From NCBI RefSeq assembly GCF_016612865.1, contig NZ_JAENZZ010000003.1, positions 186,001 to 250,000 on the forward strand: DNA of 64,000 bases. The letters run 5' to 3'. The stretch is from Blastococcus sp. TML/M2B. GTDB lineage: Bacteria; Actinomycetota; Actinomycetes; Mycobacteriales; Geodermatophilaceae. The notes beneath the pieces were generated by a model. It saw only the letters and a program-made list of their open reading frames with translations, was not told the DNA's origin and ran no database searches. Each line of letters starts with the position of its first letter. Position 1 is the first letter of the stretch. Shown one piece after another: positions 1 to 64,000 of this stretch. Position numbers and translations under genes: made by a program.

Positions 1-303
1 CCCCTCGCCTGGGGTGCGATCCGGCTCTCCCGCGCGCTCACCGACATGCCGACCGAGCCGACGCTCACCCGCCACTCGCTGATCGGCGCCCAGGGCGTCG
101 TCGTCTCCGCCGTCCCGAGCACCGGGTACGGGGAGGTCCGGCTCGCGCTGGCCGGGCAGCAGCTCAAGTACTCGGCCCGCAGCGCCGTCGCGCTGCCGGC
201 CGGCACGCCCGTCTACGTGATCGACACCCTCAGCGAGACCGCGGTCGAGGTCGTCTCCACCGCTGCCGACCCCCTTCCCCTGCCCGGAGGCGACCCCTCG
301 TGA
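1..303 (+). CDS. NfeD-like protein, C-terminal part (5' end outside window)
   Basis: The reading frame is open from the first base of the window and ends at TGA 301-303, so the start lies upstream. The visible roughly 100 residues contain a small beta-rich domain (GAQGVVVSAVPSTGYGEVRL, then a PAGTPVYVID strand) typical of the OB-fold end of NfeD-like proteins. NfeD proteins are membrane partners of flotillins and SPFH proteins. The next gene is a flotillin whose GTG overlaps this stop codon (GTGA), which fits that pairing and suggests translational coupling. The N-terminal membrane part cannot be seen. The family call rests on the domain pattern and the neighbour, so it is moderately sure. 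Confidence 0.7.
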   Translation, partial: PLAWGAIRLSRALTDMPTEPTLTRHSLIGAQGVVVSAVPSTGYGEVRLALAGQQLKYSARSAVALPAGTPVYVIDTLSETAVEVVSTAADPLPLPGGDPS

Positions 304-1823
304 CGCTGCTCTACGCCATCGGTGGCCTCGCCGCCCTGGTCATCCTGCTGGTGCTGCTCGTGCTCTCCCGGATCAAGGTGGCCGGCCCGAACCAGGCCTT
401 CCTGGTCACCGGGCGGCAGGGCCGGCAGATCACCGACGCCGCCGGCGTGGTGTCGCGGGACAGCTCGGGCCAGAAGGTCGTCATGGGCGCCAGCGTCTTC
501 GTGCTGCCCGTCGTCCAGAAGCTGCACACGATGGACCTGTCCAGCCGCCGGATCCCGGTGGGCATCCGGGGCGCGGTGTCCAAGCAGGGCGTGAAGTGCG
601 ACCTCGAGGGCGTCGCGATCGTGAAGGTCGGCGGCACCGAGGACTCGATCCGCGCCGCCGCACAGCGGTTCCTCAACCAGCAGGAGGGCATCGACACCTT
701 CACCTCGGAGGTGCTGGCCGGTGCGCTGCGCTCGATCGTGGGCCGGCTGACGATCGAGGAGATCATCCGCGACCGCGCGGCGTTCGCCTCCGCCGTCGCC
801 GAGGAGGCGGAGTCCTCGCTGACCGGGCAGGGCCTGGTGCTGGACACCTTCCAGCTGCAGGACATCCAGGCCGAGGGCTCCTACCTCGCCGACCTGGGCC
901 GCCCCGAGGCCGCGCGGGTGCTCAAGGAGGCCAGCATCGCCGAGGCGCGCGCCCGGCAGGCCGCGCAGCAGGAGCAGCTGCTGGCCGACGAGGCGATCGC
1001 GGTCGCCCAGCGGCAGCTGGCGCTGCGCCAGGCCGAGATCACCGCCGAGACCGACGCCGCGAAGGCCCGCGCCGCCGCGGCCGGGCCGCTCGCCCAGGCC
1101 GCGCAGGACCAGGCCGTGCTCATGGAGCAGGAGAAGGTCGCCGAGCGGACGGCGTCGCTGACCGAGCGGCAGCTGGACACCCAGGTGCGCCGCCCCGCCG
1201 ACGCGCAGCGGTACAAGGTCGAGCAGGAGGCGGAGGGCCGCAAGAACTCGGCGATCCTCACCGCCGAGGCGCAGCGGCAGGCGACGATCGCCGCGGCCCA
1301 GGCCGCCGCCGAGCAGGCGAAGCTCTCCGGTGAGGGCGAGCGGGCCCGCCGCTCGGCCCTGGCCGAGGCGGAGGCGATCGAGGGCGCGAAGCGCGGTGAG
1401 GCCGAGAAGCTGCGCCGCCAGGCCATCGCCGACGCCGTGGAGCGCGAGGGTGCCGCCGAGGCGGCCGCGATCCTCGCCCGCGGCCAGGCCGAGGCCGAGG
1501 CGATGGACGCCCGCTCCGACGCGTTCGCCAAGTACGGCGAGGCAGCGATCCTGGAGATGCTGGTCAAGGTGCTGCCCGACGTCGTGGGCGCGGCGTCGGC
1601 CCCGCTGGCCGGCGTGGACAAGATGACCGTCATCTCCACCGACGGCGCGGGTTCGCTCGGCAGGTCGGTCGCCTCGAACGTCGCGCAGGGGCTGCAGCTC
1701 TCCGGCGACCTCACCGGCATCGACGTCGCCGCGCTGCTCCGCCGCCTCGGCGGCGCCCCTGGCACCGAGCCGGTCAGCATCCCGGTCACGGGCGACGGCG
1801 CGAACGGCAACGGGCTCGCCTGA
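300..1823 (+). CDS. Flotillin family SPFH/Band 7 membrane scaffold protein
   Basis: Encodes 507 residues. One N-terminal hydrophobic segment (about residues 3-22) is followed by an SPFH/Band 7 domain (about 25-200). A very long Ala/Glu/Arg/Gln-rich coiled coil then runs from about 200 to 430, and a small C-terminal region ends in the family-typical stretch AILEMLVKVLPDVVGAASAPLAGVDKMTVIS. Flotillins oligomerise on the inner face of the membrane and organise membrane microdomains. The GTG start overlaps the stop of the upstream NfeD-like gene by four bases, so the two are probably one operon. No terminator is obvious downstream. Confidence 0.93.
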   Translation: MTLLYAIGGLAALVILLVLLVLSRIKVAGPNQAFLVTGRQGRQITDAAGVVSRDSSGQKVVMGASVFVLPVVQKLHTMDLSSRRIPVGIRGAVSKQGVKCDLEGVAIVKVGGTEDSIRAAAQRFLNQQEGIDTFTSEVLAGALRSIVGRLTIEEIIRDRAAFASAVAEEAESSLTGQGLVLDTFQLQDIQAEGSYLADLGRPEAARVLKEASIAEARARQAAQQEQLLADEAIAVAQRQLALRQAEITAETDAAKARAAAAGPLAQAAQDQAVLMEQEKVAERTASLTERQLDTQVRRPADAQRYKVEQEAEGRKNSAILTAEAQRQATIAAAQAAAEQAKLSGEGERARRSALAEAEAIEGAKRGEAEKLRRQAIADAVEREGAAEAAAILARGQAEAEAMDARSDAFAKYGEAAILEMLVKVLPDVVGAASAPLAGVDKMTVISTDGAGSLGRSVASNVAQGLQLSGDLTGIDVAALLRRLGGAPGTEPVSIPVTGDGANGNGLA

Positions 1824-1865
1824 CCCGGGCCCACTGTGCGGGCGTTCTCCGGACGTTGCCGGGAC

Positions 1866-1905
1866 GATCGCGCCCGCATCGTCCGGAACGGGTCCGCAGA
1901 GTCGC
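1866..1905 (+). repeat. 40-bp intergenic repeat, copy A
   Basis: This stretch matches 34 of 40 bases at 5261-5300, in the same orientation. Both copies are intergenic and flank the first SNF2 helicase gene on either side. The conserved core includes GATCGCGC, GCATCGTC and GCAGAGTCGC. I see no coding role. It could be a dispersed extragenic element or a conserved regulatory or RNA segment. Confidence 0.55.
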
Positions 1906-1928
1906 GCCTGCGGGGGCCGGGCGGGACG

Positions 1929-4900
1929 TCAGCTGAGCAGGCCGCGGACGTCGTCGGCGGTGAGCGCCCCGGAGCTCAGCCGCGCCGTCGTCGACCACCC
2001 GGGAGAACAGCGCCGACTTCCGCGCCTTGAGCTCCATGACCTTCTCCTCGATCGTGCCGACGGACACCAGCCGGTAGACGATCACCGTCTTGTCCTGGCC
2101 GATGCGGTGCGCCCGGTCGACCGCCTGCGCCTCGGCGGCCGGGTTCCACCACGGGTCGAGCACGAAGACGTAGTCGGCCTCGGTGAGGGTGAGGCCGAAG
2201 CCGCCGGCCTTGAGGCTGATCAGGAACACCGGCGCGGTGCCCGTGCGGAAGTCCTGGAGCACGGCGTCCCGGTCGCGGGTGCGCCCGTCCAGGTACACCC
2301 AGTCGATGCCCTCGGCGGTCAGCCGGTCGCGGATGCCGCGCAGGAACCGGGTGAACTGGCTGAACACCAGCACCCGGTGCCCTTCGGCGACCACCTCCCG
2401 CAGGTGCTCGAGGAAGGTGTCGGCCTTGCTGGAGCGGACGTCGGCGTAGGCGGGGTCGACCAGCGCGGGGTCGAGGCTGAGCTGCCGCAGCAGCGTGAGC
2501 GACCGGAAGATCGTCATCCGGTTCTTCGACATGTCCTCGACCAGGCCGAGGATCTTGCTCCGCTCCCGCTGCAGGTGGGTCTGGTACAGCTTCTCGTGGC
2601 GCGGGTTGAGCACCACCTCCAGCACCTGCTCCTGCTTGGGCGGCAGCTCCGCGGCGACCATCTCCTTGGTCCGCCGGCGCACCAGCGGGCGGATCCGGCG
2701 GCGCAGCACGGCCAGCTTCTCCGCGTCCCCGTCGCGCTCGATCGGCACCCGGTACTGCTCGGTGAACCGCTGCGGGTCGGGGAACAGCCCCGGCGCCACG
2801 ATCGACAGCAGCGCCCACAGGTCCATGACGCTGTTCTCCAGCGGCGTGCCGGTCAGGGCCAGCTTGACCGGGGCCCGGAGCCGCCGCGCGCACTGGTAGG
2901 TGCGGGCCCGGTGGTTCTTGACGAACTGCGCCTCGTCGAGCACCAGCCCGCGCCACGGCAGCTCCGCCCAGGCGTCCTCGTCGATCCGGAACAGCGCGTA
3001 GGAGGTGAGGACGACGTGCGCACCGGCCACCCGGTCGCGCAGCGGCGTCCCGGCCTTCCGCTCGGTCTCCTCGACCACGGCCACCCGCAGGCCGGGGGCG
3101 AACCGGGCGGCCTCCCGCGCCCAGGTGGAGACCACGCTGGTCGGCGCCACCACCAGCACCGGTGAGCCGTCCAGCTCGCCGGCCTCGAGCGCGCGGACCA
3201 GCAGCGCGAGGGTCTGCAGCGTCTTGCCCAGCCCCATGTCGTCGGCCAGGACGCCACCCAGCCCGTGCTCCCACAGGAACGCCAGCCAGCCGTACCCCTC
3301 GAGCTGGTAGGGCCGCAGCTCGGCCAGCAGGCCGGCCGGCGGTGGCGGGGGATCGGTGAGCTCGACGTCGAGCAGACCGCGCACGGCGCGGTTCCACCGC
3401 TCGCTCTGCTCGTCCACGACCCCGAGGGCGAGCAGCTGCTCCCACAGCGACGCCTGGTAGCGGCTCACCCGGGTGCCCTCGCCGGGCACGTCCTGCAGCG
3501 CGCGGGCCTCCTCGATCAGCAGCCGCAGCTGCTCGAACTCCGGGCGCTGCAGCGAGAAGTAGGTGCCGGTGATCAGCAGCAGGCGGGTGCGCCCGGCGGC
3601 GAGCGCCTTGTACAGCGTCTCGAACGGCACGCTCTGGCCGTCGACGGTGACGCTGACCCCCAGGTCGAACCAGTCGGACTCCCCGGTGTCGCGGACCGAG
3701 AAGCTGATCTGCGGCGCCGCGGTGGAGAAGCGGTAGTCCGGCGGGGTGCCCACCACGGTGACCTCGACGTCCGGGTCGGCGCGCAGGGCGGGCAGGACCT
3801 CCGTGGTGAACTCCAGCGCCTCCATCCCGCTCAGCTCGGCCGTCTCGGCGAGCAGGCCGCCTGGCGTCCACAGCTCGGGCAAGGCACCGACCGGGCCGGG
3901 CAGCGCCTCGACGAGCGACCGCTCGGCCGCCGCGTCCCGGCCGTCGCCCCGGGTGGACGGCGAGTCCGGCGGGAAGGACCGCTCGGGGCCGTAGCGGACC
4001 GCCCAGGTGACGCAGGCCGCGGCATCGCCGGGGTAGCGGACCTCCACGGCCAGCCGGGGCGGGACGACGTCGGGCAGCTCCACCGAGCCGTCGGCGGACA
4101 TCACCGGGACCGCCTGCCGCAGGCCCGGGAACCAGTCCCGCCGGAAGCGGTCGACGTCCCCGGCCGGGATGGTGATCGCCCCGCCCCGCGCGACCAGGCC
4201 CGCCAGAGCCGGTGGGGCCGGCGTCGAGAGGCGGGCCAGCACCAGGCCGGGGCCCTCGTCACCGGGTGGCCCGTCGAGGGTGACCCCGTGCGGGGGCATG
4301 CCGAGGAAGGACAGCGCGCCGGGGGCGACGGCGTGGCCGTCGACCCGGAGGACGGCGGACAGCTCGGTCGCGTCGCCGCTCCGGCGCAGGTCGACCGCGA
4401 TGTCGGCCCCGTCCGCCGCCAGCACCACGGGCCGGGGCGGGCGGTCGGCGGTCATGAGCTGCACGCCGTCGCCGACCGCCTCGGCGAGCAGCCGCCACAG
4501 GCCCGGGCCGAACTCGTGCAGGTACACGTCGACCGGGGCGTAGGAGTAGTACTGGTTGCGCGCCGCCGAGTGCGTGGCGTGCAGCGCGCGCAAGGCTGCC
4601 AGGTGCGCCGGGTCCCACCCGGCCCGCGCGCTGTCGTACTGCAGCTGCTTCCAGGAGATCCCGCTGCGCACCCAGTTCCCGCGGGCGCCGGGGATGACCG
4701 GCCGCAGCCGCACCAGCCGCTGCCGCACGCCGGGAGAACCGACCGAACCGCGGCCACCCTCGGCCGTCTCGAACTGCAGGCCGATCGGCACGGTGCTGGC
4801 GGGCGCGGCGTCGGCGGCCGCGGACACCAGCTCCTCGAGCTGCTGCTCCCAGCCGGGGACGCCGGGCCGCCCGCCGCCGACGGGTCCCACCCGCGGCCGC

Positions 4901-5181
4901 AGCGCCAGCAGCACCGCGACGGCGTGCTTGCAGTCGTCACCGACCGGGCAGGTGCACGCCCCGATCCAGCCCGTCCGGCCGCCGTCGGTGCGCACCACCG
5001 TCGTCCGGTAGGGAGCGGGGTCGCCGCCCTGCACGTGCGCGGTGGCCCGGCGCCCGTCCTCGGTCAGCTTCAGGCCGAGCACGCTGCGCCGCGCGTAGGG
5101 CCGGGCCCGATCCAGGGTGGCCGGGCCGACCGCGTGGGTCAGGGCCTCGTCGGTGACCACCTCCTGCCAGCCACCGAGCAC
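1929..5181 (-). CDS. SNF2-family DEAD/DEAH helicase with SWIM zinc finger (one-base frameshift near 3' end)
   Basis: Encodes about 1,083 residues. An N-terminal SWIM zinc-finger (CTCPVGDDCKHA, about residues 75-90) is followed by a long SNF2-associated region and the ATPase core. The core has Walker A ADDMGLGKT (about 645), Walker B variant LDEAQ (about 747), LTGTPLENS, and C-terminal motif VI DRAHRIGQ. It is a DNA-dependent ATPase expected to remodel protein-DNA complexes; its bacterial role is unknown. After SRVVDDGA the frame breaks near 1965. One extra base throws the reading off, while another frame gives the natural tail LSSGALTADDVRGLLS and stops at 1929. The uncorrected frame would run into the flotillin gene. 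The GTG start is preceded by TAACCT (complement of 5188-5193) six bases away, so the transcript is probably leaderless. Confidence 0.9.
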
Positions 5182-5260
5182 CCGGCCAGGTTACGACCGA
5201 CCTCCGACGGTCCGGCCGACGTCGACGACCCTGCGGGCCGGTTCCGGGCGGTGCGGCCGC

Positions 5261-5300
5261 GATCGCGCGCGCATCGTCGGCAACGCGCCGGCAGAGTCGC
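5261..5300 (+). repeat. 40-bp intergenic repeat, copy B
   Basis: Second copy of the element at 1866-1905 (34/40 identical, same orientation). It sits in the 126-bp gap between the two helicase genes, upstream of the first and downstream of the second. Confidence 0.55.
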
Positions 5301-5307
5301 CGCCCGG

Positions 5308-7044
5308 TCAGCTCTCGCTGAGCGCCGTCCCGGGTAGCCAGTCGGCGTCGAGCAGCTCGGCGATCTCCTGCAGCGCCGAGGTGTCCGCGCCCGCCGTCGA
5401 GCCGGTGACCGCCAGCCGCTCCACCATCACGCGGGCGACCTGCTCCTCCACCGTGTCCTCGGCGAACGCGACCAGCCACGGCGAGGTGCGGCCGTCGCGG
5501 TGCGTGCGGCCGGTGACCTGCCGGGCCTGGATGCCGGAGAACCGCGGCTGGTGGAACAGGCCCACCCGCGGCAGCTCGGAGGCGTGCGACCCGTCGGGCA
5601 GCAGCTCACCCGCGTGCAGGCTGATCGAGGCGGTCACGGTGAACACGCAGACCTGCGCCCCGCCCCGCTGGAAGCGCAGCCGCTCGGCCTCGACGTCGAA
5701 CCGGTCGCGGCCGTAGATGCCGGCCACCTCGATCCCGGCCGAGAGCAAAGCCTCCCGGATCGGATCGGCCGCCGTCTCCACGAACTCGACCGACACCGCC
5801 ACCTGGCGCTCCGCCTCCACCTGCGCCTTCACCCAGTCGACGGTGGCCTGCACCCGGATCAACCCGGCCTTCTGCCGGAACCGCAGCAGCGCCGCGCGCC
5901 CGCGGGCGGTCTGCCGTGCCCTGCGGGCCAGCTGCATCTCCGCCCGGAACTCCGACCACTCGGCCTCGTAGGACGCGCGCTCCGCCGGGGTGAGCGCGAC
6001 CGGCGCCCCGCTCACCGAGACCGGCCCCCAGGGCGCCGGCCGGTGCAGCGTCGCCGGCGGATCGGTGTCGGCGAGCCAGCCCTGCAGCGTGGTGAGGTCG
6101 GCCCGGCGCTCGTCGGCGTCCTCGGTCCACTGCCAGCCGTAGCGGCCACGTTCCACGTGGAACCCTCGCGCGGCCAGCCGCGCCGGGAGGTCGACCCAGT
6201 CCTTGAGCGGCTCCCCGTGCTGGACGGCGAACTGCGGCGCCAGGTACGGCAGCTCGAGCGGCGTGTGCGCCGGCGTCGCGGTGCAGGCCAGCACGTACGG
6301 GGCGTCCTTCACCCGGCCCGCGCCGGAGACCGCCTTCCAGTGCTTCCAGCGCTGCGTGGTCGTGTGCCGCACCATGTGCGCCTCGTCGGCGACGACGACG
6401 TCGAACCGCGCGCCGGTCGCCCGCTGCACCGCGGCCACCTTGCCCAGCCGATCCCACGTCGTGACGCACCAGCGCAGCCCGCCGTCGCCGAACCCGGCGA
6501 TGGAGCGCGACCAGTGCGGGATGGTGATCGCCGCGGGCCGGTCGGCGACGACCAGCACCCGCGTGACGTCGCGCTGCTCGGCGATCGCCTTGACCGCCAG
6601 GATCGCCGTCCCGGTCTTGCCGACGCCGGGGTCGTCGCCGAGCAGGAACACCCGGCCGCCCGCGGCGGCGTGCGCGGCGACGACGTCCGCGCCGTCGCAC
6701 TGCTGGTCGCGCGGGGTCAGCGGGCGCCCCTCGGGCAGCGGGCGGGGCCCGTCGTTCAGCTCGTCCTCGACGAACCGCTCGAAGCTGTACGGCGGGGGGT
6801 CGTAGGGCACCAGGGCCGCGGGCAGCTCACCGCCCACCCAGACGTGCGCCTGCAGGCCGGCGTGCCAGGTGGCGCCCGGCGCCGGGGCGCGGAAGGGGAC
6901 GGCGAGCACCCACACCCGCTCCCCCGGGCCCGCGACCGGCAGCTCGGCGGCGGGCTTCGCCGCCGCCCGCTTCCGAGGCGTCGCCGCGCGGGTGCGGGCC
7001 GCCGCCGCCCGCGTGGTCGTGCTGCGCCGTCGTCGTCCGGGCAT
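5308..7044 (-). CDS. SNF2-like DEAH helicase/ATPase
   Basis: Encodes 578 residues from the ATG at 7044, which has a strong GGGAGGTG ribosome site. A basic Ala/Arg/Lys-rich N-terminus (about 1-35) precedes an ATPase core with GDDPGVGKT (about 135), a VVADEAH Walker B (about 218), CTATPAHTP, and a C-terminal helicase lobe with GRTHRDGRTSPW (about 510) and the tail EEQVARVMVERL. The arrangement is that of SNF2-type translocases, shorter than its neighbour. The substrate is unknown. The same frame stays open well upstream of 7044, across the divergent esterase gene. I chose this start because of its ribosome site, the basic N-terminus and the esterase on the other strand. The gene contains an in-frame GTTCCACGTGGAAC palindrome at 6150-6163. 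Confidence 0.85.
   Translation of the reverse strand: MPGRRRRSTTTRAAAARTRAATPRKRAAAKPAAELPVAGPGERVWVLAVPFRAPAPGATWHAGLQAHVWVGGELPAALVPYDPPPYSFERFVEDELNDGPRPLPEGRPLTPRDQQCDGADVVAAHAAAGGRVFLLGDDPGVGKTGTAILAVKAIAEQRDVTRVLVVADRPAAITIPHWSRSIAGFGDGGLRWCVTTWDRLGKVAAVQRATGARFDVVVADEAHMVRHTTTQRWKHWKAVSGAGRVKDAPYVLACTATPAHTPLELPYLAPQFAVQHGEPLKDWVDLPARLAARGFHVERGRYGWQWTEDADERRADLTTLQGWLADTDPPATLHRPAPWGPVSVSGAPVALTPAERASYEAEWSEFRAEMQLARRARQTARGRAALLRFRQKAGLIRVQATVDWVKAQVEAERQVAVSVEFVETAADPIREALLSAGIEVAGIYGRDRFDVEAERLRFQRGGAQVCVFTVTASISLHAGELLPDGSHASELPRVGLFHQPRFSGIQARQVTGRTHRDGRTSPWLVAFAEDTVEEQVARVMVERLAVTGSTAGADTSALQEIAELLDADWLPGTALSES
6150..6163. promoter_or_regulatory. parS-like palindrome GTTCCACGTGGAAC (copy 1)
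   Basis: A perfect 14-bp palindrome inside the second helicase gene, where it encodes Phe-His-Val-Glu. The same 14-mer occurs again at 25667-25680. It differs from the actinobacterial ParB site GTTTCACGTGAAAC by one symmetric pair. Role inferred only. Confidence 0.4.
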
Positions 7045-7104
7045 GCCGGCACCTCCCCCTCGTCCCCGGGGCACGGTAGGCGGCGCCACCGACGGGCTGG
7101 TGGG

Positions 7105-7962
7105 ATGGGCGTCGTGAACGACGACCTGCGGCTGCACTCGCGCACCCTCGGCGAGGCCGGCCCGCGGGTGGTGTTCGTGCACGGGCTGTTCGGCCAGGGC
7201 AAGAACTGGACGACCGTCGCCAAGGGGCTCGCCGACCGGCACCGGGTGACGCTGCTCGACCTGCCCAACCACGGCCACTCCCCCTGGACCGAGCGCGTCG
7301 ACTACGTGGACATGGCCGAGCTGGTCGCCGCCGAGCTGGCCGGGTTCGGCGAGCCGGTGACGCTGGTCGGCCACTCGATGGGCGGCAAGGTGGCGATGAC
7401 GCTGGCGCTGCGCCGGCCGGAGCTGCTGCGCGCGCTCGTCGTCGTCGACATCGCGCCGGTCGAGTACCCGCTGCAGGGCGGGCGGACCGACGACGCCGAC
7501 GAGGAGGCCTCCCCGTTCGGCGCGTTCATCGCCGCGATGAAGGCGATGGACCTGGGCGCCCTGCAGACCCGCGACGACGCCGACGCCGCCCTGCGCGCCG
7601 CCGTCCCCAGCCGGATGGTGCGCAGCTTCCTGCTGCAGAGCCTGGTCCGAGAGGGGCGGGGTGCCGACGGCGGCTGGCGCTGGCGGCTCAACCTCGACCT
7701 GCTCGAGCGCGACCTCGGCGAGCTGCGCCGGTTCCCCGATCCGCCGGCCGGAGCGAGCTACGACGGGCCGGTGCTCTGGATCGCCGGGGCGAACTCGCAC
7801 TACGTGCTGCCGCAGGACCGCGCCCGCATGGACGAGCTCTTCCCGGCCACCCGGCTGGTGCGGATCAAGAACGCCGGCCACTGGGTGCACTCCGAGCAGC
7901 CCGAGGTCTTCCTGCAGACGCTGCAGGTGTTCCTCGACGCCGTGGAGCGCGCGGAGGGCTGA
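7105..7962 (+). CDS. Alpha/beta-hydrolase, YbfF-like esterase
   Basis: Encodes 285 residues from ATG 7105, or 282 from GTG 7114. Neither start has a clear ribosome site. The protein has the complete alpha/beta-hydrolase set: oxyanion-hole motif VHGLFGQGKNW, nucleophile elbow GHSMGGK (Ser91 with the ATG start), and the catalytic-His context AGHWVHSEQP (His259). HGLFG, LPNHGHSPW and VVVDIAPVEYP resemble the YbfF/ABHD11 esterase group acting on short acyl or acyl-CoA esters. The true substrate is unknown. It is divergent from the helicase at 7044, with about 60 bp between starts. Confidence 0.88.
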   Translation: MGVVNDDLRLHSRTLGEAGPRVVFVHGLFGQGKNWTTVAKGLADRHRVTLLDLPNHGHSPWTERVDYVDMAELVAAELAGFGEPVTLVGHSMGGKVAMTLALRRPELLRALVVVDIAPVEYPLQGGRTDDADEEASPFGAFIAAMKAMDLGALQTRDDADAALRAAVPSRMVRSFLLQSLVREGRGADGGWRWRLNLDLLERDLGELRRFPDPPAGASYDGPVLWIAGANSHYVLPQDRARMDELFPATRLVRIKNAGHWVHSEQPEVFLQTLQVFLDAVERAEG

Positions 7963-8082
7963 GCCTGCCCCCTGGGGGTGGTGCGGCCGCGCGCCTCGTC
8001 GGCGCCGGACCGTTCTGACCGCAGGATGGCGGGAACGCCCGGGGATCGGTACCCGCCCGGGCCCTCGAGCAGGAGCGAGCAG

Positions 8083-8518
8083 ATGACACACCCCGGCCCC
8101 GAGCAGCCCGGCACCGACCCGCACGGCGGCCCGTGGCAGCAGCCCGCTCCGGGGCAGCAGCCGTACGGCCAGCAGCCCCCGCCGCCGTACGCCGGTCAGC
8201 CGCCGTACGCGGGCTACCCGCCGGCCTACGGCCAGCCGCCCTACGGCCAGCCGCCCTACGGCTACGGCTTCCCGCCGCCGCGGCGCACCAACGGCATGGC
8301 GGTCGCGTCGATGGTGCTGGGGATCCTCTGGATCTACTGGATCGGCAGCGTCCTGGCGCTGGTGTTCGGCTACATCGCCAAGCGGCAGATCCAGGAGCGC
8401 GGCGAGTCCGGCGGTGGCATGGCGACGGCGGGCATCGTGCTGGGCTGGATCGGCATCGGCTTCCTCGCCCTCGCCGTCGTCGGCCGGGATCGCCTCGTCG
8501 TCGTCGTACGGCTACTGA
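8083..8518 (+). CDS. Pro/Tyr/Gly-rich DUF4190-like membrane protein (one-base frameshift near end)
   Basis: About 144 residues from ATG 8083, with ribosome site AGGAG at 8070-8074. The N-terminal 65 residues are a low-complexity cytoplasmic segment with repeated PPYGQ/PPYAG units. Two membrane helices follow, with the DUF4190 pattern (NGMAVASMVLGIL, then LALVFGYIAKRQI, then GMATAGIVLGWIGI). At about 8481 one extra G shifts the frame. In the resumed frame the protein ends AGIASSSSYGY at TGA 8516-8518. Without correction it would continue about 265 bases into the convergent GGDEF gene, so the frameshifted ending is very likely the real one. Function unknown. Confidence 0.8.
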
Positions 8519-8528
8519 CCCCGGCGGG

Positions 8529-10205
8529 TCAGGCGTCCAGCGCGCGGGCGCGGCGGCCCGGTCGCCTCGGCGCGGGCACGACGACGACGGGCTCCCCGCG
8601 GTCGGCCTGCTTGGAGCGGTACATGGCCTGGTCGGCCTCCCGGACGAGGGCGTCGGCGTCCCACCCGGCCCGGCCGCAGGCCACGCCGATGCTGGCGCGC
8701 AGCTCCACCGTCCCCCGGGAGAGGACGGCCGGGCCGTTGAGGGCGTCGCGCACCCGCCGGCCGAGGGCCTCCGCGGTCGCCTGACCCGCGTGCCCGCTGC
8801 TGACCAGCAGGAACTCGTCTCCGCCCAGCCGGCCGACGACGTCGTCGGGCCGGACGAGCTGGGCCAGCCGCTGGGCGGTCAGCCGCAGGAGCTCGTCGCC
8901 GGCGGCGTGCCCGTAGGTGTCGTTGATCGGCTTGAACCGGTCGAGGTCGACGAAGACGACGGCCGTGAAGGTGTCGGAGGAGGCCGCGAGCGCCCGCTCG
9001 AGGGCGGTCAGGGTCGAGGCGCGGTTCGCCGCACCGGTGAGCGGGTCGGTGGTGGCCCGCAGCACCAGCTCCTCGCGGGCGCGGACCTGCAGGGTGACGT
9101 CGGTCAGCGACAGCAGGGCACCGGGTGCGCCCTCCCGGTCGCCCAGGCCGACGATGCCGACGGTGCAGATCCGCGGGTCCTCCGTGCCCGGCGGGGAGAG
9201 GGGCACCTCCAGCTCGGCGTCGTCGCCCGTGTCCAGGGCGGCGACCAGCGCGGCCTCGAGGGCGGCGCGGTCGGTCTCGCGCAGCGCGGTCACGAGCGCG
9301 GTCAGCCGGTCGCCCTCGGCGCAGCCGAGCAGCGCGTCGTAGCGCTCGTTGGCGAACACGACCGAGCGGTCGGCGGCCAGCTGCAGGATGGCCACGGGGA
9401 GGCTCTCGGCCACCCGGCGCAGCAGCCGTTCCTGCTGGCGCAGCGCCTCGTGAGCGGCCATCTCGTCGGAGATGTCGTTCATCACCGTGACGACGACGGA
9501 GTCGGCCGGGTCCTCCGCCGCCACGTACTGGTTCTCCAGCTCCAGCCAGGCCCAGCTGCCGTCGGCCCGCAGGTGCCGCAGCCGGACCCGCTGTGACGCC
9601 TGCGTGGAGAGCAGCTCCATCCAGTTGCTGATGGCGCGTTCCTGGTCGTCGGGGTGGATGAAGTCCGAGGAGCGGCGGCCCAGCAGCTCCGACTCCGCCC
9701 AGCCGAGCATGCGCGGGGTGCGCTCGTCGACCTCGATGAAGTTCGCCAGCACGTTCTTGCGCACCACCGCCGTCCGGGGCAGGCGCGACACGGTGAGCCA
9801 GGCGCGCTCGTGGTCCCCCGGCGCCGCTTCCTCGGGCAGCTCGCCGTCGGCGATGTCGAGCGTGCCGAGCAGGACGCCGTGCTCGGGGCGCAGGTCGACG
9901 AAGGTCAGCACCACGGGCTGGTCGGGGTCCTGCCGGGTGCGCACCGTGGCGACGGCGTGGCCGAGGGCCAGCACCCGTTCCCAGGCGGCGACGACGGTGA
10001 GCCGGTCCTCGGGCAGGACGACGTCGAGCATGGTGGCCCGGTTGGACGGGGCCTCCAGGAACCGTGCGGCGGGCACGTCCAGCGACTCCGGTGCCGGCAC
10101 GAGCACGCCGTCGGAGGCGATCGCCGCGAAGACCGCACGCGGCAGGCGGCGCAGGAGCTCGGGCAGCTCCGCGTTCCCCTCGAGGGATGGACCGTCACTG
10201 GTCAT
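8529..10205 (-). CDS. Multi-PAS diguanylate cyclase (GGDEF)
   Basis: Encodes 558 residues from ATG 10205, with a GAGAGGG ribosome site. An N-terminal PAS-like region (about 20-125) is followed by a second PAS domain with FIEVDERTPRMLGWAE and FIHPDDQE and its C-terminal motif (about 145-275), a third PAS (about 285-400), then a GGDEF domain with RLGGDEFLLV (about 460). RPDD lies before the active loop, matching the RxxD inhibitory site. The enzyme makes cyclic di-GMP from two GTP in response to a signal read by the PAS domains. No transmembrane segment is seen. It is convergent with the DUF4190-like gene, 10 bp between stops. Confidence 0.92.
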   Translation of the reverse strand: MTSDGPSLEGNAELPELLRRLPRAVFAAIASDGVLVPAPESLDVPAARFLEAPSNRATMLDVVLPEDRLTVVAAWERVLALGHAVATVRTRQDPDQPVVLTFVDLRPEHGVLLGTLDIADGELPEEAAPGDHERAWLTVSRLPRTAVVRKNVLANFIEVDERTPRMLGWAESELLGRRSSDFIHPDDQERAISNWMELLSTQASQRVRLRHLRADGSWAWLELENQYVAAEDPADSVVVTVMNDISDEMAAHEALRQQERLLRRVAESLPVAILQLAADRSVVFANERYDALLGCAEGDRLTALVTALRETDRAALEAALVAALDTGDDAELEVPLSPPGTEDPRICTVGIVGLGDREGAPGALLSLTDVTLQVRAREELVLRATTDPLTGAANRASTLTALERALAASSDTFTAVVFVDLDRFKPINDTYGHAAGDELLRLTAQRLAQLVRPDDVVGRLGGDEFLLVSSGHAGQATAEALGRRVRDALNGPAVLSRGTVELRASIGVACGRAGWDADALVREADQAMYRSKQADRGEPVVVVPAPRRPGRRARALDA

Positions 10206-10337
10206 GCCCTCTCGAACGGAACCGGCCGGCCTCGCCTTGAACTGTGACGTGGAACTCCATCCGGAGGGGTGAGGCCCGGCGGGACGGCGGTGGCCGGGCC
10301 CGGTGACAGCGCTCCGGCCTGCGGGGATGCTGGCGTC

Positions 10338-11189
10338 GTGAGGCAGGAGTCGGTCGTGCACGCGGTGCACCCGCGGCTGCGCCCGTACGTCGCGGCCGCG
10401 GTCGGCTACCGGCACGAGGGGCTGCCGCCCGGGGAGCACCGCGGGCTGCCCTCGCCGTTCCTCACGGTCGTGATCACGCTCGACGAGCCGCTGCGGATGG
10501 CGGCCCACCCGGATCCCATGCAGCCGCCCGGCAGTTACGACGCGCTGGTCGGCGGGCTGCACACCCGGCCGGCCCGGATCGCGCACCCGGGGCGGCAGGC
10601 CGGCATCCAGCTCTCGCTCACCCCGGCCGGGGCCCGGGCGCTGCTGGGCTGCCCGGCCGGCGCGCTGGCCTCGCTGGACTGCCCGCTGGACGCCGTCCTC
10701 GGCGCGCTCGGCACCGAGCTGGTCGACCGGGTGCGGACGGCGTCGACCTGGCCGGCGCGCTTCGCCGTCCTGGAGGAGGCGCTGCTGCGGCAGGTGGGGG
10801 ACGGCGCGCTGCGGCCGGAGCTGGCCGAGGCCTGGCGGCTGACGACGGCGACGGCCGGGCGGCTGCCGGTGGCCGAGGTCGCCGCGCGGGTGGGCTGGTC
10901 GGTGCGGCACCTGGAGCAGCGGTTCCGCGGCGAGACCGGCCTGGGCCCCAAGGAGGCGGCCCGCGTCGTCCGCTTCGACCGGGCCCGGCGGGCGCTGGCC
11001 GGACGCGCCGCGGCCGGGCGGCCGCTGGACCTCGCCGGGCTGGCCGGCGCCGCGGGCTTCGCCGACCAGGCACACCTCACCCGCGAGTGGCGGGCCTTCT
11101 CCGGGCTGCCGCCCACGCGCTGGCTCGCCGCGGAGTTCGGATTCGTGCAAGACACCGCGGCGCTGTCGGCGGCACTCTCCTCGGCATGA
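10338..11189 (+). CDS. AraC-family transcriptional regulator
   Basis: Encodes 283 residues from GTG 10338. The N-terminal region (about 1-140) has the pattern HPRLRPYVAAAVGYRHEGLPPGEHRGLPSPFLTVVITL found in many actinobacterial AraC regulators of unknown ligand. The C-terminal AraC DNA-binding domain shows both helix-turn-helices: LPVAEVAARVGWSVRHLEQRFRGETGLGPKEAARVVRF and LAGLAGAAGFADQAHLTREWRAFSGLPP. Its stop overlaps the ATG of the next gene (ATGA), so it is co-translated with the VOC protein and may control it. It is divergent from the GGDEF gene. Confidence 0.9.
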   Translation: MRQESVVHAVHPRLRPYVAAAVGYRHEGLPPGEHRGLPSPFLTVVITLDEPLRMAAHPDPMQPPGSYDALVGGLHTRPARIAHPGRQAGIQLSLTPAGARALLGCPAGALASLDCPLDAVLGALGTELVDRVRTASTWPARFAVLEEALLRQVGDGALRPELAEAWRLTTATAGRLPVAEVAARVGWSVRHLEQRFRGETGLGPKEAARVVRFDRARRALAGRAAAGRPLDLAGLAGAAGFADQAHLTREWRAFSGLPPTRWLAAEFGFVQDTAALSAALSSA

Positions 11190-11605
11190 CCGCCTCCTCC
11201 AGCACCCCGCCGCCCACCGTCTGGCCCGCCTTCCGCGCCCGCGACGCCCGCGCGCTCATCCGCTTCCTCGTCGACGCCTTCGGCTTCGAGGAGACCGCCG
11301 TGTACGGCGAGGGGGACGTCGTCGCGCACGCGCAGCTCTCCTGGCCCGAGGGCGGTGGCGTGATGCTCGGCTCGGTCCGCGACGAGCCGGACGACGCGTG
11401 GCCCGCCGTCCCCGGCACCGCCGCCTGCTACGTCGTCACCGCCGATCCGGCCGCCGTCCACGCGCGCGCCGTCGCCGCCGGCGCGACCGTCGTCCGCGAG
11501 CCGAACTCGACCGACTACGGGTCGGAGGAGTTCTCCGCCCGCGACCCCGAGGGCAACCTCTGGTCGTTCGGCACCTACGCCGGGGAGCCGCGCCGGGCCC
11601 GGTGA
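11186..11605 (+). CDS. VOC-family (glyoxalase/bleomycin-resistance fold) protein
   Basis: Encodes 139 residues. It has the vicinal-oxygen-chelate fold pattern: start [21 protein letters not shown], middle [23 protein letters not shown] and end LWSFGTY. These give the two beta-alpha-beta-beta-beta modules of a single-chain glyoxalase-like protein. The His/Glu metal ligands are not clearly placed, so no reaction is assigned. The ATGA overlap with the AraC regulator indicates a two-gene operon, an arrangement common for YeeU/PhnB-like VOC proteins. Confidence 0.85.
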
Positions 11606-11627
11606 GCCGCCGCTCTACGGTCGGCCG

Positions 11628-11963
11628 GTGACCGTCGCGCGTTCCGTCCTGCTGTTCGTGCTGGCCGCCGTCGCCGAGATCGGGGGCGCGTGGCTGGTGT
11701 GGCAGGGCGTCCGCGAGTCCCGCGGGTGGCTGTTCATCGGCGCCGGCGTCATCGCCCTGGGCCTGTACGGCTTCGTCGCCACCCTCCAGCCCGACGCGAA
11801 CTTCGGCCGGATCCTCGCCGCCTACGGCGGGGTGTTCGTCGCCGGCTCGCTGCTCTGGGGCATGGCCGTCGACGGCTTCCGGCCCGACCGGTACGACGTC
11901 GTCGGCGCGCTGCTGTGCCTCGTCGGCGTCGCGGTGATCATGTACGCCCCCCGCACCGCCTGA
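11628..11963 (+). CDS. YnfA/UPF0060 family membrane protein
   Basis: Encodes 111 residues with four predicted membrane helices. The start [15 protein letters not shown], central [25 protein letters not shown] and end [20 protein letters not shown] are the YnfA (UPF0060) signature; the family is related to small multidrug-resistance transporters. GTG 11628 follows TACGGT (11616-11621) by six bases, so the transcript is probably leaderless. Substrate unknown. Confidence 0.92.
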
Positions 11964-12113
11964 CCCGCCGCCGCTTCCCCGCACCCGTCCTGCCCGGTCC
12001 CGCGCCGGCAACTGCGCGGTACTTGGCCCTCCAGAAGCCGGCGGAACGCCACGTTCCCCGCACTTGGCGCACGGGGTGGGACGTCGGCCACATCAGGCCG
12101 GCTCGACCTCTCG

Positions 12114-12144
12114 ATGCACTCGTGCATCCAATACATTCGTGCAT
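12114..12144. promoter_or_regulatory. Tandem palindromic operator and -10 box for the TetR/MMPL operon
   Basis: Two copies of a 14-bp inverted repeat lie 17 bp apart centre to centre: ATGCACTCGTGCAT (12114-12127, perfect arms) and ATACATTCGTGCAT (12131-12144, one arm degenerate). The degenerate arm contains TACATT (12132-12137), which sits eight bases before the GTG at 12146 and looks like the -10 of a leaderless promoter. A regulator bound here would block its own promoter. The layout fits TetR autorepression; the binding protein is inferred to be the adjacent TetR. Confidence 0.75.
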
Positions 12145-12145
12145 C

Positions 12146-12832
12146 GTGAGCACCGACATCGTGGAGGCGCGGCCGAAGCGGCGCCGCGCCGAGACCGTCG
12201 AGCGGCTGCTGGACGCCGCCCTGGAGACCTTCGCCGAGCTGGGCTTCGCCGGGGCCAGCGTCGAGGACGTCTGCCGCCGCGGCGGGTTCACCCGCGGCGC
12301 CTTCTACTCGAGCTTCAGGACCAAGGACGAGCTGTTCGCCGCCCTGTTCGCCCGGGAGACCGGGCGCGAGCTGGCACACGTCGAGCAGCAGCTGGCCGGG
12401 CTCGAGCACGAGGACGACCCGGTCGCCGCGGCCGTCGAGCGGTGCCTGTCCACCTTCCGCGCCGACCGCGACTGGGTGCTCGCGCAGGCCGAGTTCGCGC
12501 TGCACGCCGCCCGGCACCCCGAGGCCGCCCGAGCGCTGCGCGCCCACGAGGAGGTCCTGCTGGCCCGGGTGACGGCGATCATCGACGACACCCTCGGCCG
12601 CACCGGCCTGCGCCTCACGCTGCCCGCCGACCGGCTCGCCCGGATCCTGCTCGCCCTGCACGACGGCCTCGCCCTGCGCGACGTCGTCCGCGCACCGGAC
12701 GCCGACGACGCAGCACACGCCGACGACGCACCGCACGCCGACGACGCGGCGCACGCCGACGCCGACCTCGAACGCACCGCGCTGCTGCACCTGCTGCGCG
12801 CCGTGACCGACCGACCGGGAGAGAACCCCTGA
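12146..12832 (+). CDS. TetR-family transcriptional regulator
   Basis: Encodes 228 residues from GTG 12146. The N-terminal TetR DNA-binding domain reads RAETVERLLDAALETFAELGFAGASVEDVCRRGGFTRGAFYSSFRTKDELFAALF. A helical ligand domain fills the rest. Near the C-terminus three exact-length 18-bp repeats (12701-12754) encode ADDA(A/P)H units, a likely flexible Asp/Ala/His linker and possible slippage hot spot. Its stop shares a base with the ATG of the MMPL transporter (TGATG), so the two are co-expressed. It most likely represses this operon through the palindromes at 12114-12144. Confidence 0.92.
   Translation: MSTDIVEARPKRRRAETVERLLDAALETFAELGFAGASVEDVCRRGGFTRGAFYSSFRTKDELFAALFARETGRELAHVEQQLAGLEHEDDPVAAAVERCLSTFRADRDWVLAQAEFALHAARHPEAARALRAHEEVLLARVTAIIDDTLGRTGLRLTLPADRLARILLALHDGLALRDVVRAPDADDAAHADDAPHADDAAHADADLERTALLHLLRAVTDRPGENP
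12701..12754 (+). repeat. Three 18-bp tandem repeats inside the tetR gene
   Basis: Units start at 12701, 12719 and 12737, each GCCGACGACGC plus seven bases, followed by a partial fourth unit. They are in frame and encode ADDAAH/ADDAPH/ADDAAH. Confidence 0.85.
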
Positions 12833-15078
12833 TGGCCACCCTGCTCGCCCGCCTGGGCTCAGCGTCCTTCCGGCACCGACGGCTGGTCGCGACGGCGTGG
12901 GGCGTGCTGGTGGCCCTCGTCGTCACCCTGCTGGTCACCGTCGGCGGCGCCTTCGACGACCAGTTCACGATCCCGGGCTCGGAGTCGCAGGAGGCGCTGG
13001 ACCGGCTCGACGAGCTCTCCCCCGAGGCGGCCGGCGCCGGCGCGCAACTGGTGTTCGTCGCCCCCGAGGGGCAGGCGGTCACCGATCCGGCCTTCACCGC
13101 CGCGATCGAGCAGACGCTGGCCGCCGCCGCCGAGGTGGACCAGGTCGGCACCGTGCTGAGCCCTTTCGACACCCTCTCGCTCAGCGCCGACGGCCGGGCG
13201 GCGCTCGCGCAGGTCCGGTTCGACGTCTCCCCCGAGCTGCTGGCCGACGACGCGCTCGACGCCCTGGTGACGACGACGGAGCCCGCCGAGGAGGCCGGTC
13301 TGGAGACCGCCGTGGGCGGGGACGCGTTCGGCACGACCGGGGTGGAGGTGGGCCCGCTGGAGTTCGTCGGCGTCGGGGTCGCCGTCCTGGTCCTCGTGCT
13401 CACGTTCGGCTCGCTGCTGGCCGCGGGCATGAACCTCGGCATCGCGCTGACCGGCATCGCCGTCGGCATGGGCGGGCTGCTGCTCACGTCGAACCTGGTG
13501 ACGCTCTCCTCGACCGCCCCCACCCTGGCGCTGATGATCGGCCTGGCCGTCGGCATCGACTACACGCTGTTCATCCTGTCCCGGCACCGCACCCAGCTCG
13601 CCGGGGGCATGGCGCCGCTGGAGTCCGCCGCCCGCGCCGTCGGCACCGCCGGCTCCGCGGTCGTCTTCGCCGGCCTGACCGTGATCATCGCGCTCTCCGG
13701 GCTGGCCGTCGTCGGGATCCCGTTCCTCACCGTCATGGGCATCGGCGCCGCCGGGACCGTGGCGGTCGCCGTGCTGGTTGCGCTCACGCTGCTCCCGGCG
13801 CTGCTCGGCTTCGCCGGCGAGCGGCTGGTCCCGAAGGCCGGTTCCCGGGCGGCCCGCCGCGAGGAGGCCGACGCCCGCGAGTCCAGCGGCGTCGGCGGCT
13901 CGATGGGTGCCCGCTGGACCCGGCTGATCACCCGGCGGCCGCTGGTCACGGTGCTCGCCGCGCTCGCCGGGCTGCTCGTCCTGGCGCTGCCCGCCCCCCA
14001 GCTGGAGCTGGCGCTGCCGGACAACTCCGCGGCCGCCGAGGACACCCCGCAGCGGCAGGCCTACGACCTGGTCAGCGAGTTCTTCGGCCCCGGCGTCAAC
14101 GGGCCCCTGGTCGTCCTGGTCGAGGGGCTGGACCCGGCGACGGCGGAGGGCGCGCTCGGCGACGTCGTCGGCGCCATCGCCGGCACCCCGACGGCGACGC
14201 CGGGCGAGTTCGAGGGCGGCCTGGACGGCGTCCGGTTCGCCTCCCCCACGCCGCTGCCCGGCGGGACGGCGGCGATCGTCAGCGTCATCCCCGAGACCGG
14301 CCCGCAGGACGAGGCCACCCACGACGTCGTCGCGGAGCTGCGCGCGCTGGCCGGCGACCTGGAGGAGCGGACGGGGGCCGAGCTCGCCGTCACCGGGCAG
14401 ACCGCCGTCGCCATCGACATCTCCGACCGGCTGGCCGGGGCCCTGCTGCCGTTCGCGCTGGTCGTCGTCGGGCTGGCGTTGGTCCTGCTGCTGCTGGTGT
14501 TCCGCTCGGTCCTCGTGCCGATCAAGGCCACCGTCGGGTTCCTGCTCTCGGTGGCCGCCTCGTTCGGCGCGGTGGTCGCGGTCTTCCAGTGGGGCTGGCT
14601 GTCCGACGCGCTCGGCGTCCCGACCACGGGCCCGGTGATCAGCTTCCTGCCGATCATGCTCATGGCGATCCTGTTCGGCCTAGCCATGGACTACGAGGTC
14701 TTCCTCGTGTCCCGGATGCGCGAGGAGTTCGTGCACGGCGCCGCGCCGCGCGACGCCGTCGTCACCGGCGCCCGGCATGCGTCGCGGGTGGTGGTCGCCG
14801 CCGCGCTGATCATGTTCTCGGTGTTCGCCAGCTTCGTGACCATCGACGACGTCACCGTGAAGGCGATCGCGTTCGGCCTCGCCGTCGGCGTCCTGGTCGA
14901 CGCCTTCCTCGTGCGCATGACGCTGGTCCCCGCCGTCCTGGCGCTGCTGGGCCGGGCCGCGTGGTGGCTGCCCGCCTGGCTGGACCGGCTGCTGCCCGAC
15001 CTCGACGTCGAGGGCGCGGCGCTGGCCGACGGCCCGGTGCCGACGACGACGCGCGAGCCGGCCACCGCGTCGCGCTGA
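12832..15078 (+). CDS. MMPL-family RND transporter
   Basis: Encodes 748 residues from the ATG at 12832, overlapping the TetR stop. The membrane topology is that of MmpL/RND exporters: TM1 (about 20-42), a large extracytoplasmic loop (about 45-180), a TM2-6 bundle containing GIDYTLFILSRHRTQL, a cytoplasmic linker, TM7, a second loop, and the TM8-12 bundle with the matching AMDYEVFLVSRMREEF. The Asp-Tyr pairs in the two bundles belong to the proton-relay motif. It is expected to export lipids or hydrophobic compounds using the proton gradient. Control by the linked TetR is likely. Confidence 0.93.
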   Translation: MATLLARLGSASFRHRRLVATAWGVLVALVVTLLVTVGGAFDDQFTIPGSESQEALDRLDELSPEAAGAGAQLVFVAPEGQAVTDPAFTAAIEQTLAAAAEVDQVGTVLSPFDTLSLSADGRAALAQVRFDVSPELLADDALDALVTTTEPAEEAGLETAVGGDAFGTTGVEVGPLEFVGVGVAVLVLVLTFGSLLAAGMNLGIALTGIAVGMGGLLLTSNLVTLSSTAPTLALMIGLAVGIDYTLFILSRHRTQLAGGMAPLESAARAVGTAGSAVVFAGLTVIIALSGLAVVGIPFLTVMGIGAAGTVAVAVLVALTLLPALLGFAGERLVPKAGSRAARREEADARESSGVGGSMGARWTRLITRRPLVTVLAALAGLLVLALPAPQLELALPDNSAAAEDTPQRQAYDLVSEFFGPGVNGPLVVLVEGLDPATAEGALGDVVGAIAGTPTATPGEFEGGLDGVRFASPTPLPGGTAAIVSVIPETGPQDEATHDVVAELRALAGDLEERTGAELAVTGQTAVAIDISDRLAGALLPFALVVVGLALVLLLLVFRSVLVPIKATVGFLLSVAASFGAVVAVFQWGWLSDALGVPTTGPVISFLPIMLMAILFGLAMDYEVFLVSRMREEFVHGAAPRDAVVTGARHASRVVVAAALIMFSVFASFVTIDDVTVKAIAFGLAVGVLVDAFLVRMTLVPAVLALLGRAAWWLPAWLDRLLPDLDVEGAALADGPVPTTTREPATASR

Positions 15079-15101
15079 CGCCCACCCGGCACACTGACCG
15101 G

Positions 15102-15833
15102 ATGAGCGTCGACGGGTCGCAGCAGGACGGGTCTCCGGAGGACTACCCGGGGCCGCCGTCCTACGGCCCGCCGCCCGGGTACGGGGCGCCGGGCTACGGC
15201 CCGCCCCCCGGCTACGGCCAGCAGTACGGCCAGAACCAGTACGGCCAGAACCCCTACGGCCAGCAGTACGGCCAGCCCCCGTACGGCCCGCCCCCGGGGT
15301 ACGGGCAGCAGCCCGGCTACGGCCCGGGGTACGGCCCCGGCTACCCGCAGGGATACGGCCAGGGCTACCCGCCGCCCGGGTACGGCCAGCCCCACGGCTC
15401 CTGGCCGGGCCGGGTGCCTGCCTGGCCGGCCGGGCCGGGGCGCCCGAGCGTGGCCACGGCCGCCGCCGTCCTCGGCTTCGTCACCGGGGGGCTGACGATC
15501 CTGGTGACCCTCGGCTTCCTCATCGGGCTGTCCTCGGGGCAGGACGAGGCGGCGTTCCTGCTGCTGATCTTCTCCGGCCTGGTCGTGGCACCCGGGCTGA
15601 TCACCGGCGGCGTGCAGCTGATGTCCGGGAAGTCCTCGGACGTGCTGTTCTTCTCCGCCCTGGCCGCGGCGATCTCGCTGCTCGTCATCGGCGTGCTGGG
15701 CTCGGCCACGCTCTACGGGGACGACGCCGACACCGTCGTCGCCGTCGTCGTGCTGGGGTTCTCGCTGCCGGTGGTCACCGCGATCCTGGCCCGGGTGCAG
15801 CACACGGTGGGCTGGGTGCGGTCGCGCCGCTGA
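15102..15833 (+). CDS. Gly/Tyr/Pro-rich membrane protein of unknown function
   Basis: Encodes 243 residues from ATG 15102. The first about 110 residues are a low-complexity tail of PPGYG, QYGQ and PYGQ repeats. Four hydrophobic segments follow (about 117-140, 148-168, 178-202, 208-230). The family is not recognised beyond the common actinobacterial plan of a disordered tail attached to a small membrane domain. Like the DUF4190-like gene at 8083, it converges on a PAS/GGDEF gene, here with only four bases between the two stop codons. Confidence 0.8.
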   Translation: MSVDGSQQDGSPEDYPGPPSYGPPPGYGAPGYGPPPGYGQQYGQNQYGQNPYGQQYGQPPYGPPPGYGQQPGYGPGYGPGYPQGYGQGYPPPGYGQPHGSWPGRVPAWPAGPGRPSVATAAAVLGFVTGGLTILVTLGFLIGLSSGQDEAAFLLLIFSGLVVAPGLITGGVQLMSGKSSDVLFFSALAAAISLLVIGVLGSATLYGDDADTVVAVVVLGFSLPVVTAILARVQHTVGWVRSRR

Positions 15834-15837
15834 GCGC

Positions 15838-16773
15838 TCAGCGCGAGCGCGGCCGCCCGCGGCGGCGGCGCGCCTTGTCGGCGTACATCGCGTCGTCGGC
15901 GGAGCGGATCACCCGCTCGTGCACCTGGCCCGGGTCCTCGCCGCCGGGCGCGGAGCCGATCCCGATGCTGAGGCCGATGGCGACCTCCTGGCCGCTGAGC
16001 TCCAGGGGAGCGGTCACCGCGGCGCGCAACCGGCCGGCCAGCACCTCGGCGTCGGCGAGGTCGGTGTTCTCGCAGACGATGCTGAACTCGTCGCCGCCGA
16101 GCCGGGCGGCGGTGTCGCTGGCCCGCAGCACCGAGCGCATCCGGTCGGCGAACGCCTCGAGCACGAGGTCGCCCATGGGGTGGCCCAGCTCGTCGTTGAT
16201 CGCCTTGAAGCCGTCGAGGTCCATGATCAGCACGCAGGTGGGCGTGCGCTCGCGGTGACCGCGCTCGAGGGCGTGCCACAGCCGGTCCTGGAACAGCAGC
16301 CGGTTGGGCAGCCCGGTGAGCGGGTCGTGCAGCGAGCGGTGCACCAGCTGGGCCTCGAGCGCCTTGCGCTCGGTGATGTCCTCGAGGATCACCACGAGGT
16401 GCGCGGGCTGGCCCTCCGGCGTCTCCTCCACCCAGGAGGCGGTGAGCTGCACGGGGACGACGGCGCCGTCGCCCCGGACCAGCCGGGTCTCGTGCCGCAG
16501 CGGGCGGCCGCGGTCGCCCAGCAGGTGGGCGTGCGCGGCCCGGGCCGCCGGGGCCCCGTCGGGGTGGATGAGGTCGAGCAACGACGTGCCGTGCAGCTCC
16601 TCGGCGCCGCGCTCCAGCAGCGCGCAGAGCGCCGGGTTCACGTCGACCAGCACGCCCTCGGGGGTGGTCAGCGCGACCCCCATCGGGGCGTTGGCGAAGG
16701 CGCTTCGGCGGTCGGCAGGGGGCAGGGCGTCCACCACCTCGATCACATCCCCACCTCCGACACGGACACCCAT
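15838..16773 (-). CDS. PAS-GGDEF diguanylate cyclase
   Basis: Encodes 311 residues from ATG 16773. One PAS domain (about 20-140; FANAPMGVALTTPEGVLVDVNPALC, DLIHPDG, ILEDITERK) is followed by a GGDEF domain (about 145-300) with HDPLTGLPNR and an intact ARLGGDEF (about 225). RASD lies before it as a candidate RxxD inhibitory site. It predicts a soluble cyclic di-GMP synthase. A basic C-terminal tail ends the protein. It is divergent from the HMG-CoA lyase gene. Confidence 0.92.
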   Translation of the reverse strand: MGVRVGGGDVIEVVDALPPADRRSAFANAPMGVALTTPEGVLVDVNPALCALLERGAEELHGTSLLDLIHPDGAPAARAAHAHLLGDRGRPLRHETRLVRGDGAVVPVQLTASWVEETPEGQPAHLVVILEDITERKALEAQLVHRSLHDPLTGLPNRLLFQDRLWHALERGHRERTPTCVLIMDLDGFKAINDELGHPMGDLVLEAFADRMRSVLRASDTAARLGGDEFSIVCENTDLADAEVLAGRLRAAVTAPLELSGQEVAIGLSIGIGSAPGGEDPGQVHERVIRSADDAMYADKARRRRGRPRSR

Positions 16774-16812
16774 CTTGCGCGACGGGTTGGGCGAAAGGCA
16801 CGGCAGGCGTCA

Positions 16813-16825
16813 CGGAACCGTTCCG
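16813..16825. promoter_or_regulatory. Inverted repeat CGGAACcGTTCCG in divergent promoter region
   Basis: Perfect 6-bp arms around one base, in the 117-bp gap between the divergent GGDEF gene (start 16773) and HMG-CoA lyase gene (start 16891). A possible operator; the protein that binds it is unknown. Confidence 0.35.
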
Positions 16826-16890
16826 GGTCGCCTCATCGGGGGACCACGGACGGGTGCAGGATGCACGGGGGGTCACATCAGGAGGCAGCA

Positions 16891-17826
16891 GTGCACGAGT
16901 TCGACCTGGTCCTGCCCGCGGAGGTCGACGTCCGCGAGGTGGGCATGCGCGACGGCCTCCAGCTCGAGGCGCCCGTCCCGCTCGACGCCAAGCTGGAGAT
17001 GCTCGACGCGCTCGTCGCCACCGGCGTCCGCCGGATCGAGGTGACGTCGTTCGTCTCGCCCAAGGCCGTGCCCGCGCTGGCCGACGCCGACCGGGTCGCC
17101 GCCGAGCTGGACCGCTGGCCGGGTGTGCACTGGTCGGCGCTGGTCGCCAACCCGCGCGGCGCCGTCCGGTCGGTCGACGCCGGCGTCGCCGACCTCGAGT
17201 ACGTGGTGTCGGCCGCCGACGGGCACAGCCGGGCCAACGCCGGCCGCTCCACCGCCGAGGCGGTCGCCGCCGTCGGCGAGATCGCCGGGCTCGCGCACGG
17301 CGCCGGCGGCTCGCTCGAGGTCATCATCGCCACCGCCTGGGACTGCCCCTTCGACGGGCGGACCCCGATCGCCCGCACCGTCGACGTCGCCCGCGCCGCC
17401 GTCACCGCCGGCGCCGACCAGCTGTGCCTGGGCGACACCATCGGGACGACGACCCCGCTGCGCGTCGTCCAGATGCTGGACGCCGTCCGCCGCGCCTGCC
17501 CGGGGATCCCGGTGGGCGTGCACTTCCACGACACCCGCGGCACCGGTCAGGCCAACGCGCTGGCCGCGGTGCAGGCCGGGGTGACCCAGCTGGACGCCTC
17601 CATCGGCGGGCTCGGTGGCTGCCCGTTCGCGCCGGGGGCCAGCGGCAACATCGCCACCGAGGAGCTGGTCTACATGCTGGAGGAGTCCGGCGTCCGCACC
17701 GGGCTGGACCTCGACGCGCTGCTGGTGGCGGCCGCCGCGACCGAGCGCGCCGTCGGGCACGAGCTGCCCAGTTCGCTGTACCGCGCGGGCGGGCGCTCCG
17801 TGCCGCGCACCGCGGACGCCCCGTGA
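16891..17826 (+). CDS. Hydroxymethylglutaryl-CoA lyase
   Basis: Encodes 311 residues from GTG 16891 with a perfect AGGAGG at 16880-16885. It is a TIM-barrel HMGL-like enzyme: N-terminal VREVGMRDGLQLE (substrate and metal site), VTSFVSPKAVPALAD, CLGDTIGTTTP, metal-binding VGVHFHDTRGTGQANALAA, and the HMG-CoA lyase signature GGLGGCPFAPGASGNIATEE with its catalytic Cys. It splits HMG-CoA into acetoacetate and acetyl-CoA, the last step of leucine breakdown. It is translationally coupled (GTGA) to the flavin reductase gene. Other leucine-catabolism genes are not in the window. Confidence 0.94.
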   Translation: MHEFDLVLPAEVDVREVGMRDGLQLEAPVPLDAKLEMLDALVATGVRRIEVTSFVSPKAVPALADADRVAAELDRWPGVHWSALVANPRGAVRSVDAGVADLEYVVSAADGHSRANAGRSTAEAVAAVGEIAGLAHGAGGSLEVIIATAWDCPFDGRTPIARTVDVARAAVTAGADQLCLGDTIGTTTPLRVVQMLDAVRRACPGIPVGVHFHDTRGTGQANALAAVQAGVTQLDASIGGLGGCPFAPGASGNIATEELVYMLEESGVRTGLDLDALLVAAAATERAVGHELPSSLYRAGGRSVPRTADAP

Positions 17827-18332
17827 GCGCCGCCGGCGAGCCGCAGCGGATCGTCGACCCGCGGGTGATGCGCGACGTCCTGGGCCACTTCGCCTCCGGC
17901 GTCACCGTGCTCACCGCGGTCACCGCCGAGGGCCCGATCGGCTTCACCTGCCAGTCGTTCAGCTCGCTGTCGCTGGACCCGCCGCTGGTCGCGTTCGCCC
18001 CCGCCCGCTCCTCGCGGACCTGGGCGCAGCTGCGCACCCTCGGCCGGTTCTGCATCAACGTGCTGGCCGAGGGGCAGGACGACGTCTCGCAGAACTTCGC
18101 CCGCTCCGGTGCCGACAAGTTCGCCGGGGTGCCGTGGACGGCGAGCCCGCACGGCGCACCGGTCCTGGACGACGTCGTCGCCTGGATCGACGGCGAGCTG
18201 TGGGCGGAGTACGACGGCGGGGACCACACCATCGTCGTCGCCCGCGTGCTCGACCTCGGCGCCTCCGCCGACCGGCGCCCGCTGCTGTTCCACCGCGGCT
18301 CCTACGGGCTGCTGCACCGCCCGGAGGGCTGA
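17823..18332 (+). CDS. Flavin reductase family protein (FMN-binding split barrel)
   Basis: Encodes 169 residues. The pattern FASGVTVLTAV, IGFTCQSFSSLSLDPPLVAF, FCINVLAEGQ, and GDHTIVVARVLDL through PLLFHRGSYGLL is the HpaC/flavin-reductase-like FMN-binding domain. These proteins supply reduced flavin to partner monooxygenases. GTG 17823 overlaps the HMG-CoA lyase stop, an unusual pairing that may mean a shared catabolic route. No monooxygenase partner is nearby. Confidence 0.92.
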   Translation: MSAAGEPQRIVDPRVMRDVLGHFASGVTVLTAVTAEGPIGFTCQSFSSLSLDPPLVAFAPARSSRTWAQLRTLGRFCINVLAEGQDDVSQNFARSGADKFAGVPWTASPHGAPVLDDVVAWIDGELWAEYDGGDHTIVVARVLDLGASADRRPLLFHRGSYGLLHRPEG

Positions 18333-18399
18333 CCCCGCGGGTGTGACGGGGCGGCCCGGCGGGCACCGCTGGGGGCGGACACCGCGAGGAGGGACCGCC

Positions 18400-19116
18400 A
18401 TGGGACTGCTCGACCGGCTCTTCGGCCGCCGCCCGCAGCAGCACGCCGCGCCGTACGGGGCCCCGGGGCACCCGGACCGGGCCCCGGGCCGCTACGCCCG
18501 TCAACCCGACGGGCAGCCGCTGCCGGACGAGCAGGCCGTCGCCCGCTACCGCTACCTGCTGCGCACCGCGCCGCCCGAGCAGATCGAGCAGGCGCACGCG
18601 GAGGCGTTCGCCCAGCTCACCACCGACCAGCGCCAGCAGGTGCTCGCCCAGCTGGCCGCAGTCACCCCGGCCGCCGAGCGCCCGCGCACCGACGACGTCG
18701 AGACCCTCGCGCGGGTGGCCACCCGCGCGGAGATGCGGCAGCCCGGCACGCTCGAGCGGGCGCTCGGCGGCTACGGCCCCGGCTATGGCGCCCAGCCCGG
18801 CTACGGCGGTGGCTACGGCGGGCGCCCCGGCTACGGGTACGGCGGCGGGATGGGCATGGGCGGCATGATCGGCGGCAGCCTGCTCGGCACCATCGGGGGC
18901 CTGGTCATCGGCTCCGCGGTCGCCGACGCGCTGTTCGACACCGGCCTGGGCGACGGCGGCCTGTTCGGCGGTGGCGACGAGGAGGCCTACGCGGAGGGCT
19001 ACCAGGACGGCGCGGACTCCGGCGACTACGGCGGCGACCACGCGGGCGGCGACTACGGAGGGGACTTCGGAGGTGGCGACTTCGGGGGTGGCGATTTCGG
19101 GGGTGGCGACTTCTGA
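18400..19116 (+). CDS. Gly-rich protein of unknown function with C-terminal GGGDF repeats
   Basis: Encodes 238 residues from ATG 18400 with ribosome site GAGGAGGGA. The N-terminal MGLLDRLFGRR and a helical central segment (about 45-120; VARYRYLLRTAPPEQIEQAHAEAF, LTTDQRQQVLAQL) precede a Gly/Tyr-rich stretch. One Gly-rich hydrophobic segment (GGMIGGSLLGTIGGLVIGSAVADALF, about 148-173) follows, then an acidic Gly/Asp/Phe tail ending in GGGDF repeats. The glycine-zipper-like segment suggests membrane association. The family is known to me only as conserved in actinobacteria; no function is assigned. Confidence 0.78.
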   Translation: MGLLDRLFGRRPQQHAAPYGAPGHPDRAPGRYARQPDGQPLPDEQAVARYRYLLRTAPPEQIEQAHAEAFAQLTTDQRQQVLAQLAAVTPAAERPRTDDVETLARVATRAEMRQPGTLERALGGYGPGYGAQPGYGGGYGGRPGYGYGGGMGMGGMIGGSLLGTIGGLVIGSAVADALFDTGLGDGGLFGGGDEEAYAEGYQDGADSGDYGGDHAGGDYGGDFGGGDFGGGDFGGGDF

Positions 19117-19148
19117 GCTGCGCGCCTGCCGGCTCGAGCCTCCTGGAC

Positions 19149-19584
19149 TCAGTGCCCCGCCGGGCCCGCCGCCCGGCGCCGGAGCAGCAGCCACAGGCCG
19201 AGCACCGGCAGCACCAGCGGGATGAACAGGTAGCCACGGCCGTAGCCCGACCACACCGTCTCGTCCGGGAACGCCGCCGCGTCGGCCAGCGACAGCGTGC
19301 CCACGACCAGCACCCCGACCAGCTCGATGCTGATCGCGACCAGCGCCACCCGGCGCCCCCGCGGCCCGCGCGCCAGCGCCACGGTCGCGACGAGGTAGAT
19401 CACCGCGGCCAGCGCGGACAGCAGGTAGGCCAGCGGGGCCTCGTCGAAGCGGGTCGCCAGCTGCACGGCGGCCCGGGCCCCTCGCGGCGAGCGCGAAGAC
19501 GGCGTACAGCGCCACGAGCACGCGGGCCGCGCCGGATCCGGAGCCCGCCTCGGCGGGCGCCCCCAGCGCGCGGTCGTCAGGCAC
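19149..19584 (-). CDS. Small membrane protein, unknown function (one-base frameshift)
   Basis: About 144 residues from GTG 19584. The first about 30 residues end RVLVALYAVFALAA, then the frame is broken by one extra base in the GC run near 19480. In the resumed frame AVQLATRFDEAPLAYLLSALAAVIYLVATVALA, RRVALVAISIELVGVLVVGTLSLAD and GYLFIPLVLPVLGLWLLLRRRA give the remaining helices, for four membrane segments in total. The start overlaps the stop of the upstream gene by eight bases, so both form a small operon of membrane proteins. Conserved but uncharacterised. Confidence 0.75.
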
Positions 19585-19939
19585 CCGTCGCCTCCCAGAG
19601 CTCGAGCAGCCGCCACACCATGACACCGACCGAGGCGCCCGCGACGGCGAGCACGGTGCCCGCCCAGCGGCTCACCTCGGAGCGGGCCCACAGCACTCCG
19701 GCGACCGGGATGAGCACCGCGCCGGAGAGGTAGCCGAGGAAGGTCGGGGGGTCGGCGGGGGTGTCGCCGTCCATCGCGAGCAGCGCGGCTCCGGCCTGCA
19801 GGAGCAGCAGCGCCTCGAGGACGCCGGCCAGCACCAGGTGCACCAGGCCGGTGCGCCGGCGGGCGAGCGTCGAGGCCAGCCCGGCCACCACCAGCAGCGT
19901 CGCCACGACGGTGATCGCGACGACGAGGGGGAGCTGCAC
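19577..19939 (-). CDS. Small four-TM membrane protein, unknown function
   Basis: Encodes 120 residues with four hydrophobic helices (about 4-25, 30-56, 65-85, 92-112). It starts MQLPLVVAITVVATLLVVAGLAS. No catalytic or transport motif is recognised. It overlaps and precedes the related-looking membrane gene on the minus strand. Confidence 0.8.
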   Translation of the reverse strand: MQLPLVVAITVVATLLVVAGLASTLARRRTGLVHLVLAGVLEALLLLQAGAALLAMDGDTPADPPTFLGYLSGAVLIPVAGVLWARSEVSRWAGTVLAVAGASVGVMVWRLLELWEATGA

Positions 19940-20074
19940 CCGCTCATCCTCCCGCGCGGCTCCGCCCGCCCCGCGCAGGGGCGGGCGGAGCGTCGCTCAG
20001 CGGTGCACCGAGGACATGTCCGGGGCGACCGGGCGGCCGACCCCCCTGCCGGGCATCCGGAAAGGGTGTGGCAG

Positions 20075-20106
20075 GTTAGGCGCGGCTTACTTAGGCATAC
20101 CTACCC
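20075..20106 (+). promoter_or_regulatory. DtxR/IdeR-like iron box upstream of siderophore importer
   Basis: The stretch contains TTAGGCATACCTA at 20091-20103, which matches 12 of 14 positions of one core of the IdeR consensus (TTAGSCTWACCTWA). A second related TTAGG lies at 20076-20080. It sits 20-50 bp before the lipoprotein gene of an iron-chelate importer, the expected place for iron-dependent repression. The upstream half-site is poor, so this is a moderate call. Confidence 0.6.
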
Positions 20107-20126
20107 TCACTCCCGACAGGAGCACG

Positions 20127-21143
20127 ATGCGCACCGCCGTCCGGCCGCTCGCGGCCCTCGCCCTCCCCCTGGCCGCCGTCCTGGCGCTCTCCGCCTGCGG
20201 GGAGGACGCCGCTGCCGGGACCGCCGCCGACGACGCGGGCACCGTCTCCTTCACCTGGGACCGGAACGTCAACGCCGCCGACGAGGACGCCGACCCCGAG
20301 CTCGAGGAGACCACCGTCGAGGTCCGGAAGAATCCGGAGAGCATCGTCGTCTTCGACATGGCCAGCCTGGACACCATCGGTGCCCTCGGCGGCGAGGTCG
20401 CCGGGGCACCCCTGGACTCCGTGCCGGACTACCTCGAGAAGTACCTGGCCGACGACGCGTTCAACGCCGGCACGCTCTTCGAGGCCGACCTCATCGAGGT
20501 CGAGGCGCAGCAGCCCGACCTCATCGTCATCGGCGGCCGCTCGTCGGCGCTCTACGACGAGCTCAGCGAGATCGCCCCGACGGTCGACCTCAGCCTGCGC
20601 GGCACGTACCTGGAGAACCTCGAGCGCAACGCCACCTTCCTCGGGGAGGTCCTCGGCGCCGAGGACGAGGCGGCGGCCGCGATCGCCGAGATCGCCGACG
20701 GCCTCGAGGAGGCGCGCGCCGTCACCGCCGACGCAGGCACCGGCCTGGGCCTCATGGTCTCCGGCGGTCAGCTGAGCGCCATGGCGCCGGCGGGCGAGGG
20801 CACCGACGCCCGCGGCGCCCGCGGTGGGCTCATCTACGACGCGTTCGGCGTGCAGCCGGTGGTCGACGACATCAAGGCCGCCACCCACGGCGAGCCGGTC
20901 TCCTTCGAGTTCCTGCTCGAGACCAACCCTGACCACCTGTGGGTCGTCGACCGCGACGCCGCCACCGGTGAGGCCGGCGCGCAGGCGGCCGAGGCCGTGC
21001 TGGACAACGAGATCGTGAAGCAGACCAAGGCGGCGCAGGCCGGCCAGATCGTCTACCTGGACCCGGTCGCCTGGTACGTGGTCTTCGGCGGCATCGACAC
21101 CACGAAGATCATGATCGACGACGTCCTGCAGATCGCCGGATGA
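20127..21143 (+). CDS. Iron-siderophore ABC transporter substrate-binding lipoprotein
   Basis: Encodes 338 residues from ATG 20127 (ACAGGAG site). It has a lipoprotein signal peptide with lipobox LSAC, so Cys24 would be lipidated. The periplasmic-binding fold of the FecB/FhuD class follows: KNPESIVVFDMASLDTIGALGG, QQPDLIVIGGRSSALYDELSEIAPTVDL, PDHLWVVDRDAATGE and a C-terminal VYLDPVAWYVVFGGIDTTKIMIDDV. It resembles the FatB/YclQ/CeuE catecholate-siderophore receptors. It is the first gene of an importer set with two permeases and an ATPase, and should be iron-regulated. Confidence 0.92.
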   Translation: MRTAVRPLAALALPLAAVLALSACGEDAAAGTAADDAGTVSFTWDRNVNAADEDADPELEETTVEVRKNPESIVVFDMASLDTIGALGGEVAGAPLDSVPDYLEKYLADDAFNAGTLFEADLIEVEAQQPDLIVIGGRSSALYDELSEIAPTVDLSLRGTYLENLERNATFLGEVLGAEDEAAAAIAEIADGLEEARAVTADAGTGLGLMVSGGQLSAMAPAGEGTDARGARGGLIYDAFGVQPVVDDIKAATHGEPVSFEFLLETNPDHLWVVDRDAATGEAGAQAAEAVLDNEIVKQTKAAQAGQIVYLDPVAWYVVFGGIDTTKIMIDDVLQIAG

Positions 21144-21180
21144 CCGGGCCGGTGCCCCCCCGGCGCCGTCGCTGACCGAC

Positions 21181-22201
21181 GTGACCGTGCTCGACCGCCC
21201 CCTGACGAGCACCCTCCCCCGCCTGCGGCCCCGCCGCACGTGGGTGGGGGTGCTCGTCGGCGTGCTGCTCGCCGTCCTCGCCGTCCTCAGCCTGTTCGTC
21301 GGGGTCTCCGACGTGACGCCGCTGTCGGTGCTCCGCGGGGACACCGACGGCCACGCGGCCTTCCTGCTCGTCGCCAGCCGCATCCCGCGCACCCTGGCGG
21401 TGCTCCTCGTCGGTGCCTCGCTCGGCATCGCCGGGCTGATCATGCAGATGCTCGTGCGCAACAAGTTCGTGGAGCCGGGCACCACCGGGGTCAGCGAGTT
21501 CGCCACCCTCGGCATGCTCGTCACGATCGTGTTCTTCCCGGGCCTGGCCGTCGTCGGGAAGATGGGCGTCGCCGCCGTCTTCGGCCTGGTCGGCACCTGG
21601 GTGTTCCTGCGGGTGGTCCGCGTCGTGCCGGTGCGCCAGCTGGTGCTGGTGCCGCTGGTCGGGATCATGCTCGGCGGCGTCGTCGCCGCGGTCACCACGT
21701 TCGTCGCCTACCGGCTGGACCTGCTGCAGTCGCTGGGCCAGTGGTCCCAGGGCAGCTTCGCCACGGTCATGCAGGGCCGCTACGAGTTCCTGTGGATCGC
21801 CGGGGCGATGGTCGTCGTCGCCTGGATCGCCGCCGACCGGTTCAGCGTCATCGGCCTGGGCGAGGAGTTCGCCACCAACCTCGGCCTGGACTACCGGCGG
21901 GTGGTCGCCATCGGCATGGTGGTGGTCGCGGTCATCACCGCGGCGGTGCTGGTCACCGCGGGCATGATCCCGTTCCTCGGCCTTGGTGGTCCCCAACGTG
22001 GTCAGCCTGATCATCGGCGACAACGTGCGCCGCGCCATCCCGTGGGTCGCCGGCCTCGGTGCCCTGCTGGTGCTGGCCTGCGACCTCGTCGCCCGCGTCG
22101 TCCGCATGCCCTACGAGATCCCGCTGTCGGTGGTGGTCGGCGTCGTCGGCGCCGTGCTGTTCCTCTGGCTGCTGCTGCGGAGGGGGAGCCGTGCTCGCTG
22201 A
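21181..22201 (+). CDS. FecCD-type iron-siderophore permease 1 (one-base frameshift)
   Basis: About 340 residues from GTG 21181. Multiple helices and the FecCD hallmarks are clear: ASRIPRTLAVLLVGASLGIAGLIMQMLVRNKFVEPGTTG, GQWSQGSFATVMQGRYEF and GMIPFLGL. At about 21985 one extra T (CCTTGG for CCTGG) breaks the frame. The next frame resumes as VVPNVVSLIIGDNVRRAIPWVAGLG and stops at 22199-22201, as in FatD/YclN-type permeases. If real, the break would remove the last helices. It overlaps the second permease by 11 bases. Confidence 0.88.
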
Positions 22202-23201
22202 CCCGACCGCCCCGGCGCGCCCGCCCGCGCCCGCCCGGCTCGCCGGCGCCTGGGCGCGGCCCGCCGTCCGGCTCGCCGTGCTGGCCGCCGTCGTCCTCGC
22301 GCTGGTCGGCGCCTACCTGTTCACCGACGTCCCGGGCTCGCTGTCCTTCGCCCTGGAGCACCGCAGCCGCACGGTGCTGGCGATGCTGGTCGTCTCGACG
22401 GCGGTCGGCGTCTCGACCGTCGTCTTCCACACCATCACGCAGAACCGCATCCTGACGCCGTCGATCATGGGCTTCGACGCCTTCTACGTGCTGATCTCCA
22501 CGGTGATCGTCTTCTTCTCCGGGTCCGCGGCGTTCCTGGCGTTCGACGAGCTCACGCTCTGGCTCACCCAGGTCGCGGTCATGGTGGCGTTCAGCGTGCT
22601 GCTGTTCACCTGGCTGTTCGGGGGCAAGCGCCGCTCGATCCACCTGATGCTGCTGGTGGGCATCGTGCTGGGCACGTTCTTCCGCGCCTTCACCGAGTGG
22701 ATGCAGCGGATGCTGGACCCGCTGGACTTCCAGGTGCTCTCCGATGCGATGTTCGCCTCGCTGACCCGGCCGGACGAGACGCTGCTGGCGCTGAGCGCCG
22801 TCCTCGTCGCGGTGGGTTGCGCCGCGGTCGTGCCGCTGCGGCGCACCCTCGACGTGCTCACCCTCGGCGAGCCGACGGCCGTCGGACTGGGCGTGGACCA
22901 CCGCCGCGTCGTCATGGTCCTGTTCGCCGCCGTCTCGGTGATGATCGCGGCGTCGACGGCGCTGGTCGGGCCGATCCTGTTCTTCGGCCTAATCGTGGCC
23001 AACCTGGCCTACTCCTACGCCGGCTCCTTCCGGCACGTCTGGACCCTGCCGACGGCGGTGCTGCTCGGCATGGTCTGCCTGCTCGGCGGCCAGCTCGTCC
23101 TCGAGCGGCTGCTCGGCTACGGCGGCACCCTCTCCACCGTCATCGACTTCGCCGGTGGGCTGTTCTTCCTGTACCTCGTCCTGCGGAAGGGGGCGCGGTG
23201 A
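22191..23201 (+). CDS. FecCD-type iron-siderophore permease 2
   Basis: Encodes 336 residues from GTG 22191 behind a GGAGGGGG site. It has about nine to ten helices and FecCD features: STVVFHTITQNRILTPSIMGFDAFYVL, MLLVGIVLGTFFRAFTEWMQRMLDP, LGEPTAVGLGVDHRR and LVGPILFFGLIVANLAYSYAGSFRHVWTLP. It pairs with the previous permease to form the membrane channel. The stop overlaps the ATPase start (GTGA). Confidence 0.92.
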   Translation: MLADPTAPARPPAPARLAGAWARPAVRLAVLAAVVLALVGAYLFTDVPGSLSFALEHRSRTVLAMLVVSTAVGVSTVVFHTITQNRILTPSIMGFDAFYVLISTVIVFFSGSAAFLAFDELTLWLTQVAVMVAFSVLLFTWLFGGKRRSIHLMLLVGIVLGTFFRAFTEWMQRMLDPLDFQVLSDAMFASLTRPDETLLALSAVLVAVGCAAVVPLRRTLDVLTLGEPTAVGLGVDHRRVVMVLFAAVSVMIAASTALVGPILFFGLIVANLAYSYAGSFRHVWTLPTAVLLGMVCLLGGQLVLERLLGYGGTLSTVIDFAGGLFFLYLVLRKGAR

Positions 23202-23956
23202 TCGCGCTCGAGCACGTCACGAAGCGCTACGGCAGCACGACGGTCGTCGACGACGTCTCGCTCGCCTTCGGCGAGGAGGGGGTGACGGCGCTGATCGGCC
23301 CCAACGGCGCCGGGAAGTCGACGCTGTTCTCCCTGGTCGGCCGGCTGCTCGCCCCGGACGCCGGCCGGGTGACCGTCGACGGGCAGGACGTGGCGACGAC
23401 GCCGTCCAGCCGGCTGGCGACGACGCTGGCGGTGCTGCGCCAGGACAACCACGTCGCCGCCCGGCTCACCGTGCACGACCTGGTCGAGTTCGGCCGCTTC
23501 CCGCACTCGCGGGGCCGGCTGACCGTGCACGACCGCGAGCACATCGAGCGGGCGATCGACTACCTCGACCTCGGCGCCTACCGGGACCGGTTCCTCGACG
23601 AGCTCTCCGGCGGCCAGCGGCAGCGGGCGTTCATCGCGATGGTGCTGGCCCAGGACACCCGCTACGTGCTGCTCGACGAGCCGCTGAACAACCTGGACCT
23701 GCGGCACATGACCGAGATCATGCGGCTCATCCGGCGCATGGCCGACGAGCTCGGCAAGCGGGTGGTCATCGTGCTGCACGACATCAACTTCGCCGCGACC
23801 TACGCCGACCGGATCGTCGCGATGCGCGACGGAGCGGTGGTGGCCGACGCCCCCGCCCGCGAGGTCATGCGCCCCGAGGTGCTCGGCGCGGTCTACGACA
23901 CCCCGGTCGACGTGCGCGAGATCGACGGCAAGCCGGTCGCCCTCTACTACGGCTGA
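23198..23956 (+). CDS. Iron-siderophore ABC transporter ATP-binding protein
   Basis: Encodes 252 residues. A complete ABC ATPase: Walker A GPNGAGKST (about 33-41), Q-loop VLRQDNH, signature LSGGQRQRAF, Walker B YVLLDEP with the D-loop NNLDL, and the H-loop VLHDINFAATYAD, the form typical of iron-chelate importers. GTG 23198 overlaps the second permease stop. A strong hairpin 6 bp after the stop closes the operon. Confidence 0.95.
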   Translation: MIALEHVTKRYGSTTVVDDVSLAFGEEGVTALIGPNGAGKSTLFSLVGRLLAPDAGRVTVDGQDVATTPSSRLATTLAVLRQDNHVAARLTVHDLVEFGRFPHSRGRLTVHDREHIERAIDYLDLGAYRDRFLDELSGGQRQRAFIAMVLAQDTRYVLLDEPLNNLDLRHMTEIMRLIRRMADELGKRVVIVLHDINFAATYADRIVAMRDGAVVADAPAREVMRPEVLGAVYDTPVDVREIDGKPVALYYG

Positions 23957-23961
23957 CCCCC

Positions 23962-23992
23962 GCGCTGGGATCAGGGAACCTGATCCCAGCGC
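23962..23992 (+). terminator. 14-bp perfect hairpin after the siderophore operon (repeat family member)
   Basis: Arms GCGCTGGGATCAGG (23962-23975) and its exact complement (23979-23992) enclose a three-base GAA loop. It lies just after the ATPase stop and probably terminates the operon, although no T-run follows. The same CGCTGGGATCAGG core recurs at 29297, so it belongs to a dispersed element. Confidence 0.7.
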
Positions 23993-24048
23993 CTCCTCCC
24001 CCACGGTGCACCACGAGGGAGGACGCGCTCCGGTGAGGGAGGACGACG
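23962..24048 (+). repeat. Composite intergenic palindromic element, copy 1
   Basis: The GATC-containing hairpin is followed by CCTCC..CGGTGC..GAGGGAGGACGC and a further GTGAGGGAGGACG. The same order of blocks occurs at 29297-29378. No reading frame is supported here. Confidence 0.6.
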
Positions 24049-24127
24049 TCGGGGCGCCGGGGTAACCGCGCGGCGACGGCGTCGTTGGGACAGGGCGCAC
24101 ACCGTCGTGCTCCCGCCTGGAGGGCCC

Positions 24128-25615
24128 ATGCGCCGCTCGTCCCGCCGTCTCCCCCGCCGCCTCGCCGGTGCCCTGAGCGGGGCGGTCGTCGTCGCCGCGC
24201 TGACGGCGCCGTCGGCCTCGGCCGCGCCCCCCGAGGCACTGGCACCGGTCCAGGACTTCCTGGCCGACCAGCTCGCCGGCCTCGCCGCCGGGGTCCCGAC
24301 GACGGTGCTGGTGCACGGCACCGACATCGCCGCCGCGCGCTCGGCGGTCGAGGCTTCCGGCCTGGTCCCGGTCACCGAGTTCGAGAAGATCGGCGTAGTC
24401 GTGGCCTCCGGCACCGCCGACCGCGTGGAGCAGGCCCGCCGGCAGCCCGGCGTCACCTACCTCGAGGGCAACGCCCCGATCGAGTTCGCGCAGGAGACCT
24501 CGAACACCGCCACCCGCGGCGCCGAGGCCGTGGCCACGCTGACCGGCGCCGACGGTAGCCCGCTCGACGGCAGCGGCGTCTCGGTCGCGGTCATCGACTC
24601 CGGCGTCGACTCGAACCACCCCTACCTCCGCGACCCCGACGGCAGCAGCGCCGTCGTCGCCAGCCTGAAGAGCCTGTGCCTGGTCGAGGCGACGCCGACG
24701 ACGGACTGCGTCGTCCCGGTGCCGACCGTGCTGGACACCGACACGCTCTCCCTCGGCGGGCACGGCACGCACGTGAGCGGCATCGTGGCCGGCCGGCCGA
24801 CGACGCTGTCGGACGGCGCGCGGCTGCAGGGCGCCGCCCCCGGCGCGAGCCTGGTCAGCATCTCCACCGGCGCGGTGCTGCTCATCGTGGGCGCCGACTC
24901 CGCGCTGAACTGGGTGCTGGAGAACCACGAGGCGCCGTGCGGCGCGGGCGTCTCCCCCGAGGTGTGCCCGCCGATCAAGGTGACCAACAACAGCTACGGC
25001 CCGACCGGCGGTGGCGCGTTCGACCCGAACTCCGCGACCGTCAAGCTGCAGCGAGCGCTGGCCGCCGAGGGCGTGGTCACGGTCTGGGCCGCGGGCAACG
25101 ACGGCGGCGACGGCTCGGCCTCGCTCACCAACCCGCCCGGCCAGGACCCGACCGGCGGCATCCTCTCGGTCGCCTCCTACTCCGACCAGGAGACCGGCAC
25201 CCAGGACGGCGCCGTCAGCGAGTTCTCCTCCCGCGGCGCGGCCGCCGACCCCTCCACCTGGCCCGACCTCTCGGCCCCTGGCGACACGATCACCTCGGCC
25301 TGCCGGCCCTACCTGCCGATCTGCGCCACCGGCCTGGACTTCCGCAACGGGCCCGGCCTGCTCGACCTGGGCACGTTCAACACGATCAGCGGGACGTCGA
25401 TGGCCGCTCCGCACATCGCCGGCATCGTCGCCCAGCTCTTCCAGGCCGACCCGACGGCCACGCCCGCCGAGATCGAGGCGGCCCTCACCGGCACCGCGCA
25501 CCGCTTCGGCGACGGCGCGCCCTACGTGTCGGTCGGTGGCCGCACCACCTCCTACGACAAGGGCGCCGGCCTGGTCGACGTCGTCGCCGCCGTCGCCCGC
25601 CTGACCGGGAGCTGA
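24128..25615 (+). CDS. Secreted S8 (subtilisin-like) serine protease
   Basis: Encodes 495 residues from ATG 24128 (GGAGGG site). A twin-Arg-rich N-terminus and hydrophobic segment ending SASA form the signal peptide (about 1-33). A propeptide with an inhibitor-I9-like strand (VPTTVLVHGTDI through YLEGN) follows. The catalytic triad is intact: Asp157 in VAVIDSGVD, His212 in GGHGTHVSG, Ser424 in GTSMAAPHIAG; the oxyanion Asn is in KVTNNSYGP. Paired cysteines (about 186/195, 277/285, 394/401) suggest disulphides. Expected role: extracellular protein degradation. It is monocistronic between two palindromic elements. Confidence 0.93.
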   Translation: MRRSSRRLPRRLAGALSGAVVVAALTAPSASAAPPEALAPVQDFLADQLAGLAAGVPTTVLVHGTDIAAARSAVEASGLVPVTEFEKIGVVVASGTADRVEQARRQPGVTYLEGNAPIEFAQETSNTATRGAEAVATLTGADGSPLDGSGVSVAVIDSGVDSNHPYLRDPDGSSAVVASLKSLCLVEATPTTDCVVPVPTVLDTDTLSLGGHGTHVSGIVAGRPTTLSDGARLQGAAPGASLVSISTGAVLLIVGADSALNWVLENHEAPCGAGVSPEVCPPIKVTNNSYGPTGGGAFDPNSATVKLQRALAAEGVVTVWAAGNDGGDGSASLTNPPGQDPTGGILSVASYSDQETGTQDGAVSEFSSRGAAADPSTWPDLSAPGDTITSACRPYLPICATGLDFRNGPGLLDLGTFNTISGTSMAAPHIAGIVAQLFQADPTATPAEIEAALTGTAHRFGDGAPYVSVGGRTTSYDKGAGLVDVVAAVARLTGS

Positions 25616-25634
25616 ACTCGCCGGGAAAACCCCA

Positions 25635-25660
25635 GGGGCGGAGATGGCCATTTCCGCCCC
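25635..25660. terminator. 26-bp palindrome with ATGGCCAT centre after the protease gene
   Basis: GGGGCGGA and TCCGCCCC arms flank a G-U pair and a central ATGGCCAT. It lies 20 bp after the protease stop and could act as a terminator. The centre is shared with the palindrome at 57751-57781, suggesting an extragenic repeat family. Confidence 0.55.
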
Positions 25661-25666
25661 GGGGGT

Positions 25667-25680
25667 GTTCCACGTGGAAC
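25667..25680. promoter_or_regulatory. parS-like palindrome GTTCCACGTGGAAC (copy 2)
   Basis: A perfect 14-bp palindrome, preceded by T (TGTTCCACGTGGAACG), between the protease and the osmolyte genes. Identical to 6150-6163. It is close to the ParB-binding parS consensus, so chromosome partitioning is one possibility; an operator for the following operon is another. Confidence 0.45.
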
Positions 25681-25741
25681 GGTCGCGTGATCTTGCTCTC
25701 GGAGGGGCGTGAAGGGCGCCGAGCGGGTTAGATCGTTCTGC

Positions 25742-27527
25742 ATGTGCGGCCTGTGCGGAGAGATCACCTTCGACGGAACGACGGCGGACACGACCGCCGT
25801 CGCACGCATGGTGGAGGCGCTGGTCCCGCGCGGACCGGACGGCCAGGGTTCGTGGAGCAACGGCCGGGTCGCGTTCGGGCACCGCCGGCTGTCGGTCATC
25901 GACCTCTCCACCTGCGGCTCGCAGCCGATGGTCGACAACGAGCTCGGCCTGACCGCCGTCTTCAACGGCTGCATCTACGACTACCAGGAGCTGCGGGCCG
26001 AGCTCGAGGGCCACGGCTACCGCTTCTTCTCGCACAGCGACACCGAGGTGATCCTCAAGGGCTACCACCACTGGGGCCCCGACGTCGTCTCGCACCTGCA
26101 CGGCATGTTCGCGTTCGTCATCGCCGAGCGGGACACCGGCCGCGTGGTCATGGCCCGCGACCGGCTGGGCATCAAGCCGCTCTACCTGGCCGAGACGCCG
26201 GGCAAGCGGCTGCGGTTCGCCTCCACGCTGCCGGCGCTGCTCAAGGCCGGGGACGTCGACACGAGCATCGACCCGGTCGCGCTGCACCACTACCTGACCT
26301 GGCACGCCGTCGTCCCGGCGCCGCGGACCATCCTCAACGGCGTCCGCAAGCTCCCGCCGGCGACGCTGCGGATCATCGAGGCCGACGGGACGAGCACCGA
26401 ACGCCGCTACTGGAACGCCACCTACGAGCGCCGCGCCGAGCACGCGACCTGGTCCGCCCGCGACTGGGAGGACGCCATCGAGGAGGCGCTCCGGGTGGCC
26501 GTGCGCCGGCGCCTGGTCGCCGACATCCCGGTGGGCGTGCTGCTCTCCGGTGGCCTGGACTCCAGCCTGATCGTCGGCCTGCTCGCGCAGGAGGGGCAGA
26601 CGGGCCTGGCCACCTACTCGATCGGCTTCGAGTCAGTCGGCGGGCACGAGGGCGACGAGTTCGCCTACTCCGACGTCATCGCCGAGCACTTCGGCACCGA
26701 CCACCACCGCATCCGCGTGGGCGCCGACGAGCTCGCCGGCGCGCTGGGCCACGCCATCGGCGCGATGGCCGAGCCGATGGTCAGCCACGACGTCGTCGCC
26801 TTCGACCTGCTCAGCGAGCGGGTGTCCCAGACGATCAAGGTGGTGCAGTCCGGGCAGGGGGCCGACGAGGTCTTCGCCGGCTACCACTGGTACCCGCCGC
26901 TGGCCGGTGTCGGCCGCGAGCAGGCCGTGCAGACTTACGCGAAGGCCTTCTTCGACCGCGACCACGCGCAGATGCGCGGCGTCGTCTCCGACCGGTACGC
27001 CCTGGCCGAGGACCCGAGCCTGGCCTTCGTGCGCGCGCACATGGAGGCGGCCGGGGCGGAGACGGCGGTGGACGCCGCGCTGCGGCTGGACAGCGAGATC
27101 ATGCTGGTCGACGACCCGGTCAAGCGCGTCGACAACATGTCCATGGCCTGGGGCCTGGAGGCCCGGGTGCCCTTCCTGGACCACGACCTGGTGGAGCTGG
27201 CGGCGTTGTGCCCGCCGGAGCTCAAGCTGGCCGACGGCGGCAAGGGCGTGCTCAAGGCGATCGGCCGCCGGATCATCCCGCCGGAGGTCATCGACCGGCC
27301 CAAGGGCTACTTCCCGGTCCCCTCGATCACCCACCTCGAGGGCAAGGTGCTCGGCCTGGTCCGCGACGCGCTCACCAGCGACGCGGCCCGCGACCGCGGC
27401 CTGTTCCGCGACGAGTACGTCCGCGAGCTGCTCGCCGACCCCAACGGGGAACTGACCCCGCTGCGCGGCAACAAGCTCTGGCCAGCTGGGCCTGCTCGAG
27501 CTGTGGCTGCAGAGCCACGTGGTCTGA
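25742..27527 (+). CDS. N-acetylglutaminylglutamine amidotransferase (one-base frameshift near 3' end)
   Basis: About 594 residues from ATG 25742, which places the catalytic Cys at position 2 (MCGLCGEI) after Met removal. The N-terminal class II glutamine amidotransferase domain (about 1-200; VPRGPDGQGSWSNGRVAFGHRRL) is followed by an asparagine-synthase ATP-pyrophosphatase domain with VLLSGGLDSSL and SGQGADEVFAGYHWYPP. The GxxGADE-FAGYxWY form and the next gene identify the AsnB-like enzyme that amidates N-acetylglutaminylglutamine to the osmolyte NAGGN. Near 27482 one extra C breaks the frame. The resumed frame gives LWQLGLLELWLQSHVV and stops at 27525-27527. The last about 15 residues are affected. 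Confidence 0.92.
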
Positions 27528-27537
27528 GGTGTCCGGC

Positions 27538-29289
27538 ATGACCCGCCTCGCCGGCCACCGGCGCCGCACCCCGGTCAGCACCCCGCCCATGACCGACCGG
27601 TCGTGGCGCGAGCCCTCGGAGCACCAGCGCCAGGGCATGCGGGCCGACGTCGTCCTCGACATGGGCTGGGGCCGGCTCGTGATGGGGCAGACCTTCGGCG
27701 ACCTGCGCGGCATCGTCGACGCCCTGCGCGCGGAGGAGAGCGGCGAGCGGGACATCTGCATCTACCCGCGGGACCCGCACGTGCTGGTCGGACTCGCCCC
27801 CGACGAGCTGTTCATCGACCCGAGCTACACCTACCGGCTGGACCTGCACCGCTACCGGCCGCGCCCCGAGCTGATCCGCGACGTCTTCGTCCGGACTGCG
27901 ACCTCCCGCGCGGACATGGACGCGATCAACGAGATCTACGCGCTCAACGGCATGGTCGTCGGGGAGTCCGACGTCATGTGGTCCAACCACCGGACCCGCG
28001 CCTTCACGTACCTGGTCGCCGAGGACCAGCGCACCGGCCGCGTCATAGGCACGGTCACCGGCGTCGACCACGCCCTGGCCTTCGACGACCCCGAGGCCGG
28101 CACCAGCCTGTGGTGCCTCGCCGTCCACAACCAGGATGCCCCGCCCGGCACCGGCGAGGCGCTGGTGCGGGTGCTCGCCGAGCGGTACGTCGGCCGCAGC
28201 CGCGCTTACCTGGACCTCTCGGTCATGCACGACAACGAGGCCGCGATCCGGCTCTACCGCAAGCTCGGCTTCTCGCGGGTCTCCGCGGTCTGCGTCAAGC
28301 GCAAGAACCCGATCAACACGCCGCTGTTCGCCGCCCGGCCCCCGGGCCTGGAGGAGCTCAACCCGTACGCGCTGATCATCGCCGAGGAGGCGCTGCGCCG
28401 CGGCATCCGCGTCGAGGTGACCGACGCCGAGTGGGGCGAGCTGCGGCTGTCGGTCGGCGGGCGGACCGTCGTCACCCGTGAGTCGCTGTCGGAGTTCACC
28501 ACCGCGGTGGCGATGAGCCGCTGCGACGACAAGCGGGTGACCCGCCGGATCATGGAGCGCGCCGGTGTGCGCGTCGCCCGCGGCGCGCTGGCCTGCGACG
28601 GCGAGCTGGACGACGCGCTGGCCCTGGTGGCCGACGTGGGCGCCGTCGTCGTCAAGCCGGCGCGGGGCGAGCAGGGCCGCGGGATCACCGTCGGGGTGGA
28701 GGACGAGGAGGCGCTGCGCCGCGCCGTCGACCACGCCCTGCAGTTCTGCCCCGACGTCCTGGTCGAGGAGCTCGTGCCCGGCCAGGACCTGCGGGTGCTG
28801 GTCATCGACCGGGCGGTCGTGGCGGCCGCCGTCCGCCGTCCCGCCGAGGTCATCGGCGACGGCCGCAGCACGGTCACCGAGCTGATTCGGGCCACCAGCC
28901 GCCGGCGCGAGCGGGCAACGGGCGGTGAGTCGCGCATCCCGCTGGACGCCACGACCACCGAGGTGGTCGCGGCGGCCGGGTACGGGATGGACGACGTCCC
29001 CCCGAACGGGGAGCGCATTCAGGTGCGGCGCACGGCGAACCTGCACACCGGCGGCACGATCGACGACGTCACCGACCAGCTGCACCCGGAGGTCGCCGCC
29101 GCCGCCGTCCGCGCCGCCGAGGCGCTGGGCATCCCGGTGACCGGCATCGACTTCCTGGTGCCCGACGTCGCCGGGCGGGACTACGTCTTCATCGAGGCCA
29201 ACGAGCGCCCGGGCCTGGCCAACCACGAGCCGCAGCCGACGGCGGCGAGGTTCGTGGACCTGCTGTTCCCCGAGACCCGCCGCCGCTGA
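27538..29289 (+). CDS. ngg: N-acetylglutaminylglutamine synthetase (GNAT + ATP-grasp)
   Basis: Encodes 583 residues from ATG 27538. The N-terminal half is a GNAT acetyltransferase (about 110-270; LWCLAVHNQDAPPGTGEALVRVL, LSVMHDNEAAIRLYRKLGF). The C-terminal half is an ATP-grasp ligase (about 300-580; VVVKPARGEQGRGITVGV, EELVPGQDLRVLVIDRAVVAAAVRRPAEV, DYVFIEANERPGLANHEPQPTAARFVDLLFP). This fusion makes the acetylated Gln-Gln dipeptide that the preceding amidotransferase converts to NAGGN, a compatible solute. The genes are 10 bp apart. The M42-family peptidase often found third in such clusters is absent; the next gene faces the other way. Confidence 0.93.
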   Translation: MTRLAGHRRRTPVSTPPMTDRSWREPSEHQRQGMRADVVLDMGWGRLVMGQTFGDLRGIVDALRAEESGERDICIYPRDPHVLVGLAPDELFIDPSYTYRLDLHRYRPRPELIRDVFVRTATSRADMDAINEIYALNGMVVGESDVMWSNHRTRAFTYLVAEDQRTGRVIGTVTGVDHALAFDDPEAGTSLWCLAVHNQDAPPGTGEALVRVLAERYVGRSRAYLDLSVMHDNEAAIRLYRKLGFSRVSAVCVKRKNPINTPLFAARPPGLEELNPYALIIAEEALRRGIRVEVTDAEWGELRLSVGGRTVVTRESLSEFTTAVAMSRCDDKRVTRRIMERAGVRVARGALACDGELDDALALVADVGAVVVKPARGEQGRGITVGVEDEEALRRAVDHALQFCPDVLVEELVPGQDLRVLVIDRAVVAAAVRRPAEVIGDGRSTVTELIRATSRRRERATGGESRIPLDATTTEVVAAAGYGMDDVPPNGERIQVRRTANLHTGGTIDDVTDQLHPEVAAAAVRAAEALGIPVTGIDFLVPDVAGRDYVFIEANERPGLANHEPQPTAARFVDLLFPETRRR

Positions 29290-29296
29290 CGCCCGT

Positions 29297-29378
29297 CGCT
29301 GGGATCAGGTGACCTGATCGTCGAGCGTCCTCCCTCGCGGTGCGCGGTGAGGGAGGACGCTCGGCGGGAAGGGAGGAC
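29297..29378 (+). repeat. Composite intergenic palindromic element, copy 2
   Basis: CGCTGGGATCAGG opens the element; the near-palindrome GATCAGGTGACCTGATC is at 29303-29319. A perfect 12-bp hairpin (GCGTCCTCCCTC at 29325-29336, complement at 29349-29360, 12-base loop) and another GGGAGGACGC follow. Block order matches 23962-24048. It lies between convergent genes and may also terminate both. Confidence 0.65.
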
Positions 29379-29383
29379 GCCGC

Positions 29384-30476
29384 TCAGAGACCGAGCTCGG
29401 CGCGGATCTCGTCACTGTGCTGGCCGGCGCGCGGAACGGAGCCCACCGAGCCGGGGGTCGCCGAGAACCGGGGGGCGACGGCGGGGCTGCACGGTGCCGT
29501 CGACCTCGACGAACACCTCCCGCTCGCGGTTGTGCTCGTCCTGCGTGGCCTCGAGCAGCGACCACACCGGCGCGACGCAGGCGTCGGTGCCGGAGAAGAC
29601 CTGCCACCACTCGTCGCGGGTCCGGCTCGCGAACAGCTCGGTGAACCGCTCGCGAAGCGCCGGCCACTGCTCGGGCTTGTACCGGTCGGGGAAGGACTCG
29701 TCACCGGCCACGCCCAGGCCCTGGAGGAGGGCGGCGTAGAACTGCGGTTCGAGCGCGCCGACGGCGAGGAACTGGCCGTCCGCGCAGCGGTAGACGTCGT
29801 AGAACGGCGCGCCGGTGTCGAGCAGGTTGACGCCCCGCTCGTCCTGCCACCCGCCGGTGGAGAGCATCCCGTGGATCATCGTGGTGAGGACGGCGGTGCC
29901 GTCGACGATCGCGGCGTCGACGACCTGGCCGGTCCCGGTGGCCCGGGCGTGCAGCAGCGCGGCCACCGCGCCGAGGGCGAGGAACACGCCGCCGCCGCCG
30001 AAGTCGCCGAGCAGGTTGATCGGCGGCGCCGGGCGCTCGTCGGGGCGCCCGCTGGCACCCAGGGCGCCGGTGAGGGCGATGTAGCCGATGTCGTGGCCGG
30101 CGCTGTGCGACAGCGGGCCGGTCTGGCCCCACCCGGTCATCCGGCCGTAGACCAGCGCCGGGTTCTCCGCGAGCAGCGCGTCGGGGCCCAGGCCCAGCCG
30201 CTCCATGACGCCGGGGCGGAAGCCCTCGAGCAGCACGTCGGCGCGCCGCACCAGCGCGCGGACGACCTCGAGGTCGGCCGGGTCCTTGAGGTCCAGGGCG
30301 ATCGAGCGCTTGCCGCGGTCCAGCAGCGAGGTCGCGCCGAGGCCTCCCCCGCCGCCCTTGCGGTCGATGCGGATCACGTCGGCGCCGAGGTCGGCCAGCA
30401 GCATGCCGCAGAACGGCCCCGGCCCCAGTCCGGCGAACTCCACCACGCGTACACCCGAGAGCGGACCCACGCCCAT
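29384..30476 (-). CDS. mcr: Alpha-methylacyl-CoA racemase, CoA-transferase family III (one-base frameshift near 3' end)
   Basis: About 364 residues from ATG 30476. PLSGVRVVEFAGLGPGPFCGMLLADLGADVIRID, EGFRPGVMERLGLGP, RMTGWGQTGP, AGHDIGYIALTG, NLLGDFGGGG and GALEPQFYAALL closely follow the Mycobacterium tuberculosis racemase, including its catalytic His, Asp and Glu positions. It interconverts (R)- and (S)-2-methylacyl-CoA in branched-chain and sterol side-chain oxidation. One extra base in the G-run at 29483-29486 breaks the frame after DGTVQP. The resumed frame reads AVAPRFSATPGSVGSVPRAG and ends ...IRAELGL at 29384. Confidence 0.92.
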
Positions 30477-30550
30477 CTCCTCTGCGCCCCGGGGCCACGC
30501 CGTCGTGCCCCCACCTCGGTGGCATGCTGCCCGATGTCGGTCCAGGTGTG

Positions 30551-31003
30551 GTGACGGGGGGCACAGTGGGCGCCTACGTCGCCGCCGCGCTCGGGGGCGC
30601 CCTGGGTGCCCTGGCCCGCTGGGGGGTCGCCGAGGCGCTCCCCCACGAGCCGGCCGCGTGGCCGTGGGCCACGCTGCTGGTCAACCTGGTCGGCTGCCTG
30701 GTCCTCGGCGTGCTCGTCGGCCGGCTCTTCACCCGCACCGCGAACCCGCCGTGGCTGCGCCCGTTCCTCGGCACCGGTGTGCTGGGCGGCTTCACCACCT
30801 ACTCGGCCTTCGCGGTGGAGACGGTGCAGCTGACCGAGGCGGGGCGCCCGGCGCTGGCCGCGGGGTACGTCGTCCTGTCCGTCGCCGGCGGCGTCGCCGC
30901 CGCGGGGCTGGGTGCGGTGGCCGGCCGGGCGCTGACGCGCCGTGCCCCGACGACGACGGCCCCGACGACGACGGCCCCGACGACGACGGAGCCACCCCGA
31001 TGA
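30551..31003 (+). CDS. crcB: Fluoride channel subunit CrcB/FluC (1)
   Basis: Encodes 150 residues from GTG 30551 (a longer start at 30524 is possible). Four helices with the Fluc signatures GGALGALARWG, LLVNLVGCLVLGVLVG and GTGVLGGFTTYSAFAVE, the last holding the Phe and Na+-site residues. FluC exports toxic fluoride as a dimer. The C-terminal tail contains a PTTTA repeat from three 15-bp DNA repeats. Its stop overlaps the second crcB (ATGA). Confidence 0.93.
   Translation: MTGGTVGAYVAAALGGALGALARWGVAEALPHEPAAWPWATLLVNLVGCLVLGVLVGRLFTRTANPPWLRPFLGTGVLGGFTTYSAFAVETVQLTEAGRPALAAGYVVLSVAGGVAAAGLGAVAGRALTRRAPTTTAPTTTAPTTTEPPR
30945..30989 (+). repeat. Three 15-bp tandem repeats at the 3' end of the first crcB
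   Basis: CCCCGACGACGACGG is present three times in a row, in frame, encoding Thr-rich PTTTA units just before the overlap with the second crcB. Confidence 0.9.
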
Positions 31004-31359
31004 CGCCGCTGCTCGTCGTCCTGGGCGCGATGGCAGGGGCACCCCTGCGGCTGCTCGCCGAGCGGGTCGCGACCGCCCGCCGCGGCCCGGGGTCGGTCGC
31101 GGGGACGGCGGTGGTCAACGTCGCCGGCAGCGCCGTCCTCGGTCTCCTGCTCGGGCTGGCCGACGCCCCCTCCTGGCTGACGGCTCTGGTCGGCGTCGGC
31201 TTCTGCGGCACCCTCACCACGTTCTCCACGTTCGGTGCCGACGTCGTCCGGCTCGGCGAGCAGCGGCGACCCGGACCGCTGGTCGCCTACCTCGCCGGCA
31301 CGCTGGTGCTCGGCATCGGCGCGGCGGCGGCCGCGTACGGGGCCGCCGGCCTGCTCTGA
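31000..31359 (+). CDS. crcB: Fluoride channel subunit CrcB/FluC (2)
   Basis: Encodes 119 residues, four helices. GAMAGAPLRLLAERV, VVNVAGSAVLGLLLGL and GFCGTLTTFSTFGADV are the Fluc motifs. The usual Arg of the GGxGAxxR motif is in GAPLRLL. Paired crcB genes in actinobacteria often make a heterodimeric channel; the ATGA overlap with the first copy supports equal expression. Confidence 0.93.
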   Translation: MTPLLVVLGAMAGAPLRLLAERVATARRGPGSVAGTAVVNVAGSAVLGLLLGLADAPSWLTALVGVGFCGTLTTFSTFGADVVRLGEQRRPGPLVAYLAGTLVLGIGAAAAAYGAAGLL

Positions 31360-31389
31360 CCGCCGCCTGTCGGTAGGGTTCCCCTCGGT

Positions 31390-32881
31390 ATGACCGATCC
31401 CTCAGGAGAACAGGTCGGGGCCGAGAGCCCCGTCGTCGTCGTCGCCAACCGCCTCCCCGTCGACCAGGTCACCGACCCCGACGTGCAGCACCCGCTGGCA
31501 GCGCAGCCCGGGCGGGCTGGTGACCGCGCTGGAGCCCTTCGTGGCCGGCCGGGGCGGCGCCTGGGTCGGCTGGTCGGGCTCGGCGGGCGAGGCGCCCGAG
31601 CCCTTCGAGTCCGGCGGCATGTCGCTGATCCCGATCCCCCTCACCGAGGACGAGGTCGACCGCTACTACGAGGGCATGTCCAACGCCTCGCTGTGGCCGC
31701 TGTACCACGACGTGGTCGAGAAGCCGGAGTACCACCGCGCCTGGTGGGACACCTACGTGCAGGTCAACAAGCGCTTCGCGGAGCGGACGGCGGAGATCGC
31801 CGCGGAGAACGCGGTCGTCTGGGTGCACGACTACCAGCTGCAGCTGGTGCCGGCGATGCTCCGGCAGCAGCGGCCCGACCTCACCATCGGCTTCTTCCTG
31901 CACATCCCGTTCCCGCCCTACGAGCTGTTCACCCAGCTGCCGTGGCGCTCGGCGATCGTCGAGGGGCTGCTCGGCGCCGACCTGGTGGGCTTCCAGCGGC
32001 CGGCCGCGGCCGCGAACTTCGTCCAGCTCGCCCGCCGGCTGCACGACCTGCCCGCCCGCGGGCCGGTCGTCGAGTACGACGGCCGGACGGTCGCCGCCCG
32101 GGCGTTCCCGATCTCGATCGACGTCGCGTCCTTCGACGAGCTGGCCCGCTCCCCCGAGGTGCTCGCCCGCGCCGCGGAGATCCGCGAGGAGCTCGGCAAC
32201 CCGTCCAAGATCATCCTGGGCGTGGACCGGCTGGACTACACCAAGGGCATCGGCGTCCGGCTCAACGCCTTCGAGGAGCTGCTCGAGGACGGCGCGGTCG
32301 AGGCGCCGGACACGGTCCTGGTGCAGGTGGCCACGCCCAGCCGCGAGCGCGTCGAGCACTACGTGCACATGCGCGAGACGATCGAGCAGCAGGTCGGCCA
32401 CATCAACGGCGTCTTCGGCTCGATCGCCGGCCCGGCGGTGCACTACTTCAACCAGTCGATGCCCCGCGAGGAGCTGGCCGCGCTGTACCGCGCCGCCGAC
32501 GTCATGCTCGTGACGCCCTACCGCGACGGCATGAACCTGGTCGCCAAGGAGTACGTCGCCGCCCGCGGGGACCTCGGCGGCGCCCTGGTGCTGTCGGAGT
32601 TCGCCGGCGCCGCCGCCGAGCTCAAGCAGGCTTTCCTGGTCAACCCGCACGACATCGCCGGCGTGAAGAGCCAGCTCCTGCGTGCGCTGCGCATGGAGCC
32701 CGCCGAGGGCGCCAAGCGGATGCGGGCCATGCGACGGCACCTGGCGAAGAACGACCTGGACCGCTGGGCGAGCTCGTTCTTCCAGGCGCTCCACGACCAG
32801 GCCGACGGTCAGCCGACCGGCCGCTCGATCGGGCGGGAGTCCGCGCCCTTGTCGAACGGCCGGGGCGGAGCCCAGGGGTGA
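31390..32881 (+). CDS. otsA: Trehalose-6-phosphate synthase OtsA (one-base frameshift near 5' end)
   Basis: About 496 residues from ATG 31390. The N-terminal [11 protein letters not shown] lies in the first frame. Near 31495 one extra base shifts the frame, and the rest resumes as [27 protein letters not shown] full GT-20 enzyme follows: [43 protein letters not shown] and [16 protein letters not shown]. It joins glucose from a nucleotide sugar to glucose-6-phosphate. TAGGGT (31374-31379) lies ten bases before the ATG. The GTGA overlap links it to otsB. If the break is real, only about 35 residues would be made from this start. Confidence 0.93.
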
Positions 32882-33621
32882 GCGGCCTCCCCGACGGACT
32901 GGCCGCGGCGCTGCGGGGGTTCGCCGCCCGGCGGCCGCTGCTGGTGGCCAGCGACTACGACGGCGTGCTGGCGCCGCTGGTCGACGTCCCGTCGGAGGCC
33001 GTGCCGCAGCCCGGCGCCGCCGAGGCGCTGGCCCGGCTCGCCGCGGCCCCGGGCGTGACGGTCGCGCTGGTCAGCGGGCGCGGGCTGGCCGACCTGCAAC
33101 GCACCAGCGGGCTGACCGGGGAGCTGCGCTGGATCGGCAGCCACGGCGCCGAGTTCGACGGCCCGCTGACCGGGGAGCTCGCCGAGCGGCGCGACGCCCT
33201 CGCCGCCCGCTTCGCGGACCTGGTGGCGGGCACGCCCGGGGCGCGGCTCGAGGTGAAGCCCGCGGCCGTCGCCGTCCACGTGCGGCAGGTGACCGACCGC
33301 CCGGCCGCGGCCGCGCTGCTGGCGGCCGCGGGTGCACTCGTGGATCCGTCACTGACGGTGAAGCCGGGCAAGGACGTGCTCGAGGTCGCCGTCACCGACG
33401 CCGACAAGGGCTCGGCGCTGCGCCGCCTGGCCGCGGAGCTCGGCGCCGCCGGCGTCCTCTACCTCGGGGACGACGTCACCGACGAGGACGCCTTCCGGGC
33501 GCTCGGCGCGGACGACGTGACGGTCAAGATCGGCGAGGGGGTCACCGCGGCCGCGCACCGGGTCCCCGACCCCGCCGCCGCGGTGCAGCTGCTGGAGTTC
33601 CTGGCCGACGCACTGGCCTGA
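32878..33621 (+). CDS. otsB: Trehalose-6-phosphate phosphatase OtsB
   Basis: Encodes 247 residues from GTG 32878. A HAD-superfamily phosphatase: motif [14 protein letters not shown] (Asp26 nucleophile, Asp28), motif [25 protein letters not shown], motif III Lys in KPGKDVLEV, and motif [17 protein letters not shown]. It dephosphorylates trehalose-6-phosphate made by OtsA to give trehalose, a desiccation and osmotic protectant. Together with the NAGGN genes the window holds two compatible-solute pathways. Confidence 0.95.
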
Positions 33622-33668
33622 CCAGCGCTTCCTGCACCATTCCGCCGAACCCGGCGACCATTCCGGCA

Positions 33669-33676
33669 AGTCGACA
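33669..33676. promoter_or_regulatory. GTCGACA motif upstream of chemoreceptor 1
   Basis: AGTCGACA, preceded by CATTCCGG. It differs by one base from the TGTCGACA found before the other chemotaxis units and lies about 150 bp before the start codon, in the 206-bp gap after otsB. Confidence 0.45.
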
Positions 33677-33827
33677 CATGGTCATTCCGGGGACGGTGAC
33701 CACGGCCCGTCGTCACGATTGGGAAATCGGGCTCGAATGGTCTGGTGGAAATGTGGGCGGAGTCACCACACTTTCGCGCACCGACCCGGCCGCCCGGCCG
33801 TTTCCTCCGCTCCCCCGAAGGTGTGCC

Positions 33828-35432
33828 ATGACGACTCCCGCCCCGCCCCGCGCCGCCCGGCGCACCGGCTGGTTCGCCGACCGCCCGCTGGCCGTGAAGT
33901 TCGGGGTGCTCATCGGCGTCGTCGTGCTGGCCCTGGCCGGGCTGGTCGGCGCGGCCCTCCTGGGCAACGCCGCCGTCCGTGACGGGAGCTCGGAGCTCGC
34001 GCACCTCAACGAGGCGGGCGAGCTGGTGCTGCAGCTCGACACCCGCGCCAGCGAGCTCAAGGTGGACGGCTTCAAGGCCGCCGTCCGGCCCGACCCCGAG
34101 GCCCAGCTCGAGGAGCTCGCCGAGGACATCGCCACCCCCGAGGCGCTGCTGGCCGAGCTCGCGCAGGTGCCGCTGACCGGGGACGCCGCCGCCGCGGTCG
34201 ACGGGCTGGCCACGAGCTACGAGGCCTACACCGACGCGATCACCCTCTTCGTGAACGGTGCGATCGTCGACCAGGCGGCCGCCCGGCTCGCCTGGGAGGA
34301 CATCCAGACGGCCAACGACCTGACCGACAGCGCCGTCGGGACGGCGAAGGACGCGCTGCTCGCCGAGAGCGCCGAGGCGCAGGTGCGCCTCGACGACGCG
34401 ATCGCCCGCTCGCAGCTGACCTCGCTCGCCGTGGCCGGCGTCGGCCTGCTGGTGGTCCTCGGCATCAGCCGGCTGACGATGCGCTCGGTGACCCGGCCGG
34501 TGCAGGCGGTCCAGCGCTCGCTGCGGGCGCTGGCCGCCGGCGACCTGACCGTCGGGACCGGCGTGACGTCGAAGGACGAGCTGGGCCGGATGGCCGCCGA
34601 CCTGGACGCCGCCCAGGCGGCGCTGCGCGAGGTGATGGCCGGTGTGGCCGGGTCCGCCCAGGCCGTGGCGGCGTCGTCGGAGGAGCTGTCGGCGTCCTCG
34701 GCGCAGATCTCGGCGTCGGCCGAGGAGACCAGCACGCAGTCGGGCGTGGTCTCCACCGCGGCCGAGGAGGTCTCCCGCAGCGTGGAGACCGTGGCCGCCG
34801 GTGCCGAGCAGATGGGCGCCTCGATCCGGGAGATCGCCAGCAACGCCGCCGAGGCCAGCCAGGTCGCCGCCCGCGCGGTCAGCGCCGCGGAGCACACGAC
34901 GGCCACCGTGGCCAGGCTCGGCGAGTCGTCGGTGGAGATCGGCAACGTCGTGAAGGTGATCACGAGCATCGCGGAGCAGACCAACCTGCTGGCGCTCAAC
35001 GCGACCATCGAGGCCGCGCGGGCCGGCGAGGCGGGCAAGGGCTTCGCCGTCGTCGCCAACGAGGTCAAGGAGCTGGCGCAGGAGACGGCGAAGGCGACCG
35101 AGGACATCGCGCGCCGGGTGAACGCCATCCAGGGCGACACCACCGCGGCGGTGGCGGCGATCGAGGAGATCAGCACGATCGTCGCTCAGATCTCCGACCG
35201 GCAGACCACGATCGCCTCGGCGGTGGAAGAGCAGACGGCGACGACGAACGAGATGAGCCGCTCGGTGCAGGAGGCGGCCTCCGGATCGGGGCAGATCGCG
35301 GAGAACATCGTCAGCGTCTCCACGGCGGCGGACTCCACCACCCAGGCGCTCGCCCAGACGCGCACGGCGGTCGACGAGCTCTCCCGGATGGCGTCGGACC
35401 TGCGCACGACGGTCGGCCGGTTCACCTACTGA
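33828..35432 (+). CDS. Methyl-accepting chemotaxis protein 1
   Basis: Encodes 534 residues from ATG 33828. TM1 is about 22-44, an extracytoplasmic helical sensor (four-helix-bundle type) about 45-195, TM2 about 196-217, HAMP about 218-272, and the rest is the MA signalling domain with the highly conserved tip [37 protein letters not shown]. It detects an unknown small molecule and controls CheA through CheW. The C-terminus is VGRFTY, without a CheR/CheB tether pentapeptide. First of six adjacent receptors; it shares the FADRP(L/I)AVK start with receptor 5. Confidence 0.95.
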
Positions 35433-35499
35433 TGCCGCCCGCCGATCGGCGCACCTGCTGATCGGTTCGACTGCTGATCCGTTTCTACTGCAGAGCACC

Positions 35500-35551
35500 C
35501 GGTCACCGCATTCCCGTTGTCGACAAAGGGACGACGGGAATGCGGTGACCG
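35500..35551. promoter_or_regulatory. 18-bp inverted repeat with TTGTCGACAA at its loop, upstream of chemoreceptor 2
   Basis: The arm CGGTCACCGCATTCCCGT (35500-35517) is perfectly repeated in inverse at 35534-35551. The 16-base loop begins with TGTCGACA (35518-35525). It may terminate receptor 1, or be the regulatory site for receptor 2 about 150-180 bp downstream, or both. Lack of a T-run and the shared motif favour a regulatory role. Confidence 0.6.
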
Positions 35552-35697
35552 ACCATTCTGCGCCGTGTTCTCCGACACGCCTGAGGCGCGTGTGAATCCG
35601 GACCATCCAGTGCCACATCCTGTGCTCGGACGCATTTCGCGTCATTCAGAGAGCGGCTCCCATCCCGCCGCTGCAGCGCCGAGCGAGGAATACCGAC

Positions 35698-37344
35698 ATG
35701 TCGAAGGCACGAAGCGAGCGGTTCCGCGAGAACGGTCCCCCGCGCCACTGGTACCGGGACCGCGGCATCGCGACCCGCATCTTCGCGATCAGCGCCGCGC
35801 TGATGATGGGCACGCTCGCGGCCACCGTGGCGGGCATCCACGGGACGCAGCGGGTGGGCGAGCTGCACGAGCAGGCGACGGCGGCGGTCGGGGTCCAGCG
35901 GACCGTCGAGGCGGCCCGGTACGACCTGCTCTGGGCGGCCAACTGGCAGAACATCACCGCCTGGAACGCCCGGGTGGTCGGCGGCCCGACGGCTGCCGCG
36001 CCGGGCGGGGACAACCTGGCCAACTACCGCGACGGCGCCGAGGGCTTCGAGCGGCTGTTCGACATCGACCGGGCCGAGCTGGACGCGCAGGCCGAGGCCA
36101 GCCTCGACGTCATCCAGGAGAACTGGACGGCGATGAGCGGCTACAACGAGCAGATCTTCGCGCTGTGGGCGCAGGGCCGGCTCGACGAGGGCGACGCGCT
36201 GTCCACCGGCGACAAGTGGGACGTCTTCTACGTCCTGGACCAGGCGATGACCGAGCTGGTCGACTCGGTCGACGCCCGGGTGGCGAGCACCGAGGCCGAG
36301 GTCGTCGACGCCAAGCGGGAGACCGTGCTGCTGTCGGTCGTCGTCTCGCTCGTCGCCTTCGTGCTCGGCGGCGGCCTGGCGTTCGCCGTCTCGCGCGGCA
36401 TCGTGCGCGGCGTGCGCGAGGTGCAGGGCGGCCTGGAGCGCCTCGCAGCCCGCGACCTCACGGTGCGGATGCCGGTCCGTGGTCACGACGAGGTGGGCCA
36501 GATGACGGCGGCGCTCAACACCGCCGCCGACGCCATGTCCTCGACGATGGGCGAGATCGTGGCCGCCGCGGGTGCCGTGGCCGCCTCGTCGGAGGAGCTC
36601 TCCGCGTCCGCCGCCCAGATCTCCGCCGGTGCCCAGGAGACCAGCGCGCAGTCCGGTGTCGTGGCCGGCGCTGCCGAGGAGGTCAGCCGCAGCGTGGAGA
36701 CCGTTGCTGCGGGCGCGGAGCAGATGGGTGCGAGCATCCGGGAGATCGCCAGCAACGCCGCGGAGGCCTCGGAGGTCGCCGGCCGGGCGGTGCTCGCCGC
36801 GGAGCGGACGACGGCCACGGTCGCCAAGCTGGGTGAGTCCTCGGTGGAGATCGGCAACGTCGTGAAGGTGATCACCAGCATCGCCGAGCAGACCAACCTG
36901 CTCGCCCTGAACGCCACGATCGAGGCGGCACGGGCCGGCGAGGCGGGCAAGGGCTTCGCCGTGGTCGCGAACGAGGTCAAGGAGCTGGCCCAGGAGACGG
37001 CGAAGGCGACCGAGGACATCGCCCGCCGGGTGCTGGCCATCCAGGGGGACACCACCGCTGCGGTGAGCGCCATCGAGGAGATCAGCAGCATCGTCGCGCA
37101 GATCTCCGACCGGCAGACCACCATCGCCTCGGCGGTGGAGGAGCAGACGGCGACGACCAACGAGATGTCGCGCTCGGTGCAGGAGGCGGCCTCGGGTTCG
37201 GGACAGATCGCGGAGAACATCACCGGGGTCAGCGCCGCCGCGGACTCCACCAACCAGGCGTTGAGCCAGACCCGCATCGCCGTCGACGAGCTGTCGCGGA
37301 TGGCGGCCGACCTGCGCACCTCCGTCGGGCGGTTCAGCTACTGA
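35698..37344 (+). CDS. Methyl-accepting chemotaxis protein 2
   Basis: Encodes 548 residues from ATG 35698 (CGAGGAA site). A basic cytoplasmic start (1-24), TM1 about 25-47, a sensor rich in Trp and Asn (about 48-208; [21 protein letters not shown]), TM2 about 209-231, HAMP, and an MA domain. The sensor resembles that of receptor 6 in the order of Trp/Asp-Ala-Arg features. The last third is nearly identical in DNA to receptor 3. Ends VGRFSY. Confidence 0.95.
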
Positions 37345-37373
37345 TCCCGGCGGCCTGCGGCCGCGACCCAGCC

Positions 37374-37405
37374 GAGAGCGCACGGCCTCCGGGCCGTGCG
37401 CTCTC
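37374..37405 (+). terminator. 14-bp hairpin after chemoreceptor 2
   Basis: GAGAGCGCACGGCC, TCCG loop, exact complement. It is 30 bp after the stop and is a good intrinsic-terminator stem, without a T-run. Confidence 0.7.
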
Positions 37406-37424
37406 CGCATTCCCGGGGACCGCG

Positions 37425-37474
37425 TGTCGACATGGGGAGAACGGTGAATCGGTAGCGCGTCGACAATTGTCGAC
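37425..37474. promoter_or_regulatory. TGTCGACA and GTCGACAATTGTCGAC palindromes upstream of chemoreceptor 3
   Basis: TGTCGACA at 37425-37432 is followed by a perfect 16-bp palindrome GTCGACAATTGTCGAC at 37459-37474, i.e. two fused half-sites. They lie in the 300-bp gap before receptor 3, 170-220 bp from its ATG, with CATTCCCGGGG just upstream. The rest of the gap holds the terminator of receptor 2 and no credible gene. Confidence 0.6.
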
Positions 37475-37644
37475 TTCGTTGCCGAATCGTGTCGAGGAAT
37501 CGTGTTCCGACACGCACCGGAATGGTTACGGCAACCATTTCCTGCCCTCTAGGTTCTGCCCGGAGCCGGCACCTCCCGGCACTTCCCACTCGTTCGACGA
37601 CGGGTCGGGCAACCCTTGCGAGTGCGGAACGGAAGCGTGTGGCA

Positions 37645-39246
37645 ATGGCGATGGCGAAGGGCAGGAGCGCCCGGAGGGGTCTCACGGACCTGTCGATCTC
37701 GAGCAAGATCCTGGCCTCGGTGGCCGTCGCCGTCGTGGCCGGCACGTCGGTCGGCGCCGTCGGCATCGTCTCGCTGGACGCCGCGGCGGACAACGCCGCG
37801 GACAGCTACGAGCAGAGCACCCGCGGCCTGGTCGAGGTCGGCGAGATGCGCGCCCAGCTGCTGACGCTGCAGCTGGACCAGGCGATGGCCTACCTGCAGC
37901 CCAGCGCCGAGCTGAAGAGCCAGTACTCGACGTCGTCCGCGGCCGCGGGCGTCGCGGTGGGTGACGCCGTGCAGCGCTACCTCGAGACCGACCCCACCCC
38001 GGCGCAGCGCGCGACGGCGCAGGACGTCGTCGACACCTACGCCACGTACACCAACCTGAACGACCAGCTCCTGCGGACCACCGACCAGGAGCTCATGGGC
38101 AGCCTCTACGCCCAGACGCAGCCGCTGATCCCCGAGATCGGCACGGGCATCGACGCCCTGCTGGCCTCCGAGACGGCGGAGGCCGAGGCAGCCGCCGACG
38201 CCGCGGCCGACACCGCATCTTCGGCGCGCGTGCTCCTGATCGCCGTGATGGCGGCCGGCTCGTTGCTGGCCCTGGGGCTCGGCTGGCTGGTGGCGCGGGC
38301 GATCCGGCGCACCCTGCTCGCCGTCCAGCACGTCGCCGAGGGCTTCGCCGCCGGTGACCTCACCCGCAGCACCGGCGTCGACCAGCGCGACGAGCTCGGC
38401 CGCACGGCCGCCGCTCTGGACGCCGCGCAGGTGGAGCTGCGCTCGGTCATGTCCGCCGTCGTCGCGTCGGCGGACGCCGTGGCCGCCAGCTCGGAGGAGC
38501 TGTCGGCGTCGTCGGCGCAGATCTCGGCCTCGGCGGAGGAGACCAGCGCCCAGTCCGGCGTGGTTTCCGGCGCTGCGGACGAGGTGAGCCGCAACGTGCA
38601 GACCGTGGCCGCGGGCGCGGAGCAGATGGGCGCGAGCATCCGGGAGATCGCGTCCAACGCCGCGGAGGCCTCGGAGGTCGCCGGCCGGGCGGTGCTCGCC
38701 GCGGAGCGGACGACGGCCACGGTCGCCAAGCTGGGCGAGTCGTCGGTGGAGATCGGCAACGTGGTGAAGGTGATCACGAGCATCGCCGAGCAGACGAACC
38801 TGCTCGCCCTGAACGCCACGATCGAGGCCGCGCGGGCCGGCGAGGCGGGCAAGGGCTTCGCGGTGGTCGCGAACGAGGTGAAGGAGCTGGCGCAGGAGAC
38901 GGCGAAGGCGACGGAGGACATCGCCCGCCGGGTGCTGGCCATCCAGGGGGACACCACCGCTGCGGTGAGCGCCATCGAGGAGATCAGCAGCATCGTCGCG
39001 CAGATCTCCGACCGGCAGACCACCATCGCCTCGGCGGTGGAGGAGCAGACGGCGACGACCAACGAGATGTCGCGCTCGGTGCAGGAGGCGGCCTCGGGGT
39101 CGGGGCAGATCGCGGAGAACATCACCGGGGTCAGCGCCGCCGCGGACTCCACCAACCAGGCGTTGAGCCAGACCCGCGTCGCCGTCGACGAGCTGTCGCG
39201 GATGGCGGCCGACCTGCGCACCTCCGTGGGACGGTTCAGCTACTGA
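37645..39246 (+). CDS. Methyl-accepting chemotaxis protein 3
   Basis: Encodes 533 residues from ATG 37645 (GTG 37639 and ATG 37651 are alternatives). TM1 about 21-43, helical sensor 44-194 ([31 protein letters not shown]), TM2 about 195-217, HAMP, and an MA domain ending VGRFSY. The signalling domain is almost the same DNA as in receptor 2 while the sensors are unrelated. A longer open frame upstream to 37489 has no typical N-terminus and is ignored. Confidence 0.94.
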
Positions 39247-39278
39247 CCGGCCTCTGAGCTCCTCCGACGTACCATCCG

Positions 39279-39316
39279 CGACGGGGTGGCGGCCCGCACC
39301 GGCCGCCACCCCGTCG
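39279..39316 (+). terminator. 16-bp hairpin after chemoreceptor 3
   Basis: CGACGGGGTGGCGGCC and its exact complement around a six-base loop, 32 bp after the stop codon. Confidence 0.7.
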
Positions 39317-39329
39317 TCGTCGTGACGGG

Positions 39330-39337
39330 TGTCGACA
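39330..39337. promoter_or_regulatory. TGTCGACA motif upstream of chemoreceptor 4
   Basis: TGTCGACA about 165 bp before the ATG, right after the receptor 3 terminator. Downstream DNA (AATGCGGTCACGGGCCATTTTCTGCG split over 39352-39377) resembles the matching part of the receptor 2 upstream region. Confidence 0.5.
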
Positions 39338-39496
39338 AACGGTCGCGCACAATGCGGTCACGGGCCATTTTCTGCGTCGTTGCGGCACTCGGTGCCACGC
39401 GGGGCTCACGATCGGACGGAATGGCGCGGCGGCCCGCCGCGCCGGTGCCGACCGAGGCGGTCGGTGCCACCCGTACGACGAAGGACGGCAGCACCC

Positions 39497-41107
39497 ATGC
39501 GCACCACCCCCCGATCGATGGCCGACCGCTGGGCCGACCGGTCCGTCGCCACCAAGGTGCTGACGGCGGTGAGCGTCGGCACGCTGGTCGCGATCCTCAT
39601 CGGCGTGCTGGGCATCGCCTCGCTGAGCTCGGCCGCGCAGCGAACCGAGGTCATGTACGAGGCCAATGTTCAGGGCGTCTCGAATGCCGCGGCCCTGCGC
39701 AACGCCCTGCAGAACGTGCGGCTGGCCAGCCGGGACGCCGCCCTCGCGATCGATCCCGCGACCGCCATGAACGAGCTGGAGGCCGTGCCCGGCTACGTGA
39801 GCCGGTTCGACGAGGTGCTCGCCGACTACCGCGCCGGCGCGGCGTCGACCGAGACCGCGGCGCTGCTCGACGACGTGGAGGCCGGCTTCGACGAGTACGT
39901 CGCCGGGATGGACACCGTCGCGGCGCTCCTGCAGGCGCAGGACCTGCCTGGCTGGCGGCAGTACAACGGCACCGTCCTCAAGCCGGTCTCCGACCGCGTG
40001 CAGGCCAGCGCGCAGGCGCTGCTCGACCTCGAGCGCGCCGAGGCCGCCGATGCGGCGACCGCGGGCCGCGACGAGGCAGGTTCGGCCCGGACCCTCTCCG
40101 TGGTCGTCATGGCCGTCGGTGCGGTCGTCGCCTTCGGTCTCGGCCTGGTCGTCGCCCGGGGAATCGCCCGCAACGTGCGACGCGTCCAGGACGTGGCGAC
40201 GGCGCTGGCCGACGGCGACCTGACCCGCACCAGCGGTCTCGCCTCCGAGGACGAGCTCGGGCGCATGGGGCAGGCGCTGGACACGGCCGTGGGGTCGCTG
40301 CGCGAGGTCATGGCCGGTGTGGTCGGTTCGGCCGACGCGGTCGCGGCGTCGTCGGAGGAGCTGTCGGCGTCGTCGGCGCAGATCGCCGCCGGTGCGGAGG
40401 AGACCTCGGCCCAGGCGGGGGTCGTCTCCGGCGCCGCCGAGGAGGTGTCCCGCAACGTGCAGACCGTGGCCGCCGGTGCGGAGCAGATGGGTGCGTCGAT
40501 CCGCGAGATCGCGTCCAACGCCGCGGAGGCCAGTGACGTGGCCGCCCGCGCGGTGGTCGCGGCGGAGACGACCACCGCCACCGTGGCCAAGTTGGGCGAG
40601 TCCTCGGCGGAGATCGGCAACGTGGTGAAGGTCATCACCTCGATCGCCGAGCAGACCAACCTGCTGGCGCTGAACGCGACGATCGAGGCGGCGCGGGCCG
40701 GTGAGGCGGGCAAGGGCTTCGCCGTGGTCGCCAACGAGGTGAAGGAGCTGGCGCAGGAGACGGCGAAGGCGACCGAGGACATCGCCCGCCGGGTGCAGTC
40801 GATCCAGGGCGACACGACGGCGGCGGTGGCCGCGATCGAGGAGATCAGCACGATCGTGGCGCAGATCTCCGACCGGCAGACCGCGATCGCCTCGGCGGTG
40901 GAGGAGCAGACGGCGACCACCAACGAGATGTCGCGCTCGGTGCAGGAGGCCGCGGCCGGCTCGGGCCAGATCGCGGAGAACATCACCGGCGTCTCCACGG
41001 CGGCGGACTCGACCACGCAGGCGCTGACCCAGACGCGGACGGCGGTGGACGAGCTCTCCCGGATGGCCGCCGACCTGCGCACCACGGTGGGCCGCTTCAC
41101 CTACTGA
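39497..41107 (+). CDS. Methyl-accepting chemotaxis protein 4
   Basis: Encodes 536 residues from ATG 39497 (AAGGA upstream). TM1 about 19-41, a four-helix-bundle MCP sensor about 42-202 ([36 protein letters not shown]), TM2 about 203-225, HAMP, MA domain, end VGRFTY. About 495 bp at the 3' end differ from receptor 6 at only three bases I can find, including the bases after the stop. Confidence 0.95.
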
Positions 41108-41114
41108 ACCGCGC

Positions 41115-41150
41115 GGGAGGGGTGACGACGAATGGGTCGCCACCCCTCCC
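41115..41150 (+). terminator. 10-bp hairpin after chemoreceptor 4
   Basis: GGGAGGGGTG (41115-41124) pairs with CACCCCTCCC (41141-41150) around a 16-base loop, just after the stop. Confidence 0.55.
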
Positions 41151-41197
41151 GTCGCACCATTCCGTACACCGATCGACCGGTGACGGGAATGGCTGCT

Positions 41198-41205
41198 TGT
41201 CGACA
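41198..41205. promoter_or_regulatory. TGTCGACA motif upstream of chemoreceptor 5
   Basis: TTGTCGACA follows GGGAATGG by a few bases, about 130 bp before the GTG. An imperfect inverted pair CCATTCCGT / ACGGGAATGG precedes it, echoing the arms at receptor 2. Confidence 0.5.
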
Positions 41206-41331
41206 TCCGCGAGGAGGTCGCCGACCTTTCTCCGGCGTCGAGTTGCGACACGCGCCGCAATAGCGGATCGCACCGTCCGAAATGCCCCAGGCTCCTGCTC
41301 GTCCGACCCGTCAGTCACAGCAGGAGCTCCC

Positions 41332-42930
41332 GTGAACAGCAGCCCCACCCCCCGCCGTCGGTGGTTCGCCGACCGGCCCATCGCGGTCAAGATCGGGGCG
41401 GCCATCGCGGTGCTCGCGCTGGTGGCCGTGACGATGACCGTCATCGCGGTCACGCGGATTGGCTCGCTGAGCGCGGCCTCGGCCGAGATCAACACCAACG
41501 TCACCTCGCTGGCGGACCTGGCCAACATCCAGCGCAGCTGGCAGGGCGACCGGGCCCGCTACAACCAGTACGCGCTCGCCGACGAGACGACGCGCGCGGC
41601 GCTGGAGACCGACCTGGCGGAGCGGCGTCAGACCATCGAGCAGCAGCTCGACGACTACGCCCAGTACACGGTCAACAAGGAGGCCTTCGCGGTCTTCCGC
41701 GGCCACCTGGACGACTACTACGCGGCCGCCGAGGGCCAGCTCCTGCCGGCGGCCCGGGCCGGGGACCTCGTGACCGCGGGACAGGTGATCGCCGGACCGC
41801 TCCAGGACGCCGCGGACCTGGCCATGGACGAGTACCAGGCCGCTCAGGACCGGCGGGTGGCCGCGGGCCAGGAGGACACCGATGCGGCGGAGAACATGGC
41901 GTCGTCGGCCGTGCTCACGCTGTGGATCGCCCTCACCGCGGGTGTCCTGCTGGCGGGCGCACTGGCCTTCTACGTCGTCCGGCAGATGGTCCGCACGGTG
42001 AAGGACGTGCAGGCATCCGTGGTCGCGCTGGCCGAGGGTGACCTGACCGCCGTGCCGCCCGTGCACTCGCGGGACGAGCTGGGCCGGATGGCCGAGGCGC
42101 TGGGCGAGGCCCAGAGCCAGCTGCGGCTCGTGATGGCCGGCGTGGTGAGCTCGGCCGACGCCGTCGCGGCCTCGTCCGAGGAGCTCTCCGCCTCGTCGGC
42201 GCAGATCTCGGCCTCGGCCGAGGAGACCAGTGCGCAGTCGGGCGTGGTCTCCGGTGCCGCCGAGGAGGTCTCGCGCAGCGTGCAGACCGTCGCCGCGGGC
42301 GCGGAGCAGATGGGCGCCTCGATCCGCGAGATCGCCAGCAACGCCGCGGAGGCCTCGGAGGTGGCCGCCCGCGCGGTCACCGCAGCCGAGACGACGACGG
42401 CCACGGTCACGAAGCTGGGGGAGTCCTCGGTGGAGATCGGCAACGTGGTGAAGGTGATCACCAGCATCGCCGAGCAGACCAATCTGCTGGCGCTCAACGC
42501 GACCATCGAGGCCGCACGTGCCGGTGAGGCGGGCAAGGGCTTCGCCGTCGTCGCGAACGAGGTCAAGGAGCTCGCCCAGGAGACGGCCAAGGCCACGGAG
42601 GACATCGCCCGCCGGGTGCTGGCCATCCAGGGCGACACCACCGCCGCGGTGAGCGCGATCGAGGAGATCTCGAGCATCGTCGCGCAGATCTCCGACCGGC
42701 AGACCACGATCGCCAGCGCGGTCGAGGAGCAGACGGCGACCACCAACGAGATGTCGCGCTCGGTCCAGGAGGCCGCCTCCGGGACCGTTCAGATCGCGGA
42801 GAACATCACCGGCGTCTTGACGGCGGCGAACTCCACCACGCAGGCGCTGACCCAGACGCGCACCGCGGTCGACGAGCTCTCCCGCATGGCCGCCGACCTG
42901 CGCACCAGCGTGGGCCGCTTCACCTACTGA
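41332..42930 (+). CDS. Methyl-accepting chemotaxis protein 5
   Basis: Encodes 532 residues from GTG 41332 (CAGGAG site). TM1 about 16-40, four-helix-bundle sensor ([27 protein letters not shown]), TM2 about 198-220, HAMP, and an MA domain ending VGRFTY. In the last helix it reads [21 protein letters not shown] where the other five have (S/A)GSGQIAENI(T/V)(G/S)VS(T/A)AADST, so it has local substitutions in an otherwise near-invariant stretch. Confidence 0.95.
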
Positions 42931-42939
42931 GGGACGTCA

Positions 42940-42975
42940 GGGCGGGGGTGACCGGCACGCCGGTCACCCCCGCCC
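42940..42975 (+). terminator. 17-bp hairpin after chemoreceptor 5
   Basis: GGGCGGGGGTGACCGGC (42940-42956), loop AC, exact complement (42959-42975). The strongest stem in the island. The 101-bp gap to receptor 6 holds no TGTCGACA. Confidence 0.75.
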
Positions 42976-43031
42976 ACGACGCCTGCTGACCCTCCCGGCA
43001 CATCGACCCGCTCCAGAAGGACAGAACCGCC

Positions 43032-44669
43032 ATGCCGCACAGCACGACCAGCCCAGCACGTCGGAGGAGCCTCGGCGTCCGCAGCAAGATCCTCGCCGTG
43101 GGCGCCGCGGGGATGGCGGCCGCCGTGGCGGTGGGCGGCTTCGCGATCGCCGGCCTCGGCAGCGCCGGCGACAGCCTCGACGAGGTCACCGCCCTCGCGG
43201 ACGCGGCCGACTTCGTGCAGAGCGTCCAGACCTACAACGCCGACGTCAGCGGGTGGCAGGTCTCCTACGCGTGGGACGCCCGCCGGCTGGGCGGCGTCGC
43301 CGCGGTGCAGCCGACCGAGGGTGGCAACCGGGCCGGCTTCCTCGACATCAGCGAGAAGCTCCGGGTGGAGCTCTCGGACGCCCCGACGGAGGTGCTCACC
43401 GACGACGAGCGCGCCGTCGTCGAGCAGATCGACGCCCGGTGGGACGACTTCTTCGCGCTGGACGACCAGGCCGCCGCCCTGTACGCGCAGGACACCCCGG
43501 AGGCCATCGACGCCGCGGACCAGGTGATCCTGCAGGACGGGTTCGGCGTCTACTACGACCTGCTGGACCTGACGAGCACCCTCCGGGAGTCGCTCGACGA
43601 CCGCCTCGCCGACGCCAGGACGGCGGCGGACGAGCAGCAGGCACGGACCACCCAGATCATGGTGGGCGTCATCGTCCTGGGCGGCGCGCTCGTCCTCGCC
43701 GTCGCGCTCGCCGTGGCGCGGCGCATCACCCGGCCGCTCGGCGCGGTCGTCGACGTGGCCACCGCCCTGGCGGCCGGCGACCTGACCCGGACCAGCGGCG
43801 TCGTGCAGGGCGACGAGGTCGGCCGGACCGCGGCGGCGCTCGACGAGGCCATCGGCACCCTGCGGGTGGTGCTGGGCCAGGTGGCCGGCTCGGCCGATGC
43901 GGTGGCCGCGTCGTCGGAGGAGCTGTCGGCGTCGTCGGCGCAGATCTCGGCGTCGGCGGAGGAGACCAGCGCGCAGTCCGGCGTGGTGTCCAGCGCTGCC
44001 GAGGAGGTGTCGCGCAGCGTCCAGACCGTCGCTGCGGGTGCGGAGCAGATGGGTGCCTCGATCCGCGAGATCGCGTCCAACGCCGCGGAGGCCAGTGACG
44101 TGGCCGCCCGCGCGGTGACCGCCGCGGAGCGGACCACCGCCACGGTGAGCAAGCTGGGGGAGTCCTCGGCCGAGATCGGCAACGTGGTGAAGGTCATCAC
44201 CTCGATCGCCGAGCAGACCAACCTGCTGGCGCTGAACGCGACGATCGAGGCGGCGCGGGCCGGTGAGGCGGGCAAGGGCTTCGCCGTGGTCGCCAACGAG
44301 GTGAAGGAGCTGGCGCAGGAGACGGCGAAGGCGACCGAGGACATCGCCCGCCGGGTGCAGTCGATCCAGGGCGACACGACGGCGGCGGTGGCCGCGATCG
44401 AGGAGATCAGCACGATCGTGGCGCAGATCTCCGACCGGCAGACCACGATCGCCTCGGCGGTGGAGGAGCAGACGGCGACCACCAACGAGATGTCGCGCTC
44501 GGTGCAGGAGGCCGCGGCCGGCTCGGGCCAGATCGCGGAGAACATCACCGGCGTCTCCACGGCGGCGGACTCGACCACGCAGGCGCTGACCCAGACGCGG
44601 ACGGCCGTGGACGAGCTCTCCCGGATGGCCGCCGACCTGCGCACCACGGTGGGCCGCTTCACGTACTGA
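43032..44669 (+). CDS. Methyl-accepting chemotaxis protein 6
   Basis: Encodes 545 residues from ATG 43032 (AGAAGGA site). TM1 about 19-44, sensor about 45-207 ([25 protein letters not shown]), TM2 about 208-232, HAMP, MA domain, end VGRFTY. The sensor shares a Trp..WDARRLGG pattern with receptor 2 ([11 protein letters not shown]), suggesting a related ligand fold. The signalling domain is nearly identical in DNA to receptor 4. It is the only receptor without a TGTCGACA site in the gap before it. Confidence 0.95.
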
Positions 44670-44673
44670 ACCG

Positions 44674-44695
44674 CGCCGTCCCACCCGGGACGGCG
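44674..44695 (+). terminator. 9-bp hairpin after chemoreceptor 6
   Basis: CGCCGTCCC (44674-44682), ACCC loop, complement (44687-44695), immediately after the stop and before the cheA leader. Confidence 0.5.
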
Positions 44696-44720
44696 GGTGC
44701 CGATAACAGCTCAGACGGCC

Positions 44721-44761
44721 GCGGCGGGCGGCGGATTCACCTTGACTCCCCCGCCCGCCGC
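44721..44761 (+). promoter_or_regulatory. Leader hairpin before cheA
   Basis: GCGGCGGGCGG (44721-44731) and its complement CCGCCCGCCGC (44751-44761) around a 19-base AT-richer loop, 58 bp before the cheA GTG. Possibly a leader structure or terminator; the role is unknown. Confidence 0.3.
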
Positions 44762-44818
44762 GCCGAAACACCACCGGGACGAACGCGTCCCGGCGCGAAG
44801 CAGAGAGAAGGACAACCC

Positions 44819-47290
44819 GTGGACGGTCTGGACGACATCGTCGAGGAGTTCCTGGTCGAGAGCCACGAGAACCTCGACCAGCTCGACTCCGACCTGGTGG
44901 CGCTGGAGCAGGAGCCCAACTCCCGCGAGCGGCTGTCCAGCATCTTCCGGACCATCCACACCATCAAGGGCACCAGCGGCTTCCTGGCCTTCAACCGGCT
45001 GGAGGAGGTCACGCACGTCGGCGAGAACATGCTCTCCCGGCTGCGGGACGGCGAGCTGGCGCTGACGCCGCACCGCACCACGGTGCTGCTGCAGATGGTC
45101 GACACGGTGCGCGCGCTGCTGGCCTCCATCGAGGCCAGCGGCGGCGAGGGCTCGGTCGACGTCTCGGCCGCCGTCGCTGCGGTCACCGCCGCGATGGAGG
45201 ACGCCCCGGCGCCGGCCGCCGCGCCGGTCGAGGCAACCGTCGAGGCCCCCGCCGAGCCGGTCGCAGCCGCGACCGCCACCACGACGGCGACCACGACGGC
45301 GACCAAGCCCGCCGCCAAGCCCGCCGCCAAGACCGCCCCCAAGACCGCCGCCAAGGCACCCGCCAAGCGCGCCCCTCGCGGCAAGGCCGCCGTCCCCGCG
45401 CCGGCCCCCGTACCCGCCGACGAGCTCATCGAGGACGTGACCACCCCCGTGCCCGAGATCCGGTCCGAGGAGCCCACCCCGGAGCCGACCCCCGATCCGG
45501 CCCTGGACGCCACCCCGGACGCCCCCGAGCAGGAGGCGCCCGCGGCCGAGGGCACCGGCGGTCAGCCGCGCCGCGCCGTCGCCGACAGCACCATCCGGGT
45601 CGACGTCGACCTGCTCGACGAGCTGATGCTGCTCGTGGGCGAGCTGGTGCTCACCCGCAACCAGATCGTGCAGAACGTCGCGCGGCAGACCGACACCGAC
45701 CTGATCCGGGCCTCGCAGCGGCTGAACCTCATCGCCAGCGAGCTGCAGGAGGGCGTCATGAAGACGCGCATGCAGCCGATCGACCACATCTGGTCCAAGC
45801 TCCCGCGGGTCGTCCGCGACCTCGGGGCGAACCTGAAGAAGTCGATCCGCCTGGAGATGGAGGGTCGCGAGACCGAGCTCGACAAGACCCTGCTCGAGGC
45901 GGTCAAGGACCCGCTGACCCACCTGGTCCGCAACTCCGTCGACCACGGCATCGAGGCGCCCGAGGCGCGCAAGAAGGTCGGCAAGCCCGCCGAGGGCGTG
46001 CTCACCCTGCGCGCCCGCCACGAGAGCGGCCAGGTCGTCGTCGAGGTCGCGGACGACGGCGCCGGCATCGACCCGCAGAAGGTCGGCGCCAAGGCCGTCG
46101 AGCGCGGCGTCGTCACGCCCGAGGCGCTCGCCCGCATGAGCCCGCAGGACATCCTGCAGATGATCTTCCTGCCGGGCTTCTCCACCGCCGCCGCGGTCAC
46201 CAACGTCTCCGGTCGCGGCGTCGGCATGGACGTGGTCAAGACCAACATCGAGTCCATCGGCGGCACCATCGAGGTCGAGTCCGACCCCGGCATCGGCACC
46301 GTCTGCCGGCTGCGCATCCCGCTGACCTTGGCGATCGTCCCGGCGCTGACCGTCGAGTGCGCCAGCGACCGCTACGCCATCCCGCAGATCAGCCTGCAGG
46401 AGCTGGTCAGCCTGGACGCCGAGAAGGCCGCCAACGCCGTCGAGGAGGTCGGCGGCGCGCAGGTCTACCGGCTGCGCGGCGAGCTGCTCCCCCTCGTCCG
46501 GCTCACCGACGTCCTGGGCCTGACCTCCGAGCGGCACGACGGCCACGTCGTCATCGCCGTCCTCCGCTCCGAGGGCCGGCGCTTCGGCCTGGTCGTGGAC
46601 CGGGTCATCAACACCGAGGAGATCGTCGTCAAGGCGGTCGGCGGGCAGCTCAAGCAGATCGGGCTCTACTCCGGCGCCACCGTGCTGGGTGACGGCACGG
46701 TTGCGCTCATCCTCGACGTGCAGGCCCTGGCCCGCCGCGCCCTGCGCACCGAGACCGCCGAGCGCCAGGAGTCCCGCGCGTCGGTGAGCTCCGCGGCCGC
46801 CGCCGAGACCGAGCGGCAGCGGATGCTGCTGGCCTCCATCGGCGGGGGGCGCCGCGTGGCGATCCCGCTGGACACCGTCACCCGGCTCGAGCAGGTCCGG
46901 GCCGACGCGGTGGAGAAGGTCGGCAACCGCGAGGTGGTGCAGTACCGCGGCGCGATCCTGCCGATCGTCCGGCTGGACCGGCACCTGGGCGCCTACGGCG
47001 AGAGCGACCGCGAGGTGCTCGAGGTGATCGTCTACGCCGACTCCGGCCGCAGCGTCGCGATCGTCGTCGAGGAGATCCTCGACATCGTCGACGGCGAGGC
47101 CGCGGTGCGCAGCGACATCGACGACCTGGGCCTGCTGGGCTCCGCCGTCCTGGGGGACCGCGTGACCGAGCTGCTCGACGTCCGCGCCGCCATCCTCGCG
47201 GCCGACCCGGCGTTCTACGCCGGCCACGCCGCCTCCTCCCCCGACCCCGCGACGCCGGCCGGCGTCCCCGGCTCCTACCTGGAGGTCTGA
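44819..47290 (+). CDS. cheA: Chemotaxis histidine kinase CheA (with two CheW-like domains)
   Basis: Encodes 823 residues from GTG 44819 (AGAAGGA site). HPt domain about 1-110 with phospho-acceptor His47 in FRTIHTIKGTSGF. An Ala/Pro/Lys/Thr-rich linker about 125-255 carries KPAAK-type repeats. The dimerisation helices follow (RVDVDLLDELMLLVGELVLTRNQI), then the HATPase domain (HLVRNSVDHGIEAPEAR, VADDGAGI, GRGVGMDVV, GTVCRLRIPLTLAI) and two successive CheW-like domains (about 510-650 and 660-800). No P2 CheY-binding domain is evident in the linker. The doubled CheW domain is less usual. It phosphorylates CheY and CheB. Confidence 0.95.
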   Translation: MDGLDDIVEEFLVESHENLDQLDSDLVALEQEPNSRERLSSIFRTIHTIKGTSGFLAFNRLEEVTHVGENMLSRLRDGELALTPHRTTVLLQMVDTVRALLASIEASGGEGSVDVSAAVAAVTAAMEDAPAPAAAPVEATVEAPAEPVAAATATTTATTTATKPAAKPAAKTAPKTAAKAPAKRAPRGKAAVPAPAPVPADELIEDVTTPVPEIRSEEPTPEPTPDPALDATPDAPEQEAPAAEGTGGQPRRAVADSTIRVDVDLLDELMLLVGELVLTRNQIVQNVARQTDTDLIRASQRLNLIASELQEGVMKTRMQPIDHIWSKLPRVVRDLGANLKKSIRLEMEGRETELDKTLLEAVKDPLTHLVRNSVDHGIEAPEARKKVGKPAEGVLTLRARHESGQVVVEVADDGAGIDPQKVGAKAVERGVVTPEALARMSPQDILQMIFLPGFSTAAAVTNVSGRGVGMDVVKTNIESIGGTIEVESDPGIGTVCRLRIPLTLAIVPALTVECASDRYAIPQISLQELVSLDAEKAANAVEEVGGAQVYRLRGELLPLVRLTDVLGLTSERHDGHVVIAVLRSEGRRFGLVVDRVINTEEIVVKAVGGQLKQIGLYSGATVLGDGTVALILDVQALARRALRTETAERQESRASVSSAAAAETERQRMLLASIGGGRRVAIPLDTVTRLEQVRADAVEKVGNREVVQYRGAILPIVRLDRHLGAYGESDREVLEVIVYADSGRSVAIVVEEILDIVDGEAAVRSDIDDLGLLGSAVLGDRVTELLDVRAAILAADPAFYAGHAASSPDPATPAGVPGSYLEV

Positions 47291-47291
47291 C

Positions 47292-47756
47292 GTGACCCTC
47301 ACGACCGACTCCGCCGCGGACGCGGTGGCCCCGGCCACCAGCGGCCAGCTGGCCACCTTCCGCCTGGACGGCGACCTCTACGGCGTCGAGGTCGCGCACG
47401 TGCAGGAGGTGCTGCGCAGCCAGCAGCTCACCCGCGTGCCGCTGGCGCCCAGCGCCGTCGCCGGCCTGATCAACCTGCGCGGCCAGGTGGTGACGGCGAT
47501 CGAGCTGCGCGAGCGGCTCGGCCGCCCGGCCCGCCCCGAGGGCACCGACGCCGTCGTCATCGTCGTCCGGCTCGACGGCGAGGCGGTGAGCCTGCTCGTG
47601 GACTCCATCGCCGACGTCGTCGACGTGGACGCCGCGGACTTCGAGGCGCCGCCGGACACGCTCGAGGGTCCGGCCCGCGACCTGATCCGCGGCGCCTACA
47701 AGCTCGACGGCTCGCTGCTGCTGGCGCTGGACGTGCACAAGGCCGTCAGCGCCTAG
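47292..47756 (+). CDS. cheW: Chemotaxis coupling protein CheW
   Basis: Encodes 154 residues from GTG 47292, one base after the cheA stop. It has the CheW beta-barrel pattern: LATFRLDGDLYGVEVAHVQEVLRSQQLTRVPLAPSAVAGLINLRGQVVTAIELRERLG and SLLVDSIADVVDVD. It links the receptors to CheA. Confidence 0.95.
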   Translation: MTLTTDSAADAVAPATSGQLATFRLDGDLYGVEVAHVQEVLRSQQLTRVPLAPSAVAGLINLRGQVVTAIELRERLGRPARPEGTDAVVIVVRLDGEAVSLLVDSIADVVDVDAADFEAPPDTLEGPARDLIRGAYKLDGSLLLALDVHKAVSA

Positions 47757-47906
47757 TCACTCAATGCAACCGTCCGGTGACGCATCTTCACCGGACACGC
47801 GGCCGTCATCCCGACATGGTCCTGCCATGGGGTGACGGCCGCGTGGCGTTCCGCAGTCGTTACCGCCAGCATGGGGTGTCCGATCCCCGGTCCTGGAGGC
47901 GCTGCC

Positions 47907-48803
47907 GTGCCCTACACGTTGGTCAGTGCCGCCACCCTCGGGTTCGACCTGGTCCGCCTCCCGGCCGGCCGCCAGGTGGCGGGCGTGCTGCTCTCCGCCC
48001 TGCAGGCCGACGACGCCGCGCTGGCCCGCCTCGGCGCCGCACACCCGGCCCGCGGGCTGGAGCACGGCCAGCGGCTGACCCTCGCCGTCCGGTCCCGCCG
48101 GGCCCGCGAGATGGCCGTCTCCGTGCCGCACGTGCGCACCGCCGCGGCCGGGGCCCGCGCCGCCGGCGATCGGGCCGCGATCCTGGTCGAGCAGCTCGAG
48201 CAGGGCACGATCGGTGACGCCCCCACCCTGGAGCGGCTGCTCCGCGACGACGTGCTGAGCGGCGAGCACCCTGCCGCCGGCCTGCTCGACGCCGGCCTGC
48301 TCGCCGAGGCCGCCGACGTCCTCGCCGACGCGGCCGTCGGCTACTGGGCCGCGGGCGTGCTCCCGCCCCTGGTGCGCCGCGAGCTCACCGCCTCCTACGA
48401 CCGGGTGGCCGACACCGCGCCCCCGGCCGGCCCGGAGAGCCTCGACCTGGGTGCGCCCGGGGCCGAGCTGACCGCGTTCCTCGACGGGCTGCGCGCGCTG
48501 GACGACGCCGGCCGGGCCCGCTGGCGGGCCGCGGTGGACGAGGGCCGCGCCGAGCGCCGCCCGTGGGCCACCGCCATGCACGAGGCGTCCTGGGCCGCGC
48601 ACGTCTCCGGCCGGACCCGCGTGCTGGCCACCGCGCAGCTGCACGCCGTCCAGGCCTTCCTCGACGCCGGCTTCGACCGGCACGACGGCGCGGCCGGTGC
48701 GTGGAACGCCGTCGCCGGGTGCGTGCAGGGCATCGCGATGGCCGACCTGCTCGACGAGGGCGCGCTGACCGTCCTGCGCGCGCCCCTCACCCGCGCCGCC
48801 TGA
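47907..48803 (+). CDS. Unknown protein encoded between cheW and cheB
   Basis: Encodes 298 residues from GTG 47907 with a clear GGAGG at 47895-47899. The sequence is mostly helical and Ala/Leu/Asp-rich, without signal peptide, membrane segment or recognised motif. Notable conserved-looking parts are VPYTLVSAATLGFDLVRLPAGRQVAGVLL at the start, AVGYWAAGVLPPLVRRELTASYDRV in the middle and WATAMHEASWAAHVSGRTRVLATAQLHAVQAFLDAGF near the end. Its place inside the chemotaxis island suggests a part in sensing or motility, but that is only inference. It has its own ribosome site, 150 bp after cheW. Confidence 0.8.
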   Translation: MPYTLVSAATLGFDLVRLPAGRQVAGVLLSALQADDAALARLGAAHPARGLEHGQRLTLAVRSRRAREMAVSVPHVRTAAAGARAAGDRAAILVEQLEQGTIGDAPTLERLLRDDVLSGEHPAAGLLDAGLLAEAADVLADAAVGYWAAGVLPPLVRRELTASYDRVADTAPPAGPESLDLGAPGAELTAFLDGLRALDDAGRARWRAAVDEGRAERRPWATAMHEASWAAHVSGRTRVLATAQLHAVQAFLDAGFDRHDGAAGAWNAVAGCVQGIAMADLLDEGALTVLRAPLTRAA

Positions 48804-48812
48804 GCCCCCTCC

Positions 48813-48852
48813 CCCGCCGTCGCGGGCCGCGGCCGGGGCTGCCGACGGCGGG
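48813..48852 (+). terminator. 10-bp hairpin after the unknown island gene
   Basis: CCCGCCGTCG (48813-48822) and CGACGGCGGG (48843-48852), ten bases after the stop. The 356-bp gap to cheB otherwise holds the TTGTCGACAA site and no credible gene. Confidence 0.5.
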
Positions 48853-48905
48853 AACCCGCAGGTCCGCGGGCTGCTCCCGAAAGGGCCGGGGCCATCGTCC
48901 CGGAA

Positions 48906-48915
48906 TTGTCGACAA
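48906..48915. promoter_or_regulatory. TTGTCGACAA palindrome upstream of cheB
   Basis: A perfect 10-bp palindrome about 245 bp before the cheB GTG, within the 356-bp gap. It is the same core as in the receptor gaps, indicating that cheB starts a second co-regulated transcription unit. Confidence 0.55.
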
Positions 48916-49159
48916 GGCACCGAGATGCCTTTTCGACCGCCATTCGTGCGGTCATCCGGGAATTGCGTAACGGTTGCGTCCGTCGCCTTTTCTTTCCCCG
49001 TGGTGCGGTCGATGCTCCTGGTGCGGATGTGACGACGGGAAAGCCCCGGAATGCGCATCCCGCAGTCGGCCGGCCCTGCTCAAGAAGCGGGGGAACGGTG
49101 CCGATGGAGCAGTGATCAGCCTGTCGGGCTGCGCACCGGCAGGAACCAGGAGGACGCAC

Positions 49160-50287
49160 GTGAAGCCCATCCGGGTGATGGTGGTCGACGACTCGGTCGT
49201 CGTCCGCAAGATCGTCACCGACGTGCTGTCCGAGGACCCGGGCATCGAGGTGGTGGGCACCGCCGTCAACGGCAAGGTGGCCCTGAGCAAGCTCGCCGCG
49301 CTGGCCCCCGACCTGATCACGATGGACATCGAGATGCCGGAGATGAACGGCATCGAGGCGGTCCGCGCGATCCGCGGCAGCCGCAACCGCGTCCCGATCA
49401 TCATGTTCAGCACGCTCACCGAGCGCGGCGCGACCGCCACCCTCGACGCGCTCTCCGCGGGCGCCAACGACTACGTCACCAAGCCGGCCAACGTCGGCAG
49501 CGTCGCGCAGTCCATGGAGAGCGTCCGCGAGCAGCTCATCCCCAAGATCAAGGCGCTCACCGGCCGCCCCGTGGGCCCGGTCCGCACCGCCGCGCCGATC
49601 CCCCCGCCGCGCCCGGCCCCGCCGCGCGCCACCCCGACCAAGAAGCCCGCCGTCCTGGTGATCGGCTCCTCCACCGGTGGACCGGAGGCGCTGGCCAAGC
49701 TGCTGCCGCAGCTGCCGGCGACCCTCCCGGTGCCGGTCCTGGTCGTGCAGCACATGCCCCCGGTCTTCACCCGCCAGTTCGCCCAGCGCCTCGACCGGCT
49801 CTGCGCGCTGCGGGTGGTCGAGGCGACCGACGGCGTGCCCCTGCAGCCGGGCACCGTGCACCTGGCCCCCGGCGACCACCACCTGCTGGTCCGCCCCGGC
49901 CGCGGCGCGCACACCACCGGCCTGACCCAGGGCCCGCCGGAGAACTTCTGCCGCCCCGCCGTCGATCCGTTGTTCCGCTCCGCCGTCGCCGCCTACGACG
50001 GCGCGGTGCTCGGCCTCGTGCTCACCGGCATGGGCTCCGACGGCCGCAACGGCGCCGCCGAGATCCGGGCCGCCGGCGGCACCGTGCTCGCCCAGGACCA
50101 GGCCACCTCGGTCGTCTGGGGCATGCCCGGCGCGGTCACCCAGGCCGGCCTGGCCGACGAGGTCCTGCCGCTGGACCGCATCGCCGAGGCGCTCGGCCGC
50201 CACCTGTCGGGCGTCCCCGCCCGCGTCCCCTCCCCCGCCACCGCACCGGTGCCCGGCCGCGCCGTCCTGTCCGGAGGCATCCGATGA
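49160..50287 (+). CDS. cheB: Protein-glutamate methylesterase/deamidase CheB
   Basis: Encodes 375 residues from GTG 49160, with CAGGAGGA just upstream. Receiver domain about 1-120 with phospho-Asp56 (MDIEMPEMNG), a Pro-rich linker (about 135-165), and the methylesterase domain with catalytic Ser in IGSSTGGPEAL, His in VVQHMPPVFT and Asp in TGMGSDGRNG. It removes methyl groups from receptor glutamates for adaptation. The ATGA overlap links it to cheR. Confidence 0.95.
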   Translation: MKPIRVMVVDDSVVVRKIVTDVLSEDPGIEVVGTAVNGKVALSKLAALAPDLITMDIEMPEMNGIEAVRAIRGSRNRVPIIMFSTLTERGATATLDALSAGANDYVTKPANVGSVAQSMESVREQLIPKIKALTGRPVGPVRTAAPIPPPRPAPPRATPTKKPAVLVIGSSTGGPEALAKLLPQLPATLPVPVLVVQHMPPVFTRQFAQRLDRLCALRVVEATDGVPLQPGTVHLAPGDHHLLVRPGRGAHTTGLTQGPPENFCRPAVDPLFRSAVAAYDGAVLGLVLTGMGSDGRNGAAEIRAAGGTVLAQDQATSVVWGMPGAVTQAGLADEVLPLDRIAEALGRHLSGVPARVPSPATAPVPGRAVLSGGIR

Positions 50288-51108
50288 CCCTCACCACGAC
50301 GAGCTTCGACTGGGTGCGCCAGCTGGTGCACAAGGAGAGCGCGATCGTCCTCCAGCCCGGCAAGGAGTACCTGGTGGAGGCGCGGCTGCTGCCTATCGCC
50401 CGCCAGGCCGGCCTGAGCGACGTCTCCACCTTCGTCGAGAAGGTGCGGACCCGTCCGGACGCCGACAGCACCCGCCGGATCGTCGAGGCGCTCACCACGA
50501 ACGAGACCTCGTGGTTCCGCGACGGTGACCCGTTCACGGCGCTCACCTCCACGGTGCTGCCCTCGCTGCTCAGCGCGCGCGGCCCCAACGAGCGGCTGCA
50601 GATCTGGTCGGCGGCCTGCTCGAGCGGGCAGGAGGCGTACACGATCGCGATGCTCCTGGAGGACGCGCTGCCCAACGCCGCGTCCCGGATCTCGATCACC
50701 GCCACCGACATCTCCCGCGAGATGGTCGAGCGCACCCGGGCCGGCCGGTTCAGCCAGCTCGAGGTCAACCGCGGGCTGCCCGCCCCGATGCTGGTCCGGC
50801 ACTTCACCCGGGCCGGCAACGAGTGGGAGGTCGCGCCGGCGCTGCGCCGCATGGTGACGGCGAGCCAGTGCAACCTGGCCGCGCCGCTGCCCCGGATGGG
50901 CCCGTTCGACGTGGTCTACCTGCGCAACGTGCTCATCTACTTCGACCTGCCCACCAAGCAGGCGATCCTCCGCCGGGTCCGCGAGCTCATGCGTCCCGAC
51001 GGCTGGCTGTTCCTCGGCGCGGCTGAGACCACGCTCGGGGTGGACGACTCCTGGTAGCGGGTCGTCGTCGGCCGCAGCTCCGCCTACCGCCCGTCGAAGG
51101 GGAAGTGA
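50284..51108 (+). CDS. cheR: Chemotaxis methyltransferase CheR (internal amber codon near 3' end)
   Basis: The frame from ATG 50284 stops at TAG 51055-51057 after 257 residues. It then continues in the same frame for 16 sense codons (RVVVGRSSAYRPSKGK) to TGA 51106-51108, which overlaps the cheY start. CheR proteins normally continue DDSWERV; here Glu (GAG) is TAG. The N-terminal helical domain (FDWVRQLVHKESAIVLQPGKEYLVEARL) and SAM-binding fold (TTNETSWFRD, WSAACSSGQEAYTIAM, DVVYLRNVLIYFD) are intact. It methylates receptor glutamates. The shortened protein lacks only the C-terminal tail, so activity is uncertain rather than lost. Confidence 0.92.
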
Positions 51109-51500
51109 TGCGTGCTCTGGTGATCGACGACTCGCGCGCGATGCGCCGGATCGTCTCCGGGATCCTCGGGGATCTCGGCTACGAGACACAGCAGGCCGGG
51201 CACGGCCGCGAAGGCCTGGACGTGCTCGAGGGCCTGGGGCGCGAGGAGCTGCCCGACCTGGTCTGCGTCGACTGGAACATGCCGGTCATGGACGGGCTGC
51301 AGTTCGTCTCCGCCGTCCGCTCCAACCCGGGCTGGCGCTCGATGACGATCATGATGGTCACCTCCGAGAGCGAGCACACGCAGATCGTGCGCGCCCTGGC
51401 CGCCGGCGCCCACGAGTACGTGATCAAGCCGTTCACCGCCGACGCCATCCGCGACAAGCTCGCGCTGCTCGGCCTGCTCCCCCAGGAGGCCGCGCTGTGA
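51108..51500 (+). CDS. cheY: Chemotaxis response regulator CheY (1)
   Basis: Encodes 130 residues from ATG 51108 (GTG 51105 possible), site AAGGGGAAG. A single receiver domain: acidic pair Asp7-Asp8, phospho-Asp55 in VDWNMPVMDG, MVTSES switch Thr/Ser, and Lys in YVIKPF. It carries the signal from CheA to the motor. Followed by GTGA overlap with the first cheX-like gene. Confidence 0.95.
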   Translation: MRALVIDDSRAMRRIVSGILGDLGYETQQAGHGREGLDVLEGLGREELPDLVCVDWNMPVMDGLQFVSAVRSNPGWRSMTIMMVTSESEHTQIVRALAAGAHEYVIKPFTADAIRDKLALLGLLPQEAAL

Positions 51501-52012
51501 CGACCCTCGACTCCGGCGAGCGCCGCCGCGGCAGTGACACCCGCCCGCTCATCACCGAGCTGATCGACGAGGGCACCGTCGAGTCGATCGCCCAGGAGGC
51601 CTGGATCTCCCTGGTCGGCGAGGACGAGGTGCTCGTCCCGCTGCCCGGCGGCCCGGCCACCGACCCCGTCTCCAGCTGGGTCGACGTCGTCGGCCCCTGG
51701 ACCGGCAGCGTCGTCCTCACCACCGGGCGCCGCACCGCCGAGGAGCTCACCCGCGCCCTGCTGCGCGAGCACTCCCCCGCGGTGCTCGAGGAGGAGGACG
51801 TCGCCGACGCCTTCGGCGAGATCGCCAACGTCGTGGGCGGCAACGTCAAGGCCGCGCTGCCCGGGCCCTCCGGGCTGAGCCTCCCCGACGTCGGATCCGC
51901 CCCCGCGCTCCGCAACCCCGCCGACCTCTGCCGCGTGGAGCTGCAGTGGCGCGGCGAGCCCGTCTCCATCTCCGTGCAGGGAGCGCTCCCGCCGCTCCCC
52001 GCCCCCCGCTGA
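51497..52012 (+). CDS. CheX-like CheY phosphatase (1)
   Basis: Encodes 171 residues from GTG 51497. A CheC/CheX/FliY-type domain with one active-site helix carrying the Glu-x-x-Asn motif in DAFGEIANVVGGNVKAAL. Such proteins remove phosphate from CheY. Its tight coupling to the preceding cheY supports that substrate. CheZ and CheD are absent from the window. Confidence 0.85.
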   Translation: MTTLDSGERRRGSDTRPLITELIDEGTVESIAQEAWISLVGEDEVLVPLPGGPATDPVSSWVDVVGPWTGSVVLTTGRRTAEELTRALLREHSPAVLEEEDVADAFGEIANVVGGNVKAALPGPSGLSLPDVGSAPALRNPADLCRVELQWRGEPVSISVQGALPPLPAPR

Positions 52013-52047
52013 CCCGCACCTGCTCGCCGGAAGAACGAGGTACCGCT

Positions 52048-52410
52048 GTGAAGATCCTGATCGCCGACGACAGCCGCGTCATGCGGCAGATCGTCATCCG
52101 CACGCTGCGGCAGGCGGGCTACGACGACCACGACATCGTCGAGGCCGAGGACGGCGCCGACGCGCTGGCCAAGGTCGGTTCCGAGAAGCCCGACCTGGTC
52201 CTGTCGGACTGGAACATGCCCAACATGACCGGGATCGAGTGCCTGCAGGCCCTGCGCTCGTCGGGCTCCGCCGTCCCGTTCGGCTTCGTCACCTCGGAGG
52301 GCTCCCCGGAGATGCGCGAGCGGGCCGCCAACGCCGGCGCGCTGTTCCTCATCGCCAAGCCGTTCAACGAGGAGACGTTCCAGGAAGCCCTCAGCGGGGT
52401 GATCGCGTGA
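52048..52410 (+). CDS. cheY: Chemotaxis response regulator CheY (2)
   Basis: Encodes 120 residues from GTG 52048 (AACGAGG site). Receiver domain with Asp7-Asp8, phospho-Asp54 (LSDWNMPNMTG), switch Thr in FVTSEGS and Lys in LIAKPFNEE. The Gly at the second position of the TS pair's neighbourhood and WNMPNMTG match motor-type CheY. GTGA overlap with the next gene. Confidence 0.94.
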   Translation: MKILIADDSRVMRQIVIRTLRQAGYDDHDIVEAEDGADALAKVGSEKPDLVLSDWNMPNMTGIECLQALRSSGSAVPFGFVTSEGSPEMRERAANAGALFLIAKPFNEETFQEALSGVIA

Positions 52411-52898
52411 CCGCCGCCGGCACCATCCCCCTGCCCGCGGCCAAGGACGTCCGCGACATGCTCACCGGCCTGGTGGGCAAGCCCGTGGCCGTCACCCCCG
52501 GCGCCCCCGTCACCCCCGCGCCCGACCGGCCGGTCTCCGTGGCCGTCTACGTCGACCCGCACATGAACGTCAACGCCCTGTGCCTGATGGACCTGGGGGC
52601 GTCGGCCTACACCGGCGGTGCCCTGGCCCTGCTGCCCCCCGGGGGCTGCCAGGACGCCGTCGAGGAGGACGGCGAGCTGACCGGCATGCAGGTCGAGGCG
52701 CTGCACGAGGTCGTCAACGTGCTCGCCGCGCTGTTCAACACGCAGGGCGCGCCGCACTCCAAGCTGCACAAGCTCTACGCCCCCGGCGAGGAGCTGCCCG
52801 GCGACCTGGCCGGCATGCTCGCCGCCTTCAACCGGGTGGACCTGGCCATCGAGGTCCCCACCTACGGCAAGGGAGCTCTCTCGCTCGTCCTGCCGTGA
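52407..52898 (+). CDS. CheX-like protein (2), probable chemotaxis phosphatase
   Basis: Encodes 163 residues from GTG 52407. The centre has the helix GMQVEALHEVVNVLAALFN, which fits the Glu-x-x-Asn phosphatase helix, within a compact alpha/beta domain (VAVYVDPHMNVNALCLMDLG, DLAGMLAAFNRVDLAIEVP). Overall resemblance to CheC/CheX is weaker than for the first copy. It repeats the cheY-then-cheX order by GTGA coupling. It could be a degenerate phosphatase or a binding partner. Confidence 0.7.
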   Translation: MTAAGTIPLPAAKDVRDMLTGLVGKPVAVTPGAPVTPAPDRPVSVAVYVDPHMNVNALCLMDLGASAYTGGALALLPPGGCQDAVEEDGELTGMQVEALHEVVNVLAALFNTQGAPHSKLHKLYAPGEELPGDLAGMLAAFNRVDLAIEVPTYGKGALSLVLP

Positions 52899-52907
52899 CA
52901 GAGACGC

Positions 52908-52947
52908 CCCGGGGCGGCGCCGGAACTCGCGTTCCCGCCGCCCCGGG
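52908..52947. terminator. Bidirectional 12-bp hairpin at the end of the chemotaxis island
   Basis: CCCGGGGCGGCG (52908-52919) and its complement (52936-52947) lie between the convergent last chemotaxis gene (stop 52898) and the ATPase gene (stop 52961). Confidence 0.7.
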
Positions 52948-52960
52948 CGCATGTCCTCCC

Positions 52961-53425
52961 TCAGGCGGGGACGGACTCCCGGTCGTCGACCGTGCTGGGC
53001 AGGCAGGCCCACACGTGCTTGGCGCCGGTGTCGACGTACCAGCCGTGCGCGACCGCCAGCCGCGCCACCAGCTGCAGCCCCATGCCGCCCTGCGCCGGGT
53101 CGCGGTCCACCGTCGGCGCCGGGACGATCTCGGGCGCCCGGTCGCTCACGTCCAGCAACCAGCCGCCGGAGCCGGCGATCACCGTGGCGACCACCGGCGT
53201 CTCGCCGTGCCGCAGCGCGTTCGAGGCCAGCTCGTCGAAGGCCAGCACCAGCTGCTCGCTGGAGCCGTCCCCGTCGTCGTCGTGCGGGAACCCGGCGTCC
53301 CCGAGGCGGCGGCGGAGACCCTTCCGGGCCGCGGGCAGCTCGGCGAGCGCGCGCAGGTGCCAGCGCCACACCTCACCGCGGCCGTCCGGCAGGGGTCGCA
53401 ACGGCCAGGCCAGTCGACGCGCCAT
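52961..53425 (-). CDS. RsbW/SpoIIAB-like ATP-binding protein (anti-sigma kinase type)
   Basis: Encodes 154 residues from ATG 53425 (GAGGGAGAGG site). A GHKL ATPase of the HATPase_c_2 class: N-box LVLAFDELASNALRHG, DVSDRAPEIVPAP and G-box DPAQGGMGLQLVARLAVAHGW, ending WACLP. Such proteins in actinobacteria act as anti-sigma or regulatory serine kinases. No sigma factor or antagonist is adjacent, but the divergent neighbour is a PP2C phosphatase, its usual opponent. Confidence 0.88.
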   Translation of the reverse strand: MARRLAWPLRPLPDGRGEVWRWHLRALAELPAARKGLRRRLGDAGFPHDDDGDGSSEQLVLAFDELASNALRHGETPVVATVIAGSGGWLLDVSDRAPEIVPAPTVDRDPAQGGMGLQLVARLAVAHGWYVDTGAKHVWACLPSTVDDRESVPA

Positions 53426-53611
53426 GCCTCTCCCTCGATCGCCCTGTGCTGGACGCCTCGGGGAATGCCCCCGAGGGCGGCCCAGGAAAACCGCCGGAGG
53501 GGCGTGTCGTGGCCGTCCGGGGCCGTGGTCCTGCTCACCAGGGGTGATTTCCGCGGCCTCCCGGCCGTCGCTCGTGAGGCGGCGACCCCGGCATGGGGCA
53601 CAGTGGGCGCC

Positions 53612-55382
53612 GTGATCCCGGACGAATCGGCCCCGATGCCGGGCGACCTGCTGCTGCAGGCCGTCGCCGGCATGCAGCGGCCGATGTTCGTCCTGGACGA
53701 GGAGTGGCGGTTCCGCTACGTCAACCCGGCCGGCGCCCGGGTGCTCGACCGGACGGTCGAGGGGCTGCTCGGCCGGGACATCTGGCTGGAGTTCCCCGAG
53801 GCCGTGGGCGGGCCGTTCGAGGCGCTCTACCGGGAGGTGCGGGCGACCGGGGGCACCGGCGGCACCGAGGCGTGGTTCGGCCCGCTGGGCAAGTGGTTCC
53901 GCGCCGACGCCTTCCTCACCGGGGCCGGGCTCGTCGTCACCTACGACGACGTCACCGAGCAGCGCCGCATCGCCGAGGAGCGGGCCGCGGCGGTCGACGC
54001 CCGCGAGCAGGCGGCCGCGGCCGCCGCCTCCGCCGCGCGCGACGCCGAGCGGGCCGGCCGGCACCTCATGCTGCTGGGCGACATCAACCTGGCCATGACC
54101 TCCACGATCGACACCGACGAGGCCGTCCAGCGCTTCGCCGAGCTCGTCGTCCCGCAGCTGGCCGACTGGTGCATCGTCACCGTCCTCGACCCGGACGGGA
54201 CGCGCCGGGACGTCGGCCGCGCGCACCGCGACCCGGAGCTGGCGCCGGCGATGCACCGCTATGCGGACCTGCGGATCGCGGGCACCGCGGCGACGGCGCC
54301 CGTGCAGGCCCTGCTGCGCGACCCGAAGCCGATCGTGCTGCCCGAGCTCACCCCCGAGTTCGTGCACGCGATGGTCCCGCTCGAGGAGGCGCGGACCGCG
54401 CTGGAGCCGCTCGCCCCGGCCGCGGCTGCGGCGTTCCCCCTCGTGGCGCGCGGTGAGGTGATCGGTGGCATCACGCTGGTCAACGGCCGCGACCGCGGCG
54501 CGCACACCCCCGTCGAGCTGCGGACGGCGGAGATCGCCTGCCGCCGCGCGGCGCTCGCGCTGGACAACGCCCGGCTCGCCGCCGCCCAGCAGCAGGTGGC
54601 CGAACGGCTGCAGCTGAGCCTGCTCTCCCCGCCCGTGCAGCCCGACGCCCTCGAGCTCTCCGTGCGCTACCGGCCGGCGACGCAGGGCATCGCGATCGGC
54701 GGCGACTGGTACGACGCGTTCCTGCAGCCCGACGGCGACACGGTGCTGGTCATCGGCGACGTCATGGGGCACGACATCGACGCCGCGGCCGCGATGGGCC
54801 AGGTCAAGACCCTGGTGCGCGGCATCGGCTACGACCGCCGGGACGCCCCCGCCGGGCTGCTGCGTCGGGTCGACCACGCGATGGTCGGGCTGGACGTGCC
54901 GGCGATGGCGACGGCGCTGGTCGCCCGGATCGAGCTCGGCGTCGACGACGACGGCCGCCCCGCCCGCCGGCTGCGCTGGGCGACACGCCGGGCACCCCGA
55001 TCCACTCCTGCTGCTCGACGACGGCACGGTGCTCGACCTCTCGGCGCCGGTGGGGCCGCCGGTCGGCATCGGCTGGCTGGGTCCGCGCACCGACGCGACC
55101 TGCCCGCTGCCCGACGGCAGCACGCTGCTGCTGTTCACCGACGGGCTCTTCGAGCGGCGCAGCATGCTGCTGGACGAGGGGCGTGACGTGCTGCGCGACC
55201 TCGTCGCCCGCTCGGCGGGGCTGCCGCTGGACGAGCTGTGCGACCGGCTCCTGGCCGGGATGCTCGGCCCCGACGTGGAGGACGACGTCGCCGTCCTGGC
55301 AGTCCGGGTGCACCCGCTGGCCGCCGAGCGGCCCGCGGAGGCCGGTCCGGAGGTGCTCCCGGTGGCGCTGCCCGCCCCTTAG
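53612..55382 (+). CDS. PAS-GAF-SpoIIE (PP2C) phosphatase (one-base frameshift)
   Basis: About 589 residues from GTG 53612. A PAS domain (about 18-120; MFVLDEEWRFRYVNPAGARVLDRTVEG) is followed by a short Ala/Arg helical linker, a GAF domain (about 150-320; VPQLADWCIVTVLDPDGTRRDVG) and a SpoIIE-type phosphatase (AERLQLSLLSPPV, AIGGDWYDAF, VIGDVMGHDIDAAAAMGQ). Near 54983 one extra base breaks the frame; it resumes as AGHPDPLLLLDDGTVLDLSAPVGPPVGIGW and ends at 55382. It likely dephosphorylates an anti-sigma antagonist in a stress pathway, perhaps opposing the divergent kinase. Its stop overlaps that of the ZIP gene. Confidence 0.9.
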
Positions 55383-56128
55383 GCGAGGCTGATCGCGAAG
55401 GCCGTGAGGAAGCCGACCGTGGTGATCAGCCCGGTCCAGGCGTGGGTGTCCTCGAACGCCTCGGGGATCATCGTGTCGGCGATCATGGTGAGGATGGCGC
55501 CGGCCGCGATCGCCGTGATGACGGCGACGGCCTCGGGTGGTGCGCCCCCGAGCAGGGCGTAGCCGAGCAGCGCCGCCAGCGCGCTGACCAGCGCGATGCC
55601 GCCCCAGACGCCGAAGACGTAGCGCGCGGAGCGCCCGCTGTTCTTCATGCCCGCGGCGCTGGACAGGCCCTCGGGCACGTTGGAGATGAAGACGGCGGCC
55701 AGCACCGACAGGCTCACCGACCCGCCACCGATCAGTCCCAGCCCCAGGACCACCGATTCGGGGATGCCGTCGAGCAGCGCGCCGATGGCGATCGCCGCTC
55801 AGCTGCCGGACTGCTCGGACTCCGACGGCTGCTGGGCCCCCGACCGCTTGCGGTGGCGGGCACCGCGTCGGGCGAGGAGGAGGTTGGCGGCGAGGTAGAC
55901 GACCGCGCCGGTCAGGAAGCCGATGGCGGTGGCGGTGAGCCCCCCGGTGTCCGCCGCCTCCTCCATGAGGTCGAACGCGACGGCGGAGATGAGGACGCCG
56001 GAGCCGAAGGCCATCACGGAGGCGACGACCTTCTGCGGCACCCGCACGAACCAGGCGATCAGCGCGCCGAGGACCAGCGCACCCCCGCCCAGCAGCCCCC
56101 ACAGCCCCGCTTCCGCCCACGTCGGCAC
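55379..56128 (-). CDS. ZIP-family metal transporter (internal TGA)
   Basis: A 250-codon frame from GTG 56128 to TAA at 55379-55381, interrupted by one TGA at 55799-55801. Before it: MPTWAEAGLWGLLGGGALVLGALIAW, VMAFGSGVLISAVAFDLMEEA and a cytoplasmic Arg/Ser loop. After it, in the same frame: AAIAIGALLDGIPESVVLGLGL, VFISNVPEGLSSAAGMKNSG and TMIPEAFEDTHA, the ZIP metal-site helices. A Gly codon (GGA) at the TGA would restore the usual sequence. ZIP proteins import zinc or other divalent metals. As written neither half would be functional. Confidence 0.88.
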
Positions 56129-56220
56129 GGGCCGAGCCGTGCCCCGCGGGCGGCCGGACCAACCCCGGGGCGCCCGCCGGACCAGCGAGAACTGTCAGAC
56201 CCCGTCCGTAGCTTCGTGGT

Positions 56221-57714
56221 GTGCAGACGTTGGCGGGGACCTCCGTGGTGGAGGGGATGCTCATCGACTGGGTGGCTGCCCGGCCGGAGGCGCACCTGGA
56301 CCTGCCGGCCGAGTGGCTGGATGACGTGCAGGTGGCCGGGGAGCTGGGCCGGATCGAGCGGGACCGGGCGCGGCAGACCGCGCGGGAGGCGCTGCTGATC
56401 CTGCGGTTGGCGGAGCTGCGTCCCGACACCGACGACCCGGCACCGGGGACGCCGGGTGCGCGGCGGCGGAGTTGGCGGAAGACCGATCCGGAGTTCGCCG
56501 GGGTGAGCGAGTTCTTCGTCGAGGAGGTGGCGCACGCGCTGAACCTGGGGCGGGGGACGGCGGCGTTCCGGGCGCGGCGGGCGTTCACCTGGCGGGACAA
56601 CCTGCCGGCCACCTTCGCGTTGTTGCGGCGGGGGGAGATCGACGAGCGGCGGGCCGGGGTGCTGGCCGATGCGCTGCAGGCCACGACGCCGGCGCTGGCG
56701 CAGGCGGTGGAGGCCGCGCTGCTGCCGGGGGCGGGGGAGTTGTCGCTGGCGCGGCTGCGGGAGCGGGCGCTGGCGCTGCTGGCCGAGCTGGACGCGGCGG
56801 CGGTGGAGGAGCGGCGGGCGGGGGCGCAGCGGGCCGCCGACGTGCGGGTGGCGCCCACCGTGGACGGCATGGCCACGCTGACCGGTGAGCTGACCGTCGA
56901 GGAGGCGGCGGCCTGCTACGCGGTGATCGACCAGCTGGCGGCGATGGCGAAGGCCGACGGCGACGAACGGCCGATCGGGCAGATCCGCGCGGCGGTGATG
57001 GCGATGCTGATCCTGCGTCCGGCCGATCACGGGCTGGGTGGGGTGTCGGTGCAGCTGACCGTGACCGCCGCTTTGGACGGTCTGGCCGGGGACACCGCCG
57101 CGGGCGGTGAGGTCGCGGGGTTCGCGGTCACCGCCGCGCAGCTGCGCGAGCTGCTGGCCCGGGTGGAGGCGCTGGGGTTGACCACGCCGGCCGGGGGGTC
57201 GCTGTCGTTCGCGCTCACCGATCAGCGGGGGCGGCTGCTGGCCACGGTGACCGCCGGGGAACTCGCCCGCCTGGCGGCGAAGGGCTGCCCGCAGCACCCC
57301 GACGCCGACGCCGACGCCGACGCTGACGATGGCTGTGGCTGCGCCGTGCTGGGGGTGCCGGAGGACACCGCCGGCTACGAGCCGCGGGCGGGGCAGCGGC
57401 GGTTCGTCGCCACCCGGGACCGGCGCTGCCGGATGCCGAACTGCGGGCAGCGGGTCGGCTGGGCCGACCTGGACCACGTGGTCGCGCACGCCGAGGGTGG
57501 GGCGACGTCGTGCGCGAACCTGTGCTGCGCCTGCCGCTCCCACCACCGGCTGAAGACCTTCGCCCGCGGCTGGCGGTTCCGCATGGACCCCGACGGCACG
57601 CTGCACGTGACCAGCCCCTCGGGCATCACCCGCACGACCCGCCCACCGGGCCTGCGCCCACCGGAACCACCACCCTCACCACCCGACCCCGCCGACGACC
57701 CGCCACCGTTCTGA
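56221..57714 (+). CDS. DUF222 / HNH endonuclease domain protein (13E12-type)
   Basis: Encodes 497 residues from GTG 56221. An N-terminal DUF222 domain (about 20-330; FVEEVAHALNLGRGTAAFRARRA, LPATFALLRRGEIDERRAGVLADAL) and a C-terminal HNH nuclease (about 395-450) with CRMPNCGQRVGWADLDHVVAHAEGG, then NLCCACRSHHRLKTF. A short Asp/Ala repeat (DADADADADD) precedes the nuclease. Such genes occur in many copies in actinobacteria and behave like mobile or homing elements, but no terminal repeats are seen. TAGCTT (56209-56214) lies six bases before the GTG. Confidence 0.9.
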   Translation: MQTLAGTSVVEGMLIDWVAARPEAHLDLPAEWLDDVQVAGELGRIERDRARQTAREALLILRLAELRPDTDDPAPGTPGARRRSWRKTDPEFAGVSEFFVEEVAHALNLGRGTAAFRARRAFTWRDNLPATFALLRRGEIDERRAGVLADALQATTPALAQAVEAALLPGAGELSLARLRERALALLAELDAAAVEERRAGAQRAADVRVAPTVDGMATLTGELTVEEAAACYAVIDQLAAMAKADGDERPIGQIRAAVMAMLILRPADHGLGGVSVQLTVTAALDGLAGDTAAGGEVAGFAVTAAQLRELLARVEALGLTTPAGGSLSFALTDQRGRLLATVTAGELARLAAKGCPQHPDADADADADDGCGCAVLGVPEDTAGYEPRAGQRRFVATRDRRCRMPNCGQRVGWADLDHVVAHAEGGATSCANLCCACRSHHRLKTFARGWRFRMDPDGTLHVTSPSGITRTTRPPGLRPPEPPPSPPDPADDPPPF

Positions 57715-57750
57715 CCACGTCGTCGCTCCCGGTGTCGTCGCAGCGCCCGC

Positions 57751-57781
57751 CGTAGGGCAGAAAGGCCATTTCTGCCCTACG
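57751..57781. terminator. 13-bp hairpin CGTAGGGCAGAAA with GGCCA loop
   Basis: Arms 57751-57763 and 57769-57781 are exact complements, between the convergent HNH and AAA-ATPase genes. The AAA/TTT at the centre and location fit a bidirectional terminator. The core GGCCATTT(C)YGCCC is shared with 25635-25660. Confidence 0.7.
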
Positions 57782-57785
57782 GGGG

Positions 57786-58979
57786 TCAGTCGGGGTGGCG
57801 CAGCAGGTAGCGGCCGAAGTGCGGCACGGTGAACGCGATCTGGCCGCGCTCGGCGGAGTACACGAGGCCCTTCTTGATCAGCGAGTCGCGCGCGGGGGAG
57901 AGGGACGCGGGTTTGCGGCCGAGGGAGACCGCGACCTCGGACGTCGCCACCGGGGCCCCGCCGGGGCCGCCGAGCTCGGCCATGGCGTGCATGTACTCGC
58001 GCTCGGCGGGGGTGGCCCGGTCGTAGCGGGAGCCGAAGAAGCCCACCGCGAGCTCCGCCTCGGCGACCGGCGCGGCCATGGCGACGTCGTCGGTGGTGAT
58101 GGGGGAGGCGGCCGCGACGTCCCAGGTGACCTTGCCGTATGCCTGGACGAAGTAGGGGTAGCCGTCGGCGGCCTCGTAGAGGGCGTCCAGCGCGCCCGGC
58201 GCGAACTCGACGCCCTCGCGCTCGGCGGGGGCGATCAGGGCGCGGTCGGCAGCGTCCCGCTCAAGCCGGTCGATGCGCAGGTACCGGAACAGCCGCTCGG
58301 AGTAGCTCTTCGAGGCGCTCAGCACGGCCGGCAGGTGGGGGAGGCCCGCGCCGACGACGATCAGCGGCGCCCCCTGCTGGGAGAGCTCGTGGCAGGCGGC
58401 GCAGATGGCGGAGACGTCGTCGGGCTGCACGTCCTGCATCTCGTCGATGAACAGCGCGATCCCGCTGCCGATGTCGGCGGCGACGCCGGCCGCGTCGCTG
58501 AGCAGCTCGACCAGGTCGATCTCCATGTCGCCGGAGTCGGCCCGCCCGGTCGCGGCGGGAACGTCGATGCCGGGCTGCCAGCGGTCGCGGACTTTGGCGT
58601 CGGCCGGCGTGACCCGTTGCGCGAACGCCTTGACCACGCCGAGCACCTCGGCGACGGACTCCTGGTCGCCGTGCCGGGGGCCGAGCTCGCGCAGCGCCAT
58701 GTGCAGGGCGGAGGAGACCGGGCGCCGCAGCGACTGTTCCGGCCGGGCCTCGATCTTGCCGGTGCCCCAGCCGCGCGAGATCGCCGCCGACCGCAGCTGG
58801 TTGAGCAGCACGGTCTTGCCGACGCCGCGCAGCCCGGTGAGCACCAGCGAGCGCTCGGGGCGGCCGTGCGCAATCCGCTCGAGCACCACGTCGAAGGCGG
58901 AGAGCTCGGTGTCGCGGCCGGCCAGCTCCGGGGGGCGCTGCCCGGCGCCGGGGGCGTAGGGGTTCCGCACGGGATCCAT
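57786..58979 (-). CDS. AAA ATPase with C-terminal winged-helix-like domain
   Basis: Encodes 397 residues from ATG 58979, in the start MDPVRNPYAPGAGQRPPELAGRD. Walker A GLRGVGKTVLL (about 48-58), Walker B IALFIDEMQD (about 175), sensor region PLIVVGAGLPHLP, and an ORC1/Cdc6-like lid (YSERLFRYLRIDRL, EAADGYPYFVQAYGKVTWD). The C-terminus (AVSLGRKPASLSPARDSLIKKGLVYSAERGQIAFTVPHFGRYLL) looks like a winged helix. The family is widespread and of unclear role. TACCGT (complement of 58987-58992) seven bases before the ATG suggests a leaderless transcript; GTCTAG-N8-CTAGAC lies behind it. Confidence 0.85.
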   Translation of the reverse strand: MDPVRNPYAPGAGQRPPELAGRDTELSAFDVVLERIAHGRPERSLVLTGLRGVGKTVLLNQLRSAAISRGWGTGKIEARPEQSLRRPVSSALHMALRELGPRHGDQESVAEVLGVVKAFAQRVTPADAKVRDRWQPGIDVPAATGRADSGDMEIDLVELLSDAAGVAADIGSGIALFIDEMQDVQPDDVSAICAACHELSQQGAPLIVVGAGLPHLPAVLSASKSYSERLFRYLRIDRLERDAADRALIAPAEREGVEFAPGALDALYEAADGYPYFVQAYGKVTWDVAAASPITTDDVAMAAPVAEAELAVGFFGSRYDRATPAEREYMHAMAELGGPGGAPVATSEVAVSLGRKPASLSPARDSLIKKGLVYSAERGQIAFTVPHFGRYLLRHPD

Positions 58980-58999
58980 GTCGAGCACGGTATGCCGTC

Positions 59000-59019
59000 G
59001 TCTAGCGATCGCCCTAGAC
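59000..59019. promoter_or_regulatory. Operator-like inverted repeat GTCTAG-N8-CTAGAC
   Basis: Perfect six-base arms around CGATCGCC, positioned about 20-40 bp upstream of the AAA-ATPase start, over the expected -35 to -15. Further CTAG sites lie at 59034, 59088, 59100 and 59150. The cluster is striking because CTAG is usually scarce in such genomes. Confidence 0.55.
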
Positions 59020-59163
59020 ATCGGTAGAACGACCTAGCGCGTGTCGCGGACGCCGACCGGGAGCCGTCGAGGTCCGTCTGCGGCCGTCTAGACACGACTC
59101 TAGAGAGCCCGAGACGGGCGCAGATCCCCGTACTGGACGCCGGCGAGCGCTAGCGTCGCCGTC

Positions 59164-59535
59164 GTGATCAAGTTCTTCCTCAAGGTGGTCATCCTCGGCG
59201 CGGTCTTCTACGGGCTGACCTACTTCGAGGTGCTCCCCGGCCTCCACGTCGACCCGAACCCGGACGGCCCGCTCGGCGAGTACGGCACCTACCTGTGGAT
59301 CGGGCTGATCTTCGGCGTCGTCAACGCGATCGTCGGGCCGGTGCTGCGGCTGCTCTCGCTGCCGTTCGTGCTGCTGACCCTGGGCCTGTTCCTGCTGGTC
59401 ATCAACGCGGCGCTGCTCGGGCTCACGGCGGCGATCACCGACCGGCTCAGCATCGACGGCTTCGGGACGGCGATCATCGGCGGCCTGATCCTGGCCGTCG
59501 CCGGCTGGGCGGCCGACCAGGTCCTCGACCGCTGA
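59164..59535 (+). CDS. Four-TM membrane protein, PF04020 (phage-holin-like superfamily IV)
   Basis: Encodes 123 residues from GTG 59164. Four helices with the family pattern MIKFFLKVVILGAVFYGLTY, FGVVNAIVGPVLRLLSLPFVLLTLGLFLLVINAALLGLTAAI and AIIGGLILAVAGW. Despite the holin name these are chromosomal housekeeping membrane proteins of unknown role. TAGCGT (59151-59156) seven bases before the GTG points to a leaderless mRNA. Confidence 0.9.
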   Translation: MIKFFLKVVILGAVFYGLTYFEVLPGLHVDPNPDGPLGEYGTYLWIGLIFGVVNAIVGPVLRLLSLPFVLLTLGLFLLVINAALLGLTAAITDRLSIDGFGTAIIGGLILAVAGWAADQVLDR

Positions 59536-59579
59536 GCCTCGACCGCTGAGCCCCGGCCGCTGAGCCCCGGCCGCTGACC
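59526..59579 (+). repeat. About four 14-bp tandem repeats after the PF04020 gene
   Basis: CGACCGCTGAGCC-type units start at 59526, 59540, 59554 and 59568. The first contains the stop codon of the gene; later units place further TGA codons in other frames. Confidence 0.8.
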
Positions 59580-59614
59580 TGCTGACCCCGTTCCGGCGCA
59601 GTAGCGTCCGGACC

Positions 59615-62600
59615 ATGGCGAGCACCCCCGGCTCCCTGACCGAGCTGGCCGCCCTGGAGGCGGCCCGCGAGCAGAAGCGGCGCCTGCTGGAGGAGGCCGC
59701 GCGGGCGGCGGTGGCCGAGCTCGGCCCGGACGCCGAGTTCCCCGCGGGCTGCACCGCCGACGACGTCCCGGCGCTGCTGCGCCGCTACTACTGGAGCGAG
59801 CCCTCGGCCGAGGTCCTCGGCCGGGCACCCCGCGAGCTGGCCGCGCTGGCCCTGGGGCACGTGACGGCGGCGCGGACCCGCCCGTCCGGTGGCGTGCTGG
59901 TCGACGTCGTCCGCTCGTCCGAGGGCGTCGCCGTCCTCCGGCTGGTCACCGACGACATGCCGTTCCTGGTCGACTCGGTCACCGCCGAGGTGGTCCGGCA
60001 GGGCGTGGAGATCGCGCACGTCGTCCACCCGGTGCTCGTGGTGCGCCGCGACGTCCGCGGCCGGCTGCTGGCCTTCTGCGACAGCGCCACCCCGGAGGGC
60101 TGCGGCGCCGACGCCGTCGCCGAGTCGTGGATGGCGGTGGTGCTCGACGGGCCGCTGGACGACGAGGCGGAGGGCGACCTCGTGGCCGGCCTGCGCACGG
60201 TGCTCGACGACGTGCGCGCGGTGTTCGAGGACGGCCCGCGGCTGCGCGCCCGGCTGCTGGAGCTCGCGAGCGCCCTCGACGGTCTCCCGGCCGTCCCGGC
60301 GGCGGCCGACCCCGCGGACGCTCCCGATCCCGCCGACGACCCGGCCGAGGCGGCTGCGCTGTTGCGCTGGGCGGCCGAGGGCAACGTCGTCCTGCTCGGC
60401 GCCCGGGACGTCGACCTGGGCCCGGCGGGGGAGGAGCGCCGCCCGGCCCGGCCCGTGGCCGGCAGCGGGCTGGGCGTGCTGCGCAGCGACCCCGCCCCCG
60501 GCCGCACCGGCACCACCCCGGAGGCCGCCTCGGTGCCCGGCCGGCACCTGCTGACGGTGACCAAGGCCGACGCGCGCTCGACGGTGCACCGCCGCACCTG
60601 GCTGGACCTGATCGCGGTCACCCTGCCCGCCGGGGACAGCGGCGGTGACCGCGCCGGCGGCAGCCGGCAGCACCGCTTCGTCGGGCTGTTCACCTCCACC
60701 GCGTACTCCGCCGGCGTGCTCGACGTCCCGCTCCTGCGCCGCCGCGTCGCCGAGGTGATCGCCCGCGCCGGGGTGCCCGCGGACAGCCACACCGGCAAGG
60801 AGCTGCTGGAGGTCCTGGAGACCTACCCGCGCGACGAGCTGCTCCAGCTGGGCGCCGACGAGCTGCTGCCGGTCGCCGACGCCGTCCTCCACCTCCAGGA
60901 ACGCCGGCAGACCCGGCTGTTCCTGCGGCAGGACGCCGCCGGCCGCTTCTGGTCGGCGGTCGTCTACCTGCCCCGCGACCGGTACACGACCGAGGTCCGG
61001 CTGGCGATGCAGCAGCTGCTGCTGGAGCGGCTGGGGGGCACCAGCGTCGAGTTCACCGCGCGGTCCACCGAGTCGGTGCTGGCCCGGCTGCACTTCGTCG
61101 TCCGGCTGCCGGTCGGCCGGACCGGCCTCCCGGCGCCGGCCGGCGTGGACGCCGACGCCCTGCAGGCGGCGCTGGCCGCGGCGGCCCGCAGCTGGACCGA
61201 CGACCTCGCCGACGCCCTCACCGCCCGCCACGGCGCCGAGGGGGAGCGGCTGTTCGCGCGGGTGGCGGACGCCTTCCCCGCCGCCTACCAGGAGGACTTC
61301 CCGGCCGACCGCGCCGTCGCCGACCTCGAGGTGCTCGACGGGCTGGCCGCGGGGGAGCTGTCGCTGCGACTCTGGGTGCCGGCCGGCGCCGCCCCGGGGG
61401 AGCGCCGGCTGACGATCTACCGCGCGGGGGAGCGGCTGCTGCTCTCCGACGTGCTGCCGCTGCTCCAGCACATGGGCGTCTCCAGTCGTCGACGAGCGGC
61501 CCTACGAGATCGACCGGATCGGCAGCCGGCTGTCCTGGATCTACGACTTCGGGGTCGCCGTCCCGGCGGGGAGCGCGACGGGGGAGCTGCCGCTGCTGCG
61601 CTCGCTTCCCGAGCGGTTCACCGACGCCCTGGACGCCGTCTGGCGCGGCGACGCCGAGGACGACGGCCTCGGGGCGCTGGTGCTGCTGGCCGGGCTGAAC
61701 TGGCGGCAGGTCGGCGTCCTGCGTGCCTACGTGCAGTGGCTGCGCCAGGCGGGGCTGCCGTTCAGCCAGGCCTACGTCGAGTCGACGCTGGCCGCCCACC
61801 CCGACGTCGTGGCGCGGCTGGTGGCGCTGTTCGAGGCCCGGTTCTCGCCGCGGGTGGCCGGGGGCCGCGAGGAGCGGCAGGCGGTGCTCGCCGACTCGCT
61901 GCGGCAGTCGATCGGCGAGGTCGCCTCGCTCGACGCCGACCGCGTGCTCTCCGCCCTGCTCGCCGCGATCACCGCCACCCAGCGGACGACGTACTACGCG
62001 ATGTCCGCCCCGCCGCATCCCGTGCTGGCGCTCAAGCTGGACCCGGCGTCGGTGCCCGACCTGCCCGAACCGCGCCCGGCCCGCGAGGTGTGGGTCAGCT
62101 CGCCGCGGGTGATGGGCGTCCACCTGCGGTTCGGCGCGGTCGCCCGCGGCGGGCTGCGCTGGTCCGACCGCCGGGAGGACCTGCGCACCGAGATCCTCGG
62201 CCTGGTCAAGGCGCAGATGGTGAAGAACACCGTCATCGTGCCGACGGGCGCCAAGGGCGGGTTCGTGGTGAAGCGCCCGCCCGCCGATCCCTCCCGCGAG
62301 GCGCAGCTCGCCGAGGGCCAGGCCTGCTACCGCATCTTCATCGGCGCGCTGCTCGCGCTCACCGACAACCTCTCCGAGGGCAGCGTCGTCCCCGCCGAGC
62401 GGGTGGTCCGGCACGACGGCGACGACACCTACCTCGTCGTCGCCGCCGACAAGGGGACGGCGACCTTCTCCGACCTGGCCAACTCGATCGCCCTCGAGCG
62501 CGGTTACTGGCTGGGCGACGCCTTCGCGTCCGGGGGCTCGGTCGGCTACGACCACAAGGCCATGGGCATCACCGCCCGCGGCGCCTGGGAGTCGGTCACG

Positions 62601-64000
62601 CGGCACTTCCGAGAGCTGGACCTGGACGTGCAGCGCGAGGAGTTCACCGTCGTCGGCATCGGCGACATGTCCGGCGACGTCTTCGGCAACGGGATGCTGC
62701 TCTCCGAGCACATCCGGCTGGTCGCCGCGTTCGACCACCGGCACGTGTTCGTCGACCCCACGCCGGACGCCGCGCCGTCCTACGCCGAGCGGCGGCGGCT
62801 GTTCGCGCTGCCCCGCTCGTCGTGGGCGGACTACGACGCCGGGCTGATCAGCGCCGGTGGCGGGGTGTGGCCGCGGACGGCGAAGTCGGTGCCGGTGTCG
62901 CCGGAGATGCGCGGCGCCCTCGGCCTGGCCGACGACGTGACGGCGCTCAGCCCCGAGGAGCTGATCCGCGCGGTGCTGCTGGCGCCCGTCGACCTGCTGT
63001 TCAACGGCGGCATCGGCACCTACGTGAAGGCCGCCGGCGAGAGCGCCGCCGACGTGGGCGACAAGGCCAACGACGCCGTGCGGGTCGACGGCCGGCAGCT
63101 GCGCGCACGGGTGGTGGGGGAGGGCGGCAACCTCGGGCTCACCCAGCGCGGCCGGATCGAGTACGCCCTGGCCGGTGGGCGGGTGAACACCGACGCGATC
63201 GACAACTCCGCCGGCGTCGACACCTCCGACCACGAGGTCAACATCAAGATCGCGCTGAACGCCGCGGTGGACGCGGGCGCGCTGGACGCCGAGGGCAGGG
63301 CGGCGCTGCTGCTGGAGATGACCGACGAGGTGGCCGCCGCCGTCCTCACCCACAACCACGCGCAGAACGCGGTGCTGGCGGGGGAGACGGCGACCGCGCG
63401 GCAGATGCTCGACGCGCACGAGCGGTTCCTGCGGGCCCTGGAGCGCTCCGGCCGGCTGCAGCGTGCGGTCGAGGCGCTGCCCGACGACCGGCAGCTCGCC
63501 GAGCGCCGCCGCGACGGGCACGGCCTGACCGGCCCCGAGCTGTCGGTGCTGCTCGCCTACGCCAAGCTCGACACCGGTGCGGCCGTGCTCGACTCGACCC
63601 TGCCGGACGACCCCGCGTTCGGGCACCTGCTGGCCGGCTACTTCCCCCGGCCGCTGCGCGAGCGCTTCCCCGACGCGATCGCCGGGCACCCGCTGCGCCG
63701 CGAGATCGTCGCCACCGCGCTGACCAACCGCGCCGTCGACGTCGCCGGCGTCACCGGGCTCTACCGGCTCGCGGAGGAGACCGGCGTGCCGGCGGCCACC
63801 GCCGTCCGGGCGCACGCGATCGCCCGCGCCGTGTTCGACGTCGACCGGCTGTGGGACGCCGCCCGCCCGCTGGACAACGCGGTGCCCGCCGCCGTCCAGG
63901 TGGAGCTGCGGGCCGAGGTCGGCCGGCTGGCCGAACGGGGTGCCCGCTGGCTGCTGCGGCAGCGCGACGTGACCGCCGAGCCGCCGCTGCCCCTGGGAGC
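59615..64000 (+). CDS. gdh: NAD-specific glutamate dehydrogenase, large bacterial type (one-base frameshift; 3' end outside window)
   Basis: Starts at ATG 59615 with TAGCGT (59602-59607) seven bases upstream. About 1,460 residues are visible of a family of about 1,600. The N-terminal regulatory part (LVTDDMPFLVDSVTAEVVRQGVEIAHVVHPVL, ETYPRDELLQLGADEL, VVYLPRDRYTTEVRLAMQQLL) leads to HMGV, where one extra A near 61485 breaks the frame. The next frame resumes VVDERPYEIDRIGSRLSWIYDFGV and continues open to the window end. The catalytic core is complete: RFGAVARGGLRWSDRREDLRTEILGLVKAQMVKN, VPTGAKGGFV, DLANSIALERGYWLGDAFASGGSVGYDHKAMGITARGAWES, GIGDMSGDVFGNGML and FNGGIGTYVKA. It oxidises glutamate to 2-oxoglutarate and ammonia. 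Confidence 0.94.
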   Translation, partial: MASTPGSLTELAALEAAREQKRRLLEEAARAAVAELGPDAEFPAGCTADDVPALLRRYYWSEPSAEVLGRAPRELAALALGHVTAARTRPSGGVLVDVVRSSEGVAVLRLVTDDMPFLVDSVTAEVVRQGVEIAHVVHPVLVVRRDVRGRLLAFCDSATPEGCGADAVAESWMAVVLDGPLDDEAEGDLVAGLRTVLDDVRAVFEDGPRLRARLLELASALDGLPAVPAAADPADAPDPADDPAEAAALLRWAAEGNVVLLGARDVDLGPAGEERRPARPVAGSGLGVLRSDPAPGRTGTTPEAASVPGRHLLTVTKADARSTVHRRTWLDLIAVTLPAGDSGGDRAGGSRQHRFVGLFTSTAYSAGVLDVPLLRRRVAEVIARAGVPADSHTGKELLEVLETYPRDELLQLGADELLPVADAVLHLQERRQTRLFLRQDAAGRFWSAVVYLPRDRYTTEVRLAMQQLLLERLGGTSVEFTARSTESVLARLHFVVRLPVGRTGLPAPAGVDADALQAALAAAARSWTDDLADALTARHGAEGERLFARVADAFPAAYQEDFPADRAVADLEVLDGLAAGELSLRLWVPAGAAPGERRLTIYRAGERLLLSDVLPLLQHMGVSSRRRAALRDRPDRQPAVLDLRLRGRRPGGERDGGAAAAALASRAVHRRPGRRLARRRRGRRPRGAGAAGRAELAAGRRPACLRAVAAPGGAAVQPGLRRVDAGRPPRRRGAAGGAVRGPVLAAGGRGPRGAAGGARRLAAAVDRRGRLARRRPRALRPARRDHRHPADDVLRDVRPAASRAGAQAGPGVGARPARTAPGPRGVGQLAAGDGRPPAVRRGRPRRAALVRPPGGPAHRDPRPGQGADGEEHRHRADGRQGRVRGEAPARRSLPRGAARRGPGLLPHLHRRAARAHRQPLRGQRRPRRAGGPARRRRHLPRRRRRQGDGDLLRPGQLDRPRARLLAGRRLRVRGLGRLRPQGHGHHRPRRLGVGHAALPRAGPGRAARGVHRRRHRRHVRRRLRQRDAALRAHPAGRRVRPPARVRRPHAGRRAVLRRAAAAVRAAPLVVGGLRRRADQRRWRGVAADGEVGAGVAGDARRPRPGRRRDGAQPRGADPRGAAGARRPAVQRRHRHLREGRRRERRRRGRQGQRRRAGRRPAAARTGGGGGRQPRAHPARPDRVRPGRWAGEHRRDRQLRRRRHLRPRGQHQDRAERRGGRGRAGRRGQGGAAAGDDRRGGRRRPHPQPRAERGAGGGDGDRAADARRARAVPAGPGALRPAAACGRGAARRPAARRAPPRRARPDRPRAVGAARLRQARHRCGRARLDPAGRPRVRAPAGRLLPPAAARALPRRDRRAPAAPRDRRHRADQPRRRRRRRHRALPARGGDRRAGGHRRPGARDRPRRVRRRPAVGRRPPAGQRGARRRPGGAAGRGRPAGRTGCPLAAAAARRDRRAAAAPGS

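Follow-up and report, generated by a model that had tools for sequence, protein, structure and literature searches.

The 64-kb stretch of DNA analysed here (the window) carries a chemotaxis island on its plus strand, in which six tandem paralogous receptor genes with MCP signalling domains, R1 to R6 (33828..44669), are followed by cheA and cheW (44819..47756) and then by cheB, cheR, cheY, cheX, a second cheY and a gene for a 163-aa protein without a Pfam match (49160..52898). Genes were called with our own script, trained on the genes of the window, and Pfam confirms the MCP receptors R1-R6, CheA, CheW, CheB and CheR. The 8-letter palindrome TGTCGACA occurs five times in the window, at 35518, 37425, 39330, 41198 and 48907, and every copy lies upstream of one of R2, R3, R4, R5 and cheB, just as the original prediction had placed them. 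That prediction also held that the window has no further copy and that fewer than one would be expected, which agrees with dinucleotide shuffles of the window (mean 0.78 copies, maximum 4, none of 100 reaching five). The ten-letter extension TTGTCGACAA, which had been given as an alternative form of the box, is exact at 35517 and 48906 and nowhere else in the window. R6 lies close behind R5 and has no box, and neither does cheA downstream of it.

The plus-strand regions in front of the receptors share further elements. R1 has the predicted variant AGTCGACA, with one mismatch (33669..33676), 26 bp before GGTGACC at 33695, and a candidate -10, CACACT (33767..33772), at the conserved position (GGT+72), with no proximal CGACAC in its promoter. 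The R2 box (35518..35525) lies within a 16-bp perfect inverted repeat (35501-35516/35535-35550) and is followed by GGTGACC 26 bp after the box start (35544..35550), a proximal CGACAC with the WhiA-type GACAC (35573..35578) and, 43 bp after CGACAC, a candidate -10, CATCCT (35616..35621). At R3 the box (37425..37432) is followed 18 bp later by a degenerate GGTGAAT, then by the fused form GTCGACAATTGTCGAC (37459..37474), present as predicted, by CGACAC (37508..37513) and, 42 bp after it, by the candidate -10 TAGGTT (37550..37555). The R4 box (39330..39337) is followed by GGTCACG at 39356 (26 bp) and CGGCAC at 39383, with no -10 in the expected place, and the R5 box (41198..41205) by GGTCGCC at 41216 (18 bp), CGACAC (41246..41251) and, 42 bp after it, the candidate -10 CAGGCT (41288..41293). 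The GACAC motif is thus found upstream of R2, R3 and R5 and not of R1 and R4. Measured from the coordinates, the boxes lie ~126-245 bp from the start codons (130-245 bp had been predicted). GGAATG or CATTCC, the like of which was said often to lie beside the box, does so at R1, R2 and R5 (within ~50 bp) and, upstream, at R3, but is 88 bp away at R4 and 141 bp away at cheB.

Across the 4.1-Mb genome we find 32 copies of TGTCGACA and 7 of the reversed pattern. Were the sites as sparse as elsewhere in the genome, the 13.4-kb island would hold 0.09 copies (P(>=5) = 4e-8). The flagellar cluster (C1:600-626 kb) has no copy. The palindrome is not confined to the island, because 27 further sites exist, of which 18 are intergenic near diverse genes and 9 coding according to our gene caller. 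Single copies precede sepX and a WhiB-like gene, and others lie near dnaN and elsewhere; two WhiB-like matches are seen in the genome. No site is conserved at an HTH_17 gene considered as a partner, and the WhiB-like gene was likewise set aside, the exact palindrome lying nearby in only 4 of its 23 best matches, that of this genome included. A reading as DnaA boxes suits the sites near dnaN and dnaB, not the chemotaxis sites. A profile of the composite promoter described below scores high in this genome only at R2 and R5 and weakly elsewhere (150 of 6562 first-look candidates scored), so that the predicted island-specific regulator appears nearly right for the whole promoter but not for the palindrome, which also occurs singly elsewhere.

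The 80 related chemotaxis loci contain 139 copies of TGTCGACA, 136 of them intergenic, and it ranks first among palindromes of equal base composition, the runner-up having 14 intergenic copies. Among plus-strand promoters it is found at 75/148 MCP, 28/55 CheB and 21/76 CheA genes and at 0/171 genes of other classes. It precedes cheA in 20 of 32 cases when cheA leads its unit as against 1 of 43 when cheA lies behind a receptor; the palindrome tracks the first gene of the transcription unit. One intergenic box adjoins orf52961m, which is not a chemotaxis gene, and the genes divergent from boxed cheA or cheB are, by eye, mutually unrelated. Such a distribution strongly supports the proposal that TGTCGACA serves to regulate the chemotaxis transcription units. 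R1-R6 being tandem paralogues, the sites might be relics of a duplication of receptor genes together with their upstream DNA, yet alignments of the DNA ahead of R1-R5 and cheB, inspected by eye, reveal no long stretches of similarity, and sites before cheB and leading cheA contradict such an origin, leaving it barely credible.

The cheB box (48907..48914, within TTGTCGACAA) is followed by a GCGTAACG element (48965..48972) and by a FliA-type promoter, CTCAAG-N15-GCCGAT (49079..49105, halves at 49079 and 49100). For comparison, upstream sets from the related loci were thinned by k-mer similarity (MCP from 149 to 143, CheB from 55 to 50, CheA from 76 to 62). Of 30 loci fetched, 17 were read, for plus-strand matches only. 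The GCGTAACG motif fits 33 and the FliA-type motif (CTCAAG-N15/16-GCCGAT) all 50 of the 50 non-redundant cheB upstream regions, motif-fitted counts favouring the motif by construction. As literal strings, TGCCGAT occurs in 38/50 and CTCAAG in 41/50 cheB upstreams and TGCCGAT in 38/62 cheA upstreams, and the receptor upstreams are nearly devoid of both (CTCAAG 5/143, TGCCGAT 2/143). In this genome, FliA-like sequences can also be spotted by eye ahead of flagellar genes, of a flagellin gene and of a single orphan receptor gene. The original prediction had offered an alternative-sigma promoter element as a second reading of the palindrome, which does mark several units of one function. It is unsupported, because a conserved TAnnnT-type -10 lies ~90 bp downstream at the receptors and FliA-type promoters lie downstream at cheB and cheA; a perfect palindrome in two spacings is no -35/-10 pair either, and we regard this reading as highly improbable.

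The receptor promoters have a composite architecture in which a box pair, GGTCACCGACC, CGACACG and the -10 follow one another at fixed spacing. TGTCGACA lies ~89 or 97 bp upstream of the TAnnnT-type -10 and is one of two abutting 8-bp boxes. Its distance to GGTCACC is 17-19 bp in 44 of 102 receptor promoters, 25-27 bp in 36 and 20-24 bp in none. In the 18-class a second box stands at -8 (mean match 4.38/6 vs 1.68) and in the 25-27 class at +8 (mean match 2.86), each being the best of 34 offsets; the two-box site therefore holds one position. No abutting second box stands out around the cheB and cheA boxes. CGACACG or its reverse complement is found in 95/143 receptor upstream regions, and where TAnnnT occurs 20-69 bp from CGACACG it stands at 41-43 bp in 30/30 cases (72/161 for NAnnnT), the non-chemotaxis control for this spacing being small (6 sites). 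Among the 78 receptor promoters above both motif thresholds, 60 of them in alignment A1, the proximal GACAC is present in 63, the -10 in 58 and the two together in 51, and shuffling gives the -10 in 11.7 on average and 24 at most.

The proximal part of this architecture resembles the promoter of sepX. The WhiA motif is given as GACAC in PMC3781837, and Streptomyces sepX, a cell-division gene, is described in PMC8748795 as a WhiAB target that is still transcribed, though less, when WhiA or WhiB is missing. In the genus of the window (23 genomes, one with a split gene and 22 readable), CGACAC lies 42-43 bp before TAnnnT at sepX in 22/22 readable genomes, the -10 pattern having been picked after looking at the sequences. 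The spacing from GACAC to the -10 is 44 bp in 4/5 loci of what is probably the Streptomyces family and in 3/4 of another family, and the geometry is found in 0/9 readable loci of what is probably the mycobacterial family (12 of the 30 loci in this survey of other families unread). The receptor-promoter profile recognises the sepX core poorly: the five best matches are all incomplete and lie on the opposite strand, and a single weak one falls on the sepX promoter strand (L263, E 0.59).

The sepX promoters also suggest that the palindrome might be WhiA's own distal site, overlapping GACA half-sites replacing a sepX-type distal CGACAC without any dedicated regulator. A second CGACAC does lie 84-86 bp before the -10 of sepX in 15/22 genomes, where the 18-class palindrome sits; five genomes, the window's among them, have TGTCGACAC itself as this distal site. 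Against this, 73 aligned receptor sites (18, 25 and 26 spacings, selected with this motif; GTCGAT is present in one or more of 5 receptor sites outside these spacings) all share a symmetric GTCGAC core, C directly follows TGTCGACA in only 3/34 sites of the 25/26 classes, the palindrome occupies two slots 8 bp apart, and WhiA is described, in PMC3781837, as a monomer on the asymmetric GACAC. We think that WhiA is unlikely to be the sole protein at both sites.

The two-box site could also be an operator at which a dedicated repressor shuts chemotaxis off in a non-motile growth form, as its tandem abutting 8-bp palindromes, like MetJ-type operators, and the inverted repeat around the R2 site would allow. 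Placed rigidly ~90 bp ahead of the -10 with two more fixed elements in between, the site looks more like an activator's than like a roadblock, and Pfam RHH_1 (PF01402, ribbon-helix-helix) has no match in the genome at E 0.001, this fold being hard to detect; a repressor thus seems quite improbable. Neither of the island's two unassigned proteins has a Pfam match, and no gene divergent from the boxed chemotaxis genes looks by eye like a DNA-binding regulator. In the flagellar cluster, where 10 of 44 predicted proteins were scanned with Pfam and some others inspected by eye, nothing but a sigma factor stood out among these.

We lean towards reading the palindrome as part of a distal regulator site on WhiA/WhiB-type sigma-A promoters that links chemotaxis to the division programme. 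Our computations show the motif, its specificity, its spacing and a core geometry common with sepX, and we infer WhiA/WhiB binding at CGACACG and the nature of the protein at the palindrome. TGTCGACA would be the strong half of a two-box site (2 x 8 bp, TGnCGnCA) for a putative dimeric regulator, most likely an activator to judge by its position, sitting, at the receptors, at a fixed place ahead of a primary-sigma promoter. The core of this promoter would have the WhiA/WhiB-type layout of proximal CGACACG, ~42 bp and TAnnnT with no conserved -35. In Geodermatophilaceae this site would switch on the receptor genes and the cheB unit together, the latter (or cheA, where cheA leads) presumably joining through a second promoter, while FliA would separately drive cheB and cheA. 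More tentatively, and at somewhat less than even chance, WhiA/WhiB would directly drive the receptor genes of this family with a putative dimeric activator on the two 8-bp boxes, so that the cell would divide and equip itself with the chemosensory proteins of its motile form in one step.

Some Geodermatophilaceae, a family of soil bacteria, switch between motile rods and non-motile aggregates, and the family may turn on its chemotaxis genes jointly with cell division. For B. aggregatus a motile rod stage is mentioned in PMC9686282. Control of chemotaxis genes in the family seems unstudied: a literature search on Geodermatophilaceae chemotaxis and promoters found no promoter work in the parts of the sources covered, none of the matches listed for the exact 8-mer TGTCGACA was relevant by title, and no title on WhiA and chemotaxis concerned chemotaxis control. 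Should the receptor promoters indeed be of WhiA/WhiB type plus an extra switch, this would tie motility to division regulators conserved in Actinobacteria, through precise bases open to mutational testing.

Several known systems offer partial parallels. The BldM group I box, given as TCACcCgnncGgGTGA in PMC4125116, has TCACC-like letters in common with GGTCACCG, but its 16-bp palindrome is absent from the present consensus and TGTCGACA is unrelated to it. FliA-type flagellar and chemotaxis promoters are carried by cheB and cheA and are nearly absent at the island receptors. MetJ operators are tandem 8-bp boxes, and the present site likewise sets a strong 8-bp palindromic box directly against a weak one, although its position is likely that of an activator, its sequence differs and the genome lacks an RHH_1 match. 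Unlike the WhiA/WhiB-dependent sigma-A promoter of sepX, the receptor promoters serve chemotaxis rather than division and carry an extra palindrome, a second 8-bp box and GGTCACCGACCWTTCT; in sequence they resemble the Streptomyces sepX promoter in having GACAC 41-44 bp before a TAnnnT -10, and that of the window's own genus in having a second CGACA-containing site ~85 bp before the -10.

All five copies of the palindrome TGTCGACA in the window (hereafter the box) lie where the original prediction placed them, each upstream of one of the tandem MCP receptor genes R2, R3, R4 and R5 or of cheB, against a shuffle mean of 0.78 that never reached five, and the near-site AGTCGACA upstream of R1 and the fused form upstream of R3 were likewise recovered. 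A perfect 16-bp inverted repeat (GGTCACCGCATTCCCG, window 35501-35550) has the R2 palindrome in its loop and possibly doubles as the R1 terminator. The whole genome (G000, 4.11 Mb) holds 32 copies, compared with 7 of the reversed pattern, and the 27 outside the island divide into 18 intergenic and 9 coding by our own gene caller; a scan of the flagellar cluster (contig C1:600-626 kb) found none. Copies near dnaN and dnaB (L025, C3:133411; L026, C3:170469), amid sequences that we take to be DnaA-box-like, may be unconnected to chemotaxis. Loci L010 (G000:C2:4471) and L027 (G000:C4:3254), near the starts of their contigs, share the same sequence in inverted orientation, either a repeat or an assembly overlap.

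Chemotaxis loci were compared among the best 80 of 210 relatives from a CheA search, 75 of them Geodermatophilaceae, by label or, for L076, L090 and L115, whose labels are odd, by 77-86% CheA identity, and five others (two Nocardioides, Planobispora, Planomonospora and one unassigned MAG). These 80 loci carry 139 copies of the box, 136 of them intergenic; the runner-up palindrome of equal composition has 14 intergenic copies. Classified by the downstream plus-strand gene, the box occurs in 75 of 148 receptor, 28 of 55 cheB and 21 of 76 cheA promoters and in none of 171 other plus-strand promoters (75 other, 56 orf47907, 32 orf53603, 7 TPS and 1 CheY2), with one more intergenic box adjoining the minus-strand orf52961m. 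The five loci outside Geodermatophilaceae have no boxed promoter, their single copy, in L137, being coding. Receptors come first in most Blastococcus and Geodermatophilus loci and cheA in Modestobacter, Klenkia and Goekera, and cheA is boxed in 20 of 32 cases where it leads and 1 of 43 where it stands behind a receptor. Genes across the divergent promoters vary and seem, by eye, unrelated to one another. The class counts, the dependence on cheA position and these differing neighbours therefore make the box a property of the chemotaxis unit. Two proteins without a Pfam or NCBIfam match also recur: one of 298 aa between cheW and cheB (window 47907-48803), kept in most Geodermatophilaceae chemotaxis loci extending that far, and one of 163 aa after the second cheY (52407-52898), CheX/CheC-like by eye and kept in most loci that reach it.

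Among 143 non-redundant regions upstream of receptors, motif fitting placed the box in about 119 and GGTCACCGACCTTTCT in about 108-112. From box start to GGTCACC the distance is 17-19 bp in 44 of the 102 promoters with both (the 18-class) and 25-27 bp in 36 (the 26-class), never 20-24 bp, and scattered in the remaining 22. The 18-class has (A)ATGGCGYCA directly upstream of the box, and the 26-class WGnnGMC directly downstream. With a second box scored as TGnCGnCA at 34 offsets, the optimum is -8 in the 18-class, where 20 of 39 match at least five of six letters; for the 26-class it is +8, with a weak second box (only 3 of 36). We read the two spacings as what would be a single 16-bp two-box site whose strong box can occupy either slot; the boxes of cheB and cheA show no conspicuous second box abutting them. 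A second, dispersed motif, GGAATGG/CCATTCC, occurs in both orientations at no one fixed position upstream of receptors, cheB and leading cheA (window examples 33638, 33659 and 33683), in 67 of 143 receptor upstream regions versus 1 of 75 other promoters.

Downstream, CGACACG starts 28-30 bp past GGTCACC in 52 instances, and a TAnnnT-like -10 follows at about +71, its A and T invariant in a 60-row alignment of receptor promoters, which lack a conserved -35. Among 94 receptor-upstream CGACACG, every TAnnnT within 20-69 bp downstream sits at 41-43 bp (30/30), as do 72 of 161 matches to the looser NAnnnT; non-chemotaxis control promoters gave no TAnnnT match, but contain only 6 CGACACG. In the window, CGACAC precedes the candidate -10 by 43 bp at R2 and 42 bp at R3 and R5; at R1 the -10-like CACACT is in place but CGACAC is missing, and at R4 neither element is well formed. 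FliA-type promoters lie near the start codons of cheB (motif fit 50/50) and cheA (49/62), and the pattern is nearly absent from receptor promoters; sigma control thus seems to differ in part between receptors and core chemotaxis genes, with the palindrome joining the two. Farther from the start codon, the cheB upstream region contains the box, GGTCACC and AATTGCGTAACGATT (33 of 50 fitted), which we take to be a probable second promoter.

A receptor-trained profile, with 150 of 6562 first-look candidates in G000 scored, gave two strong matches, R5 (E 9e-15) and R2 (1.6e-13), the rest having E > 0.004. By pattern search, the palindrome-GGTCACC pair occurs in 19 of 30 genomes, G000 included, and the 17 pair loci read lie beside receptor genes (11), before a secreted peptidase gene (two) or elsewhere (four). 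In the two genomes whose genes were read, a conserved TGTCGACATACCGA...GGTSRCCGACC-like block precedes the peptidase gene (L170, M23 by Pfam, and L179); similar blocks in genomes G003, G005 and G013 are pattern matches.

One further palindrome in G000 lies upstream of sepX (NF050101). In 23 genomes of the window's genus (apparently Blastococcus), all 22 with a readable upstream region have CGACAC 42-43 bp ahead of TAnnnT, a -10 pattern chosen after viewing the sequences, and 15 of the 22 have a second CGACAC 84-86 bp ahead, in the same place as the 18-class palindrome; this distal site is TGTCGACA in five genomes and AGTCGACA in one. Across families, where 18 of 30 loci were readable and 12 were not, the distance is 44 bp in 4 of 5 loci of what is probably Streptomyces (7-10 Mb genomes) and in 3 of 4 of another family, and the geometry occurs in 0 of 9 loci of a probably mycobacterial family. 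Against this resemblance, the receptor profile matches sepX only partially (five opposite-strand matches, one weak match on the promoter strand); the two kinds of promoter are therefore alike in geometry and in short elements but not in their sequence as a whole.

Judged on sequence, the site, its class specificity, its phasing and the core geometry common with sepX are established. A putative dimeric activator would occupy the two adjacent boxes and WhiA would sit on CGACACG, with WhiB, which contacts sigma-A, acting with it at a promoter without a -35, and chemotaxis genes would be co-expressed with division. We lean towards the box as a regulator site on WhiA/WhiB-type sigma-A promoters tying chemotaxis to division; that WhiA/WhiB and the dimeric activator directly drive the receptor genes, division and chemosensory kit being made together, is a bolder proposal that we hold tentatively and rate somewhat below even. 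Published work describes the WhiA motif as GACAC (PMC3781837) and Streptomyces SepX as an activated WhiAB target that is still expressed, though less strongly, when WhiA or WhiB is missing (PMC8748795).
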